The notes beneath the pieces were generated by a model, which saw only the letters and a list, made by a program, of their open reading frames with translations, ran no database searches and was not told where the DNA came from. Positions 1-64,000 of a stretch of 64,000 nucleotides of DNA are shown here, in pieces. The DNA is from Haliclona indistincta (Eukaryota; Porifera; Demospongiae; Haplosclerida; Chalinidae), in assembly GCA_964017065.1 (NCBI GenBank), contig OZ024789.1:4405971-4469970 (forward strand), read 5' to 3'. Numbering within the stretch: the first letter of the stretch is position 1; every line of letters starts with the position of its first letter. The translations under genes and the position numbers were made by a program.

Positions 1-336
1 CACACGAAAATTTTGTTTCACGAAAATTTCCGATTTACGGTATAACACTTCCAAATGGTTCATACTCATACACACTACAACTATTTTGTCAAGGAAGTTT
101 GATAATCATTAGTCTTCTATAATAGAACCATCAGCTACATTGAGTTTGAAGAGAATAGCGTTGAATATTAATTAGTAAAATTTTTCGGCCCCCCAATCCA
201 AAGCATATCTTCCTACGCTACTGTAGTTTTAGTGTCCAGCTTCCTCAGCCCAGGCCAGTAGAGTGTGTTTTTTTCGACAGCAGGAGAAGCTACAACTGGA
301 AAGCGAAATCGACTAGAAGTCCCAAGTATCCCTACA

Positions 337-790
337 TCAGCGGCTTGAATTGATTAGGAAGACGCAGTCCAATGAAGTAATTGATGGCTGTAAATTAAAG
401 CTAGAGGTAGCTGTTTTGGAGGACACCATCCAATGGAGTAATTGACAGTTGTAAAGTGCTTGGAGGACACAGTCCGATGACGTAATTGACGGTTGTAAAA
501 GGTATGAGAATAGGATTCCGCATTTGTTGCAGGTCATCGCAGCAATTAAGCCACTGAAGTAGGGATAGTTGGGACTTTTACTTTTGCAAGCATTATTCCA
601 TCTTGTTCCTTTACTTTTGCAAGCATCATTCCATCTTGTTCCTTTCCTTTTTCAAGCCTTGCTTCTTTACTATTGCAAGCGTCATCCTTACTTACACTTT
701 TCAGTTTTTTTATTAAAACTTTTTTACTTTACTTTAGCTGTTAGTTACTGTGTTGCTGTTAGTTACTGCTAGTTACTGTGTTACTGATAG
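337..790. repeat. Degenerate repeat with inverted partner near 45,640-45,890
   Basis: The stretch holds short imperfect direct repeats: a phrase with GTAATTGA(T/C)GG followed by TTGTAAA occurs three times around 375-500, and a phrase containing CATCTTGTTCCTTT recurs around 595-665. The same phrases appear in reverse complement at about 45,640-45,890, upstream of the second caspase-like exon. Small open frames here are translations of the repeat and are not supported as genes. The shared position, upstream of both caspase copies, suggests it belonged to the duplicated intron or inserted in both copies. Confidence 0.55.
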
Positions 791-1209
791 TTCCAATGTA
801 TATATCGTTTGCATGCAATTTCACAGGCTGAGGCATCAGCATCTGTGATACTGTTATTTCAGTTTCAATGATATAGTCATTGCAGAAATTCTCTGAAGAC
901 AAAACTATATGCATGCAGTTGATTGCCTAGGGTTACAGGATAGCAGTGCATGTCCAGAAAAATTTTGTAAGCAAGCTATCTCTCACTCATGTGCTGTGAA
1001 ATGCTCAAATGAAATAGTGGTCAGCACTTATTAGCTTCTGATTGCATAAATATTATGCTAAAGCACTCCATTGTGATTGTTGTACAGAAAATGTATAATT
1101 GATGCAGTTTACTGTGTTGTGGAATGGTGCCATTCCAACAAGGCATCTGCACCTTGATGCTTCAAAACTCCACTATTACGACCAAAATTAATTGTAATAT
1201 CATTTCCAG

Positions 1210-1803
1210 GGGGTACGACAAGCTAATTTATTCTGACGTAATGCTGACGTAGCTTCACGTAGGCAATGATTTAGTAAACCAGAATACATTGCATCTTTAG
1301 AGGACAATTTGACCGGTAAGTATGTTGCTAAATAGATTCTACTGCCCAAGACCTTTCGTTTAAGCTACCGTACCCCACCCGTACCTCTTTTAGTTTTTGC
1401 AGTACAGAGAGCTGAAGATAGAGAATTTGGTTGGCAAAATTATTCGCCCAAGAAAGCACAAACGTTATCAAAACAGCATTGCTATAATTCTAGAGCATCA
1501 TTCGGTTAATAATGTAAAGAAATTGTGGCTGTGGCGCACAAACTCTGGCTGCAATACGCACAAATGTTGTCCAATCACTGTAACAGCAGAAAACTTGTTT
1601 CAGCTATTTTCAGTAGATTGTTCTGGAATATTACTTGCCTTGACCTGGAGTGTAAACAATGCACACTTGAGCTCGATATCATGTACTATAGCGTGATGGC
1701 AAACTGTTTAAACTATCCTGCTTACATTCCATTCCTACATTCCTTTGTAGTGGGCTTGTAGTATGTCAGCAATACGTCATATTAAATTAGCTTGTCGTAC
1801 CCC
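1210..1803. mobile_element. 594-bp TIR element (MITE-like) upstream of caspase copy A
   Basis: The left end starts GGGGTACGACAAGC and the right end is its reverse complement. The inverted repeats run about 40 bases with only a few mismatches. No target-site duplication is obvious. The paralogous intron of copy B (44,115-46,193) lacks this insert, while both copies share flanking material such as the ACACATGAGTAGCCGCC motif (about 1,818 and 44,862). The interior open frame is not recognisable as a transposase, so this looks non-autonomous. Confidence 0.75.
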
Positions 1804-1931
1804 TGACTCATTTTCACACATGAGTAGCCGCCATCTTAATTCGCCGTCATCCCTACATATCATTGCCGATCGGCAATGATAATTTCTGTATGCTATTATT
1901 CTTTTAAATGAATTAATTATATTTTATGCAG

Positions 1932-3156
1932 CATCGCAACACTTGTTGAAGGACAACACTTATCCCATTGCCGATTCTTCAAATAAAGGTGGTGATTTTC
2001 TTTTGCAAAGTGTGATCGATGCAAAGCAAAGTAAAAAAGGTCTGGCGGTGATCGTAACAAATGGAAATTATGAGAATTCGAAATATTCTTCATTAAGCTT
2101 CACTGAAAACGACGGCAAAGCAATGAAAGAAACGTTCAATGATTTTGATTTCAACTGCTACTCAGTGAAAGATCTAACAGTTCCTGAAATACAAGATCTG
2201 GTTGATCAAATGAGCAATTGCAAGTATCCTGGTTCCTACAAGTATGTTGTGTTTGTTTACTCCGGACACGGCAATATTTCGAGTGATGGGAGAAGTTCAG
2301 GTCTGGTTGGAATTGACGGAGAAATAATCGAGACAACTTCTAGAGTTATCGATCCAATAAAATGCATCGAGCCACAATCAATTTTTAAGATAGTGTTTAT
2401 AGATGCTTGTCGTGGCATTAAACACGGAATCCCAAAAGGCGAACCAACGAACTGCTTGGTAGCTTATGCAACACAGTTCCGTTATGTTGCCTATTGTAAT
2501 GACTCAGGTAAAGGAAGCCGATGGATGATGCCACTTGCTGAGAAGCTAAAGCAAAGAGAAAAGTCAGTGCAGCAAGTCCTAAAAGAAGTAGCGGAAGAAT
2601 TGTTGACTAAGGGCTGTTCACAATATCCAGAAATGGATGACAGTGACTGCAAAGAGCCAATCTTTCTTGCACGTAAGCACATGAAATTAGTATAATTATA
2701 GTCCTGTGATTTATGTTGTTGCTTAAATATCAGCGCAGACCAAAGGAACACCACCAGCACATGAAGAGTTTCCTAAACTTGGTAAGCAAGAATTATTGAC
2801 CTATATGATAGTGAATTTGTGAATTATTTTCAGATGGAAAACCTAAGATTGTAGACTTAGCCTACTTAGCAAAGCGTGATGGAAATGGTTTGATACGAAT
2901 CATAGATAGGATCTTAGAAAAAGACATCTCTACTATCGAGCGGTTTTCTCGTACACTGCTCGAATCCAGGGATCGGCCAGTTCAACTGAAACCGGGTATT
3001 GATGAGGAGAAGCAAAGATTTTGTCTTGAAGTACTGATCAAGTGGCTTTCAACGAGTACACCAAAGACCCGTCCAACCTGGAATAATCTGATCGAGTGCT
3101 TAGAAGATGCTGAGCTCATGGATGTTGCAAAAGACATAAAAGACAACCTGGGATGA
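1932..3156 (+). CDS. Caspase-like peptidase C14 + death domain, copy A (3' exons only)
   Basis: Three exons are supported: 1932-2672, 2734-2781 and 2834-3156 (stop TGA). The splice phases agree throughout. Exon 1 begins after a TATGCAG acceptor with an incoming phase of one base, so the true start lies upstream, probably left of the window. The encoded domain is a C14 (caspase/metacaspase fold) protease with the catalytic histidine in YSGHG and the catalytic cysteine in DACRG. The last exon encodes a death domain ending in a typical W-N-N-L-I-E-C-L pattern. Copy B at 46,194-47,430 is its close paralog with identical exon phases. In copy B the same first exon joins a linker and a CARD-DD prodomain, so copy A probably encodes the same multi-domain protein. 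Expected role is signal-activated cytosolic protease. The Asp two residues before the Cys differs from the QACRG of classical caspases. Confidence 0.85.
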
Positions 3157-3770
3157 GGTGTATGGTCTGCTTAAGCAATGGACATTTTGAACTTCTCATG
3201 CATGTAGTTTTAGTATAATAACCAATAATCTAAGCATGTACTCATGTAGTTACATGTATATAGTAGTTTTCGTTTATTTTTGCTAAAGAAGATGACACCC
3301 TTTCTTGACTTGAAGTTTAATCATGAAGCACTTTGTGTTGTTTTCTACCAAAATTTGTAAGTAAAGTAAACCTTGGCTAGGCCCAATGTGTACATGTACG
3401 CATACCCATTTCTGGTAGTATATAATAATTAATGTGTTGCTATCACTGGTTACGCTCACAAAAAATATCAGCTATTGTTAGTATTGGGGAAATACAATAC
3501 TACTTGTACGAAACAAGCCGAGGCTCTGATTGGAACGATATTGATTGCAACAACCAATGGAATAATTTTGCATTTTAGAATGCTTCAAAAGCTGCAGACT
3601 ATCAAAATTTCAGATTACGCATGGATGGGATGAGCTTGCCAAGGATTAGAACTTGGAGGAATAATAGCAGGAATTAGACATAATCTTATGATGAATCCCG
3701 TGATGGTGCAAAGTTGATTAAAGTGATTGATACCTTGGGCTCTAGAGTTGAAGAGTAAAAGTGCTGGAAG

Positions 3771-5145
3771 ATGATTGTTAATGCAATGAGGCAGTTGGTG
3801 CAAGAAATATTGCAACAACAACTACAGCAGGAGAGGGAGAGAGCCCGAGAGGTTGAGCAGAGACTGACCACAGACAGCCAATTGCAGACTAGAGAGAAGG
3901 ATCGGCAGATAGAGCAGGTTTAACAAGCACTTTTAAGAGATTGAGGTTATACTCTCATAATGCTCACAGCTGCAGCATCACCTGCAAGATACTGAGCACA
4001 CTCTTAATCAGGTGGTAGAGCAGTTACAGGAAGTAAGGGAGAGAGAGCAACTTCTTGATCAACAACTGATTGAAAGAATAGAAGAGGTTTAGAGAGTGCT
4101 GTTAATGATTGTTTTAGAGTCATTCCATCTTCAGAACAAGGAAATAGAGATAGCGATGACCAAAGTGAAAGAACAGGCAACCATAGAGAAGGTGCAAGAG
4201 AAGGAGCAAGTGACCAGGGAGAAGGAGCAAGTGATAAAAGAAAAGGAGCAAGTAACCAAGGAAAAGGAACAAGTGATGAGAGAGAAGGAGCAGATTCAAC
4301 GAGAACTACAGCTACTGACAGAAGAGTCACAACAACAGATCCAACAGCTCAGACAACAGGTCAGTGATGTCATAGTGACATCATCATGACTGTATGTTTG
4401 TTTGTTCTCACCTCTATAGTTGTCAGTCATGGAGATAACTGAAGTAAGCGAGGAGCAGCCTCACTGGGTAGTGAGGAGAGAGGAGGTGGAGCTGACTGAG
4501 GAGGTGTTGGGCAGAGGAGGATGGGGAGAAGTAAGGGTTGCCAAATTTCGTGGACTCAAAATGGCTGCAAAACTTCTATATGATGTGATCGTTTCTGACT
4601 ACAATAGACGACAGTTCACTCGTGAAATGACAATTGCTGCCAATATCCGTCACCCCAACCTGTTGCTGTTCATAGGAGCCACAAAAGAGGGAGAGGCAGT
4701 CATCCTCACAGAGCTAATGCCTACCAGCCTGCGCAGAGAGCTGGAAAGAAGAGTTTTACCACAAGAACAGATTAATTCTATTGCCCAAGATGTGGCTTGT
4801 GCTCTGCGCTATTTACACCAGTGGAGGCCCTCCCCGATCATTCATCATGACATCAGCAGTGCCAATGTGCTACTCGAGCCACTCCCTAATGGCTGGCGGG
4901 CAAAGGTCTCTGATTATGGATCTGCTAACTTCATGAATGCTGTTGTTACAGTAGCTCCAGGTAGCCCAGCTTATGCTGCTCCTGAGGCTTGCTATCCTGA
5001 CCAACACTCTCCAAAAATGGACACCTTCAGTTATGGAGTATTGCTGATGGAGTTGTGCATTAGAGAACTGCCTGAGTCAACGCCAGTATACAGAGAGAGG
5101 CTCAGATCCTGCAAATCCAGTGGGCAGCCATGGTGCCCCTGGTGA
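3771..5145 (+). pseudogene. Truncated coiled-coil + TKL-like kinase copy A, frameshifted
   Basis: Four phase-0 exons can be drawn: 3771-3917, 3970-4086 and 4135-4359 encode a Glu/Gln/Lys-rich coiled coil, and 4420 onward encodes a kinase domain. They match the last exons of the intact kelch-kinase gene at 9,365-12,843, but no kelch exons precede them. The glycine loop (GRGGWGEV), the AAK lysine, DYG in place of DFG, and AAPE are present. The catalytic loop reads HHD instead of HRD. Against the intact copy there is a 2-base insertion near 5,087 (CCAGTATACAG against CCAGCACAG), which shifts the frame and ends the protein at 5145, losing the last kinase helices. Coding sequence for the lost part continues in another frame to about 5,205. 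It is most likely a decaying duplicate; expression of a truncated protein cannot be excluded. Confidence 0.75.
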
Positions 5146-5205
5146 GGAGGTGTACTAGTGAGAGACCAGCTGATCGACCCAGCATGAGGGACATCATGGA
5201 GCTAC

Positions 5206-7784
5206 TAGGTAGGTCAGACTGCTCACCTCATTACTATCTCACTGCGTGTGCTCTCACTATAGCCTCCATCACAGATCAATGAGTTGGTGAACTAATAAGC
5301 AATGTTTCCAACAGTACACAACTCTGCCCATACTTCCTATACATTTAAACATGTAATCTCTTGCTTGTATGTATGTGTGTGTACTTGTAATTGAATGCAA
5401 ACAAGGTCAAAAATTTGAGTAGGTATAGAGATGGAGTGTTGATATACTGTAGTAGGAGTCCATAAGAGGGCTCGTGGCTGTATAGACCACTGAGATTTTA
5501 GCAGAAGTTGCTAGTAGACGCCAGTGATCTGAGGTATAGTACAGTGTCACTTTTCATTTTTGTTGAATTCCTTTTTCTTCAGTACACTTTATAAAATATC
5601 AGTTACTAAAATTTCATTATTAATTTTGTTCTTCAGATGGTCAGTTAGTGACGACATAATCAAGATACAAAACACACACTGCATGTCACACACAAGTGAT
5701 GATCTTACTGTAAAAGTGCATAAAATGCTTAGTACCTGTTCAGTGCATTCATCATAATAATGTCTGTCCAAGTGTGATGTGCAAAGAGTCGTATTGTGCT
5801 CCACAATCAGTCCATATTGAAGATAAAGTATTGGGGCGGAAGCTCACTAGCCTAGCTGTAGGGCTACGTTTGCTAGCAAGTGTGGGCGGGACTCGTTTAA
5901 AGTGCATAGGTGTTTGAGCTAGTAGAAATAGACTGAAAAACAGAGCTAGATAATTAAAGCACACAAACAAGATATGGTCTATATCAACGATAAATAGAGA
6001 AGCATGGTGCGCAAACAAGCCTACACAAAATTTTTGTCTAACTGATCATGAACTAAGGTTATGACAAAACACGATAATTACATATAAAACCAACATTTTC
6101 AATTGGAGACATCCATTAGGGGATGTCATCCGGTCGGGGTCAAAGGTCAAAATTTAACCTGAACTTAACTTCTACCCGAGTTGTTGCCTCTTCCTCACTA
6201 TGCAGACAGCTGCTGTAGTGGCAGTCGCCAGTGCTCCACAGTCTGCTATGGTCTGTCAATACATAAATGTAGCTGTAGGTATTAGTCAGCTAGGGCATGT
6301 AGCTCAGTGTAAGGTAATGGCTTCAGTAACTGCTGGACAATGATAGCATGAGTGATCAGTGAGTCAGTAGTGTATGCAGTGACTGCTAAGACTAGTGGAA
6401 TTGACAGTAGCAACTGTATGCATCACTGGAACATATTTTGAGTCCATTGGAAGGCTTGCACCACCCACAAATGCACGTAGTTGCATTTTGAATATTGTTA
6501 CACTGAAAGCTTCCATTCTTACAAACTTAGCCGTCTGCAGACAGGTACTACTATAATGCACACAAACTGATTATTGAGATAGTAATATAATAAACTTCTC
6601 ACTGAGCAAACTAGATGCAAACACCACTGTGAGTGTGACATCCAACAAATATCATGTCATCAACAGTAGACAGTGTAATGGAGTGCTGAGTCGTATCGTA
6701 GTGTGTTGATAGCATGCTGTGAATCTTCTTGAACTCTTCAGTTAGTGTGATGTGTTACCAAACTGAGAATTACAAAAGAAATTCTTATACATGCAAGTGA
6801 TGGAGGTACCAGTGACTCAGTAAAATTCTCAGGTAAGGAAAACCAGAAATTTAGCAACACATACTGATCAGATGATAATGAGGATGAATGCACATGAATA
6901 CTAATAGTTGGAGTTACGAACATGAAAGTTTTATATGAAAATACAGTCATAGAATAGACTGGACATGGTTAGAGCATCCTCGATGTAAATAGGAATATAA
7001 TGGTACCATTCTATGATAGTACAGAGACATGTACGTGTAGACCGGTAAATTGGACAAGCACTTACCATCAATGGTAACGGAGGAATTTTGTATTTCTGTG
7101 TGAGAGACCGCAGCACCATTGGACTTGATTCCATCTATTGCAATGGAGGATTAATATTTTGGTGTTCGAACAAATAGCACAATTGGACTTGATCTTTTAA
7201 TCTGTCAGTCAGTTAATTGGGAGGGAGAGAGGGAAGGAGGGAGGGAGAGAGGGAGGGAGATATTGGTTAGTTAGTTTATCGTTACTACAGGGCAGGAAAA
7301 GTCACTAACCAGCATATCAGCGGAGTGTACTATTGTATGAAGGACTGCCAAGAGTGCCCAACTCACTCAAGCAGCACACCTCTTCACCATAAAGTATTGC
7401 TGTGTACGTGCATTTACATTACTACACAAGTGCCTTGTGGTGACAACTTGCGCAGATTGGATGAATGAACAACACGGCTGGTAGTCTGTTTCTACACCAT
7501 AGACATCAAGGTATGGTACGGTATTCCAGGCTCATACTGTCACTGCTGGAGAGCCCACCATTCTCACTGGATATCACAGCATGTTGCTACTGTCAATTCC
7601 ACTCTTTAGCAACACACTCAGCTGCATGAGCTGCATGTTACTCATGTATTCAGCGATCAGTGATCAAGCCCACACCTTATCCTACAGCTGGATGCCAGCA
7701 TTATTACAGCCAGGAATTCTATATTACTTACCAACACTAGTTATTGAAACCCAGCAGATTCTGAAGTACTGCTACACTGTGTAG
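5206..7784. other. Intergenic region, no gene recognised
   Basis: From 5,206 to about 5,760 the sequence is the 3' flank shared with copy B (49,500-50,040), which marks the right edge of the segmental duplication. Beyond that I see only unremarkable AT-rich sequence. A GGGA/GAGA-rich tract lies at 7,218-7,261, and a short stretch near 6,110-6,170 (CATCCGGTCGGGGTCAAAGG) is related to the palindrome at 9,247-9,290. No open frame here resembles a known protein. Confidence 0.5.
7218..7261 (+). repeat. Purine (GGGA/GAGA) simple repeat
   Basis: A 44-base run made only of G and A, mostly GGGA and GAGA units. It is low-complexity sequence with no coding potential. Confidence 0.85.
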
Positions 7785-7792
7785 CCTCGGAC

Positions 7793-8266
7793 TAGTGTTG
7801 TAAAAGTAATGGGGTTTAATTTTAGTTTAGTTATTGTTAAAGTAACATTGTTGGTGTCTTTTTAGTTATAGTTATAATTTGTTAACAAGAAAATTAAGCA
7901 CATTTTAGTTTCAGTTATTGTGAATTATTGTTATTGTTATTAGCGTGCTATTAGTATTAGCGAGATGTGCTGCTTTTCAATAGAAATAACAGAATTGCCT
8001 TCTTAGCTGTGATAAGGTCTTGAAACATGTTGTATTACAGCAATCACATGAAAAAGATGCTATCTATCAATCATGTCTCACCTGATTGGTTTTTGCATTT
8101 TTAATCTCTTTACAATAACTAAATGTCGGTCTAATTTTAGTTTTAGTGATTAATAGTAAAGTTCAGTCTGGTAATATTAGTTATAGTTTGTTATTGTTAA
8201 CAATAATGATTTGACCCTTACTAAAATAGGTTTTAGTTTTAGTTATTGTTAACATTTACAACACTA
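7793..8266. mobile_element. hAT-like MITE with perfect 8-bp target duplication
   Basis: The element starts TAGTGTTGTAAA and ends with the near reverse complement (TTTACAACACTA). It is flanked on both sides by CCTCGGAC (7785-7792 and 8267-8274). An 8-base duplication with short TIRs of this form is the signature of the hAT superfamily. The 474-base interior is AT-rich, full of TTTTAGTTATTGTTA-like repeats, and non-coding. Confidence 0.88.
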
Positions 8267-8491
8267 CCTCGGACCCAGCTACGTACTACCTGTCACAACG
8301 CACAACCAGTCTAATTCTTCGTGTTCTTCCGTCTTCCAAGGTCCTCTCCCAAGCCAAATGAACTCAGCTTGCTTATGCACACTGGTGAAAACCACTACAG
8401 CTGCTGTCTACATAGTGAGGAAGGACAACAACTCGGGCAACACCGAGCAACAACTGAGTTAAAAATCAGTGCGAAACAGGTTAAATTTCGA

Positions 8492-9243
8492 CCTTTGACT
8501 AGCGATGTGCACTAAAAAGTTTAAACTGTCTGAATCAATTACTAGTTGTTTTAGGTGGCTTCTGCTAACCATTAGCAGCACACAAATCTAAATTTCGTTA
8601 GAATCGGTGCTAAAATGGCTGAGTTACAACGGGTTTTGTGGCGGTTACTGTGTGATATTACAAAGCCGGCTTCCTGGTTACAGCGGCGCTGTTGCGCACT
8701 TCGTAGCATAGGTGCAAAGCAGTAATCTTGAGTATGACACGACAGCCTGGGCTACACTGACCTGTTCGGCATACTTATTGAAGCAAACTACGACCAGCCA
8801 GATCCACAACAATGGCTATAACGGACGCTCGACCAACTATTTGCCTGTTGCAGTACATGGCGAACAGGCCAGTTAGCATGACACTCCAGCTGTGCGCAAC
8901 TTTGGAGCACGTTTGCACTTACCTAAACTGTTACTAATATCTTTTTAAGTGCTGTTCAGAGGCATTCTCCAAGTTTAACTAACATTGCAAACTGTTTGAC
9001 TATGAAAATAATTTTTTGATTACCAAGTTGGTGGTTTTTTTTTATCTAGCTCTGATTGATCATAGCAAAACAGCATTGTTTCCAAGAATTATCCGCTTAA
9101 ATTTCATAATTAGTTGGAATCAGCGTAACTGAAAACCTTTGGGTGGTTTTTAGCCATTGAAACGGCACACAGACGTCGCGCAAGACAATTTCCATTTTTT
9201 TGAATTGAAAAAGGTGGAGACATTTCCGGCCGCATGACCATGC
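8492..9243 (+). repeat. About 750-bp interspersed repeat, copy 1
   Basis: It begins near TAGCGATGTGCACT and ends near GGCCGCATGACCATG. A second, closely similar copy lies at 23,011-24,358, where it is interrupted by a 577-bp transposon. This copy serves as the empty site for that insertion (at about 8,670). It has no obvious terminal inverted repeats and no coding capacity. It sits directly upstream of the kelch-kinase gene. Confidence 0.75.
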
Positions 9244-9292
9244 CCAGACATCCGGTGGGGGTCAAAGTTTGACCCCGACCGGATGTCTTCCG
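9244..9292. repeat. Near-perfect palindrome upstream of the kelch-kinase gene
   Basis: The arm AGACATCCGGT plus GGGGTCAAA is followed by its reverse complement TTTGACCCC plus ACCGGATGTCT with almost no loop. It is about 75 bases upstream of the proposed start codon, so it could fold as a hairpin in the promoter or 5' leader. It may equally be a leftover repeat end. Confidence 0.7.
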
Positions 9293-9364
9293 GGACTCTT
9301 CAGGAGTCTAGTCTTGATCGGACAACTTATCAAGCCAGACGTCACGCACGATCTGAAGGAAAGA

Positions 9365-12300
9365 ATGACCACTGCGTGTACTGGTTCTCATTGTAAGCGA
9401 CTGCCTAACCATTTTTCTTGAGTAGTAGAGTAACTGATCTCCTGTTCTATTATACAGATGCACCTTACGAGCCTGTTTCCCGTCGGATGCACGAAACAGT
9501 TTGTGTTGGCAAAAACGTATACATGTGGGCTGGAGATATGGACGGTTTGCCTCGAGTACACGACAGTCAAGAAAAGAGACGGTTACTATCCTGTGTGGAG
9601 GTGTTCCGCATTGAAAGTGAAGACTGGATACAACAGCCAACAAGTGGAGCTCCTCCACTGGGAGTGAGTGGATATGGCTGTACTGCAGTAGATAACACAC
9701 TCCACTTCTTTGGTGGATGGTGTAACCATTACGGCTGCTACCATAACAGTATTCACTCGTTGAGCACATCATCGTTTCACTGGGTGGAGTTGTCACCCAC
9801 CAAATCAGAAGTTGGGGCACCGATGAGAAAGAATGAGTGCGGTACAATAGCATTTAAGGATGGAGAGGAAGACTTCTTGTACATAGTAGCAGGGTGGGGT
9901 CCTACTCCATCATATCATCAGCCTGGAGCACAGTATGAAGATGATAGTAGTGGTCGTGTCAGATGCAATGAGCAGCACATGTTCTCACTGAGTGCAAGTG
10001 AGTGATACTGTACGTACACGAGAGTGCTTGATCAGTTGACCAGTTTGGTGGTATTTTAAACGCCATCTGTCATGCAAAGGTTTATCTAGTCAAAGAAAAC
10101 ATAATAATTATAGAAACACTTTGTGTTTTTGTATGAGAAAATTAGATTATCATTGTGGTCAATTATGTGATAATGTCACCACCTCTAGGAAAGTGGAGCT
10201 CACCAAACATTACTGGACAGCCTCCTCCTCCGTGTTGCAGTTTTTCACTCACTTCAGTGGGCGAGAGAAGAGCTGCACTGTTCGGTGGTAGGCAAAGTGG
10301 ACTAGCCATTAGTGATGACCTGTTTATAGTTGAGCTGAGAAGAGATACTGTGGTAAGGATTGTGAATAATATAAAGAATTTATGTTAGCCCAATCAAATA
10401 GAATAAAGGAGCATGTAAATGCATTTTTGAAGCATTATAGCAGGATTGGATGAGATAGTCTGGTATACTAATTCACTATAAGTATCAGTCAAACCTGGCA
10501 TAACAAATATTCTTACATAATAGTTTTATGTTGACGTCTACAGCAATACTGTTTTGAATTGGAGGCTCTACATACTGGTTACGCATCAGAGAGACAGATC
10601 AGTTTATGCATCTTACCACACATGAGCATGTCCATACACTTATTGCAACTCATGTAAATTCAGTGCAAATTCTTGAAATTTATATTTAGCACAAAATTCT
10701 GCTTTTTCTTTCAGCATTGGACTAAGATCAACAATCCTAAATCATCATTTCGCTCAGTGGAATGGCCTGAGGGGCGATATTTTCATGCTGCCACATGCAT
10801 GAGTGGTCCACTACTAGTGATAGTAGGAGGGAACAATGGGCAGGATGCTACTATTAATGACTGTTGGATTGGTGACCTCACTAAAAACCAGTGGATGAAG
10901 GTATGCGTGCATAATCGCATATTCTCAACTTATTGAGTTTGTTTATTTCAGCTAACTTTCCCTAATTTTGTAACTGAACGAGTGTTCCACTCACTTTCTG
11001 CTATACGGCTATCATCACGCTGCATTTTACTGGTTATATTTGGTGGACGCAGCTTACTTAGTTCTGCTACTAACCTATCCCACACTGTCCTCATTGAATT
11101 GAGTAAGTACAATCATAGTATTGCTCATGCAGTGCAGTGTATAGTAATGCTATTGCATGTGATTTGTAGTTAAGAAAAGTGTGTAGATAAAAAATCTACT
11201 GTCACTATGTGGAAATATACAATCCATAAAGTGCTGAATTGGAAACTGACCAAAAGAACATGTTGTTTAGGCTGGATTCAGTTTTCTTTAGTTTTGTAAA
11301 CATATTTCCTCAAAGTAGTATAAAAAACTCAAATAGTGATGGCAGTGGTCATGCAAGATTGTTGTAACAATTCTTCTCTTCCATGCATGCAGTCCTGCAG
11401 GAAGATGGCAGGCAGTGGATGGTAGGTAGGATAGTCGGTGCAGCCTTGGAAGACTTGAATAAAGTTTATAAGTCAAAATTGAGGATGGATCAAATTGTGA
11501 TTCATCAAGAGGTAGGACATTGATGTACAAGTGCATACAAGTACACAACAATTGCAGCTGGAGAGGAAGAAAAATGGAGAAGTTGGAATTGAGCAGAGAC
11601 TGACAAGAGAGAACCGGCATCTGATAAGTGAGATGGATCGGCTGTTAGGAGAGAAAGAACAGGTTTGTCAAGCACTTCTAAGACATGGTTACTTAGACCC
11701 CCGGCCAGTTACTTACTATCCGCTCAGCTGCAGCATAACCTGCAAGACACTGAATACACTCTCAATCAGGTGGTTGAGCAGTTACAGCAAGCCAGGGAGA
11801 GGGAGGAACTTCTTGATCGACAACTTACTGAAAGATTAGAAGAGGTTGGGATAATATATGAACTTATATTATTACGGTTCTATTGTAGTGTTTACATGTC
11901 ACTATAATAGAACCGCCAACTCAACAGAGAAATGGAACGGATTCAACGAGACCAAGAGTTGAGGCCAGGGGAGTTTCAGCAACAGGTCAGTGATGTCATA
12001 GTGACATCATGCTGTGAGGGTTACTGTTATTACCTCCAGCTGACAGTCATGAGGATCACTGAGGAGAGGGAGGAGCAGCCCCATTGGGTGGTGAGGAGAG
12101 AAGAGGTGGAGCTGACTGAGGAGGTGGTAGGAAGGGGCGGATGGGGAGAGGTTAAAGTCGGCAAATTTCGTGGGCTCAGAGTTGCTGCAAAGTTTCTTTA
12201 TGACGTGATTGTTTCTGACTACAATCGACAACAGTTCACTCGTGAAATGACTATCGCTGCCAAAATTTGCCACCCTAATATGTTGCTGTTCATAGGAGCC

Positions 12301-12843
12301 ACAAGAGAGGGAGAAGCAGTCATCCTCACTGAGCTAATGCCTACCAGCCTGCGCAGGGAGCTGGAAAGAAGAGTTTTACCACGAGAACAGATTACTTCCA
12401 TTGCCCAAGATGTGGCTTGTGCTCTGCGCTATTTACACCAGTGGAGGCCCTCTCCGATCATCCATCGTGACATCAGCAGTGCCAATGTGCTAATCGAGCC
12501 ACTCCCTAATGGCTGGCGGGCAAAGGTCTCTGATTATGGATCTGCTAACTTCATGAATGCTGTTGCTACAGTAGCTCCAGGTAGCCCAGTTTATGCTGCT
12601 CCTGAGGCTTGCTATCCTGACCAACACTCTCCAAAAATGGACACCTTTAGTTATGGAGTGTTGCTGATGGAGATGTGCATTAGAGAACTCCCTGAATCCA
12701 GTCCAGCACAGAGAGAGGCTCAGATCCTGCAAATCCAGTGGGCAGCCATGGTGCCCCTGGTGAGAACGTGTACTAGTGAGAGACCAGCTGATCGACCCAG
12801 CATGAGGGACATCATGGAGCTACATGTACTCAGGTATATATAG
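9365..12843 (+). CDS. Kelch-repeat / coiled-coil / TKL-like protein kinase
   Basis: Ten exons splice in consistent phase: 9365-9392, 9458-9997, 10189-10352, 10715-10900, 10952-11102, 11393-11511, 11558-11662, 11728-11844, 11911-11985 and 12040-12843. They give about 762 residues. The first exon is only 28 bases and was chosen because its ATG and GTAAG donor fit the phase. Residues 10-360 carry kelch-type blades (repeated aromatic/GG signatures such as FFGG, LFGG, VIVGG, VIFGG). Residues 397-495 are a Glu/Gln/Arg coiled coil, and 520-755 a kinase domain. Key residues: G-loop from 526, Lys 546, helix-C Glu about 564, HRD Asp 639, DYG Asp 660, AAPE, and the C-lobe Arg of ERPADRPSM. All are intact, so it should be catalytically competent. 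It resembles TKL/RIPK-like kinases; the kelch propeller likely selects a partner. Decayed kinase copies lie at 3,771, 31,245 and 48,057. Confidence 0.85.
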
Positions 12844-13677
12844 GCTTATTATCTCACTGTGTGAATGCTCATCACTGTATAGGCTCCATCACAGAGCAGT
12901 GAGCTACTGGTAACCTAAAAAGCTGTGACTGTTCTCAACAGCACGGAACTCTGCCTCATGCAGATACCTGTCACACAGACACAGATATACATGTGACACT
13001 AAAGCATTTTTGTTATAATGTTTTCACTACTTTAAATAGATTTTGATGCAATTCAGTTTCAATGTTGATTGTCAGTGAAAATCAGATTAGAGTTTATGCT
13101 ATGATCACGTTGTGTAATCTGCTGTGGTACACATTGAGTACATCATGTATGCTGTTGGTACTTATTGAGTGAACACTTTGTGATCAGAAACAGCACAGTG
13201 TCGGCACTTCAGCAGCAGCCATTTCATAAGTGACACTAGCGGGCTAATGGTGTGTGTATGTGTCTACCATGCCTATATTACTTCATGGTAACTACTCAAA
13301 ATTCACAATTCATCCTCAATCATAAATTTTGTTATCATATTCAATGCATTATAATTATTACTATGGGTAAATTTAGCAAGTGTGACACTTAAATTAAAAT
13401 TCACTGCATGGGCGATTTGGGTGAGTTATAGTGACAGACTGCCTTTATAGAGGTCAATTTGTTTGAACCTGGTGACAGGTGACTCTTAGCTCAAGCACAG
13501 AGGATCAAACCACCTCTCCACAACAAGAGCACATCACACAGCAAACAGCACTTGATGTCATGCAGCACTGACATCAGCCACACCTGTTGTTAATGCTAAA
13601 TAAGGACTAAGATGGAACCTTAATTATACATTTGTACCTGACCAAGTCATAGCTAGATATCATCACAGACCAGTTAG
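12844..13677. other. 3' flank and promoter interval between kinase and collagen-like gene
   Basis: The first about 350 bases are the 3' UTR or flank of the kinase gene. They recur with the C-lobe fragment at 31,245-31,750. A possible alternative donor (CTCAG|GTATAT) at 12,835 and a downstream CTGTATAG acceptor at about 12,882 could give another C-terminus, as in the related copies. I see no gene in the rest. Confidence 0.45.
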
Positions 13678-13685
13678 TATAAAAG
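13678..13685 (+). promoter_or_regulatory. TATA box of the collagen-like gene
   Basis: TATAAAAG lies 78 bases upstream of the start codon at 13,756, leaving room for a leader of about 45-50 bases. Spacing and sequence fit a focused RNA polymerase II promoter. Confidence 0.6.
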
Positions 13686-13755
13686 CACCATCCAGAATGA
13701 AACACAACCATCACACCAGAGTTCAAGGCTGGCCTTTAGTACATTATCAGGTAAA

Positions 13756-14804
13756 ATGGGACAATTTCAGCTGCAGTGGATTATTCTGGGAGTTGTATTA
13801 TGTGGAGTGAAAGGTGAGATTTGCAGTATGAAAATGACGATACTTTTGCTATGAAATTTTGTACAGTGTGGGCAGCTCCATCTTCGTGTAACAGTGGACA
13901 GGTTGCCAACATAACCTTGTCTTGTTCTGATGATTTAAAGATGTTACAATGTTGTCGTGATGGTCGTGATGGACTGCATGGAAGAGATGGTCTATCAGGA
14001 GCTACTGGTGCACCTGGAACAGACGGACTAAAAGGAGAGCGTGGTGAAAGAGGATACACAGGAAGGCAAGGTTTTAAAGGAAATCGAGGATATGCAGGAG
14101 CTCCAGGAAGAGACGGGCAAAGAGGAGAGTCTGGTAGAAGAGGAGACCGTGGTCATCCTGGAGGAATTGGTGTTCCTGGTCATGCAGGTCAACCTGGGCC
14201 TCCAGGAGCATCGGGAAGAGATGGAGAGAAGGGTAGCCCTGGAGGGATTGGACGTAAAGGAAATCCTGGTTCTGAAGGATTACAAGGAGTTCTAGGAGAA
14301 AATGGGAATGATGGACCACCTGGAATTAAGGGAGCTAAAGGCTCAACTGGACCACAAGGAGAAGTTGGACCTAATGGTGCTACTGGACCACAAGGACCAG
14401 TTGGACCTAAAGGTGCTACTGGACCACAAGGAGCAGTTGGACGTAAAGGTGATACTGGATCACAAGGACTCAGAGGAGACACTGGAATGCAAGGCTCTAA
14501 AGGCGAAACTGGTCAACAAGGACCTGAAGGAATGCAAGGACCTAAAGGTGCCCCGGGACCACAAGGACCCAAAGGTGACACTGGACTTCAAGGGCCTAAA
14601 GGCATGACTGTCATTGGACCAAAAGGATCAAAGGGCGCTAGAGGTGATACTGGACTCCAAGGACCTAAAGGTGCCACTGGATCACAAGGGCATAAAGGCA
14701 TGAAAGGTGAACACTGTCACATCATTGGATCAAAAGGAAACAAAGGTGCTACTGGAAGTCGTGGACCTCCTGGATTCTGCCTATGTGATAGGCATATTCA
14801 ATAG
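13756..14804 (+). CDS. Secreted collagen-like protein
   Basis: Two exons, 13756-13813 and 13867-14804, give 331 residues. Exon 1 encodes an N-terminal signal peptide (MGQFQLQW followed by a hydrophobic run [10 protein letters not shown]). Exon 2 starts with a short Cys-containing segment (CNSG, LSC, QCC), then a long Gly-X-Y triple-helix region of about 260 residues rich in GPKG, GPQG and GRDG triplets. The helix is broken near residue 270 (GMTVIG) and again near 310 (GEHCHIIG). The protein ends [10 protein letters not shown], with no fibrillar or type IV C-terminal domain. The Cys residues at both ends could disulphide-link trimers. The likely role is extracellular matrix or a soluble collagen-tailed protein. 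It is shorter than fibrillar collagens and not a close match to any I recognise. A TATA box precedes it. Confidence 0.85.
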
Positions 14805-14977
14805 TGAAAATTCCTCGGTATATAATTTAATTTGTATTGCTTGTTTTTGAAATTTCATTGTTAAAGAAAGAAGCAGTACAAGTTTACCGCCAAATTCTAA
14901 ATAAAAATACTGACCACGCCTCTGGCACAGTTATACTAGCCCTGAATCTGATCCTAGCCTAGGTCGCGATCATCACA

Positions 14978-17900
14978 ATGGCAAATCTTACTACAGACAC
15001 CATTTGTACGGCGCAGCAACCACCTGCTAGTTTGAAACAGCTTTGTACAGCTCGCCATCTTGCTGTTATCTCAAGAAAAATTGCAGATTGGCGAGCAGTC
15101 TCTCCTTTTTTAGGGCTAACAGAAGCTGACGAATGTGCGATACTAGAATCAAATCCTAATTCCGAAGCACGAAGGATTGCAATGCTGAGAAAATGGAAAC
15201 AGAAAGAAGGAGCAAAGGCCACGTACAAGAGACTGTGTCGAGCATTTCGTGAATGTGAGAGAGCTGACCTAGCAGATTTGGTCGAGCAACTGCTTCTAAC
15301 AGAGAACAGCAGCTCTTCAGATGAAGAAGGTAAATCAGTCTAGTATGCATGCAGTGTGCATGCCCCAACGTTCATGTTGTACCATAATATAAATGCTGGG
15401 GTCCTATGTTGACGCTTAATTCAATTGAAGGACTGCATGAAAGCGAGGGGTGGCGACTCAATACACACTGTACTTGATGCCACAATTGGGATCAAATCTG
15501 CAATCCACTTTAGTTCACATGATACTGTGGATATATGATCGAGCACGGGAATACTGTGGTCATATACAAGCATATAGCACAGACTAATTGATCTACACCA
15601 GCTAGATTACGCATTGATTCTTGACTGCTGTTGTTAGGCAAGTAATTTTGATCCCAATCGTGGCCACAAGTACACATGTACAGTCTATGGTCTCACCACC
15701 CCTGTGGCCATTATTGTGTGGTTGCTGACATAGCAACTATTTACACGACAAACCATAGCCAATAGCAACTGTATACTCAGCTAGCATTCAAATGGCGCTG
15801 CCCTAGCCAACTCGTATTTTGGCATAACACATCGCCATCGCATGTAGGAACTGGACGTCTTTTTGCTCTACTCGATCACCAACATGTGAGCTACACCGTA
15901 ACAGAACGATAAACACTGCACGTGACCACATCTATGCGGCCAATGCATACATAGCTGAATATAATCAACAATCCTTGTGTTGAGGGCTGGAGGCCCTGTT
16001 TAGAATGACTCCCCTGACGTTCCTTAGTGAGGGCCAGAGGCAATGACCCTCCTGACGATCCTTAGGTTTTTAGGGTCTAGGGTTTAGTTTTGTAGGTAGC
16101 ATTCCTCCTGTACCTAACCAAAACCTCGTATGCGAAAGCATGTGCCTCCATATACCGTATTTCTTCTAAAGATTTGGCACCTCCTATTTTTCGGCACCTT
16201 GTCACTGAAATGCGTACTAAACCTCCAAATTTCAGCAAGCACTTTAGTTCTTCGTCATAGCCAGCCAACAGCCAGATGTGAGAAGTCCTGTACTTCAAAG
16301 AACAGAGCTGTAGTCGGATTCTCGTCCAAAACACGTGCTCGCAGCCACACCTCCAATTATTCGGCGCTTCTAGAACTTCTGTCACAATTATCTCCAAATA
16401 TTGGGCAAGCAAATCTGAAATTATTTATTTTGCGCCGAATTTTTAGAAGAAATACGGTAGATAGCTTACCTGCTAATTTGTTGTCATAAATCTGCGAGGC
16501 CTAGATTGTGGGCGTGGTCAAGTGGACTAACATTTGGGAGGCCTGTCTCCAGAGAAACTTTCCAGTTATCTGCCTAGAACTACCAGCTACTTTCTAAAAT
16601 AATGTTTAAGTACAGGTCATTACCAAGGGCCTATTTGCAAAAGTTTTGCATTCGTATAAAATCTTGGATGGCTTGTTGTAGACAGTATTCTCTGTCGTTA
16701 CCTTGGAGTTTGGATCCATCTGTCACTACCTGGCTGATGCTACCAGATATTTTACATTGAAAATTAAATTATACTATACTGTTTCAACGATTCTGTTGAA
16801 CTTTCAGTTAAAATTCATACAATAATGTTCACCTGTAGGATAGTGTTGTTCACCAAACTTTAAAAAATGAACGAATTTCACGAACCCTCGGCGTTTTGCA
16901 AATATTGTAGAGTTAGGAGTTTGCAGCTAGTGCCAACCTGCTTAGCTTATATGCTGTAGCTATATTGAAACTACTGCTGTAAAAAAGATTTCACAAACCC
17001 TTGGCGTGTTGCACATTGTAGAGTTAGCTCCTAGTTATGGCTTTCAGAAGGAGCTTTGCAGCTAAAGCCAACCTGCTTGCTATTGAAACTGTACTGGTAA
17101 ACAGAAGATAGCAAAGTGCTGACCACAAGGACAAGGTGTGTCAAGTGGGCGTGACCGTGAACACGAGTAGGTAGCTATTGCTCTTGGCTTTGATAGGCTA
17201 TTTCTTGAGATGTCTACGCACCCCCAGAGCTGTCCTGCTGTTTAAATGGAATCTACAAGTACCTAGGTAGTCAACTATGGGCGCTTTTGTCGTCAGAGAG
17301 GTCAAAGACGGCCGTTAAGGTGAGCCAACCATACATAACTCGAGAACGAAAGCACTTCAGCAAAATCCACGAGTCAGATTGCAAGCCATTGTCGTGCTAA
17401 GTCTGTTCATACCTTTACCGAGTTTTAGAAGTGAGCGATGGTCTCTGCAGCTCGATGGACAGAACGAATGAACGAAGAACAGATTTCACAAAACCCTCGG
17501 CGTGTTTCACATTGTAAAGTTAGCGTCTTGGTTACGGTTTGCAGAAGGAGCTTTGCAGCTAAAGCCAACCACCCTAGTGCTAACCAGAAGACAGCAAAGT
17601 GCTGAACCACAGGACAAGGTGTGTCAAGTGGGCATGACCGTGAACACTGAGTAGGTAGCCGCATTGCTCATGGCTTTGATAGGCTTTTTCTTGACATATC
17701 TACGCACCCCTAAAGCTGTCCTGAAGTTTAGATGGAATCTACAAGTACCTAGATAGTCAACTATGGCCGATTTTGTCGTCAGAGAGGTCCAAGATGGCCG
17801 TCAAGGTGAGCCAGCTAGCCATAACTCGAGAACGAAAGCACTTTAGCAAAATCCACGAGTCAAATTGCAAGCCCTTGCGGTGCTTATCATGTCATAACTT

Positions 17901-20900
17901 TACCAGCGCGTAAAAGTGATCGCTGTTCTCTGCAGCTCGATGGACAGCGAATTACAAACCAAGTACCGTAACCCTCGCGCATGCGCCGAGGGTTAATAAT
18001 GGCATTGAAGAGCAACAATTTGAGAATCTGGACCTTCTGTGCAACCTCCATAGTCTGCTGGCTCTTGGCTTTACATTAATCAATATGCTCACTCTCTGAT
18101 ACTTAATTGTAATTGAACATTAACATCGTCTTTGCATTGTTCAGTCATGTGATTTAATCAGTTGAAGTGTTCTAAAAGTCTAAATGTGTTTCTTTAATAC
18201 TCAAGCCATAATTATGTGTTCTAAGAGATAATAACCATCTTTACAATTGGGGAGCACTCAGTTGTACAGCAATGTCAAAATTGAGTATGAAAGGCTGATC
18301 CAAGAAGACTACAACCATGAAAGTAGTATAAATGTAGCTAAAACTAAGATAAACTGCTCCCAAATTAAAAATATATTATGTCGAGCACTGTAGCCTGTGT
18401 GTCCCAGAGTCGAGTTTTCATAGATACTGTCTCGGGTAGTGAGTCACTGCTGCAATCATAGCCTGCAATCTAGCTTGCTTTCCACGTTTTATCATGATGA
18501 AAACTTACTGAAATTGTTCTTCCAATATTCTCTGGCGGCCAGGACAGCAAACTGCGCAGCAATAGCGTGGGAATGTGCTCTTTCTACCATTCTTGATGTC
18601 GTCTACAGGCCTCCAAAATGTTTATTTAAGACCTCCTGAAATTTTTTTCTCCAATACGGTATTAGATGAGTATCATTTAAAACTAGCACGTAAGACATCT
18701 ATTGTCATTGAATGCTTACACCCGCCCATGCACCAAGTAAATTTCATTACATCGAAGAGAATTATTCATATCATAGTTTAAGTATAATGAAGTGTCCAAA
18801 TTCTTGTGTGTAGGCAAACGTAAACACATGGCTGCCATCACTCACAAGGCAGCAAATGAAGTGCCGTTTGTCGCTACGGACAAACATGTTTGTAGACAAA
18901 AATTTCACTACCTAAAGTATAATTACACTCATAATACAAATTATTTTTATAACTACACAGGTGAGATAAGTGGTGACTTGCCACCAGATCCTAAAAAGCA
19001 AAAAGAAGATCTGTGTGTTGAGTTTGTGACCAACCTTCGACAGGTGTATAGAACAGACCTACCACCAACTTGGGACCCTCTCCCTCAGTGCAGCCATGTC
19101 AAACTAGCCATGATAAAGAGGAAAGGAAAGCAATATGAATGTGAGACCAAGACAACCGCCGAGAGTAGAGTGAGAGGAGACGTAGACCGAGCTTTGACAG
19201 AAAAGGTACCTGTAGATTTTGATAAGATTTTTGATGCTGGCACTTTCGACAGTGACCGTCAGGTAATTCTAGTTGAAGGAGTGGGCGGAATGGGAAAAAC
19301 AAGTCTTGCCTACCAATATGCCAAGAAATGGGCTGAAGGAAGCTTTAGTGTGTTTGATGCTGTGGTGCTTGTTCGTCTACGAGACTTGAATGAACATGAT
19401 GTATGTGAACAAAAGTTCTGTGGAGTTGATCATATCTTGTCTCAGCTTCTCTTCCTAGCTAGTGGTAACAGAATTCCAACAGAAATGGCTAGACGTCTCT
19501 TTAGTGAACTAAAGGCTCTTCTCATTTTGGATGGCTGGGATGAATCTCCAGCAATGATTCGTAATCCATCCTTTGTTAAAAGTCTGCAGTCAGTTTCTTC
19601 ACAAACTAAAGTACTGATAACCTCTCGACCTGACTTCTCGTTGAATCTTCACAATCTAGCTAACCGAGTAGAAATTCTAGGCTTTGCAAAGAATGATATT
19701 CATAATTACTTTAAGGCAGCATTAGAGTCCCAACTGTCCAGTGACAGTGAAGTGAAGTCTGCTTGTGATAAACTGAGCGATCATTTCCATCGTTACCCAG
19801 AAATTGAAAGCTGTTGCTATGTGCCTCTGAATGCTGCCATTCTAGCGTACATATACCTCAATCGCAACAAGACCTTACCCATCACTCGATGTGAGTTGTT
19901 TCGAGAGCTTGTATTATGCTGCGTAGTTCGTGAACTGAAAACTCGGCAACCCGATAGAGTCCTTGAAAATGTTTCCTCATTTGAGGACCTCCCTGCTGAT
20001 CTCAAGGAACAGTTACACAACCTCAGTAAACTAGCATTTGAGGGAATGATCGATAATAAGATTGTTTTTATACAGAAGGAACTCACATCACTCTCTACAT
20101 TAGGTCTGCTTCATAGTGTCCAGGGGTTTGGATCATTTGGTAGAGAATTAGTCACTTGCAACTTTATCCATCTAGCCGTCCAAGAGCTTCTTGCTGCTTA
20201 CTGTATATCTCAATTAGAACCAGCTGAGCATTATAAACAGTTTATAAATCTATTGCAAAACAATCGCATGTTTCCTGTACTCCAGTTCTACAGTGGTCTG
20301 ACCGGGCTCACCAATGAGGGTGTACGAAACCTTGTTGTCAATGAATTTCAGAGACGTGATGCTGATGAGCAAACGTTTGGCAGAGCATTGCTCGTTATTA
20401 TAAACTGTTTCTTTGAAGCTCAAGTAATTGATGAGGCATTTTATGAGCAAATCACTAATACGCATAGATTAGAAATGGATTTTAGACAAATTTCCTTGAC
20501 TCCAGTGGACTGTCTCTCATTACAATACTTCCTGTCCTCCGTTGGAAGAACGAAAAAAGGAATTCTATCGATAAATCTCGATTCTTGTAGCCTCAATGAT
20601 GACTCCATTAGTCTACTACTTGGAATTTGTTCTGAGCAGACGCTCTCTAAATCTGTTGTTTTGCAGTCTTTAGATACATTGTCTGTAATGGGAAATACTT
20701 ACACAGATACTGGGCTTATTAATTTTGCCAAAGCTCTAGATCTTACCTCCATCAGCACTTTAAAAACATTAAAAATCGGTAATTACTTCGTAACAAACAA
20801 AGGATTCGAGCCACTGCTGGAATCGCTGTCAAGACAACATTCACTGGAGGAGCTGGAATTGCTGTGGTCATCACCACATGATGACAAATCACTGGAGAAA

Positions 20901-21260
20901 ATCGGAGAGTATGCAATGAAAATGAGTAAACTCAAAAAATTAGCAGTGTTTCCTAATCCGTCTTGTATACTACGTAAGCAATTCACATCACAAGAAGCAA
21001 AACAATGGTCCCAAAGTATGATGGATGGTGGGAACTGTCTCATGTATTCTCTTGAGTCCAGTATGGTTGGGCAACTTGTTATGTACATTGTTTTCTATAC
21101 CAAAAGTATGTATGCTTATCATGACCAGGTAATGAGTTCACTAAACGAGACAGAAGACAAAATCAATATCGAAAGAGAAAAGAGAGGTCTCCCTCACTTT
21201 AAATTTGATCCTGAAGTTATGACCCCTGTTGGTGCAGATGAGACTGACTGTAATACATAA
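14978..21260 (+). CDS. NLR-type receptor 1: death domain, NACHT, LRR-like C-terminus
   Basis: Two exons, 14978-15329 and 18961-21260, join in phase (GAAG|GT ... ACACAG|GTGAG) to give 883 residues. Residues 25-112 form a death domain with a Ser-rich acidic tail (SSSSDEE). The NACHT P-loop GVGGMGKTS starts near residue 224, and the Walker B/Mg site LLILDGWDE is near 304. A sensor-like TSRPDF motif follows. The winged-helix/HD region extends to about 600, then a leucine-rich, ribonuclease-inhibitor-like stretch (about 640-800). Sponge NLRs with DEATH or CARD plus NACHT-LRR are an established family, and cytosolic sensing of microbial or damage signals is their expected role. The 3.6-kb intron carries MITEs and direct repeats. 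A close paralog follows at 21,968. An MCM2 exon relic lies just downstream. Extra exons inside the intron cannot be excluded. Confidence 0.88.
16156..16460. mobile_element. Mariner-like MITE in NLR1 intron
   Basis: The ends CCGTATTTCTTCTAAA and TTTAGAAGAAATACGG are inverted copies, each flanked by TA. About 300 bases with TA flanks suggests a Tc1/mariner-type MITE. Interior open frames on both strands are unrelated to known proteins. Confidence 0.7.
16860..17990. repeat. Tandem direct duplication inside NLR1 intron
   Basis: A unit running from about 17,100 to 17,445 (GTGTCAAGTGGGCGTGACCG ... CTGCAGCTCGATGGACAG) is repeated at about 17,590-17,947. Shorter ACGAACCCTCGGCG-like phrases occur at about 16,880, 16,990 and 17,485. 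Part of the unit (AGAGAGGTC ... GGTGAGCCA) reappears inverted at about 41,420-41,530. The block ends with a small GC-rich hairpin (ACCCTCGCGCATGCGCCGAGGGT, 17,970-17,995). It is non-coding. Confidence 0.65.
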
Positions 21261-21509
21261 TTTTTATTTATTCTCGATTGTATTTTTTCATTATCATTAA
21301 CAATTTTATGCAGCAAGACAATTATTTGCGTGGTCTGTTAATTGGGATTGTCTGAGCTGAAAAATTAATAATGCGTACAAACCGAATGCGTATGCAATTT
21401 ACAGAGCTCACTCTCCTTGTCACATTATGTGCTCCTGATACTATACAGTGTAACATGTTCTCAATCCTAGACAGATTCTTGTTCATGGATATACACTGTA
21501 TAAATATCA

Positions 21510-21640
21510 TGTGAGAGATACCTTCTTCACTCTGATTACCATGTTGACATCCTCATCCAGCACATAGACAGAAGATGCAGAGATACATGTACAAATGGTA
21601 CAGTGCCAGTATGCTTTAGAAGATGACATGCCCAAGAGTG
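21510..21640 (-). pseudogene. Relic of an MCM2 exon
   Basis: On the minus strand it encodes [11 protein letters not shown] and retains bases matching the MCM2 exon at 28,569-28,751, including the CTTCTTCA donor-side end and a CAGTGCCAGTATGC acceptor-side end, with two internal deletions. It lies 250 bases past NLR1, whereas the MCM2 gene lies 270 bases past NLR2. It therefore looks like material carried along when the NLR was duplicated. Confidence 0.75.
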
Positions 21641-21967
21641 GTATGACCGGATGGCACACAATCAGTTCAGTGCTAACATTTGTGTTGGAAACATTCTGGA
21701 TAGTTAGCTTTAGCATGCATGCAGCAACAAGCTGATGTGAAAAAAAATAATTTACATCAGTTGTAGCCATTCATTCGTTTTCATTAATGAAAACAGTCTT
21801 ATATCTCAGCTGAGTACCTGCTGTTATACGGGACACAAGCAACATAACAAAAGTGTTAATATAGCCAGAATAGTATCGATCAATCAAATTCACAACTCGA
21901 TTCACAACAATGCATTATTGAGCCACGCCCTTACTCTACTCGAAAAGTGGGCGAGAATTCTACGGGA

Positions 21968-24900
21968 ATGGCGGATGTTGTCGAATCTATATCATTGTCA
22001 GATGCCGCGTACACGGCGCAGCAGCCAGATGGTTGGAACAAGCCTTGTACAGAGAGTCATCTTGCTTCCATTTCGGAAAACATTGCTGATTGGCGAGCTG
22101 TCTCTCCTCATCTGGGGTTGACAGAAGCTGAAGAAACCGCAATACTAGGGTCACATCCTCATTCTGTATCTGCACAAAAGATCGCGATGCTGAGAAAATG
22201 GAAGGAGAAACTAGGAAGAAAGAGCACGTACAAGAGACTTTGTCGGGTATTAGAGAATTGTAAGAGAGCTGATCTTGTTGACCTAGTCAAGCAACTATTG
22301 GCAGAGACTAGCAGCTCTTCAGATGAAGAAGGTATTATACCTAGTATGGCGTGTTATAAGTATGAGTTGTCGTGGTTGGTGTTTGAGCATTGTTTTATAC
22401 CCAGCCTAGTAAAGAAGCAAACTTTTTCCCTTCGGTCTTCCTCAACAACGCTTCCTCGCATCTGTGTAGGGGTCAGGGGAATGTAGAACACCGGAGTTGT
22501 GGCAGACCAATCAGATAGCATCAAAGCCTGACCTAAGCAGTGAATCTTGTTGGCCTCATGATAATAATGATGACTATCTAGAGATCAGGCTATAGGCTGC
22601 GTGCGCGTCAGAATAATTATACCAACATAGACTAACTGGTATTAGAGTATCTAGCTCAATGTTATTGACCAATCAGATTTACTAGATCGGAGGATCTATT
22701 TGCTGTAGAGACCATCCGCGAACTGATAGAGTCCATCCGCGAACAGATAGAGTCCTTCCGCGAACAGATAGACCACAGTTTGCTTAGTGAGAGTGCATTC
22801 ATAACGAGCCATAAAAATTGTTATTACAAGAACACGTGATGTGAGGTTTGTACACGTGTGAGCGTGAGTGAGTTCCAGAAACAAACTTCTTGTTGCGTCA
22901 AAAAGCCACTAGCAGACGCGAAAGCGATGGCGAAAGGACGGTAGGAGACGAGACAGAGTACCAGCAAGGTATAACAAGGCACGGAAAACAGTTTAGTGAC
23001 GTACTCTAGTAGCGATGTGCACTAAAAAGTTTAAACTCTATAAATCAATTACTAATTGTTTTAGGTGGCTTCTGCTAACCTTTAGCAGCATACAAATCTA
23101 AATTTCGTTAGAATCGGTGCTAAAATGGCTGAGTTACAACGGGTTTTGTGGCGGTTACTGTGTAATTTTGTTCTCCACTAAATTACATTACAAAGCTAGC
23201 CTCGTCCCCAGGCCCCGCCTCCCAAAGCTGAGGAGAGGGCCTGGTACAGACTGTGAGCGCATGCGCCGGAATTCACGGAATTCCAGAAATCACCGGATAT
23301 TTTCCGTTCATTATTGCTACACTTTACGTCACAGATCATGGCGGAAGTTAGTAGAGCAGATTTCGAGTCTACTATGTTGTATGCACTCCAGTGCATCGGA
23401 TGTTCACATTTGAAACCAAAGCCTGAACAGTTAGCCATGTATATGAAGGCAGTGATGCTTTCGTGTGGAGATATTGTGCTGTCAAGTTTTACCATTCGTT
23501 TTCAACCACAAGTACAGTCGTACTGACAGCCTAGTAGTAGTTGTCTCTCAGTTGGTGTCTCTTATGGTTGACCAGGTGGATGGCTTACGGCAAAAGGGAG
23601 TGAAAGCTGCAATAATATCGCCCGTAGGCAAAATTATTATATACGTCACATAAATAATTACCATCTAACGACGTCATCGCAATTAAATTCCCATGAATAA
23701 TAGACGCATGCGCACACAGTGTGTACCAGGCCCTCTCCTCAGCTTTGGGAGGCGAGGCCTGGGGACGAGGCTAATTACAAAGCCGGCTTCCTGGTTACAG
23801 CGGCGCTGTTGCGCACTTCGTAGTATAGGTGCAAAACGGTAATCTTGAGTATGACACGACAGCCTGGGCTATGCTGACCTGTTCGGCATACTTATTGAAG
23901 CAAACTACGTCCAGCCAGATCCACAACAATGGCTATAACGGACGCTCGGCCAGCTATTTGCCTGTTGCAGTACATGTCGAACAGGCCAGTTAGCATGACA
24001 CTCCAGCTGTGCGCGACTTTGGAGCACGTTTGCACTTACCTAAACTGTTACTAATATCTTTGTAAGTGCTGGTCAGAGGCATTCTCCAAGTTTAACTAAC
24101 ATTGCAAACTGTTCGACTACGAAAATATTTTTTTTGATTACCAAATTGCTGGTTTTTATTGATCTAGCACTGATTGATCATAAAAAAACAGCACTGTTTC
24201 CAATAATTGTCCGCTTAAATTTCATACTTAGTTGGAATCAGCGTATCTGAAAACCTTTGGGTGGTTTTTAGCCGCTGAAACGGCACTCAGACGTCGCGCA
24301 AGACAGTTTCCACTTTTTGAATTGAAAAAGGTGGAGACATTTCCGGCCGCATGACCATGACCTCGGCCAACGGGATCTACGCGGTATAGAAACCCTCGCG
24401 TCGCCATAGAACCCTCGCGCTACGCGCTCGGGTTCTATATGGCTTCCTCGGGTTTCTATACCACATAGATCCCTTGGCCTCGGTCTCTAACCTATACAGA
24501 GACAGGCAATATCCAGCCAAATACATTTCGTGGTGTTGCCCACGGCCGGCAAGACTCTGGCTGTGAAGAAATCAACGTTGTATTGTCCAGGTTTGAAAAC
24601 AGCACGTTTCCTCAAACTGACAATATCAGCTTCTCTAAGCTCTGCTTGTTGTACTTTTTCTATACAAAATCTTACAGGAAGCGCAGTAATCTATCATGCT
24701 CATTTATGTAATATTTTAGCAACTGCAACATTCCACCTGACGTCTAGCTGGCTACCTTACGTCGCAGGAAGACCGCAGAGCAGCCCGAGCGCCGTTTCTT
24801 TGTGGATTCTCGAACGCGGCGGCCATCTTGAAACGCGTGCGGGCTGTACACGATTTATAGCCCTCATTAACGCTCGATACATCAAAGAGAATTATTCATA

Positions 24901-27708
24901 CTATGGTTTAAATAGTGTTTAAACCATAGTATGAATAATTCTCTTTGATGTAACGAGCGTTAATGAGGGCTATAAATCGCGTACAGCCCGCACGTCTTTC
25001 AAGATGGCCGCCGCGTTCGGGAATCCACAAAGAAACAGCGCTCGGGCTGCTCTGCGGTCTTCCTGCGACGCAAGGTAGCCTGCTAGACGTCAGGCAAGCA
25101 GCGCACTATGGTTTAAAGTAGTTATATACCTCACAGTCGGTGTTTAAGCATTTAAACCCCTTGGGCTACGCCCGCGGGCTTTAAATCGCTTGAACACCTC
25201 CTGATCGGTATAATTATAACTACTATATAATATTATGAACTATCCTTATAATACTGGATAGCATAAACTTATTTTCTTACGTAAAATTTTCACATTTTTG
25301 ACCAGATGACAGAAATTTGATTTCGTATACAAAGATTTTGTGCTCTAATAATGTATAATAATTATTGCGAGAATAATTTCGCACTTGAAGGGCACCCACA
25401 AAAAAAGAAATTTTTAATTTTTTATGCTTAACAGTGAATGAATCATTTTTATAACTACACAGATGAGAAAAGTGATGATGGTTTGCCACCAGATCCTAAG
25501 AAGCGTAAGGAAGACTACTGTGCTGAATTTGTGACCCGCCTTCGACAGGTGTATAGTAAAGCCCAACCTCCAACCTGGGACCCTCTCCCTCAGTGCAGCC
25601 ATGTCAAACTAGCCATGATAAAGGACAAAGGAAAGCGATATGCATGTAACATTGAGATAACTGCTGAAAGTAGAATGAGAGGAGATATAGAGCAAGCTTT
25701 GACAGAGAAGGTACCTGTAGATTCCGATAGTATCTTTGATGCTGGCACCTTTGACTCTGAGCATCAGGTGATTCTAGTTGAAGGAGTGGGCGGAATGGGA
25801 AAAACAAGTCTTGCCTACCAATATGCCAAGAAATGGGCTGAAGGAAGCTTAAGTGTGTTTGATGCTGTGGTGCTTGTTCGTCTACGAGACTTGAACGAAC
25901 ACGATGTATGTGAAGTTGATCGTATCTTGCCTCACCTTCTCTTTCTAGCTAGTGATAAGCAAATGCCATCAGAAATGATCAGACATTTCTTTAGCGAGCT
26001 AAAGACTCTCTTCATCTTGGACGGCTGGGACGAAACTCCAGCAAGTATCCATAAAGTAATTCTCAAAAGCCTGCAGTCAGTTACTCCACTAACTACAATA
26101 TTAATAACCTCTCGACCTGACTTCTCGTTGAATCTTCACAATCTAGCTAACCGGGTAGAAATTCTTGGCTTCACAAAGAATGATATTCATGATTACTTTA
26201 AGGCAGCATTAGAATCCCAACTGTCCAGTCACAGTGAAGTGACATCAACTTGTGATAGACTTAGCAGTCATTTTCATCACCGCCCAGAAATTGAAAGCTG
26301 TTGCTATGTGCCTCTGAATGCTGCCATTCTAGCGTACATATACCTCTATCGCAACCAGACCTTACCCATCACTCGATGTGAGCTGTTTCAAGAGCTCGTA
26401 TTATGCTGCATAGTTCGTGAACTGAAAACTCGTCAATCTGATAGTGCCCTTGAAGATGTCTCCTCATTTGAGGACCTCCCTGCTGATCTCAAGAAACAGT
26501 TACACAAGCTCAGTGGACTAGCATTTGAGGGAATGATGCAGAACAAGATTGTTTTTTCACAGAAGGAAATCGCATCGCTCTCTACGTTAGGTCTGCTTCA
26601 TAGAGTCGAGGGGTTTGGCTCAATTGGTAAAAAGCCAGTGACTTGTAACTTTATTCATCTAGCCGTCCAAGAGCTTCTTACTGCCTACTTTATATCTCAA
26701 TTAAAACCAGCTGAGCATTCTAAACAGTTTAGAAATCTATTGAAAATCAATCGCATGTTTCCTGTACTCCAGTTCTACAGTGGTCTGACTAGGCTCAATA
26801 ATGAGGGTGTACGAAACCTTGTCGTCAATGAATTTCAAAGCTGTCGGCCAACGTTTGACAGACAAGAGGACAGAAACCTCGTAGTAATTATAAACTGCAT
26901 CTTTGAAGCACAAATGATAATTGATCAGGCATTTTATGAACAAATCACTAATACGCATAAATTGAATATGGATTTTCACGGCATTTCCTTGACTCCAATG
27001 GACTGTCTCTCGCTACAATACCTCCTGTCCTCCATTGGAAGAATGAAAAAAGGAAATATATCGATAAATCTCAACGATTGTAGCCTTAATGATGACTCCA
27101 TTAGTCTACTACTTGGAATTTCTCCTGAGCATACATCCTCTAGATCAAGTGTTTTGGAGTCTTTGGATACACTTTCTGCAGAAGAAAATAATTACACAGA
27201 TACTGGGCTTGTCTATTTTGTTGAAGCTCTAGATCTTACCTCCATCAGCACTTTAAAAACATTAAAAATCGGTAATGACATTGTAACAAACAAAGGAATC
27301 GAGCCACTATTAGAATTACTGCCAAGCCAACATTTGCTGGAGGAGTTGTATTTGTGTTGGTCATCACCCCACGATGATAAATTATTGGAAAAGATCGGAG
27401 AGTATGCAAAGAGAATGAGTAAACTCGAAAAATTAGTTGTATCTCCTGATGTGTCTCGTACATATATGCAATTCACATCAGAAGAATCAAAACAATGGTC
27501 CCAAAGTCTGATTGATGGTGGGAACCGTCTCATGTATTCTCTTGCATCCGGTATGGTTGAGGAACTTGTTATCCACATTTTTTTCTATACCAAAGGTATG
27601 TATGCTTATCGTAACCAGGTAATCAGTTCACTAAATGAGACAAGAGATAAAATCAATATCGAAAGAGAAAAGACAGGTCTACCTCACTTTGTATTTTATA
27701 TCCTCTAG
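21968..27708 (+). CDS. NLR-type receptor 2: death domain, NACHT, LRR-like C-terminus
   Basis: Exons 21968-22331 and 25463-27708 join in the same phase as NLR1 and encode 869 residues. Start ATG 21,968 (MADVVES) aligns with the MANLTTD start of NLR1. Domains are the same: N-terminal death domain (about 30-116), SSSSDEE linker, P-loop GVGGMGKTS, Walker B LFILDGWDE, TSRPDF, and an LRR-like end. The C-terminus stops at HFVFYIL, about 15 residues earlier than NLR1 relative to the aligned sequence. The 3.1-kb intron holds a repeat interrupted by a transposon with a helicase fragment, a long foldback and GC-looped hairpins. High similarity to NLR1 suggests a recent tandem duplication. The divergence visible in the linker (residues 125-175) and LRR-like part may reflect changing ligand specificity (inference). 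Confidence 0.88.
23197..23773. mobile_element. 577-bp TIR element carrying a RecQ-like helicase fragment
   Basis: The ends TAGCCTCGTCCCCAGGCC and its reverse complement extend as inverted repeats of about 50 bases. ATTACAAAGC is duplicated on both sides (23,187-23,196 and 23,774-23,783), and the empty site is preserved near 8,670. Related elements with the TAG(C/T)CTCGT(C/T)CC end occur at 57,862-58,464 and 59,287-59,925, with 8-9 base duplications. Long TIRs and 8-10 base duplications suggest a Mutator-like or similar cut-and-paste family (inference). There is no transposase. Confidence 0.9.
23338..23655 (+). pseudogene. RecQ-like helicase fragment captured in a transposon
   Basis: The first part, from ATG 23,338, encodes an LKPKPEQ-containing segment like the Q-motif region that precedes the Walker A motif in RecQ-type helicases. 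After a break, a second frame encodes LVVVVSQLVSLMVDQVDGL, matching motif Ia of RecQ helicases. The Walker A segment between them is missing and the frames differ, so it cannot encode an active enzyme. It fills most of the space between the element's inverted repeats. Confidence 0.65.
24359..24485. repeat. GC-looped hairpin element
   Basis: A foldback of about 125 bases (GACCTCGGCCAACGGGATCT ... AGATCCCTTGGCCTCGGTC). The central loop is CCTCGCGCTACGCGCTCGG, identical to the loop of an otherwise unrelated hairpin at 54,474-54,618. Confidence 0.75.
24736..25094. repeat. Long foldback of about 180-base arms with almost no loop
   Basis: The sequence starts CCTGACGTCTAGC and ends with GCTAGACGTCAGG. 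The arms mirror each other around about 24,914 (GGTTTAAATAGTGTTTAAACC) with few mismatches. Part of the arm (AGAGAATTATTCATA) also occurs singly at about 18,757 in the NLR1 intron, so it belongs to a dispersed family. It contains the GGCCGCCATCTTGA-type motif. It is non-coding and lies in the NLR2 intron. Confidence 0.85.
25118..25223. repeat. Hairpin with GGGCTACGCCCGCGGG loop
   Basis: Arms GTAGTTATATACC and GGTATAATTATAACTAC enclose a second inverted pair (GTGTTTAAGCATTTAAA / TTTAAATCGCTTGAACAC) and a GC-rich loop. It belongs to the same structural class as the hairpins at 24,359 and 44,503. Confidence 0.7.
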
Positions 27709-28298
27709 TTCTGAACCATTTTGCTGCAATATAACTCTTGAAAACATTATGATTCATTTAAGAGATTCATATTTTGGATTTTTTTGCTATAGTATTTCTT
27801 TATCATTAAAATTTTATGACGCAAGACAATCAATTATTTGCGTGCAATTGTCTGAGTTGAAATACTGAGAATGCACTTGGTCAGGTTTTTGACTGTATCA
27901 GTAACGTGTACATGAGCCACATTTTCAAACTTTCAATTTTCATCATTAAAACACCATAATGTTAGGATGCTCTCAGTCCTAGACATTCTGTAGAATGAGT
28001 CTGCGTTTATGATCGTATGTGAACTTGTTAGTTTTGAAGATGTCGCTGTCATAAAATGTCCCCAGAGTGTGAATATTGATCTGCCTAGCCTGTAAGAGAT
28101 AACATGAGAACATTCAATGCAGCACATCTTGCTCTGTCTCACCTTGTCCACAAACTCTTCCTCGGGCACCTCAATGATGTCCTGGTCACCTCCATACCTG
28201 TTCCTGTTGAAGGTCATCTGGTCTGACGCCAGCTGCTTGAGAATAAACAACAGCAACTCATTGTTGTCACGCTTGTAGGCAAGGTAACGAGCAAATGC

Positions 28299-28568
28299 CT
28301 GTAGTGGTAGACAGAAAAGAATGAAGCTTAATGTGAAGCAAATTTAGAGCATTATATTATAGAGAATTTTTGATTGGATTTTAAATTAGAACCGTCTATG
28401 CACAATATTCACGAAATTTGAGGTTTATACATTTTTTTGCAAAATAAGGTGAAGAAAACTTTTTATTGGTAAAATAAATTTCTTGCATTCATTATAACCA
28501 TCTATGCACAACATTCACCCTTTAATTTTGGGCCTTTTTAGATTTTAGATTCATTTATAGTTACATAC
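28299..28568 (-). other. MCM2 intron
   Basis: This 270-base AT-rich intron holds two similar phrases (ACCRTCTATGCACAA.ATTCAC at about 28,390 and 28,498). I see nothing else in it. Confidence 0.6.
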
Positions 28569-29364
28569 CTTCTTCATTGTACGTATGACAGCATATTTTT
28601 GAGTATCAATGAAGCTCTCCAGCATCACTCTGATCGCCATGTTGACATCTTCATCCAGCACATAGTCACGAAGATGCATCCTAGCATGAGCCTCTGAGAT
28701 ACGAATGAGTGACTCAATGTGACGAACAGTGATAGGTACACTGCCAGTACGCTGCAGGAAGAAAGAGATTAAAAATAAAGGACTAGAAGTTCAAAGGATG
28801 TGTGCCCATGAGAAGATAATGAGCATGTGCGTGTGTGTGTGTGAGTTGATGGGAATCATAGTAAAATCTTTGTCACTCCAATTGCAGGAATATTTTTTTG
28901 CACTTGACAGTGCACAATGAACATCAACACACCCATCGAGCAAGATAACAAATCAACAATTTCAAAAAACAAAAATTAATGTCACAAAAGCTTGACTGCA
29001 GTTGCAGTTTCCCAATCTAGAAATTAGTTTGCTATAGCATTAACAGTGTAAGCTGCACGTTAAACTGCTCAGAAATTATCCAAAAATCAGTTCGGGCGTG
29101 TTCTATACGTACCATAGACTCTTTCCTCAGCTCAGCATATAGTTTAGACACCTTGTCCTGATCCACTTGATGTAGTTTAGGATGGATCTTCTCTTTAGCA
29201 TAGATGACGTACTTTCTGAGCACATCTTGTGGGAGGGGCCTGATCCCGTGAGAATTAGGAGGCTGTGTGAAGGAAGTGTCATCGTCACTAGCAACTTGTG
29301 AAGGATGGTGACGAATGTGACTACCAACAACAAACCGAGCCAACATCTCATCCTGCATGGATGA

Positions 29365-29367
<3 letters not shown>

Positions 29368-29424
<57 letters not shown>

Positions 29425-29455
29425 AGGGAGGAAAGAAGGGAAGAGAGAGAGGTTA
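29368..29455. repeat. GA microsatellite in MCM2 intron
   Basis: An uninterrupted AG/GA run of more than 40 bases, followed by GGGAGGGAGG and related purine units. It lies between the exons at 29,352 and 29,619. A short GT run at 29,591-29,610 lies in the same intron. Confidence 0.9.
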
Positions 29456-29978
29456 CAATGTTGTTAAAATGAAGCCCGTACAGATTTGTGCTGCTTTAAA
29501 TTGTGCTTGCTTGTAATATAGACTAGTAGTGTAGGTATAAAAATAGCTATAATTCAAAGTCATGACATTTTTGTGTATAGTACATAGACGTCTGTGTGTG
29601 TGTGTGTGTGAAATTCACCTCAACAGGATCCACCATGTCTCTCACTACACAGAGAATATCAAATCGTGACAGTATAGGCTCGGTCAGATCAACCTGGACA
29701 ACACAAAATATTGTTAATAAAAGCTTTGACTGTGAGATTTTCACGAACTTACATTTTCAGCAAAAGTGAGTGAGGGATCATATCGTCCTCCGATATAGGA
29801 TTGGAAGCAGCTATAATAGAGCAGCGAGCCTGTGATGACAGATAATAATGAGCAGAGCATTAATTTTAAATGTGAGGTAATGCTACAATGCAAAGTGGAA
29901 ACATGTCAACATAATTCAAAGGATATAGCTATAAAGCATCATAGAAATGGACAGCCTCTCTTAGACATGTCCCAATTA

Positions 29979-30404
<426 letters not shown>

Positions 30405-31244
30405 CTATGACTGTACACGTACCTTTAAAAACATCAACATTATTATACACACATTCGACACATAACTAAAATTTGGGCAAAATGGCTATTGTCAGTTTTA
30501 GGCCATGTACATTAATTTTAGTAAAAAATGTATACATCCCATTAAGCTAAACTTGAGTGCATCAGAACTATCCGGTATGAAAAAGTGTCAGTAGCAAAAT
30601 GTTTCAATGCTACCTCAAAGGAGCATGCACATTATAACTCACCAGGATTCTTTGGTTCTCCTCCAAACAGAGCCAGAGCAAGTGCTCTCTTGATATCCTC
30701 ATGTCCATACACTGAAGGAGCCATGCTAGCAAAGATCTGGGAAAATGATCACATTAAAATGCATGCACAATGCGAAGGTACAGTGTCTACTTACTCTCTC
30801 TCCAATGTTCTCCTCTCGAGCTAGTGCATTGATGAGTTTGATGTCCTCATCTGTGAGGCTAGCTACAGCCATTTTGTCGTCCTTCTTGGTGATGTGGTTA
30901 GCGTGAATGACAGTTGGGAACACTGGAAACCCAGTGTTAGCAGTGTTGAGTGAGTTATCATAGTTATTGGTATAGACACCAGTCAGCTCCTGGAGAGAGA
31001 CAAAATGAGTGATATAAAGTTCAAGTGTCGAGCTATCCTGCAGAGGGGTTCAGAGGGTCGTGCATACCAGTGTCTCACAATGTCTATTCCAAAGGATTAC
31101 ACATGTATATGTGTAATCAGGATACCTGTTCACCAAGAAAGCCTTACGCCACATGTAATTTATGCAAATGCAACTCCCGAAGCTAATGTAAGGAGCTCAA
31201 AGAAGTAATGACTATTCTACTGAAGTCCCACTTGAAGCAGTGGC

Positions 31245-31755
31245 ATTCAAAGGCTCCCTGAGTCCGGTCCAGCACAGAGAGAGGCTCAGATCCTGCAAAT
31301 CCAGTGTGCAGCCATGGTGCCCCTGGTGAGGAGGAGTACTAGTGAGAGACCAGCTGATCAACCCAGCATGAGAGACATCATGAAGCTATACATGTACTCA
31401 GGTATAGGCTTATTATCTCACTGTGTGCATGCTCATCACTATGTATGCTCCATTACAGAGCAGCTGAGCTACTGGTAACATAACAAGCTGTGACTGTTTT
31501 CAACAGCACTGAACTCTGCCTCAGATACCTGTCACACAGGCACAGATACATTATGATAATGTTTTCACTATACTTAATACATTTTGATGCAATTCAGTTT
31601 CAATGTTGATTGTCAGTGAAAATTAGATTATAGTTCATGCTGATGATCATATGTTGAGTTATCTGCTGTGGTGCTCATTGAGTATAGTAGACGATATATG
31701 CATGTTGTTGCTCGTTATTAAGTGAATACTTGGTGATCAGAAATTTATTAGTGAC
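31245..31755 (+). pseudogene. Kinase C-lobe and 3' UTR fragment
   Basis: It matches the last about 150 coding bases of the kelch-kinase gene (from the CTCCCTGA(G/A)TCC region, through the ERPAD.PSMRDIM motif) and about 350 bases of its 3' flank at 12,690-13,195. No upstream kinase exons precede it. It sits only 250 bases from the point where MCM2 similarity stops, so it may mark a rearrangement breakpoint. Confidence 0.8.
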
Positions 31756-32989
31756 ATAATCTGCTCTAAAAGGCATCTGACCACTAATGTGGCGTGTGTC
31801 CATTATGCTTCTTGGAGTAGCTTGAGTATATAATTAATAAGAGTGTCGAAACTTCGATACAGGGTTTTGAGGGGTTCTTCCAACAAGTTAAGTAAATTTT
31901 GACCAATCAAAGGCATGGATACTTGAGCGCACGTGCTAACAGTGAAATTTGATTGGTCAGCTTTAATTCTGTGCTTTATTTGATTACTTGTTGCAAGAAT
32001 CCCTAAACAGCGATCTCACATAGAAATGTTAAGACCTTGAAGTTGACCAATCAAATTCAGTTTTTGTCACGTGTTTCAAGAGTGTAAGCAATTGTCGTGC
32101 GTTTGAGTGGTCAACGTCGTACTACCGGTCTTCACATTTCTATGGAAGATCTTTGAAAACTGCTGCATATAATGATATCTGCATAGAAACACTGTGTACC
32201 TACAAAATAACGTGACTTCCTGTGAGGTCTCATGTGAGAAAACGCTGTATTGTTTTTTTTTCAAGCTAGTTTGACTACGAGTGGAAACCATGTGGCGATT
32301 ATAAGATTAGGAGATGTACTGAATATATATATACAGCTTAATAATAATGAGATACAACTTGAAGTTAAAAGCTCACACTTATAAGGAAAAGCCATTCCTA
32401 CATATTTTTGACTTCGTTAGAATCTTTTAATTTTTTCTTTTTAATAACTGTTGTTAGTGTAATGAGTACTATTAAATATTTTAAGTTGCATTGTGTGCAG
32501 ACAGTTCAGTTTTTTAAGACAATTGTTTGTCTTGTACTAAACAATAATTTAGATTGCTATTATGACATTTAGCAATTTCGACCAGACAATGAAAGTGAAT
32601 TAATGTGATAGGGGCGCAGCCCCTATCACATGCTGAGAAAACGATCACTTCTTTCTCTTTCTCACACTCCCTCTTTCTCTCCTTGGTGGTATGCATGCAC
32701 AGCTAATCGTGCACAATGCACACATGCACACCATCATAACCATCACAATGCACATCTGATCATCACATGCTACCACATACACACTCATAGCATATTCACA
32801 CACATACCAGCATTGATCCAATAATTAAAAAAAAATTAGCCAATACACTTGTGGTCTGTACATACAGCAAACCCAAAATCCGTAGGCCTGTACCGGGCTG
32901 TACGTTATTGTATCAGATGTAGAGCGATAGGGAGGCGTGGCTAGATAACAGAGTACTAATTTCCGAGTTCTACGAGCAGCTTGCAAGCA
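31756..32989. other. Gene-free interval with repeat ends
   Basis: No coding sequence is recognised, and MCM2 N-terminal exons were looked for and not found. A hairpin TGTGATAGGGGC-GC-AGCCCCTATCACA lies at about 32,604-32,631. The segment 32,396-32,545 (ACTTCGTTAGAATC ... TTGTACTAAACAAT) is shared with 50,435-50,570. A T/C-rich (CTTTCTCT) tract is at about 32,645-32,685. Confidence 0.5.
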
Positions 32990-35749
32990 ATGGCGGGTTT
33001 TCCAGCTGACCGAGACGAAAAGTCTGTTTTTAATAGATTTTCATTGAGGATTACAAACGGTGTCAACTTCGGTGACCTTGTTCCGAAAGCATTCAGTTCA
33101 GAATTGATCGGTAGTCGAGATCGAGAGAATTGTTTAGCTAAGAAAAACAACTTTGAAATGGGGGACACATTCGTGGGTATCATGAACAGGGAGATCAGCG
33201 CCCATCCCAGCAACTTCTACATATTTGTGTACCTGTTGAAGAGCTTGGGACAGGGGGAGAGAGATATAGCTAGGAATGGAAGGTACGCATGTTTACTCTG
33301 ATGTAGCCGTTCATCTGCGTCAATGCATACAATGTACATGAGTTTTGATGTGAACTCTCACCTCGTCTATAATCGATTAGAACGTCAATGATATGCATGG
33401 TCAATGGAAATTCACTTATGCCGGCTCAATGAGGTTATACACCGTCTCCTTTGTTGGTGGTTTCCAATGACTGTAATACAAATTCATGCAGCCCTGAACT
33501 AGCTGTCAATAGCTGGAGCGGTGCAGTAGCACAATTAACCTACCACATACAAGTTCAACCATTCTAGCCAAATGTGTAGCGAACAGCTTTGCTTATACAC
33601 ATGTAGTGTTGCTTGTCGGCGTCTCGATCAGGCCTGCATCGATCATAGATTTGTAGCCATTGGCGAACTACGATCTTCAGCCAATGAAGGGTGCATAGCC
33701 TCAGCGTGTTATAATTGATTCTGAATGAGGTGATAGTTTATACCAAACTATGCACACACAGCTGAAGTTGGAGCAAAGGCTGAAGACACTCTACCACGTG
33801 ATACCCTTGAAAAGTAAGTGAATCAACTTTAGTACATGTAGATAAAATTATTTATGTGACTAGCCTAGGATAAATCGTGCAGCTGTGATCCGAACATCTG
33901 CTGGACACTCAGGTATCAAAAGTAATATCTAGTGTGACAGATAGAATAAAGCACCAAAGGTGCAGATGCCTCGGTGCAGTAGCATGTATGCTAGCATGAT
34001 GCAATTAGCAGATGCATATGACAGCACGTATGCATGCAGTAGATCCATGGAAGCATCAAAACAGTATCATGGAACTTGAGCATGCAAGCACCAGAACTAT
34101 GAAAGCATGCAAGCAGCAGAGCCATATTAGCATGCAAGCAGCAGAACCATAGTAGCATGCAAGCAGCAGAACCATGCTAACATGCAAGCAGCAGAACTAT
34201 GGAAGCATGCAAGCAGCAGAACCACGATAGCATGCAAGCATCAGAACCATTGTAGCATGGAAGCAGCAGAACTATAGAAGCATGGAAGCAGCAGAACCAT
34301 GGAAGCATGCAAGCAGCAGAACTGAAGCATGCAAGCAGTGGAATTGAAGCATGAAAGCAGCAGAACTGAAGCATGCAAGCAGCAGAACTGAAGCATGCAA
34401 GCAGCAGAACTGAAGCATCTAAGAAGCAGAACCATGGAAGCATGCAAGCAGCAGAACTGAAGCATGCAAGCAGCAGAACTGAAGCATCTAAGAAGCAGAA
34501 CCATGGAAGCATGCAAGCAGCAGAACTATGGTTGCATGCAAGCAGCAGAACCATGGATTGTAGCAGCATAGAGTACATGTAGCTAAAATGCATTGTACAA
34601 GCTGTTGTAATAACAAGAGTTCAATGGAACACATACCCTGTGCGCTATGCAAATGTGCAGAAATTGTTGTGAATGCTAGTTGTATTGTGTACTGTGATCT
34701 ATTGTATCGCCCATTAGAACAAAAGAATAGTTTCACTACTGTAGACATAATTATAGTGTTCATGAAGTTCTGAGCTCCTTTTGTGGCGGAGAATAATTTT
34801 TCTCTGAATCAAGGCAACACGAACTGCATCATCGTGCTGACATACTTTGCAACCGAATCTGCCGCTGCTCTGGTGTCTCAGAGGCAAGGCGATCGGATCT
34901 GTTTGGCGTGCTGACATTTCCACTGAACTGGCAACAACACAGGTGTTTTTCCTGTTACGAGCCATCCGTTTTGTTTCTCTGAGCAAAAACTAAGTACTGA
35001 CATACGAGAAGCAATACTCACCGCAAAAATTCCTCTGCTTCCATAGCCTCTACAGCCTTCCATGAAGGCATTCTTTGTCTCTTTGACATAAGTTTCAACG
35101 CTCATGCGGGAAGGTTGGGCGACACACCTCTAGTGAGTTACCGTATAATGTTCATAATTATTAGCGCTGTATTATTAGATACTATGGCCATAGCACGCCG
35201 CAGAAGAGTCTGCCGACTTTGTAGACCACTTTAGAGGAGTAAGAATCTCTCAACACAGCCGTAGAGAAGTATTGTATGGTAAGTCCCAATCGACAAACAC
35301 CAAACGGCCCTGTTTTTTGTACACACACATATATACATACATACATACATACGGACATCTTAACCCTCCGGCGCCTACGCGCCCAGGGTAAAAATACAAG
35401 CTGTTTACTGAAGACTGACCTTCATGACGCTTGCTCGCTCAGGCTCACTCGACGAGCAAGATGAGTCTGAAGACGCTTTCGCTTGCAAGATTCATTGCTG
35501 CTTATGGAGTCATATGAGCTGCACTGTCATATATCAAGCGCGATGTAGCCAGCTGTGGACAGTACTGTCTCTGAAGGAAGCCAGAACGCGAGCAACGGCA
35601 GCCTCCAGGCGAGCAAATCACGCCATAACTCGAAAACAAAGCCTTTAATCCCAATTCTGCCAAATTTGTTTTTCATAAACTACTGAGATCTACCTGTGTT
35701 GCTAATTTCAGCGCTTAGTAGCAAGCGGTTGCTGAGATACGCATTGCGA

Positions 35750-35781
<32 letters not shown>

Positions 35782-38360
35782 GAACAGACTACTGTACTGT
35801 ATGCCTCGTGGCTCCGCCCACACCTCGGCATAATTAAAAATCACATCTATAAATATTGTTTGTACTAAATAATAACTGATCCAGCTTGCTGGATGTGAGG
35901 CTGACACCCCAAACTCTAGAAAATTAAAAAGATTTCAAAAGGATGTAGGGTTGTGAAATCTACCACTGGTGGACCAGTGGTAGATTTCACAACAATGTAA
36001 ACTAACAAGGACAATGTAAACTAACAAGGAACAAGCGTGGAATGGTAACATGATTGACTTGCTAAGACCATAGATCCCTACATCAGTGGCTGCTGTGGTT
36101 GGTTATAGCTGGTTCAGCTAGTTGCTGTTGACTGACACCTAACGTGCATTCAGCTTGTGACAAAATATTAGATCAAACATAAGATCAAACATAAGATCAA
36201 TATTTTGTCACAAGCTGAATGCACGTTAGGTGTCAGTCAACAGCGACTAGCTGAACCAGCTATAACCAACCACAGCAGCCACTGATGAAGGGATCTATGG
36301 TCTGTTAGCAAGTCAATCGTGTTACCATTCCATGCTTGTTCCTTGTTAGTTTACATTGTGGACCAGTGGTAGATTTCACAACCCTACATCCTTTTGATTT
36401 CGATAGAAATCTTTTTAATTTTCTTGTTTGTGTCCTTTTTTTCTTATTCAGTGAAGTGCAGTTCAATATCATGCAATTACTGAGCTGTCTTTGTTTCCAC
36501 CATTGGTTTAGTTTTCCTGTTGTTGGTGGCTTTTCTTTATTATTAAGAATTTTAAACTTGTAGCTAATAATGATAATAATAATTGTTATGCTGTACATAT
36601 CAGCTCGCCTACACATGCATGCAGTGGATACGAGCCCCGCCCACAATTGTTGTAGACATGTACGGCGGTTGTAATCATCTGGCAAGCGCAGAATGGTGAT
36701 CCTATACGAGCTTACCGTTCTTCGAAGACTCCAGACAAATACATGTATGTGTTGTCCGTGATCCATAAGGCGCGGCGATACTCGAGCTAGTGCTCGATCA
36801 CGTGCGCTAACCACTGCTTGGTCACGTGCGTATTGCGCAATCACATCAATGGCGTCTAACACTTAGCTGACAATGGATCACGATCGAGAAATCTCGGAAT
36901 TTATATCGACGTTTCGCTAAAAACTAAGTTCAAAATGCACCTGCCAGAAGAATTTCACGACTGTTCGTGGGTGTTTTGGTCTCGGCATTGCTCGCGTAAA
37001 GGCGCTAGGCGCGCTGAAGAAAGAAAGAAGAAGAAAACGAAGATGACGAAACACGATTTTCACCGTTTCCAGGTTCGTCACTTTAGTAACAATTTCGAGC
37101 AATCTCCTTGCTACTGTAAGATGGGGCAACGCCAGAGAGCAGATTTAAGTGTCTTTTGACGTATACAATTCATGACCAGGCGAAACATCAGCGTTTGAAC
37201 GCTAATACATTGTATGTAGCCGCCATCTTGTTTTCTCGTTCAACCCTACATAGGGAGACACTGCCGTGCCTCCCTAATAAATGAAATTCACAACTGACCA
37301 CAGTCTGCCTGTATATTGGTGGTATATGTGTAGTCAGATGAATTTTCTATTTTCTGTTTGAGGGTTGTTCTGTTCAATTAAATTTATAATTCTACAGCAG
37401 CTGGTGGTGGAGTGAGGATGGGAAGCACTGTTCAAACTGATTCTCCAGGTAAAGAAGAGGTGCTATCATGGTCGTTGGACTATACAGCTGTGAAATCTTT
37501 ATGATATCTCTGTGCATGGTTCAGTCTTGAACTTCTGCTGTTTAATTTGTTTTTTACACAGCTAGTAACATCGTGTATGTGATTATTATAATGGGTCTTT
37601 CTTATTCACAGACCCTTCTACTGCAGCTGGTACTGCTAGACCATCAAGATCTGCTTGTAAGGATAACTGATACTTACAGTAGTTCATGATTGATGCATGG
37701 AAATAACATCATTCATGCACTTGAGCCTTCTATTGTCAGACATGATCAACAGATGAATTCACAGGAGTCCAGATCTGTGTACTTTCCATATTCATTCAAT
37801 CATTTATGTCTATACTCAACTGTTTTCAGAATTACTTCTGTAAGTATAGTGATAGTCTCTTTTAGCCAAACTCACTGCCAACTTGAAAGAGCCAGCACAG
37901 CCCACAAGAGATTATTGTGTCAACATCCATGCACCTCCTGGAATAGTTATGAAGCCTCAAGTTTTTACTAGAACAATTGCTATCCTGCTGCTGTTATTAT
38001 AAAGTGCATGATGACCCTTCTCTTGCCTTTCTAGATCAAGCTCCATCATGGCCTCTACTCATCACTATTGAGAAGCATGATGGTAGTACCCTCCATATTA
38101 AAGACTCTATTGTTGATGTCCATGACAAGGATCAGTGCATACAGTTTGCTCATCTCCTCTTGAACTCGCGTCAAGATGTGATGAAGATAGTGAATGACAG
38201 CTCAAAACAAGACAAGAAGGATTTAGTGAGAGCAGTGTTAGACAAGTGGTTATCATCAGGGACCAGCTCATGGCAGCAACAAATAGACGCTATGAGAGGA
38301 GCTGATATGGACCAGGCTACTACTGATGAGATTGCTACATATGTACTATATCAAGAGTAG
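32990..38360 (+). CDS. CARD-like + death-domain adaptor
   Basis: The model has six exons: 32990-33282 (CARD-like domain, start MAGFPADRD), 33762-33813, 33869-33912, 37398-37448, 37612-37656 and 38035-38360 (death domain, ending YVLYQE). The small middle exons encode a Gly/Ser/Pro/Thr-rich linker. From exon 3 onward all phases agree. Exon 1, however, is two bases short at its 3' end compared with the paralogs at 38,542 and 52,416 (GCTAGGAATGG against GCTACAGGAATGG), so the CARD would be out of frame with the rest. This is a real mutation, an assembly error or a wrong donor. The 3.5-kb third intron contains a minisatellite-bearing repeat and a foldback. If functional, it would bridge CARD and DD partners like the vertebrate adaptor CRADD (comparison by architecture only). 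Confidence 0.6.
33945..34610. repeat. Minisatellite of about 21-22 bp inside a repeat element
   Basis: From about 34,075 to 34,560 the unit GCATGCAAGCAGCAGAACCAT repeats more than twenty times with variants. The flanks (AAAGCACCAAAGGTGCAGATG on the left, GTAGC.AAAATGCATTGTACA on the right) recur in reverse complement around another array at 43,115-43,600. Array and flanks therefore move or duplicate as one unit. Open frames across it are artefacts of the repeat length. Confidence 0.85.
35400..35835. repeat. Repeat with inverted copy at 42,695-43,100
   Basis: The segment from TGACGCTTGCTCGCTCAGG to CGTGGCTCCGCCCACACCT, including a CA microsatellite at 35,755-35,780, matches 42,695-43,100 in reverse complement. 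Together with the minisatellite pair it makes inverted repeats flanking 35.8-42.7 kb. Confidence 0.75.
35920..36424. repeat. Long foldback element with about 230-base arms
   Basis: The arms AATTAAAAAGATTTC ... ATTTTGTCACAAGC mirror around about 36,185. A small nested palindrome (TCTACCACTGGTGGACCAGTGGTAGA) lies in the left arm. Related copies lie at 50,047-50,459 (complete but diverged) and 50,791-51,064 (one arm only). The shared end motif is AAGATTTCTATCGAAATC. No coding capacity. It lies in intron 3 of the CARD-DD adaptor gene. Confidence 0.85.
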
Positions 38361-38541
38361 CTATTGATATATTTTACATTTTACATGAGAAAAGGTAGTG
38401 GAATGAAATGCGATTCAACTGGTGCCACATGGCCCACATCTAGATCTAGATGCAGAGCGATAGGGAGGCGTGGCTAGGTTTTCTTATCGAACCGCGAAGC
38501 CGCTAGGTTCGACGAGCCCTTGTTTCTACGCGCAGCAAGTA

Positions 38542-41500
38542 ATGGCGGGTTTTCCAGCTGACCGAGACGAAAAGTCGGTTTTTAATAGATTTTCATTGAG
38601 GATTACAAATGGTGTCAACTTCGGTGACCTTGTTCCGAAAGCATCCAGTTCAGAATTGATCAGTAGTCGAGAGCGAGAGGATTGTTTAGCAAAGAAAAAC
38701 AACTTCGAAATGGGGGACACATTCGTGGGGATCATGTTCAGGAAGATCAGCGCCCATTCCAGCAACTTCTACATATTTGTGTACCTGTTGAAGAGCTTGG
38801 GACAGGGGGAGAGAGATATAGCTACAGGAATGGAAGGTACGCATGTTTATAATCTGATCTATCCGTTACTCATCTGTGTCAATGCGTACATGCACACACA
38901 GCTGAAGTTGGAGCGAAGGCTGAAGACACACTACCACGTGATACCCTAGAAAAGTAAGTGAATCAACTTTTGCTGTCTTTATAAATTATTTATGTGACTA
39001 GGATAAATCGTGCAGCTGGGATCCGAACATCTGCTGGACACTCAGGTATCAGAAGCATGCATTGTCTAGTGTGACAGATATAGAATTAGAATTATGATCA
39101 GGAAATTTACACACAACTGTTCGTGGTGAATACACAAAGTATTTTGATTTTATTTTTGTGATAGTGAAATGCATAATAATGTACACCAGTTTTATACACA
39201 GGTCCTCCTCCTCCTTCTTCTATGGTCTCTCCAGCTAAATGTGCCAGTAGCATACCAAGGCTCCGTGCAAGTAAGAATTAAATCTATATCTATTAACTAA
39301 TAATGATCCAGCTAATATCAAAAATTGATGAAAGTGCTTCAATATCAGGTTGTGTAGAATCTCACCCTAGGAGGGAGAGATTGTAAACCATCATATATAT
39401 CTTGCTTGTATGCATGCTGTTGGGAGGTGTTCTAACTGTCAATTATAGGCATTATAATAATTATAATAATGTTGTCATTCGATAATAATATTATGGGTAG
39501 TCATAGCAGCAACAACATGATTGATACTTGACAGGTACACTGGACTGGTTGATTCGACACAACTTCCAGCATTGTGGCATCTGATTAGCCATACTCACAT
39601 TAAGTAGTGACAGCATGGTAGTGTCAGGCAGAGCTATACCTTGTAGACTAATATTCCCTGACTATAAGCAACTGTCAATACGCCCCCTTGTATGGAACGC
39701 CGTAGTGGACAAAAATCGAGTAGTACAATCGACGAGCGGTCATTGGCATCGATCAGCGGTGCGCCAGAGGCTGATAAGCGGTCATTGGCGTCGATGAGCG
39801 ATGAGCGATGTGTCGTAGATCGATCAGCGGTCATCGATGCGTGCCGTAGATCGATCGTCGGTCATCGATGTCCGCCAGAGGCCGACCAGCGGTCATTGGC
39901 GTCGATGAACGGACCAGCGGTCATTGGCATCGGTCAGTGGTGCGCCAGAGGCCGATCTGATCAGCCACATGCGGTCATTTACATCTATCGGCGGTGGCCT
40001 ACTGCCAGTAGTCGCAGTGTTAGTGGTTTGGATTAGGCCAGGGTGTGGCCTAGAAATAGTTGACTCCACCTCACTTATACACAAAATGGAGTTTAACTTG
40101 GAGGAGTTCTTGTCGTTTGTTGAAAATGCTATCCTGTCAATTCAACGCGGCTGTGAGCGAGGGAATGATATTCAAGATGTGCTGCTACAATCTGAACTTC
40201 TAGTTAGAGATGTGGTGTTTGTACGAGAGTTGTTTCCTGATGATGATACGCATGAAAACGCTCTAGAAGCTGTTATGGATGTCGCTATAACCTGTCAAGC
40301 TCTAGCTGATGAAAATCATCGACAGCATATGAAAGGTCGTCCTTTAATCTGCAAACAAAAACCACGCCTACTGAGCGCGGTCAGTATGGTACACATGCAC
40401 TTCTGGCGCACTGCTGTTGCGCGCGATGACGCTGATCGACCTACCGTCACCTACGGCACACCGCTGATGGACATCGATGACCGCTGATCGATTAACGGCA
40501 CACCGCTGATCGATTAACGGCACACCGCTGATCGATGTCCGATGACCGCTGATCGGCCTTCGGCACATCGCTCATCGACGCCAATGACCGCTTGTCGGCC
40601 TCTCGCGCACCGCTGATCGATGCCAATGACCGCTCGTCGATTGTACTACTCGATTTTTGTCCACTACGGCGTTCCATACCCTTGGAGGTGGTGGGCAGTG
40701 GTGATTACATTACTATTCAATGAATATCACAATGTTGCAATGCTGTGGTTCACAATTGTGTATTCCATCTGATAGTACCAACTCATGGTACAGCTGATTA
40801 ACTTTGTGAAAATTTTATTATTGTACGACACAAAAATTATCATTCTGCAGTTTAATGCTTATCCTTATTTGGTTATTCAAGTTATGATTTTCATTCTTAG
40901 GTGACACACTTTTTTACAGAGATGCTAAACCAACACTCCCGGACTTGCAGTACATGTCCTACACTAGTGAGGATGGAACCACTGTTCATTTCAGACTAAT
41001 GGATCGGATCAAACCACGAGTAACAGATCTAGCTGTAGCCTTAGGCTTCCCTCAACATGTCAGAGATTACATGGAAACTAAACGAGATCAAGTCTACTAC
41101 ATACTGAGTGAGTGGCTGGAAGGACGCAACCAGGAGAATGATCAGAGACCACTGACCTGGGGAACACTAATCACTGCTCTACAACGTGCTGGTCTACCGA
41201 ACGAGGCTGAGATATTGCAGCAGCATTTTGTGGATGTACCACAAGTTGCAATGAGAAACGGTATGCTTAAACAGTGATGGGTAAAGGGTAGGGAATCAGG
41301 AGACAAGACATCCCTCTCTTCGCGGTCTACTAATAATTATTCATTGTATAGTTCTATTGATGTGCCTATATATTCCCTTCGAATCGATACCATCGAGCTC
41401 TGACAAAGATCAGTGATCACCTCTATATACGCGCAGGCTAAGCACGACAATGTGACTTGAGGATTTTGCTAAACGCTTCCATTTTCAATTTATGGCTGGC

Positions 41501-44500
41501 TCACCTTGACGGTTGTCTTGGACCTCTCTGAGGAGAAACATTATTAAAAGTTGGCTGCGTAGGTACTTTTACATTCGTAGTACAGCTCTGGGATGCGTAT
41601 ACATTTCAAAAAGAAGCATGTCAGAAATGACTGCTTACTACTCACTAGTCTTAGAGGTGTCCATAAATCTGAAGTTTTTTGTGCTGTTGTTGGATATTTG
41701 ACAGACAAGAATCGTGCGCCTGTCTGGTCTATACTTCGGCTTTTGCTAGAAAGATATTCCAAAATTCATTGTTCGACATTAAGGTGGCGGGTTGGCAACT
41801 TTTAATTACTTAAAGAGTACCTCAGGAGCTTATCATTCCAAGGAGCATACAACTTTGAATTACCATTCACACAGCTAAACAAAAAATTGATCGTGCTTAG
41901 TCGAGTCACAGCTCCACAATGGTTAACACTACATGTTTGAAACTTGCATTGATCAATGCTCCATCGATAGGCAAACTAACTGCATACTGGAACAAATACC
42001 CAATGCTAGAAAAATAGCTTTTTGCAAGGTTATGAATCTCATTAATTTTTAGCATACCCACCACCTTAAAGTGGCGGGATACCAAGTCAATAATTTTCAA
42101 ATTTGCAAGTAGCTGTACTTTTCTCGCCATTAGTGCTCGTACAGACAGTGATCCGTGCAGTGTGAACTTTATTAATTTTGTCTATAAACAGTCATCTATC
42201 ATAGCAAGTTTCAACCACATAGCGTTAGCCATTGTTGAGCGATGAGCTCACTCAGTGAAGACTACTCCAGGTTGAACTTGCAATGATCAATGACTGTTTA
42301 TAGACAAGCAAAGTTCACACTGGAGTGCTGTCTACACAAGCGTTAATGGCTAGAAAGTATAGTTACTTGCAAAAGTCATGAATATGATTAACTTGGTATC
42401 CTGCCATTTTAAAGCGTTAAAATCAGTTGAGTGTGATTTCAATAATAATTCTTTCACTAAAAGTTCAAAATAGAATATTAGGCAAAATAGATATTGTCGA
42501 TACCCCTAACTAGTCTTGTCCTCCGACCACTTCTTCTGCTAAGCTCGAAGTAGGGTCTGGTTGAATTCCTAGATAAATGACGTTTTCATTCTCTGAATCG
42601 AGGAATGTGCAGTATTTAAAAAATTCACATGACATGGTTAACATTTGCTATGGGAATCATGGTAGACATTTGTAGCGAGCAACTTTAGTATCCGTGTTCT
42701 TATGCCAAGGTGGGCGGAGCCACGTAGGCATACAATAGTCCGTTTGTTGGTGTGTGTGTGTGTTCGCAACGTGTATCTCAGCAACCGCTTTCTACTAAGC
42801 GCTGAAATTAGCAACACAGGTAGATCTCAGTATTTTATGAAAAACAAATTTGGCAGAATTGCGGCTTTGTTTTCGAGTTATGGCGTGATTTGCTCACCTG
42901 GACTGCCATTGCTCGCTTTCGGGCTTTATTCAGAGACAATACTGTCCACAGCTGGCTACATCGCGCTTGACCTGTGACAGTGCAGCTCCGGCATACGACT
43001 CCATAAGCAGCAATGAAATTAGCGAGCGAAAGCGTCTTCAGACTCATCTACATAGCTTGTCGAGTGAGCCTGAGCGAGCTAGCGTTGATACAATCTATGC
43101 AGGTCTTCAGTAAACAGTTTATTACAACAGCTTGTACAATGCATTTTAGTTACAATTACTCCATGCTGCTACAATCCATGGTTCTGCTGCTTGCATGCTT
43201 CAGTTCTGCTGCTTGCATGTAGTTCTGCTGCTTGCATGCTTCAGTTCTGTTTCCATGGTTCTGTTGCTTCCATGCTACCATAGTTCTGCTCCTTGCATGC
43301 TTCAGTTCTGCTGCTTGCATGCTACCATGGTTCTGCTGCTTCCATGCTACCATAGTTCTGCTGCTTCCATGCTACCATGGTTCTGCTGCTTGCATGCTAC
43401 CATGGTTCTGCTGCTTGCATGCTACCATGGTTCTGCTGCTTGCATGCTACCGTGGTTCTGCTGCTTACATGCTTCCATGATACTGTTTTGATGCTCTACT
43501 GCATGCATATGTGCTGTCATATGCATCTGCTAATTGCATGCTAGCATACATGCTACTGACCGAGGCATCTGCACCTTTGGTGCTTTATTTTTTAGTGACA
43601 GCAAGAAGCCATGGTCATTTTAGCAAGGCGAGATGCTTGTTTTCACTCTTTGTGTACTTGAAATTACAATTTTCCTTAGCGTTTCTGGGCAAAAGCTCTT
43701 CAGTGGGTTATCTATCAGTTGCTGTTTCTTAGGATGTAGATAGACGCTGCAAATACAGCTAGGTCGACAATTTCCAAGCAAACTCATGTGATTGTGCACG
43801 TGACAATTTTGTCATTGGCCAGATCTGATCATAACCTTGAGCTTAGTGGAAGAGGGTGTGGTCTGGGGACAAGACTATAACTACTCACGTGCGCCTACCT
43901 GACTCACCTTGACTTTGTGGTCAGCACTTTACTAGCAAGCAAAATCTTGCTCCTTGTGCAACATGTACTCTGAATAGTTGACACTACAATGTGCATGACA
44001 CGCCCACCAAGGGTTTGTAAAATCTGATCATTTTAATAATGCCTTGTCCATACACAGCACCACCTGACAGTGTTAGCAGAGCTAAGCGACCAAGAATTGA
44101 AACAGACTCTTCAGGTACAGTGTAAATTGTACTGATTGAATATTACATTGTGGGGCTGAGTGATAATCATAATTGTACCATAGGAAGCCTTATTTTCAAA
44201 GGCACCGCCAGTGGTATATTTCAGATATTCCACAGTTAGTCACATGATTTCCTGTGGTATAACTGGACATTCCACGGGAAATCATGTGACTTCCTGTGGT
44301 ATACCTGGATATTCCACAGGAAGTCACATGACTCCCACTAGATCATAGAAGTGATCTATCTTCCAGAGAGAAAAATAGGAAGGGGTGAGAGTTGTTAGTC
44401 AACCTCACCAGTAAACCATGAAGAGTGTGCAAGTCGCCCTTATTTATCCTATAGAAACCTACAGACATCAGTGGGCCTTGTGGTTGCCATCGTACAAGTC

Positions 44501-47430
44501 AGTTATACCATGCCTACCTGTGGTGTATCATGAATACACTCAGCAATAACCATTAATCCCTCAGGCTACGCCCTCGGGATTAATAGTTATTGCTTCGTGT
44601 ATTCATGATACACCACAGGTAGGCATGGTATAACATTATACTTATTACATGTATCATTATCATGGTCGATGTGAATAAAAAATTATGATCACAATAGTAT
44701 TACAGATTATGAGCAAAGGAAAGGTCAAATAATGCGTATTTTAGCTGATCGCTAACCGAGGTTATACGTTGACAATTATAGAAGTGAAATTCAATGCAGA
44801 TTCCAGAAAATCAGGCTCACTCAGACAAGCCTATTTACATATGTGCGAAAACTAATTTTCACACATGAGTAGCCGCCATCTTAATCCGATGTCATCCTTA
44901 CATATCATTGCCTATCGGCAATGATAATACTACAACACAAAGAACTTCTAGAAAAAGCTAGAACAATACGCAAAAAGGCAGGACACCCCAGATCACAGAA
45001 CGAATACAAAAATTAGGAAACACATAAATGGTTCAAGATAGTCATGGTAAATTTCGGATTTTTCATACAACTTTCAAAGGCTAATTAGAGATGAAATAAC
45101 TGGCCCCAGGGATGCTAGTAGACATTGACAACACTGTAGTATTATAAATCACCAAACAGCTGCATGCAGTTATGCTTATGTGCATTTACTATTGATTGCT
45201 GCCCATGTAGATCTTATGAAAAAGATTGTAGAGATAAAATTAATAATAAATTATTGTGATTGTAAGATGATATCATGATAATCATACTATTGCTATTATC
45301 ACTCAGCACTATTGTCTAGACAATTATAATTTGATGTGTGTTTGAAGTTATAATAGTTATCATTTTCCAGTCTATTTTAAATGTACATAATTTCAAAATT
45401 GCAGGACAAATTTTTTCAAAAAATTGCATATGGATGTCAAGCAGCATGCAGTCAGCTGCAACATTACAACCAGCAATAATTATATTTGGGTGAAAATAAG
45501 CAAGAAATTAAACTCATTAAAAGTGCTTAAAATGTAGTTCAAGTGGACAGTGTCAGTGGCTAAATTTTATGCAAAATGCCTTTTGATATTTTGGGCGCAA
45601 TAATACATTATGAGACTCCCTGGAAAAAAACTGTAGGGATGACGCCTGTGAAAGTAAAGGAACAAAAGTAAAGTAATAAGATGGAACATTGTTTGTAAAA
45701 GTCCCACATCAGCAGCTTGCTGTGACAACCTCAGTGCAACAATGCGGAATCCTCATCCTATACTTCGAGCAGAGACCTCCCATTGTCAACTACTTTAAAC
45801 CTTCAATTACTTCAAAACACAGCTACTGACCTCAAGCTTTAAAACCATCAATTACTTCATTGGGCTGCGCCCTCCAAACACACAAGCCGCTGATGTAGGC
45901 CTGGATACAGTGAAACTCCTCCTTGCAGAGGAGGTCACCCCTCAAATGAGGTCACACACCCTAATACGGCATAGATATTATATACGGACACTGCATGTTT
46001 TGTCTTCAGAGAACCAATGCTGCAGCAATTATCCTTGATATAACTGTTAGTTACTGAGTGTGTGTTATCAAAGCATGTCCAATGCATGCAATTCCATCAA
46101 GGCATCTGTACCTTGGTGCTTCATAATGTTTGACTCGTTACTGACTTAAATTTCTGTATACTATTATGTTTTAAAATGAATTAATTTATGCAGCATCGCA
46201 ACACTTGTTGAAGGACAAAAATTACCCGGAAGCTGATTTTTCAAGTAAAGGTGGTGGCTTGCAACATGAGATTGATATAGAGCATAGTAAAAGAGGTCTT
46301 GCAGTGATCTTAACAAATGGAAATTATAGGCATCCGGATTATTCTCGGTTAAGCTTCACCGAAGACGACGGCAAAGAAATGGGAGAAACGTTCAATGATT
46401 TTGATTTCAATTGCTACTCAGTGAAAGATCTAACTGCTCCTGAAATACAAGATCTGGTTGATCAAATCTGCAATTGCAAGTATCCTAATTCCTACATGTA
46501 CGAGTATGTTGTTTTTGTTTACTCTGGACACGGCAAGATTACGAGAGACGGGAGAAGTTCAGGTCTGGTTGGAATTGACGGAGAAATGATCGAGACAACT
46601 TCTAGAGTTATCGAACCACTGAAAGGAATCAAGCCACAATCAATGACTAAGATAGTGTTTATAGATGCTTGTCGTGGCATTAAACGCGGAATCCCAAAAG
46701 GCGAACAAACAAAATGCTTGGTAGCTTATGCAACACAGTTCCGTTATGTTGCCTATCCTAGTGAAGCAGGTAAAGGAAGCCTATGGATGATGCCACTTGC
46801 TAAGAAGCTAAAGCAAAGAGAAAAGTCAGTGCAGCAAGTCCTAAAAGAAGTAGCAGAAGAATTGTTGATGAAGGGTTGTTCACAATATCCAGAAATGGAT
46901 GACAGTGACTGCAAACCACCAATCTTTCTTGCACGTACATGTAAGCACACAAAATTATTAAAGTCTTGTGATTTATGTTGTTGCTTAAATATCAGTGCAG
47001 ACCAAAGGAACAACACCACCAGCATATGAAGAGTTTCCTAAACTTGGTAAGCAATAATTATTATTGATCTACATGTATAGGATAGTGAATTCGTGAATTA
47101 TTTTCAGGTGGAAAACCTAAGATGGTAGACTTAGCCTACTTAGCAAAGCGTGATGGAAATGGTTTGATACGAATCATAGATAGGATCTTAGAAAAAGACA
47201 TCTCTACTATCGAGCGGTGTTCTCGTACACTGCTCGAATACGGGGATCGGCCAGTTCAACCGGAACCAGCTACTGATGAAGACAAGCAAAGGTTTTGTCT
47301 TGAAGTACTGATCAAGTGGCTTTCGACGGGTACACCAAAGACCCGTCCAACCTGGAATAATCTGATCGAGTGCTTAGAAGATGCTGGGCTCAGGGATGTT
47401 GCAAAAGACATAAAAGACAACCTGGGATGA
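38542..47430 (+). CDS. CARD-like / death domain / C14 protease / death domain protein (copy B)
   Basis: Nine exons fit one continuous frame: 38542-38836, 38902-38953, 39002-39045, 39202-39270, 40901-41260, 44058-44114, 46194-46934, 46996-47046 and 47108-47430 (stop). They total 663 residues. Order: CARD-like domain (10-95), Pro/Ser linker, death domain (about 178-258), short basic linker (SRAKRPRIE), caspase-like domain with catalytic His 405 (YSGHG) and Cys 452 (DACRG), and a second death domain (about 580-660). Every junction is GT-AG with matching phase, including the two long introns. An alternative is two genes: a CARD-DD adaptor ending by read-through at 41,277 (MLKQ stop) and a separate protease. 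The Asp of DACRG occupies the position that in metacaspases and paracaspases favours Arg/Lys substrates. Expected role: cytosolic initiator protease activated by clustering. A decayed kinase lies downstream. Confidence 0.7.
39691..40678. mobile_element. 988-bp TIR element with subterminal repeats in copy B intron
   Basis: The ends TATGGAACGCCGTAGTGGAC are perfect inverted copies that continue for about 100 bases. They are flanked by CCCTTG on both sides (39,685-39,690 and 40,679-40,684). Both subterminal regions carry many variants of GCGGTCATTGGC and GATCAGCGGTGCG. The paralogous intron of copy C at about 58,510 (CGCCCTCTTGGAGG) is the empty site. Confidence 0.88.
40086..40390 (+). pseudogene. 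Gene fragment inside the 988-bp element
   Basis: From ATG 40,086 an open frame encodes an acidic, helical segment (MEFNLEEFLSFVEN onward) ending in KGRPLICKQ. The GRP followed by a basic/helical stretch resembles the N-terminal region of transposon-derived integrase-domain proteins found in many animals, but this is only a resemblance. No catalytic domain follows. Its base composition and codon pattern differ from the surrounding repeats, so it looks captured or is a transposase remnant. Confidence 0.4.
41779..42069. mobile_element. TTAA-flanked MITE (piggyBac-like)
   Basis: TTAAGGTGGCGGGTTGGC at the left and a diverged inverse (CATACCCACCACCTTAA) at the right define about 290 bases flanked by TTAA. 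The same end type (GGTGGCGG) occurs at 56,610-57,312. TTAA targeting is typical of piggyBac. No transposase. Confidence 0.65.
42066..42412. mobile_element. Second TTAA-flanked MITE, abutting the first
   Basis: It starts TTAAAGTGGCGGGATACCAAGT and ends ACTTGGTATCCTGCCATTTTAA. An inner inverted pair (GTCTATAAACAGTCAT / ATGACTGTTTATAGAC) lies at about 42,179-42,306. It shares a TTAA with the element on its left. Confidence 0.65.
42695..43600. repeat. Inverted copy of the 33.9-35.8 kb repeat, with minisatellite
   Basis: 42,695-43,100 is the reverse complement of 35,400-35,835, and 43,115-43,600 of 33,945-34,610. The about 800 bases lying between these blocks in the first copy are absent. The array at 43,175-43,470 uses the unit CATGGTTCTGCTGCTTGCATG. 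Confidence 0.8.
43601..44057. other. Intron interval with transposon end
   Basis: There is no coding sequence. AGGGTGTGGTCTGGGGACAAGACTATA at 43,853-43,879 is a solitary end of the TAG(C/T)CTCGT element family. A phrase at about 43,900-44,030 resembles the 17.0-17.6 kb repeats in reverse orientation. Confidence 0.45.
44180..44345. repeat. Cluster of short inverted TTCCACAGGAAGTCACATGA units
   Basis: Three or four alternately oriented copies of TTCC(A)CAGGAAGTCACATGA and its complement lie in 165 bases, able to form several small stems. It lies in the intron before the protease exon of copy B. Confidence 0.65.
44503..44633. repeat. Hairpin element with GGCTACGCCCTCGGG loop
   Basis: Arms TTATACCATGCCTACCTGTG and the reverse complement are about 55 bases each, almost perfect, around a GC-rich loop. 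It is of the same class as 24,359-24,485, 25,118-25,223 and 54,474-54,618. Confidence 0.85.
44640..46193. other. Intron of copy B with remnants shared with copy A
   Basis: It contains the ACACATGAGTAGCCGCCATC block with the palindrome TCATTGCC-ATCGGCAATGA (44,862-44,930, compare 1,818-1,880), the inverted counterpart of 337-790 (45,640-45,890), and an AAGGCATCTG-ACCTT-GTGCTTC motif (46,098-46,125, compare 1,138-1,165). No exon is seen here. Confidence 0.5.
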
Positions 47431-48056
47431 GGTGTATGGTCTGCTTAAGCAATGGACATTTTGAACTTCTCATGCATGTAGTTTTAGTATAATAACCAAT
47501 AATCTAAGCATGTACTCATGTAGTTACATGTATATAGTAGTTTTCGTTTATTTTTGCTAAAGAAGATGACACCCTTTCTTGACTTGAAGTTTAATCATGA
47601 AGCACTTTGTGTTGTTTTTTACCAAAATTAATTTGTAAGTAAAGTAAACCTTGGCTAGACCCAATGTGTACATGTACGCATACCCATTTCTGGTAGTATA
47701 TAATAATTAATGTGTTGCTATCACTGGTTACGCTCACAAAAAATATCAGCTATTATTATTGTTAATATTATTGGGGAAATACAATACTACTTGTACGAAA
47801 CAAGCCGAGGCTCTGATTGGAACGATATTGATTGCAGCAACCAATGGAATAATTTTGCATTTTAGAATGCTTCAAAAGCTGCAGACTATCAAATTTTCAG
47901 ATTACGCATGGATGGGATGAGCTTGCCAAGGATTAGAACTTGGAGGAACAATAGCAGGAATTAAACATAATCTTATGATGAATCCATGATGGTGCAAAGT
48001 TGATTAAAGTGATTGATACCTTGGGCTCTAGAGTTGAAGAGTCAAAGTGCTGGAAG

Positions 48057-49476
48057 ATGATTGTTAATGCAATGAGGCAGTTGGTGCAAGAAATATTGCA
48101 ACAACAACTACAGCAGGAGAGGGAGAGAGCCCGAGAGGTTGAGCAGAGACTTGACCACAGACAGCCAATTGCAGACTAGAGAGAATTAAGGATCGGCAGA
48201 TAGAGCAGGTTTAACAAGCACTTGTAAGAGATTGAGGTTATACTCTCATAATGCTCACAGCTGCAGCATCACCTGCAAGATACTGAGCACACTCTTAATC
48301 AGGTGGTAGAGCAGTTACAGGAAGTAAGGGAGAGAGAGCAACTTCTTGATCAACAACTGATTGAAAGAATAGAAGAGGTTTAGAGAGTGCTGTTAATGAT
48401 TGTTTTTGAGTCATTCCATCTTCAGAACAAGGAAAGAGAGATAGCGATGACCAAAGTGAAAGAACAGGCAACCATAGAGAAGGTGAAAGAGAAGGAGCAA
48501 GTGACCAGGGAGAAGGAGCAAGTGATAAAAGAAAGGGAGCAAGTAACCAAGGAAAAGGAACAAGTGATGAGAGAGAAGGAGCAGATTCAGCGAGACCTAC
48601 AGCTACTGACAGAAGAGTCACAACAACAGATCCAACAGCTCAGACAACAGGTCATTGATTTCATAGTGACATCATCATCACTGTATGTATGTTTGTTCTC
48701 ACCTCTAGTTGTCAGTCATGGAGATAACTGCACTAAGCGAGGAGCAGCCCCACTGGGTGGTGAGGAGAGAGGAGGTGGAGCTGACTGAGGAGGTGTTGGG
48801 CAGAGGAGGATGGGGAGAAGTGAGGGTTGCCAAATTTCGTGGACTCAAGATGGCTGCAAAACTTCTATATGATGTGATCGTTTCTGACTACAATAGACGA
48901 CAGTTCACTCGTGAAATGACAATTGCTGCCAAGATCCGTCACCCCAACCTGTTGCTGTTCATAGGAGCCACAAGAGAGGGAGAGGCAATTATTCTCACAG
49001 AGCTAATGCCAACCAGCCTGCGCAGGGAGTTACAGAGAAATGAGATGCCACAAGTACAGATTACTTCTATTGCCCAAGATGTGGCTTGTGCTCTGCGCTA
49101 TTTACACCAGTGGAGGCCCTCTCCGATCATCCATCGTGACATCAGCAGTGCCAATGTGCTACTCGAGCCACTCCCTAAAGGCTGGCGGGCAAAGGTCTCT
49201 GATTATGGATCTGCCAATTTCATGAATGCTGTTGCTACAGTAGCTCCAGGTAGCCCAGTTTATGCTGCTCCTGAGGCTTGCTATCCTGACCAACACTCTC
49301 CAAAAATGGACACCTTCAGTTATGGAGTATTGCTGATGGAGATGTGCATTAGAGAACTTCCTGAATCCAGTCCAGCACAGAGAGAGGCTCAGATCCTGCA
49401 AATCCAGTGGGCAGCCATGGTGTCCCTGGTGAGGAGGTGTACTATAGTGAGAGTCCAGCTGATCGACCCAACATGA
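48057..49476 (+). pseudogene. Truncated coiled-coil + TKL-like kinase copy B, frameshifted
   Basis: Exons 48057-48208, 48261-48377, 48426-48650 and 48709-49476 parallel copy A. The first coiled-coil exon has a one-base and a four-base insertion (CTTGACC; AGAGAATTAAGG), net two bases out of frame. The kinase exon keeps the G-loop, AAK, HRD, DYG and AAPE, but a two-base insertion (ACTATAGTG against ACTAGTG) at about 49,442 shifts the frame in the last helix, replacing ERPADRPSM. Use of an internal ATG in exon 3 (MTKVKEQ) could still give a kinase lacking only its C-terminal tail. No kelch exons precede it. Confidence 0.72.
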
Positions 49477-50046
49477 GGGACATCATGGAGCTACTAGGTA
49501 GGTCAGACTGCACACCTCATTACTATCTCACTGTGTGTGCTCTCACTATAGCCTCCATCACAGACCAGTGAGCTGGTGAACTAACAAGCTATGTTTCCAA
49601 CAGCACATAACTCTGCCCGTACTTCCTATGCATTTAAACATGTAATCTCTTGCTTGTATGTATGTGTGTGTACGTACTTGTAGTTGAATGCAAACAAAGT
49701 CAAAAATTTGAGTAGGTATAGAGATAGAGTGTTGATATACTGTAGTAGGAGTCCATAAGAGGGCTCATGGCTGTATAGACCACTGAGATTTTAGCAGAAG
49801 TTGCTAGTAGACGCCAGTGATCTGAGGTATAGTATAGTGTCACTTTTCATTTTTGTTGAATACAGCCGGTACTTTATAATTATTTTCAATATCAGTTACT
49901 AAAATTTCATATTAATTTGTTCTTCAGATGGTCAGTTAGTGACGACATAATCAAGATACAAAACACACACTACATCACATGAGTGATCATACTGTACAAG
50001 GCATAAAATGCTTAAAACCTATTCAGTGCATTCATCATAGTAAAGA

Positions 50047-50459
50047 AAATAAAAAGATTTCTATCTAAATCAAAAGATGTAGGGATAAAGAAATCTACCA
50101 CTGGTTCACAATGTTAACCAATAACTTTTTGTGGCGTTTATTGGTGATGCCGTTTTATTGGGCGATTCAAGCTTCGCGGTTTATGAACTTTATATGAATC
50201 AAATTTTTCAAGAAGCGTGAAAACCGCTGTAGATCATTCATTCCTATATCAGTGGCTGCACATAATTATGGACTCTGAGTCTCAGTCAACACCAGCATTC
50301 CTGGGCAATATATCCTGAATTGGAACCACTACTGAATGTAGGGATGCATGTTCTATATTGTCCAGTCAATCGTAATACCTTGTTGGTTCACATTGTAGAC
50401 CACTGAGTGGTAGATTTCTTCACCCTACATTTTTTGACTTCGTTACAATCTTTTTACTT
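50047..50459. repeat. Diverged foldback, same family as 35,920-36,424
   Basis: It starts AAAAAGATTTCTATC and ends with ACAATCTTTTTACTTT. The characteristic AAATCTACCACTGG and its inverse sit just inside each end. The middle is no longer palindromic. Confidence 0.7.
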
Positions 50460-50790
50460 TAATAACTGTTGTTAGTGTAATGAGTACTATTAAATTTTAA
50501 GTTGCATTGTGTGCAGACAGTTCAGTTTTTTATGACAATATTGTTTGTCTTGTACTAAACAATTTCGATTCTCCTGGCAGGTGGCTTTTGAACTTTGTTT
50601 TCAGCGAAACGGCGATATAAATTTAATTCCGCGATTTCTCGATCGTGATCCATTGTCAGCTGAGTGTTAGACGCCAATAATAATCAACAACAGGAAAACT
50701 AAACCAATGGTGGAAACAAAGACAGCTCAGTACGCGTTACGTGCATGATATTGAACAGCACTTCACTGAAAAAGGAAAGGACACAAACAA

Positions 50791-51064
50791 GAAAATTAAA
50801 AAGATTTCTATCGAAATCAAAAGGATGTAGGATTGTGAAATCTACCACTGATCCACAATGTAAACCAACAAGGAACTAGCATTAAAAAAAAATAGAATTT
50901 AGCAGAGCAAGGCATGGAATGGTAATACGATTGACTTGCTAACAGACCATAGAACCCTATATCAGTGGCTGTACATAAGATCAATATTTTGTCACAAGCT
51001 GAATGCACGTCAGGTGTCAGTCAACAGCAACTATCTGAACTAGCTATAGCCAACCACAGCAGCC
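50791..51064. repeat. Single arm of the same foldback family
   Basis: It begins AAATTAAAAAGATTTCTATC, follows one arm of the 35,920-36,424 foldback to GCCAACCACAGCAGCCAC, and is cut off where the minisatellite begins. The preceding 50,570-50,790 also matches 36,430-36,955 in reverse orientation. Confidence 0.7.
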
Positions 51065-51069
51065 ACGGA

Positions 51070-51472
51070 CCTAACGGCGTTGTTAGGCGCTGTTAGGGCG
51101 AATACTGGGCGCCGTTAGGTCCATACTGGGCGCTGTTAGGCGAATACTGGGCGCCGTTAGGTGAATACTGGGCGCTGTTGGTGTTAGGCGAATACTGGGA
51201 GCTGTTAGGCGAATACTGGGCGCCGTTAGGCGAATACTGGGCGCCGTTAGGCGAATACTGTGCACTGTTAGGCGAATACTGGGCGCTGTTAGGCAATACT
51301 GGGCGCCGTTAGGCGAATACTGGGCGCCGTTAGGCGAAGGTTTTAGGGTCTTGGGTTTAGTACTTTATAGTGCTGGTTTTACCAGTACCAGGTAATTATG
51401 GGTTTTTCTCTCAATTTTTCTCAGTTATCAAACAAATTTTGACATCTGGAATTCCGGGTTTTACCGTCAGCC
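51070..51472. repeat. 21-bp minisatellite in a truncated TIR element
   Basis: About a dozen units of GTTAGGCGAATACTGGGCGCC, followed by GTTTTAGGGTCTTGGGTTTAG and an end ACCGTCAGCC. The same layout occurs complete at 60,374-60,930. Because the unit is 21 bases, minus-strand translation reads as repeated heptads (AQYSPNG); this is not evidence for a protein. Confidence 0.85.
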
Positions 51473-51480
51473 TTTTAGTG

Positions 51481-51807
51481 GGGTGTATGGAAAAGAAGGA
51501 AACGGAAAACTGAAACGGACGGCGGAAACGGACGACGGAAAATGGGCGTGGTCTCGCACTCAAGACCTCAAAAACTAAACCCAAACCCAAGACCCTAAAA
51601 CCTTCGCCGCTAACTAACTGTGCAAAGTCGGGAGGGTATCCTAACCCGGGCCTTCGGCCCTTGGTAAGCCTAAGGATCGTCGGGAGGGTCGTCCTAACCC
51701 GGGCCTTCGGCCCTTGCAAACCGTCGAGTGCGAGACCACGCCCATTTTCCGTCGTCCGTTTCCGCCGTCCGTTTCAGTTTTCCGTTTCCTTCTTTTCCAT
51801 ACGCCCC
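51481..51807. mobile_element. 327-bp TIR element with 8-bp target duplication
   Basis: Ends GGGTGTATGGAAAAGAAGG and the near reverse complement extend as about 85-base inverted repeats. They are flanked by TTTTAGTG at 51,473-51,480 and 51,808-51,815. The interior contains two copies of CCTAACCCGGGCCTTCGGCC. It inserted beside the minisatellite element. Confidence 0.85.
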
Positions 51808-52415
51808 TTTTAGTGCATATTCGCAGACAAAATTGAATAAGTTTCCGCGCAATCTGCGCGGCTAAGATGATTATAGCTACAATGTAAAGGCGCGGCTGAA
51901 TGCAAAGTTTTCTTCACAAAACAATGAAACACAACAATCATAGTTACACTCCTTCTGGTGTTCTACACTGACTCAGCTACTGTTAGTAGCAAAGTAGGTA
52001 AAATAGAAAACAATGATTTTAAAGATGATCTAAAAATATTAGTTAACGCCGCTATTTCGCTGCTAGTCGGGTCCATATCATTATCCTTCGTCTAAAAACA
52101 GTACAAAGAAGAAAGAGGAACGTGCCACTTCGGCGACTGTTGGGAAGTGACGAGGTCCAAGGTTTGAATTTTGTTCAAAGACGGTACTCCGCCCTACCTT
52201 GTCATTTCTCCGTTTCCTCGTTTCCGTTTCCCATTTCTTATTCCTCGTTCCTCCTTGTTTAGAGAGACCCAACGTTAGCTAGCTATGCTCATTCGAAATC
52301 ACGTGCGCATAATATCAGCCTACAATCACGTGCGCATACTAATGCCTCCATCCATGATCCAACCTCCTCTGGTCACATGCGTGGCTCGATAACACTCGAT
52401 AACACGCAGCAAGCA

Positions 52416-53154
52416 ATGGCGGGTTTACCAGTTGACAGCGACGAAAACTCGGTTTTTACTAGATTTTCACATAGGATTACAAATGGAGTCAACTTCGGTG
52501 ACCTTGTTCCGAAAGCATTCGGTTCAGAATTGATCGATAGTCGAGAGCGACAGGATTGTTTAGCAAAGAAAAACAACCCCTTTGAAATGGGGGACACATT
52601 CGTGGGGATCATGAACAGGAAGATCAGCGCCCATCCCAGCAACTTCTACATATTTGTGTACCTGTTGAAGAGCTTGGGACAGGGGGAGAGAGATATAGCT
52701 ACAGAGATGGAAGGTACGCATGTGCAGTTTATAATCTGATGTAGCTGTTACAAATCTGTGTCAATGCTTACATACACACAGCTGAAGTTGGAGCGAAGGC
52801 TGAAGACACTCTTCCACGTGATACCCTAGAAAAGTAAGTGAATCAACTTTTGCTGTCTTTAGTAGATAATTATTTATGTGACTAGGATAAATCGTGCAGC
52901 TGGTATCCGAACATCTGCTGGACACTCAGGTATCAAAAGCATGCATTGTCTAGTGTGTCAGAAAGAATTATAATTATGATCAGGAAATTTACACACAACT
53001 GCTCGTGGTGAATGCACAAAGTATTTTGATATATTTTGTGATTAGTGAAATGCATAATAATGTACTCCAGTTTTATACACAGGTCCTCCTCCTCCTTCTT
53101 CTATGATGGTCTCTCCAGCTAAATCTGCTAGTAGCATACCAAGGCTTCGTGCAA
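52416..53154 (+). CDS. CARD-like first exons of a third CARD/DD family gene (copy C, partial)
   Basis: Exons 52416-52713, 52782-52833, 52886-52929 and 53083-53154 match the first four exons of copy B almost base for base, with the same phases. They encode the CARD-like domain plus the APEVG-type and GPPPPSSMM linker. Exon 4 has one extra Met codon. The next expected exon (death domain, as at 40,901) is not found before the window ends. The intron homologous to 39,271-40,900 can be followed, with insertions, to about 58,620 and then loses similarity. The gene may continue beyond the window or have lost its 3' part. Confidence 0.75.
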
Positions 53155-53210
53155 GTAAGAATTAAATCTAGAACTATTAACTAATAATGAACCAGCTAAT
53201 ATGGAAAATT

Positions 53211-53822
53211 TATAGACCATTATAGGCGCTAATAGGCGCGAATCTTTGGACCACCATATTGACGGTATTGTGCTGCTGGTAAAACAAAAGATATTCGTTT
53301 CTTTGCGCGCTTGGCAGGCTACTTTCCACTTGCAAGCAATAGAATATTACATTGCAAGCTTAAGAGTTTACAAACGAACATTACTGCCACAATCTCGGTG
53401 AAGAAAGCGAAGTTAGCAAGCAGTTGACTGCTAGAAACTGGTCCAGTTTTGCTGCTGTTCTGTATCAGCCAAGCTATTATCGATTGGACTGTTCGATCAA
53501 GGCCGCTATCCAGTATTGTTTGCTACCATGATGTAGTTGCTCGTAGACACAGTGTGCCAGTAAAATCGAACAAAATGTCAGTAGTTTCGTTCCATATTTC
53601 CCGCTTTGCTGGCTGTTCGAGAGATAGAAACGCGCGTTTTCAAGCTCTAGTGACTCAACTTTTTCGCTTGTGTGTGCAAAATACCTAGCTAAGCACGCAA
53701 AAAGACGAAACCTTGTGTTTTGCCTGCAGCACAATACCGACATAATGGTGGCGTTGACATGGTCATGTCCGGTGTTGTACGGGCGCGCGCGGGAAAATGT
53801 TTAGCGACTAAAATGGTCTATA
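53211..53822. mobile_element. 612-bp TIR element in copy C intron
   Basis: Ends TATAGACCATT and AATGGTCTATA. Inner stretches (ACGGTATTGTGCTGC near 53,263 and its complement near 53,730) extend the inverted similarity. The copy B intron lacks it at the same place (about 39,320). Interior open frames are unrecognised. Confidence 0.7.
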
Positions 53823-54473
53823 GAAGTTGCTTATAAAGTTGTTTATACTACAGTTCAATGTAATTCCAGAATCTGATTGGTCAGTTGGAGGAAAATAAAT
53901 CACGTATTCTTCCGCGGGAACTCGTATTTTTCTGCTGGAACTCATATTTTTCCGCTGGAACTCATGATCATCAGTGTATTCCTCTGTCATGAGTTTCTTT
54001 TGTACAGGTACTAGCTTTGGTTGTTACTGGGCCAGTATGTGTTGTGTTCGCTTCTGGCATGGGCAGCACAGCATCTATAGACCCGAGCACTTGGCTACGA
54101 TCGATGCAACGATAAGTTGACTTGTAGAGTCGTGCATGGAAAACGTAAGAAAGCAAGTAACTTACCACGTTTTGCTATGTTGACAGCTTAAAGATTGCCC
54201 AATAAACGCACACAGCAAGTACAAAAGACTGCTGGACTCTAGTAACTATCATTCTAACGAATCTAACCGTTCGTTGGAGTCCAAGTTCAGCCATTGCCAC
54301 GTGTAACGCAAAGCGGCGTTTGTGGGTGTGGCAGCCAGGTCACAGCACGTGTTTTCGAGCAAGAAGAAACGCTCATGCTGCAGGAACTCAGCAGCTTTGG
54401 GACGGTCATCAACCATTGTTTTCAAAAAATATCTGCGTCGGTTTATTGTTGCCATGTAGCTGTAGTATAAATA

Positions 54474-54618
54474 CCTTAGACGACGAATCATCGGCAACTA
54501 CGGGAATTAGAGCGCCTTGGCAACCGAAATAGACGCCCTCGCGCTACGCGCTCGGAACGTCTATACATCGGTTCCCGCGGCACTCTAAATCCCGTAGTTG
54601 CCTCGATCCGTCGTCTAA
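54474..54618. repeat. GC-looped hairpin element
   Basis: Arms TTAGACGACGAATC-ATCGG / CGATCCGTCGTCTAA with an inner pair around GGAATTAGAGCGCC. The loop is CCTCGCGCTACGCGCTCGG, identical to that at 24,409-24,431. The preceding about 650 bases (53,823-54,473) hold no recognised gene. Confidence 0.75.
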
Positions 54619-54685
54619 CCTATATGTAGAATCTCACCCTATAGTCTCACCCTTGGTGGGAGAGATTTTAAACCACCATATAATA

Positions 54686-56097
54686 TATGTTCCACGCTTT
54701 TTAGCAACTTGCCCAATTTCGAAATTGCATTGCGCAAATTGGCAGTTGCCAATTTGCCCGGTCGGTTTCGAAACTGTGCATCTCTTGCACAATTTTGAAA
54801 CTGCATGTACACGATTGCTACCTGCTGCATGTATAAACATTGACTCTATACGCTGCAATAATGGTTATGTGTTTTTAACAAGTCATTTGTTGCATGGAAT
54901 TTTTATTGTCATAATATTTCGAGGAACCTAGCTCAGCTCAGTTAGTTTTGCTTCCACGTGATTGCACATAGCCATAACACAGGCTAATGTACTCCTTTAA
55001 AAACACAATAAAATTAATGCTACATGGCTGATTTATTTTACTCACTACAAATCTTTAGTAACAAATGACTCATTTAAGCAGCAATAGTAGTTGTGCAGTG
55101 TACGTTGTTGTGTGCGTGCAACTGCTACTTTGGTGGCTTGTACATTATAGAACGTGAAATGATGTACTGTATACTGTTATTCATCAAAAACAAGTGCACT
55201 GTAGCTGCTTGAGTGAGTCTATGAATTATAATAGCATCCTTCCTCTCGTGTGTCAGGATTCTTTTTTAAGAGGGCGGTTATAGCAGCCTGCAATAATTAT
55301 AAAAATGATAGAATCATTAACATCCATGAATCATCACAAAGAACCTTAGATATGGCTCACCTCTGTGTCAATGTAGTGATACAGCGGTTTCACTACTTCT
55401 TGCAATCTAAAAGCGTCAACCGTAGAGCGTAAACCGTGTTCAATCTAAATCACGCAATGTAATAAACCTTCCAAATAAGGCACAGATCACGCTTTACGCT
55501 TTTGTGGCTGTTGCAAGGAGTAATAAAACCGCTGTAGATAAACTTAACCCAGCTGTATTGTGAACTAGTTATACTACCTTCTTTTGGCTGGGAGGCACAG
55601 GTACATCTTTTAGCCCAAGAGGACTATAATCTGAAACCCTCTCTCTTTACCCAGAATTAATTTAAAAGGACTTTGAATAAGTATGCGCTACAGGATCTTC
55701 CTTTAGCGCATGAACAATACCGGTTCCCTTTTCCTTCCATATTGCTTTGCTATAGTACTCGGTGTGGCATTTGCTTCACCGCTGTCACCATCAGCATCAC
55801 TATAGTAGAGCCTAAGAACTTCGCTCGACAATACTGTTTGAACTTTGAAGCGATCACGGTGTGTGTTGATGCTGGCATCCATGACCTTTGTACTCCACAT
55901 GTTTAGTAGGTGTAAAGATGTGTTTGCTTCTTGCAACCATATCTTCAATAATGTAGACGGCCTTTTCTAATTTGAGCAGAAATTCGCAGTTTCGAAATCG
56001 CGCATGCAGTTTCGAAACCGGCACGCAAATTGGCAACCACCAATTTGCGCAACACAGTTTCGAAATTGCGCAAGTTGCCAAAAAGCGCGGAACATAA
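54686..56097. mobile_element. 1.4-kb TIR element in copy C intron
   Basis: Left end TATGTTCCACGCTTTTTAGC and right end GCCAAAAAGCGCGGAACATA are inverted repeats continuing over about 100 bases (CAATTTCGAAATTGC motifs). The empty site is preserved in copy B at about 39,390-39,400 (ACCATCATATATATCTTGC). The interior is AT-rich with no recognised transposase. Confidence 0.8.
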
Positions 56098-56609
56098 TTA
56101 TATCTTGCTTGTATGCATGCTGTTGGGTGGTGTTTTAACTATCAATTACAGGGATTGTCAGCAGCAGTGTGTGTAGTAGCTTCTTTCAAGCATCAATCAT
56201 GTTCTTGCTGCTATGACTACCCAGGATGACCACATTATATTACCAGCTGAAAATAATTATAATTTTAATACTACTTAAAAATGCAAAAAATGCTTGCGTA
56301 CTAAAGCTCAAGGACTTTTAGGGCGTTGTCATGTGAACATAAACTGACAAACACTACATGACGATTATAATACACAAGTAATCTAAGCAGCCAACTTAGA
56401 GTAAACCTAGTAGCTTCTCAGAGTTATGCTAGAATAGGATCAATAAGAACTATAGTGAAATTCATAGGCTACTAAACAAGATTCAAGGCTCATAAGTTAA
56501 GGAAATTGTTCACTGGGCACTCCCATGCATAGCTGAAAGCCACACACAGAATTATACAGCTAATCTAAACTCTGTATCCATGGAAGCCATTCGTTGAAAC
56601 ACTATCAGT

Positions 56610-57312
56610 TTAAGGTGGCGGTACACGTTTGCTCATTAATTATTCATAAGCTTTTCACCAAAAATATATACAATCACTGTGGCAATATAAAACGCGCTAG
56701 AACAGCATAAAGGCAACTAACAGAGACACCAAAGACTGTTCTTCTGCACTTGTTTTAAAACAAAACTTAAATATAAAGTACGTAGGCGGCAGCAATCAAA
56801 AAGCACAGCACTAAGTTTTTCGACTTTCTGCGTCAACTTTTGTCCAAGCCTTGGCAGAGAAACATGAACAGATGCCGCCATTCCACGCTTCTATATCCAG
56901 AGCAGGGCCAGAGATAGTCTTTGGGGGCTCCTGGTAAGTCAGCGTAGAGAAAATAGCTAGAAAGTAAAAAACACATGGCGGTTTCGCGCCTTCTTCGAGT
57001 CATAACTCTTGAACGGCTACTTTCTTGCCAAAAATTTCACCCTCTGGCCCTGCCCACGACTTAATACAACTGAGAAAACCTGGCCATATGGTCAGCTGAA
57101 CTGAGCTGTTCGCTATAGTTGACGCAGAAACAGTTCACCAGTAGCGAGTCGGCGAGTCAACTACAGTTGTATTATTGTACAAGCTCACGTGCTACATTGT
57201 GCTATGATTATTTATAATTATTACCACCACAAGTTTACATAAAATAACAATATTCATAGTGCGCATTATATGCGCAATATTGTACGCACTAAATAGGGTA
57301 CCGCCACCTTAA
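56610..57312. mobile_element. 703-bp TTAA-flanked MITE (piggyBac-like)
   Basis: TTAAGGTGGCGGTACACG at the left and GGGTACCGCCACCTTAA at the right. The four-base TTAA target duplication and a 12-base inverted repeat fit piggyBac-type insertion. No transposase. The ends are related to 41,779-42,069 and to a lone end at about 62,593 (CAGCCACCTTAA). Confidence 0.8.
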
Positions 57313-57518
57313 GATGTCTGATATTAGTAAAACGACAGTAGGCGGAGTTGAGCTTAGTGTAATTGCATTGGCAAACCACGGTTGATCCCGCATCTACGTC
57401 ATTAATTGACACGCATTATATAATGTGGTCATCCTGGGTAGTCATAGCAGCAAGAACATGATTGATGCTTGAACTATGCTGACAGATGCTGGACTGGTAG
57501 ATTCGACATTACTTCCAG

Positions 57519-57775
57519 CAAGAGTTCATTACCTAAGAGTATGCAACTGTCAATATACCCCCTAGGACGGCGTTGGACATTTTCTACGTCACAAGTTTAC
57601 ACAGCAGAAAGCATTGTGGCTGCTATGCTAATGATATTCACCGTTGTGTAATGATATTCACAACTGTAGTAATGATAATCATCGCGCGTATAGGTAAACT
57701 TGTGACGTAGAAAATGTCCAACGCCGTCCTAGGGGGTATATTGACGGTTGCATACTCTTAGGTAATGAACTCTTG
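57519..57775. mobile_element. 257-bp foldback element in copy C intron
   Basis: Ends CAAGAGTTCATTACCTAAG / CTTAGGTAATGAACTCTTG with inverted arms of about 80 bases and flanking CTTCCAG (57,512-57,518 and 57,776-57,782). The empty site is at about 39,572 (CAACTTCCAGCATTG). The arms contain a stretch (GCAACTGTCAATA) matching host sequence at 39,669, suggesting the arms captured flanking DNA. Confidence 0.85.
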
Positions 57776-57861
57776 CTTCCAGCATTAATATGTGACATCT
57801 GATTAGCCATACTCACATAAATAGTAACAGCATGGTAGTGTCAGGCAGAGCTATACCTTGT

Positions 57862-58464
57862 TAGTCTCGTCCCCAGACCCCACCCCTTCCGCTTTGCTTG
57901 GTAGAGGGTCTGGTAAAATGAAGGCAACTTCTTGGTTCAATGACGTAATTGTCACGCGCGAAATCATGTGCATAATAATAGCTACCTGGTTAGCCTCGTC
58001 CCCAGGCTCAGCGCCTGGGGATGAGGCTACCTGGTCTTCCATCAAGCTCTTCAAAAGACACACCACTATAACCATGCTAGATTTACTGTTACGAAGCAAG
58101 TTGGTAGGACTAGGTAGCAAAGAGACTTCCCAGCGCCTGTGGGAAGAGCAATAAACACTTCTCGCCCCGCTACGAAATTGACCACGACTGACTTCTTGCT
58201 GCTCAGACACAAACACGAATATCCAAGCTATTCGGCGCTCTTCGATATCGATTCCATGATAGCATTCCTTGGGTAAGCAAACATTAGCCATGATCAATGC
58301 AAGTAGTCGTCGTGTGCAGGTCATGTGAATTTTTTGAAATACTGCAATCTGATTGGTATTTCACAATTCTGAGAATGAAACGTCACGGAACCAGGAATTC
58401 GTTTTCATTTTACCAGACCCTCTTCCAAGCACAGCAGAAGGGGAGTGGTCTGGGGACGAGACTA
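57862..58464. mobile_element. 603-bp TIR element with a second RecQ-like fragment
   Basis: Ends TAGTCTCGTCCCCAGACC and the reverse complement, flanked by TACCTTGT (57,854-57,861 and 58,465-58,472). The empty site is intact at 39,652 (CTATACCTTGTAGAC). On the minus strand around 58,034-58,085 it encodes SSMVIVVCLLKSLMED, which matches RecQ helicase motif Ia. A 39-base daughter element sits within this frame at 57,991-58,029. Confidence 0.88.
57991..58029. mobile_element. 39-bp minimal palindromic element, nested
   Basis: TAGCCTCGTCCCCAGGCTCA followed directly by its inverse GCGCCTGGGGATGAGGCTA. It is flanked by TACCTGGT (57,983-57,990 and 58,028-58,035), so it behaves as an insertion with an 8-base duplication. 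It consists of little more than two joined TIRs of the same family as its host element. Confidence 0.75.
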
Positions 58465-58472
58465 TACCTTGT

Positions 58473-58875
58473 AGACTAATATTCCCTGACTGTAGGCAAC
58501 TGTCAATACGCCCTCTTGGAGGTGGTGGGCATTACACACAGCCGTGAATACATTACAATACAATGAATATCACAATGTTGCAATGCTGTGGGCTTAATTA
58601 TTCACAGTTGCATACTCCTACTGATACAGCAGTTAGGTTGTCAGAAGCAAGCAGACAGTGTCTAGCTTGTGATCTTGATACAGTTTATACAATGTGCCAC
58701 AAACTCGTCCAACAGAGCCTACTGAACGGCACAAAACTCGCTGTGAAGCATCGTAATGTGCGTCCTCCCATATTCAACGACTCTCGTCGAAATCTACAAA
58801 GCGCTAAGCGCACTCACAATCACGAACGCTGTAAAAATTTTCTCGCAAGATAATGCGACGTGTAGCGTTAGCTAG
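58473..58875. other. Remainder of copy C intron and unrecognised open frame
   Basis: 58,473-58,620 is homologous to the copy B intron (39,656-39,690 and 40,679-40,760). From 58,620 the similarity stops. An open frame to 58,853 has no recognisable domain and I do not call it a gene. Confidence 0.5.
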
Positions 58876-60024
58876 TTAACCCTTCACAAGCGACGGGCGA
58901 CAATAGTCGCCTAGCAAGTTTGACGTCATCGGAAGTGGGCGTTAAAATTCAAAGATAGTTTGTTTCACCTATAGACCAAATACAACTATGTGGGGTGTGA
59001 TGACGAGCCATTGGCGGGGCCTGTGGCCCCGCCTAACAGAGCTGTGGCGGGATTACCTAGCACCACTGGGTCTCCACGGGCTTCTTGACATAAAAAGCAG
59101 CCATACATGCACTAACTTTGTCTCACACGTGCTGTTTTGACCAAAGAAGCGGCGTTTTTGCTCCAGTGAGAGTGATTCTAGCACACGACAGTTGGTAGAT
59201 CGTCAAGTGGGCGTGGTTAACTGCAATTGTCATTGACAACAAGCCCGCACGTTGTGCAAGTTGATTTTGCATATTAACAGTGATCATAGCCTCGTTCCCC
59301 GCCATATTTTCGCAACGCAGAAACGCAACGTAACGAAACGGCGAAAATTGGCCCTGGTACACACTGCATGGGTAGAGATGATGTTATTCATAGTACTCGG
59401 CAATGAATATCGTTAACAAATGCTTGCTAGCGATGAAGCAAGCAACGCTAAAACGACAAGGTTAGCGCTCGCCTTTAGGGATACGAGATTGGTTCAGCTT
59501 GCTGTCACAAAGGAATGGGAGAAGTTGGCGGCTAAAACACTTGCTGTTCCACATAGAAAATCAGACTAAAATCACAAAATCGTTGCAGGACAGTGATAAA
59601 AAGTCTCCTCGTGCTTAGGCTTTAGTGTACAACCATTTTGATCAAGGCAGAACAGCACAAATGCCGAGCTGTACGATACTTTTATTCTTGGAAGAACACG
59701 GAAAGTGCTTCTGGAACGGGCTAGTATACGGTGTAATGTAGCGACAATGCCCAAAAGATTACGAATACCCTATATTTTTTTTTTTTTTTAAACCAGGGTA
59801 TAGGTATAGCAGGGTATAGTCTGAGCATGCGCACTAGTACCCTTGCAGTGTGTACCAGGCCCAAATTTTGCCGTTTCGTTCCGTTGCGTTTCTGCGTTGC
59901 GAAAATTGGGCAGGAAACGAGGCTACAGTGATCACAGCACTAGTTTGTCTGTCTAATGGTTGCAAAGGTTAGTGAAATTCACAGAAACAGAGGCTAGAAT
60001 TGCTGTCCGCACTTGAAGGGTTAA
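58876..60024. mobile_element. 1.15-kb TTAA-flanked element (piggyBac-like), interrupted
   Basis: TTAACCCTTCACAAG at the left and CACTTGAAGGGTTAA at the right. The CCCTT ends next to TTAA are typical of piggyBac. It contains a nested 639-base element (59,287-59,925), so the original MITE was about 500 bases. Confidence 0.8.
59287..59925. mobile_element. 639-bp TAGCCTCGT-family element nested in the piggyBac-like MITE
   Basis: Ends TAGCCTCGTTCCCCGCC / CAGGAAACGAGGCTA with inverted arms of about 75 bases (AACGCAGAAACGCAACG). It is flanked by a perfect 9-base CAGTGATCA (59,278-59,286 and 59,926-59,934). I cannot recognise a helicase fragment in this member. Confidence 0.88.
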
Positions 60025-60373
60025 TGAAAAGCACCTGATTTCAATCTAACAACATTCTCGAGGGATTGACACAGCCTTTTCAAGCTACCTACTTTGAATC
60101 GTGAGTTATCGTCGATAAACAGAGAGAGTGCGTTAGTGACCCATGTATAATGCTTCCCATCAGCGAATTTTTCAAAAACGCTGTGTCAATCTCTCCGCAT
60201 GCTTGTTTATCTACAAGTACGTACTACTGATTCAGTAAACACAGTTCTCTACACAGAATCAAAAATCTTGCGAGAAAATTCTGAACTTGATTTACGCCAT
60301 TGGCGTGTATTGTGAGCCACGCCCTCACCACAGCTTACTAATCATTCATAGCGAACTAATCATTCATAAGTTA

Positions 60374-60930
60374 GGCTGACGGTAAAACCCGGAATTGCGG
60401 AATTCCGCCCGGAATTCCGGATGTCAAAATTTGTTTTATAACGGAGAAAAATTGAGAGAAAAAACCATAATTACCTGGTACTGGTAAAACCAGCACTATA
60501 AAGTACTAAACCCAAGACCCTAAAACCTTCGCCTAACGTCGCCCAGTATTCGCCTAACAGCGCTGAGTATTCGCCTAACAGCGCCCAGTATTCGCCTAAC
60601 AGCGCCCAGTATTCGCCTAACAGCGCCCAGTATTCGCCTAACGTGCCAGAAGAATAGTACTGGGCGCCATTAGGTCCATACTGAATACTGGGCACGTTAG
60701 ACGAATACTGGGCGCTGTTAGGGGAATACTGGGCGCTGTTAGGCGAATACTGGGCGCCGTTAGGCGAATACTGGGCACTGTTAGGCGAATACTGGGTGCT
60801 GTTAGGCGAATGTTTTAGGGTCTTGGGTTTAGTAACTAGTTTTACCAGTACCAGGTACTATTATTGTGAACGGAATATTCCGGACGGAATTCCGTCCGGA
60901 ATTCTGAAATTCCGGGTTTTACCGTCAGCC
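60374..60930. mobile_element. 557-bp TIR element enclosing a 21-bp minisatellite
   Basis: Ends GGCTGACGGTAAAACCCGG and the reverse complement are flanked by a perfect 9-base CATAAGTTA (60,365-60,373 and 60,931-60,939). Inside, 21-base units CGCCTAACAGCGCCCAGTATT run in one orientation to about 60,640, then in the opposite orientation to 60,815, so even the array is palindromic. CCCAAGACCCTAAAACC borders it on both sides. Confidence 0.9.
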
Positions 60931-61139
60931 CATAAGTTAGCAACAACAAACATTGATACTGTACTTCTGCAATAGTTCTAAAGCTAAGGTCTGATGCAAA
61001 GCAGTTTGGTGGCAGCAACCAAAATGCACATCATGAATTTTCTGCTTAGCTTCTAGCCAAGAATCTGCACCCGTATAATTATTTACTTCAAGATGGGCTA
61101 ACCTACTTAAGGCTAAGTAAATTTTGCGGGTACTGTGGT

Positions 61140-61333
61140 ATTTGACTCAAGGTTTATCAAGACGACAGTACAGCAAAACAACATTACAGGAACTGACAAG
61201 TGAAAGGAACACACGCTTTTTATTACAGATCATAGACAGCCCTAGATACCTGTGACTAGCACAAGTACAACAAACAAATACCACAAAATAACACCTTAAG
61301 TACAAACACAAACAAATAAATCCAGTAGTCACA
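61140..61333 (-). mobile_element. Probable LTR of the Ty3/gypsy element
   Basis: On the minus strand it begins TGTTGTGACTACTGG just after a purine-rich tract (GGATGAGGGAA) and the pol stop. It contains an AATAAA polyadenylation signal near its middle. The outer end is unclear; no second LTR is seen in the window. Confidence 0.6.
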
Positions 61334-61344
61334 ACATTCCCTCA

Positions 61345-62395
61345 TCCTTAGTATGAACATGGATCAAAATGTTTAGTTGCTGTTCGCGCACGACTTGAAC
61401 GACGGGGTCCAACTGTAGCTGTGGGTGCAGCTGCTGTGACAGGTAATGGTGCTGCCTCATCTGCAATAGTTAGCGGAACCCAATCAGCATCATCGTCGAA
61501 CTCTTGCTCCTGATTGTCTTTGCGATCTCGAACATGATCAACATGACGACGAACAACTCTGTTATCTGTGAGAGTTATAGAGAATGACACTGGGCCTCAA
61601 ACTACACTGACTACACCAGGCAACCACTTAGGTCCACTGCCAAAGTTCCTGACATACACCTTGTCCTCTGGTACAAATTCTCTGTGCTTGGCTTTCCGAT
61701 CGTGATCTGCTTTCTGACGTTGTTGATTTTCTAGAACTCAAGATTCCAGTCGTGGATGAAGGAGATCTAAGTGTGAGCGAGGCCGATGTTTTAACAAGAG
61801 TTCTGCTGGTGCCACGCCAGTAGTTGAGTGTGGTGTTAGTCTGTATTGGAAGTTGGAACAAGAATCGTGCCAGACGAGTTGCCATGTCTCATTGAGTGGC
61901 TTTTTTCAGGCCCTCCTTGAATGTCTGGACTGCCCTCTCAGCTTGTCCTTTGGATACTGGATGATAAGGAGAACATTTCACATGACGTATTCCATTTCGT
62001 TCCACAAAGTCGTTAAACTCTTCACTTGTAAACGAGGGACCATTGCCTGAAACAATAAGTTCTGGTAGTCTGTGAGTTGCAAATATTCCACGAAGTGTTC
62101 GAATGGTTGTTTCTGATGTCAGGCTTGGTACAGGCACCACTTCTAACCACTTGGAGTATGCATCAACAATTACCAGAAATTGGTTTCCCAGAAATGGTCC
62201 GGCATGATCAATGTGGAGACAAGCCCACGGACGAGTAGTCCACTCCCAAGGAGTAATGGTGCCGGTGCTGGTGATTTACGGTTGACTTGACACTGCATGG
62301 TGGCAACCTTTAACCATGTTTTCAATATCTTTATCCATTCCAGGCCACCATACCACAGGTGCAGACGAAGCGTTTTGTTGACCCATAGCTGTTTT
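61345..62395 (-). pseudogene. Ty3/gypsy pol fragment (integrase and C-terminal tail), degenerate
   Basis: Reading on the minus strand, recognisable pieces in order are the VVWWPGMDKDIE start of the integrase zinc-binding region, part of the integrase core (IDHAGPFLGNQF with the first catalytic Asp, then SGNGPSF where SDNG is usual, then a region with the catalytic Glu in GQAERAVQTFK), and an acidic C-terminal tail ending at 61,348. Frameshifts break the frame near 62,300 and between 61,890 and 61,630. The second catalytic Asp is replaced by Gly. Gag, protease, reverse transcriptase and RNase H are absent. It is a dead, 5'-truncated copy. Confidence 0.85.
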
Positions 62396-62887
62396 ATGCA
62401 CCGAAAAACATGGGCGTTACTGCAAAATCCGCCATGATTTTGGATGTCAAAGTGTTTTTTCTTAAAATCAGAGAACGTAAATGCAGAAAACTCTTCGTCA
62501 GGACCTAGAAATGGTTTGTAAGAGTTGAATTTCAGCTGGTAACCTTTGCTGCACGTTTAGCCAGGAGAGATTTTTGGCTATAAAACCAGTATACAGCCAC
62601 CTTAACAATACATGTAAGTATGTACAGTGGCGTAGGAAGATATTTTCGAAAGTGATGCACTAGACAACAGAAGTGAGCGAGCGAAGCGAGCCTGAAAAAT
62701 TTTGCTAATTAATTATTCATGATTATGCAATTTACAGTACGTTGAGCAGCGAATTTGCAGTCTTGATCTTGGTTGGTCTTGCTGAGGCGGCTGCGTGGAC
62801 GATCGCCTTGAAAATATGCAATAATTAACAAGCTTGTTTAATAATGATATTCACGAAGACTGGGCGTGTTACTAGTAGTGAATACTA
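62396..62887. other. Gene-free interval
   Basis: No coding sequence is recognised. A lone CAGCCACCTTAA at about 62,593 matches the ends of the GGTGGC TTAA-type MITEs. Confidence 0.5.
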
Positions 62888-63497
62888 TTAACCCTTTAGT
62901 TGCTAGGTTATTTTGGCGAAAATTCGACTTGCTCTAAACTGACAGTTTGTCTAGCAATTTTCTACAACATGCAGTACGTTAGCTGTTCCAAACTAGCACT
63001 GTTTTTACCTGGCAAGTCAAAGTTTATGACCATGTACTAAAATCTAAGTTGGCCACTCCCACTTCGGAACTGAAGCCACTTAAGTGCTGCGGCCTCGTCA
63101 TTTTTCAGCTGATTTTGGTCTTCATTTAGCCCTGGTGACTGATACAAAAACCTGGTGGTGTCCAGGTGAGCAAACAGCACAGTTTAGACCATATTCTATG
63201 CCAAAGTATGCATTTCCGGGCATCCTGAAGCCCTAAAAATGCCGAAAGCGGCGAGGGGCTCTGCCCCTTCGAACCCCGGGTTAAAGGGGGGACACCCCCC
63301 TTTAAAAATCCCCCCGTTCTATATATTTTAGTGGGGAGGGCGCGGCGAAAAACAGTGGGTTTTTTTCAGGTAAAGTTATCTTCTGCAATTAAACTTGATT
63401 TGACCTTTCTAGAGCACTTTTCACACTATTAATGACATCTAGAGTAGGTGGAGTCAATTATGACGCCTTAAGGCGTCAATAGCCTATAAAGGGTTAA
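62888..63497. mobile_element. 610-bp TTAA-flanked MITE (piggyBac-like), copy 1
   Basis: TTAACCCTTTAGTTGC at the left and CTATAAAGGGTTAA at the right. The interior has a small palindrome (GACGCCTTAAGGCGTC, about 63,462) and a GC-rich inverted stretch (GGGGGGACACCCCCC, 63,285-63,300). Its first 374 bases are repeated without visible change from 63,627 to the window end. Confidence 0.8.
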
Positions 63498-63626
63498 TCG
63501 TTTTTCATCGAAAATTGTAAATCTTGCTGGAAATGCTCCAAAGTTGTTGGAAATCAATTCCGAGTGTTCTAAATGTCATTTAAAATCAGTTTTGGAAGAA
63601 ATAGATGGCGAAGGATTATAAGGTGA

Positions 63627-64000
63627 TTAACCCTTTAGTTGCTAGGTTATTTTGGCGAAAATTCGACTTGCTCTAAACTGACAGTTTGTCTAGCAATTTT
63701 CTACAACATGCAGTACGTTAGCTGTTCCAAACTAGCACTGTTTTTACCTGGCAAGTCAAAGTTTATGACCATGTACTAAAATCTAAGTTGGCCACTCCCA
63801 CTTCGGAACTGAAGCCACTTAAGTGCTGCGGCCTCGTCATTTTTCAGCTGATTTTGGTCTTCATTTAGCCCTGGTGACTGATACAAAAACCTGGTGGTGT
63901 CCAGGTGAGCAAACAGCACAGTTTAGACCATATTCTATGCCAAAGTATGCATTTCCGGGCATCCTGAAGCCCTAAAAATGCCGAAAGCGGCGAGGGGCTC
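63627..64000. mobile_element. Same MITE, copy 2, cut by window end
   Basis: It starts TTAACCCTTTAGTTGC and matches 62,888-63,261 base for base as far as I can read. The spacer between the two copies is 129 bases. Either a very recent second insertion or a tandem duplication with a 739-base period. Confidence 0.85.

Follow-up and report, generated by a model that had tools for sequence, protein, structure and literature searches.

A nine-exon locus of the sponge Haliclona indistincta probably encodes a single C14 protease with CARD and death domains, classed outside caspases and paracaspases

The window analysed here is a stretch of 64,000 nucleotides from one Haliclona indistincta contig, within a 144-Mb assembly of 46 contigs. 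The gene under study occupies positions 38,542-47,430 of the window and consists of nine exons, whose internal borders are all flanked by AG at the acceptor and GT at the donor. When the exons were joined in silico, 1,992 nucleotides gave 663 amino acids and a stop codon in a single frame. An earlier note on this DNA had described nine GT-AG exons in one frame and a protein of about 663 residues. It also pointed out that the single base left over by the death domain exon is carried through the 57-nt linker to the protease exon, which requires exactly one; the join bears out all of this. The features of the locus are given below, with the evidence for each.

1932-3156, plus strand: C14, linker and DD2 exons of paralogue A, whose CARD, DD1 and 57-nt linker lie upstream of the window
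32990-38360, plus strand: CARD copy (32990-33282) and DD-like exon (37956-38360), adjoining the focal protease
38542-38836, plus strand: exon 1, start codon and CARD, 98 codons and 1 base (joined frame, profile, fold)
38902-38953, plus strand: exon 2, linker of 52 nt, phase 1 to 2 (joined frame)
39002-39045, plus strand: exon 3, linker of 44 nt, phase 2 to 1 (joined frame)
39202-39270, plus strand: exon 4, proline-rich linker of 69 nt, phase 1-1 (joined frame)
39690-40679, no strand assigned: inverted-repeat element of about 1 kb in intron 4, outside the protein, with a 6-bp target duplication CCCTTG
40901-41260, plus strand: exon 5, first death domain (DD1), phase 1-1, with an in-frame alternative start at 40922 (Pfam Death)
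44058-44114, plus strand: exon 6, linker of 57 nt, phase 1-1, found also in copies A and C (joined frame, copies)
46194-46934, plus strand: exon 7, Peptidase_C14 with catalytic His (SGHG) and Cys (DACRG) (Pfam, alignment)
46996-47046, plus strand: exon 8, linker of 51 nt, phase 1-1 (joined frame)
47108-47430, plus strand: exon 9, C-terminal death domain (DD2) and stop codon (sub-threshold Pfam Death, profiles)
52416-53154, plus strand: CARD and linker exons of paralogue C, whose 57-nt linker, C14 and DD2 lie downstream of the window

The ORF at 40,086-40,334 was considered as a further exon and rejected, because it is located in the inverted-repeat element, which is missing from copy A (empty site). 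A second, partial copy of this ORF (51 aa, 100% identical) is present on another contig (C9:3390226). A nuclear-localisation role for the KRPR motif in the linker exon was likewise dropped, since KRPR is not kept in A and C.

By its family profile and predicted fold the exon 1 domain is a CARD. Exon 1 of the focal gene itself has no Pfam match. It has 53 matches in the genome; 14 sequences were aligned, and Pfam CARD (PF00619) was detected at E <= 1 in 6 of these 14 (best 6.6e-5). In hhalign, the family profile reached 96% with ten Pfam-CARD domains and 0.1% with eight death domains of the same genome. Against solved structures the profile matched weakly (MDA5 at E 0.032, caspase-9 at 0.25 and worse, with designed TPR proteins between). 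The predicted model has six helices, one of five models being confident. In the fold comparison most of the 50 matches listed were CARDs, with APAF-1 at TM 0.69-0.76; the best Foldseek E-value was 0.08 and the top match a designed protein.

DD1 scores 25.2 bits with Pfam Death, above the cut-off of 22.6, and its relative L023 scores 22.2 bits, just under it; the low-diversity profile of DD1 itself reached only 4% with the Death profile of the genome. DD1 has 49 matches in the genome, among which only the focal and A copies sit between an exon-1-type CARD and a family C14. DD2, the least firm of the domain identities, scores 18.3 bits with Pfam Death, under the cut-off. Its profile reached 93% with DD1 and 62% with Death, and its predicted model has six helices, although the fold comparison did not separate DD, DED and CARD. 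Over the full 663 aa, Pfam Death totals 35.7 bits in two stretches. The genome-wide Death search gave at least 150 scored matches among 1,372 candidates.

Exon 7 belongs to peptidase family C14, with a Pfam Peptidase_C14 match at E 2.7e-23 (83.3 bits, cut-off 21.4) and an aligned His-Cys dyad. In the alignment of C14 domains, 34 of 45 genome matches were read, and every one of them, the focal domain included, retains the catalytic His and Cys. The caspase residues for Asp at P1, which we take to be R64, Q161 and R207 (caspase-3 numbers), are L, D and P in the focal protease. None of the three is kept and the Asp pocket of caspases is lost, a fact hidden by the earlier note's comparison with classical caspases. 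Equivalents of R64 and Q161, forming the canonical caspase set, are present in 16 of the 34 domains, and 15 of these also have R207. The remaining 18, among them the focal one, have neither arginine, and the glutamine is replaced by D (17) or N (1).

At MALT1, residues D365, D462 and E500 have been suggested to set Arg at P1, according to the available text of PMC4357240. The focal protease has Asp at the first two positions and Pro at the third, and so departs from the MALT1-type paracaspase set. Only D462 discriminates the paracaspase pocket, because the D365 column is also Asp in 13 of the 16 canonical caspases. The E500 column holds Glu in 2 of the 18 non-caspase-type domains (L077, L083), and among six relatives from the protein collection three have Glu and two more Asp. 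The distance from the catalytic Cys to the p10 motif is 19 residues in the focal protease, 26 in MALT1 and 23-57 in 15 of the 16 genome caspases (one unmeasurable; L074 doubtful). Judged from its residues, the pocket is nearer to that of a paracaspase, with one acidic residue absent. A loss of Asp specificity is well supported, a basic P1 specificity only moderately supported and descent from paracaspases not supported at all.

In the midpoint-rooted tree, the 16 genome caspases and human caspase-3 grouped without the focal protease with a support of 100/100. A branch with a support of 95/94 parts the focal protease from MALT1 and five other domains of the genome (L080-L082, L085, L086), together with L084, P0009 and P0011. 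MALT1 and L084 have long branches, and the program flags the joining of MALT1's branch to a second long one as possibly false. When solved structures were searched with the sequence profile, the best 60 of 231 matches were caspase-3 and caspase-7 and MALT1 was not among them; the best 60 of 85 matches in a second search were likewise caspase-3/-7, without MALT1 among those listed. Paracaspases are described as type 1, with DD, Ig and protease, and type 2, with protease only, the latter including those of sponges (PMC5978004, available text). A Pfam search of the whole 663-aa protein gave no Ig domain at E <= 1, so that of the type 1 pair (DD and Ig) only the DD is present; the bare protease of type 2 is also not what is found, the joined frame holding three death-fold domains. 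Since the focal protease departs from what defines caspases and from what defines either type of paracaspase, it is filed as a C14 protease outside all of them.

Among 7,765 candidates from 5.8 billion proteins, none matched the full-length protein at E <= 0.001. The protease exon alone gave 12 protein matches, which include the two that lie in the window itself, the focal gene and A, together with C and the L017 locus. One protein, P0004 (226 aa), is 75% identical to the protease and comes from a public 418 kb contig; it is not listed in the C14 search of the assembly and perhaps represents another haplotype or a related species.

The open frame is conserved in two paralogues, which belong to an array on the contig of the focal gene. 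In copy A the full set of nine exons is present, in unchanged order, within 12 kb. Copy C has the CARD and linkers and then, about 22 kb on, the 57-nt linker, the protease and the last DD; no DD1 was found in the approximately 22 kb between its exon 4 and 57-nt linker exon. Exon identity to the focal gene is 93% for A and 91% for C. When their exons are joined likewise, both copies are free of internal stops, with 664 aa for A and 544 aa for C. The loss of DD1 from copy C does not disturb the frame, because this exon is of phase 1-1, and since both paralogues stay open an accidental open frame is largely ruled out.

Insertions and deletions follow the same pattern. Exonic indels are in multiples of three in 5 of 5 cases between the focal gene and A and 9 of 9 between the focal gene and C (14/14), compared with 4 of 13 and 0 of 10, respectively, in the aligned introns (4/23). 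The sole indel in exon 4 against copies A and C is of 3 nt. The exonic-intronic difference has a Fisher p of 5e-7, a value that is too favourable because some indel events are common to both comparisons, the 14 exonic indels falling at about 10 distinct places.

Two splice acceptors differ between the copies. At the acceptor corresponding to 40,901, copy A has GG, with an in-frame CAG|AT 21 nt downstream. The focal gene has GAG|AT at this A-type site and a TAG 21 nt upstream in the same phase; in all seven other DD1 copies with a correctly marked border, that of A among them, the A-type site itself reads CAG or TAG. The DD1 exon may therefore start at 40,922 instead of 40,901. The join of copy A was made at the GG site homologous to 40,901, and the same frame is obtained from its AG 21 nt downstream. 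In copy C the 57-nt linker has CTG at its acceptor; a CAG slightly further into the exon takes its place, and the phase is unchanged. Such phase-keeping shifts at DD1 and the linker would be the pattern expected from selection for the spliced frame.

Substitution rates between the focal gene and A give an overall dN/dS of 0.71, with 0.20 for DD1, 0.75 for C14, 0.87 for the CARD and 0.96 for DD2; exons 2-4 taken together have 0.12 against A and 0.07 against C. The overall ratio against C is 0.76, and the difference from 1 is not significant (p = 0.07 for A, 0.12 for C). Between the focal gene and A, DD1 and exons 2-4 are under strong constraint: nonsynonymous changes number 6 at ~398 sites there and 94 at ~1,144 sites elsewhere (p = 2e-7), with no contrast in synonymous change between the two parts (p = 0.71). 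DD2 of the focal gene and C differ by 22 nonsynonymous and 2 synonymous changes, which is not significant (p = 0.13). As the overall ratios, though high, do not depart significantly from 1, dN/dS carries less of the evidence for the frame than do stops, indels and splice phase.

The C14-DD2 neighbourhood is constant. All 6 intact loci of the clade, the outer three of which have proteases 54-58% identical to the focal one, show a DD2-type domain behind C14, and two interrupted C14s have one as well. In the DD2-family search the 8 best of 15 matches adjoin a family C14, two of these being interrupted. The front ends differ: CARD-DD in the focal gene and A, and CARD in C. At L015 two CARD-like ORFs are found, and at L017 a CARD-like ORF lies beyond a 1,020-aa ORF; both assignments are weak, with no Pfam match and with hhalign values of 65% and 62% for a profile of three sequences. 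L019 has a weak DD-like ORF with no Pfam Death match and 17.9 bits to the DD-like exon of one neighbour. This arrangement points to a protease-DD core that stays constant while the front ends are exchanged.

ORFs with, or next to, death-like domains contain motifs resembling 2A sequences, DVEQNPGP at L023:5487-6152 (plus strand) and DVESNPGP at L019:3486-3695 (minus strand); PMC4981915 deals with 2A-like signal sequences.

Around the focal locus lie NACHT, kelch, collagen and kinase ORFs together with death domains. Exon-1-type CARD copies are also found 5' of a different DD-like exon, beside both the focal protease and A. The CARD copy at 32990-33282 has a 2-nt deletion that changes the phase of the exon end, which is not so in the two copies upstream of A; this copy and the DD-like exon at 37956-38360 perhaps form one adaptor-like CARD+DD gene. 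Death-domain ORFs stand upstream of NACHT ORFs twice (14963-15340 with 18780-21260, and 21860-22486 with 25441-27708), an order that resembles DD-type NLR genes. Kinase ORFs come after the focal gene (at position 48.7 kb) and after A (at position 4.4 kb). The kelch exon and protein kinase ORFs (9412-12843, 4093-5145, 48384-49476) have coiled-coil-like stretches by eye, and coiled-coil and kinase ORFs come after both proteases. Proximity may point to a functional link between these neighbours and the protease.

The sequence argues that the focal gene probably encodes one protein with a CARD, a DD, a caspase-fold cysteine protease and a second DD, in which the CARD-DD part would be spliced to the C14 exon. 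The earlier note's order of CARD-like, DD, C14 and DD in one protein is thereby kept as the best reading, and its caspase framing is given up on account of the S1 residues and the prodomain rule. The main competitor is a locus with two products, namely a CARD-DD adaptor-like protein ending at 41,277, with the intron after DD1 retained, and a shorter protease-DD protein starting nearer to 46,194, or isoforms of one locus to the same effect. If the DD1 donor is unused, an in-frame stop follows within a few codons, and copy C has lost DD1 yet stays open; the neighbouring CARD copies are followed by DD-like exons only, which may mean that the region has adaptor-like genes. Two adjacent genes, each conserved, would also give the same pattern of stops and indels. 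The 57-nt linker is difficult to accommodate in such a scheme: as an internal exon it must join an upstream phase-1 exon, it has no in-frame ATG in the focal gene and A (C has one), and it is present in three copies with its phase kept despite the acceptor shift. The protease exon, moreover, starts directly behind an acceptor, and its first coding bases are identical in the three copies. Two products are judged unlikely, though this is the likeliest of the competing readings.

That the single protein is an ordinary Asp-specific caspase with an unusual prodomain appears highly improbable. Searches of solved structures by sequence do put caspases first (ancestral effector caspase, caspase-3, caspase-7), and the tree places the focal protease on the caspase side of the branch leading to MALT1. 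Against this stand the complete absence of the S1 residues from a domain whose genome holds 16 of 34 with R and Q, 15 of them with the second R, and the fully supported grouping of those 16 with human caspase-3 to its exclusion. A scaffold with an inactive protease domain, or a decaying gene, has an equally slight chance: the high dN/dS in C14, CARD and DD2 and the C14 fragments with stops elsewhere in the genome would agree with it, but the invariant catalytic His and Cys of the domains read, the three open copies and the exonic indels in threes do not.

For the single CARD-DD-C14-DD protein, a mechanism can be proposed in which it is recruited and activated by assembly through its death-fold domains; we hold the full mechanism to be about evenly balanced, with a slight lean in its favour. 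The CARD and DD1 would place the protease into two kinds of upstream assembly, candidates being CARD+DD adaptors encoded beside it or DD-bearing NACHT receptors of the cluster. Crowding there would dimerise the protease and switch it on, with no separate cut between its subunits. The DD at the C-terminus, a constant feature of the family, could aid dimerisation or bring substrates, and the protease should not prefer Asp at P1, a basic residue perhaps being preferred. The partners, activation by proximity, the P1 preference and the exchange of front ends are what we infer from the arrangement. It is plausible that, as the earlier note had proposed, a CARD-DD prodomain with a C-terminal DD couples two upstream assemblies to one downstream partner, and varying front ends on a constant C14-DD core would fit such coupling. 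The most extended version, that an early-branching animal has Ig-less proteases with a paracaspase-type pocket, their own CARD-DD adaptor fused to them, a basic P1 preference, a constant DD and swapped front ends, is doubtful at present; the tree and the sequence searches of solved structures, which do not favour a relation to MALT1, lower its probability.

If it is true, the protein would be a one-chain counterpart of the Bcl10-MALT1 or RAIDD-caspase complex, and one protease activity would be wired to different receptor assemblies through swapped front ends. If the front half is spliced to the protease, this sponge has proteases other than canonical caspases with several death-fold domains, in contrast to the bare protease domains described for sponge paracaspases in the text available (PMC5978004). 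It would then be testable whether CARD/DD recruitment of such proteases predates the MALT1 type. The C14-DD core with differing front ends also offers a natural series for the effect of each recruiting domain.

In the literature searched, mostly open texts without supplements, neither the order CARD-DD-C14-DD nor a C-terminal DD on a C14 protease was found described. Mixed prodomains are known from amphioxus caspases, where bbtCaspase-1/2 carries DED and DD (PMC3196919, available text), contradicting the earlier note's view that classical caspases have prodomains of one type only. Like the focal protein, it has two different death-fold domains before the caspase domain; unlike it, it is related to caspase-1/2, has a DED in place of the CARD and, in the text available, no DD is described behind the protease. 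Hydra caspases are reported with an N-terminal DED, CARD or DD (PMC4715348), Amphimedon has an expanded set of proteins in which one to three death-like domains precede TRADD-N (PMC8195603), and the sponge Dysidea avara has 39 CARD and 128 DEATH genes (PMC12909245), each as given in the accessible part of the source. The type 2 paracaspases of non-metazoans and early-branching animals, sponges among them, resemble the focal protease in standing outside the canonical caspases and lacking Ig, but are described as protease only (PMC5978004), whereas the focal protein has three death-fold domains. Human MALT1, a type 1 paracaspase, shares with it a death-fold domain before a caspase-fold protease, a short inter-subunit stretch and, at the S1 positions D365, D462 and A498 named in the text available (PMC4357240), Asp, Asp and Ala. 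The focal protein differs from MALT1 in that no Ig was found, a CARD stands in front and a DD behind, Pro replaces E500 and the tree, in which MALT1 has a long branch, does not group the two. A CARD+DD unit is used with a caspase-fold protease by RAIDD/CRADD and caspase-2. There the unit and the protease are two proteins, whereas in the focal gene they are probably one chain, with a DD added at its C-terminus.
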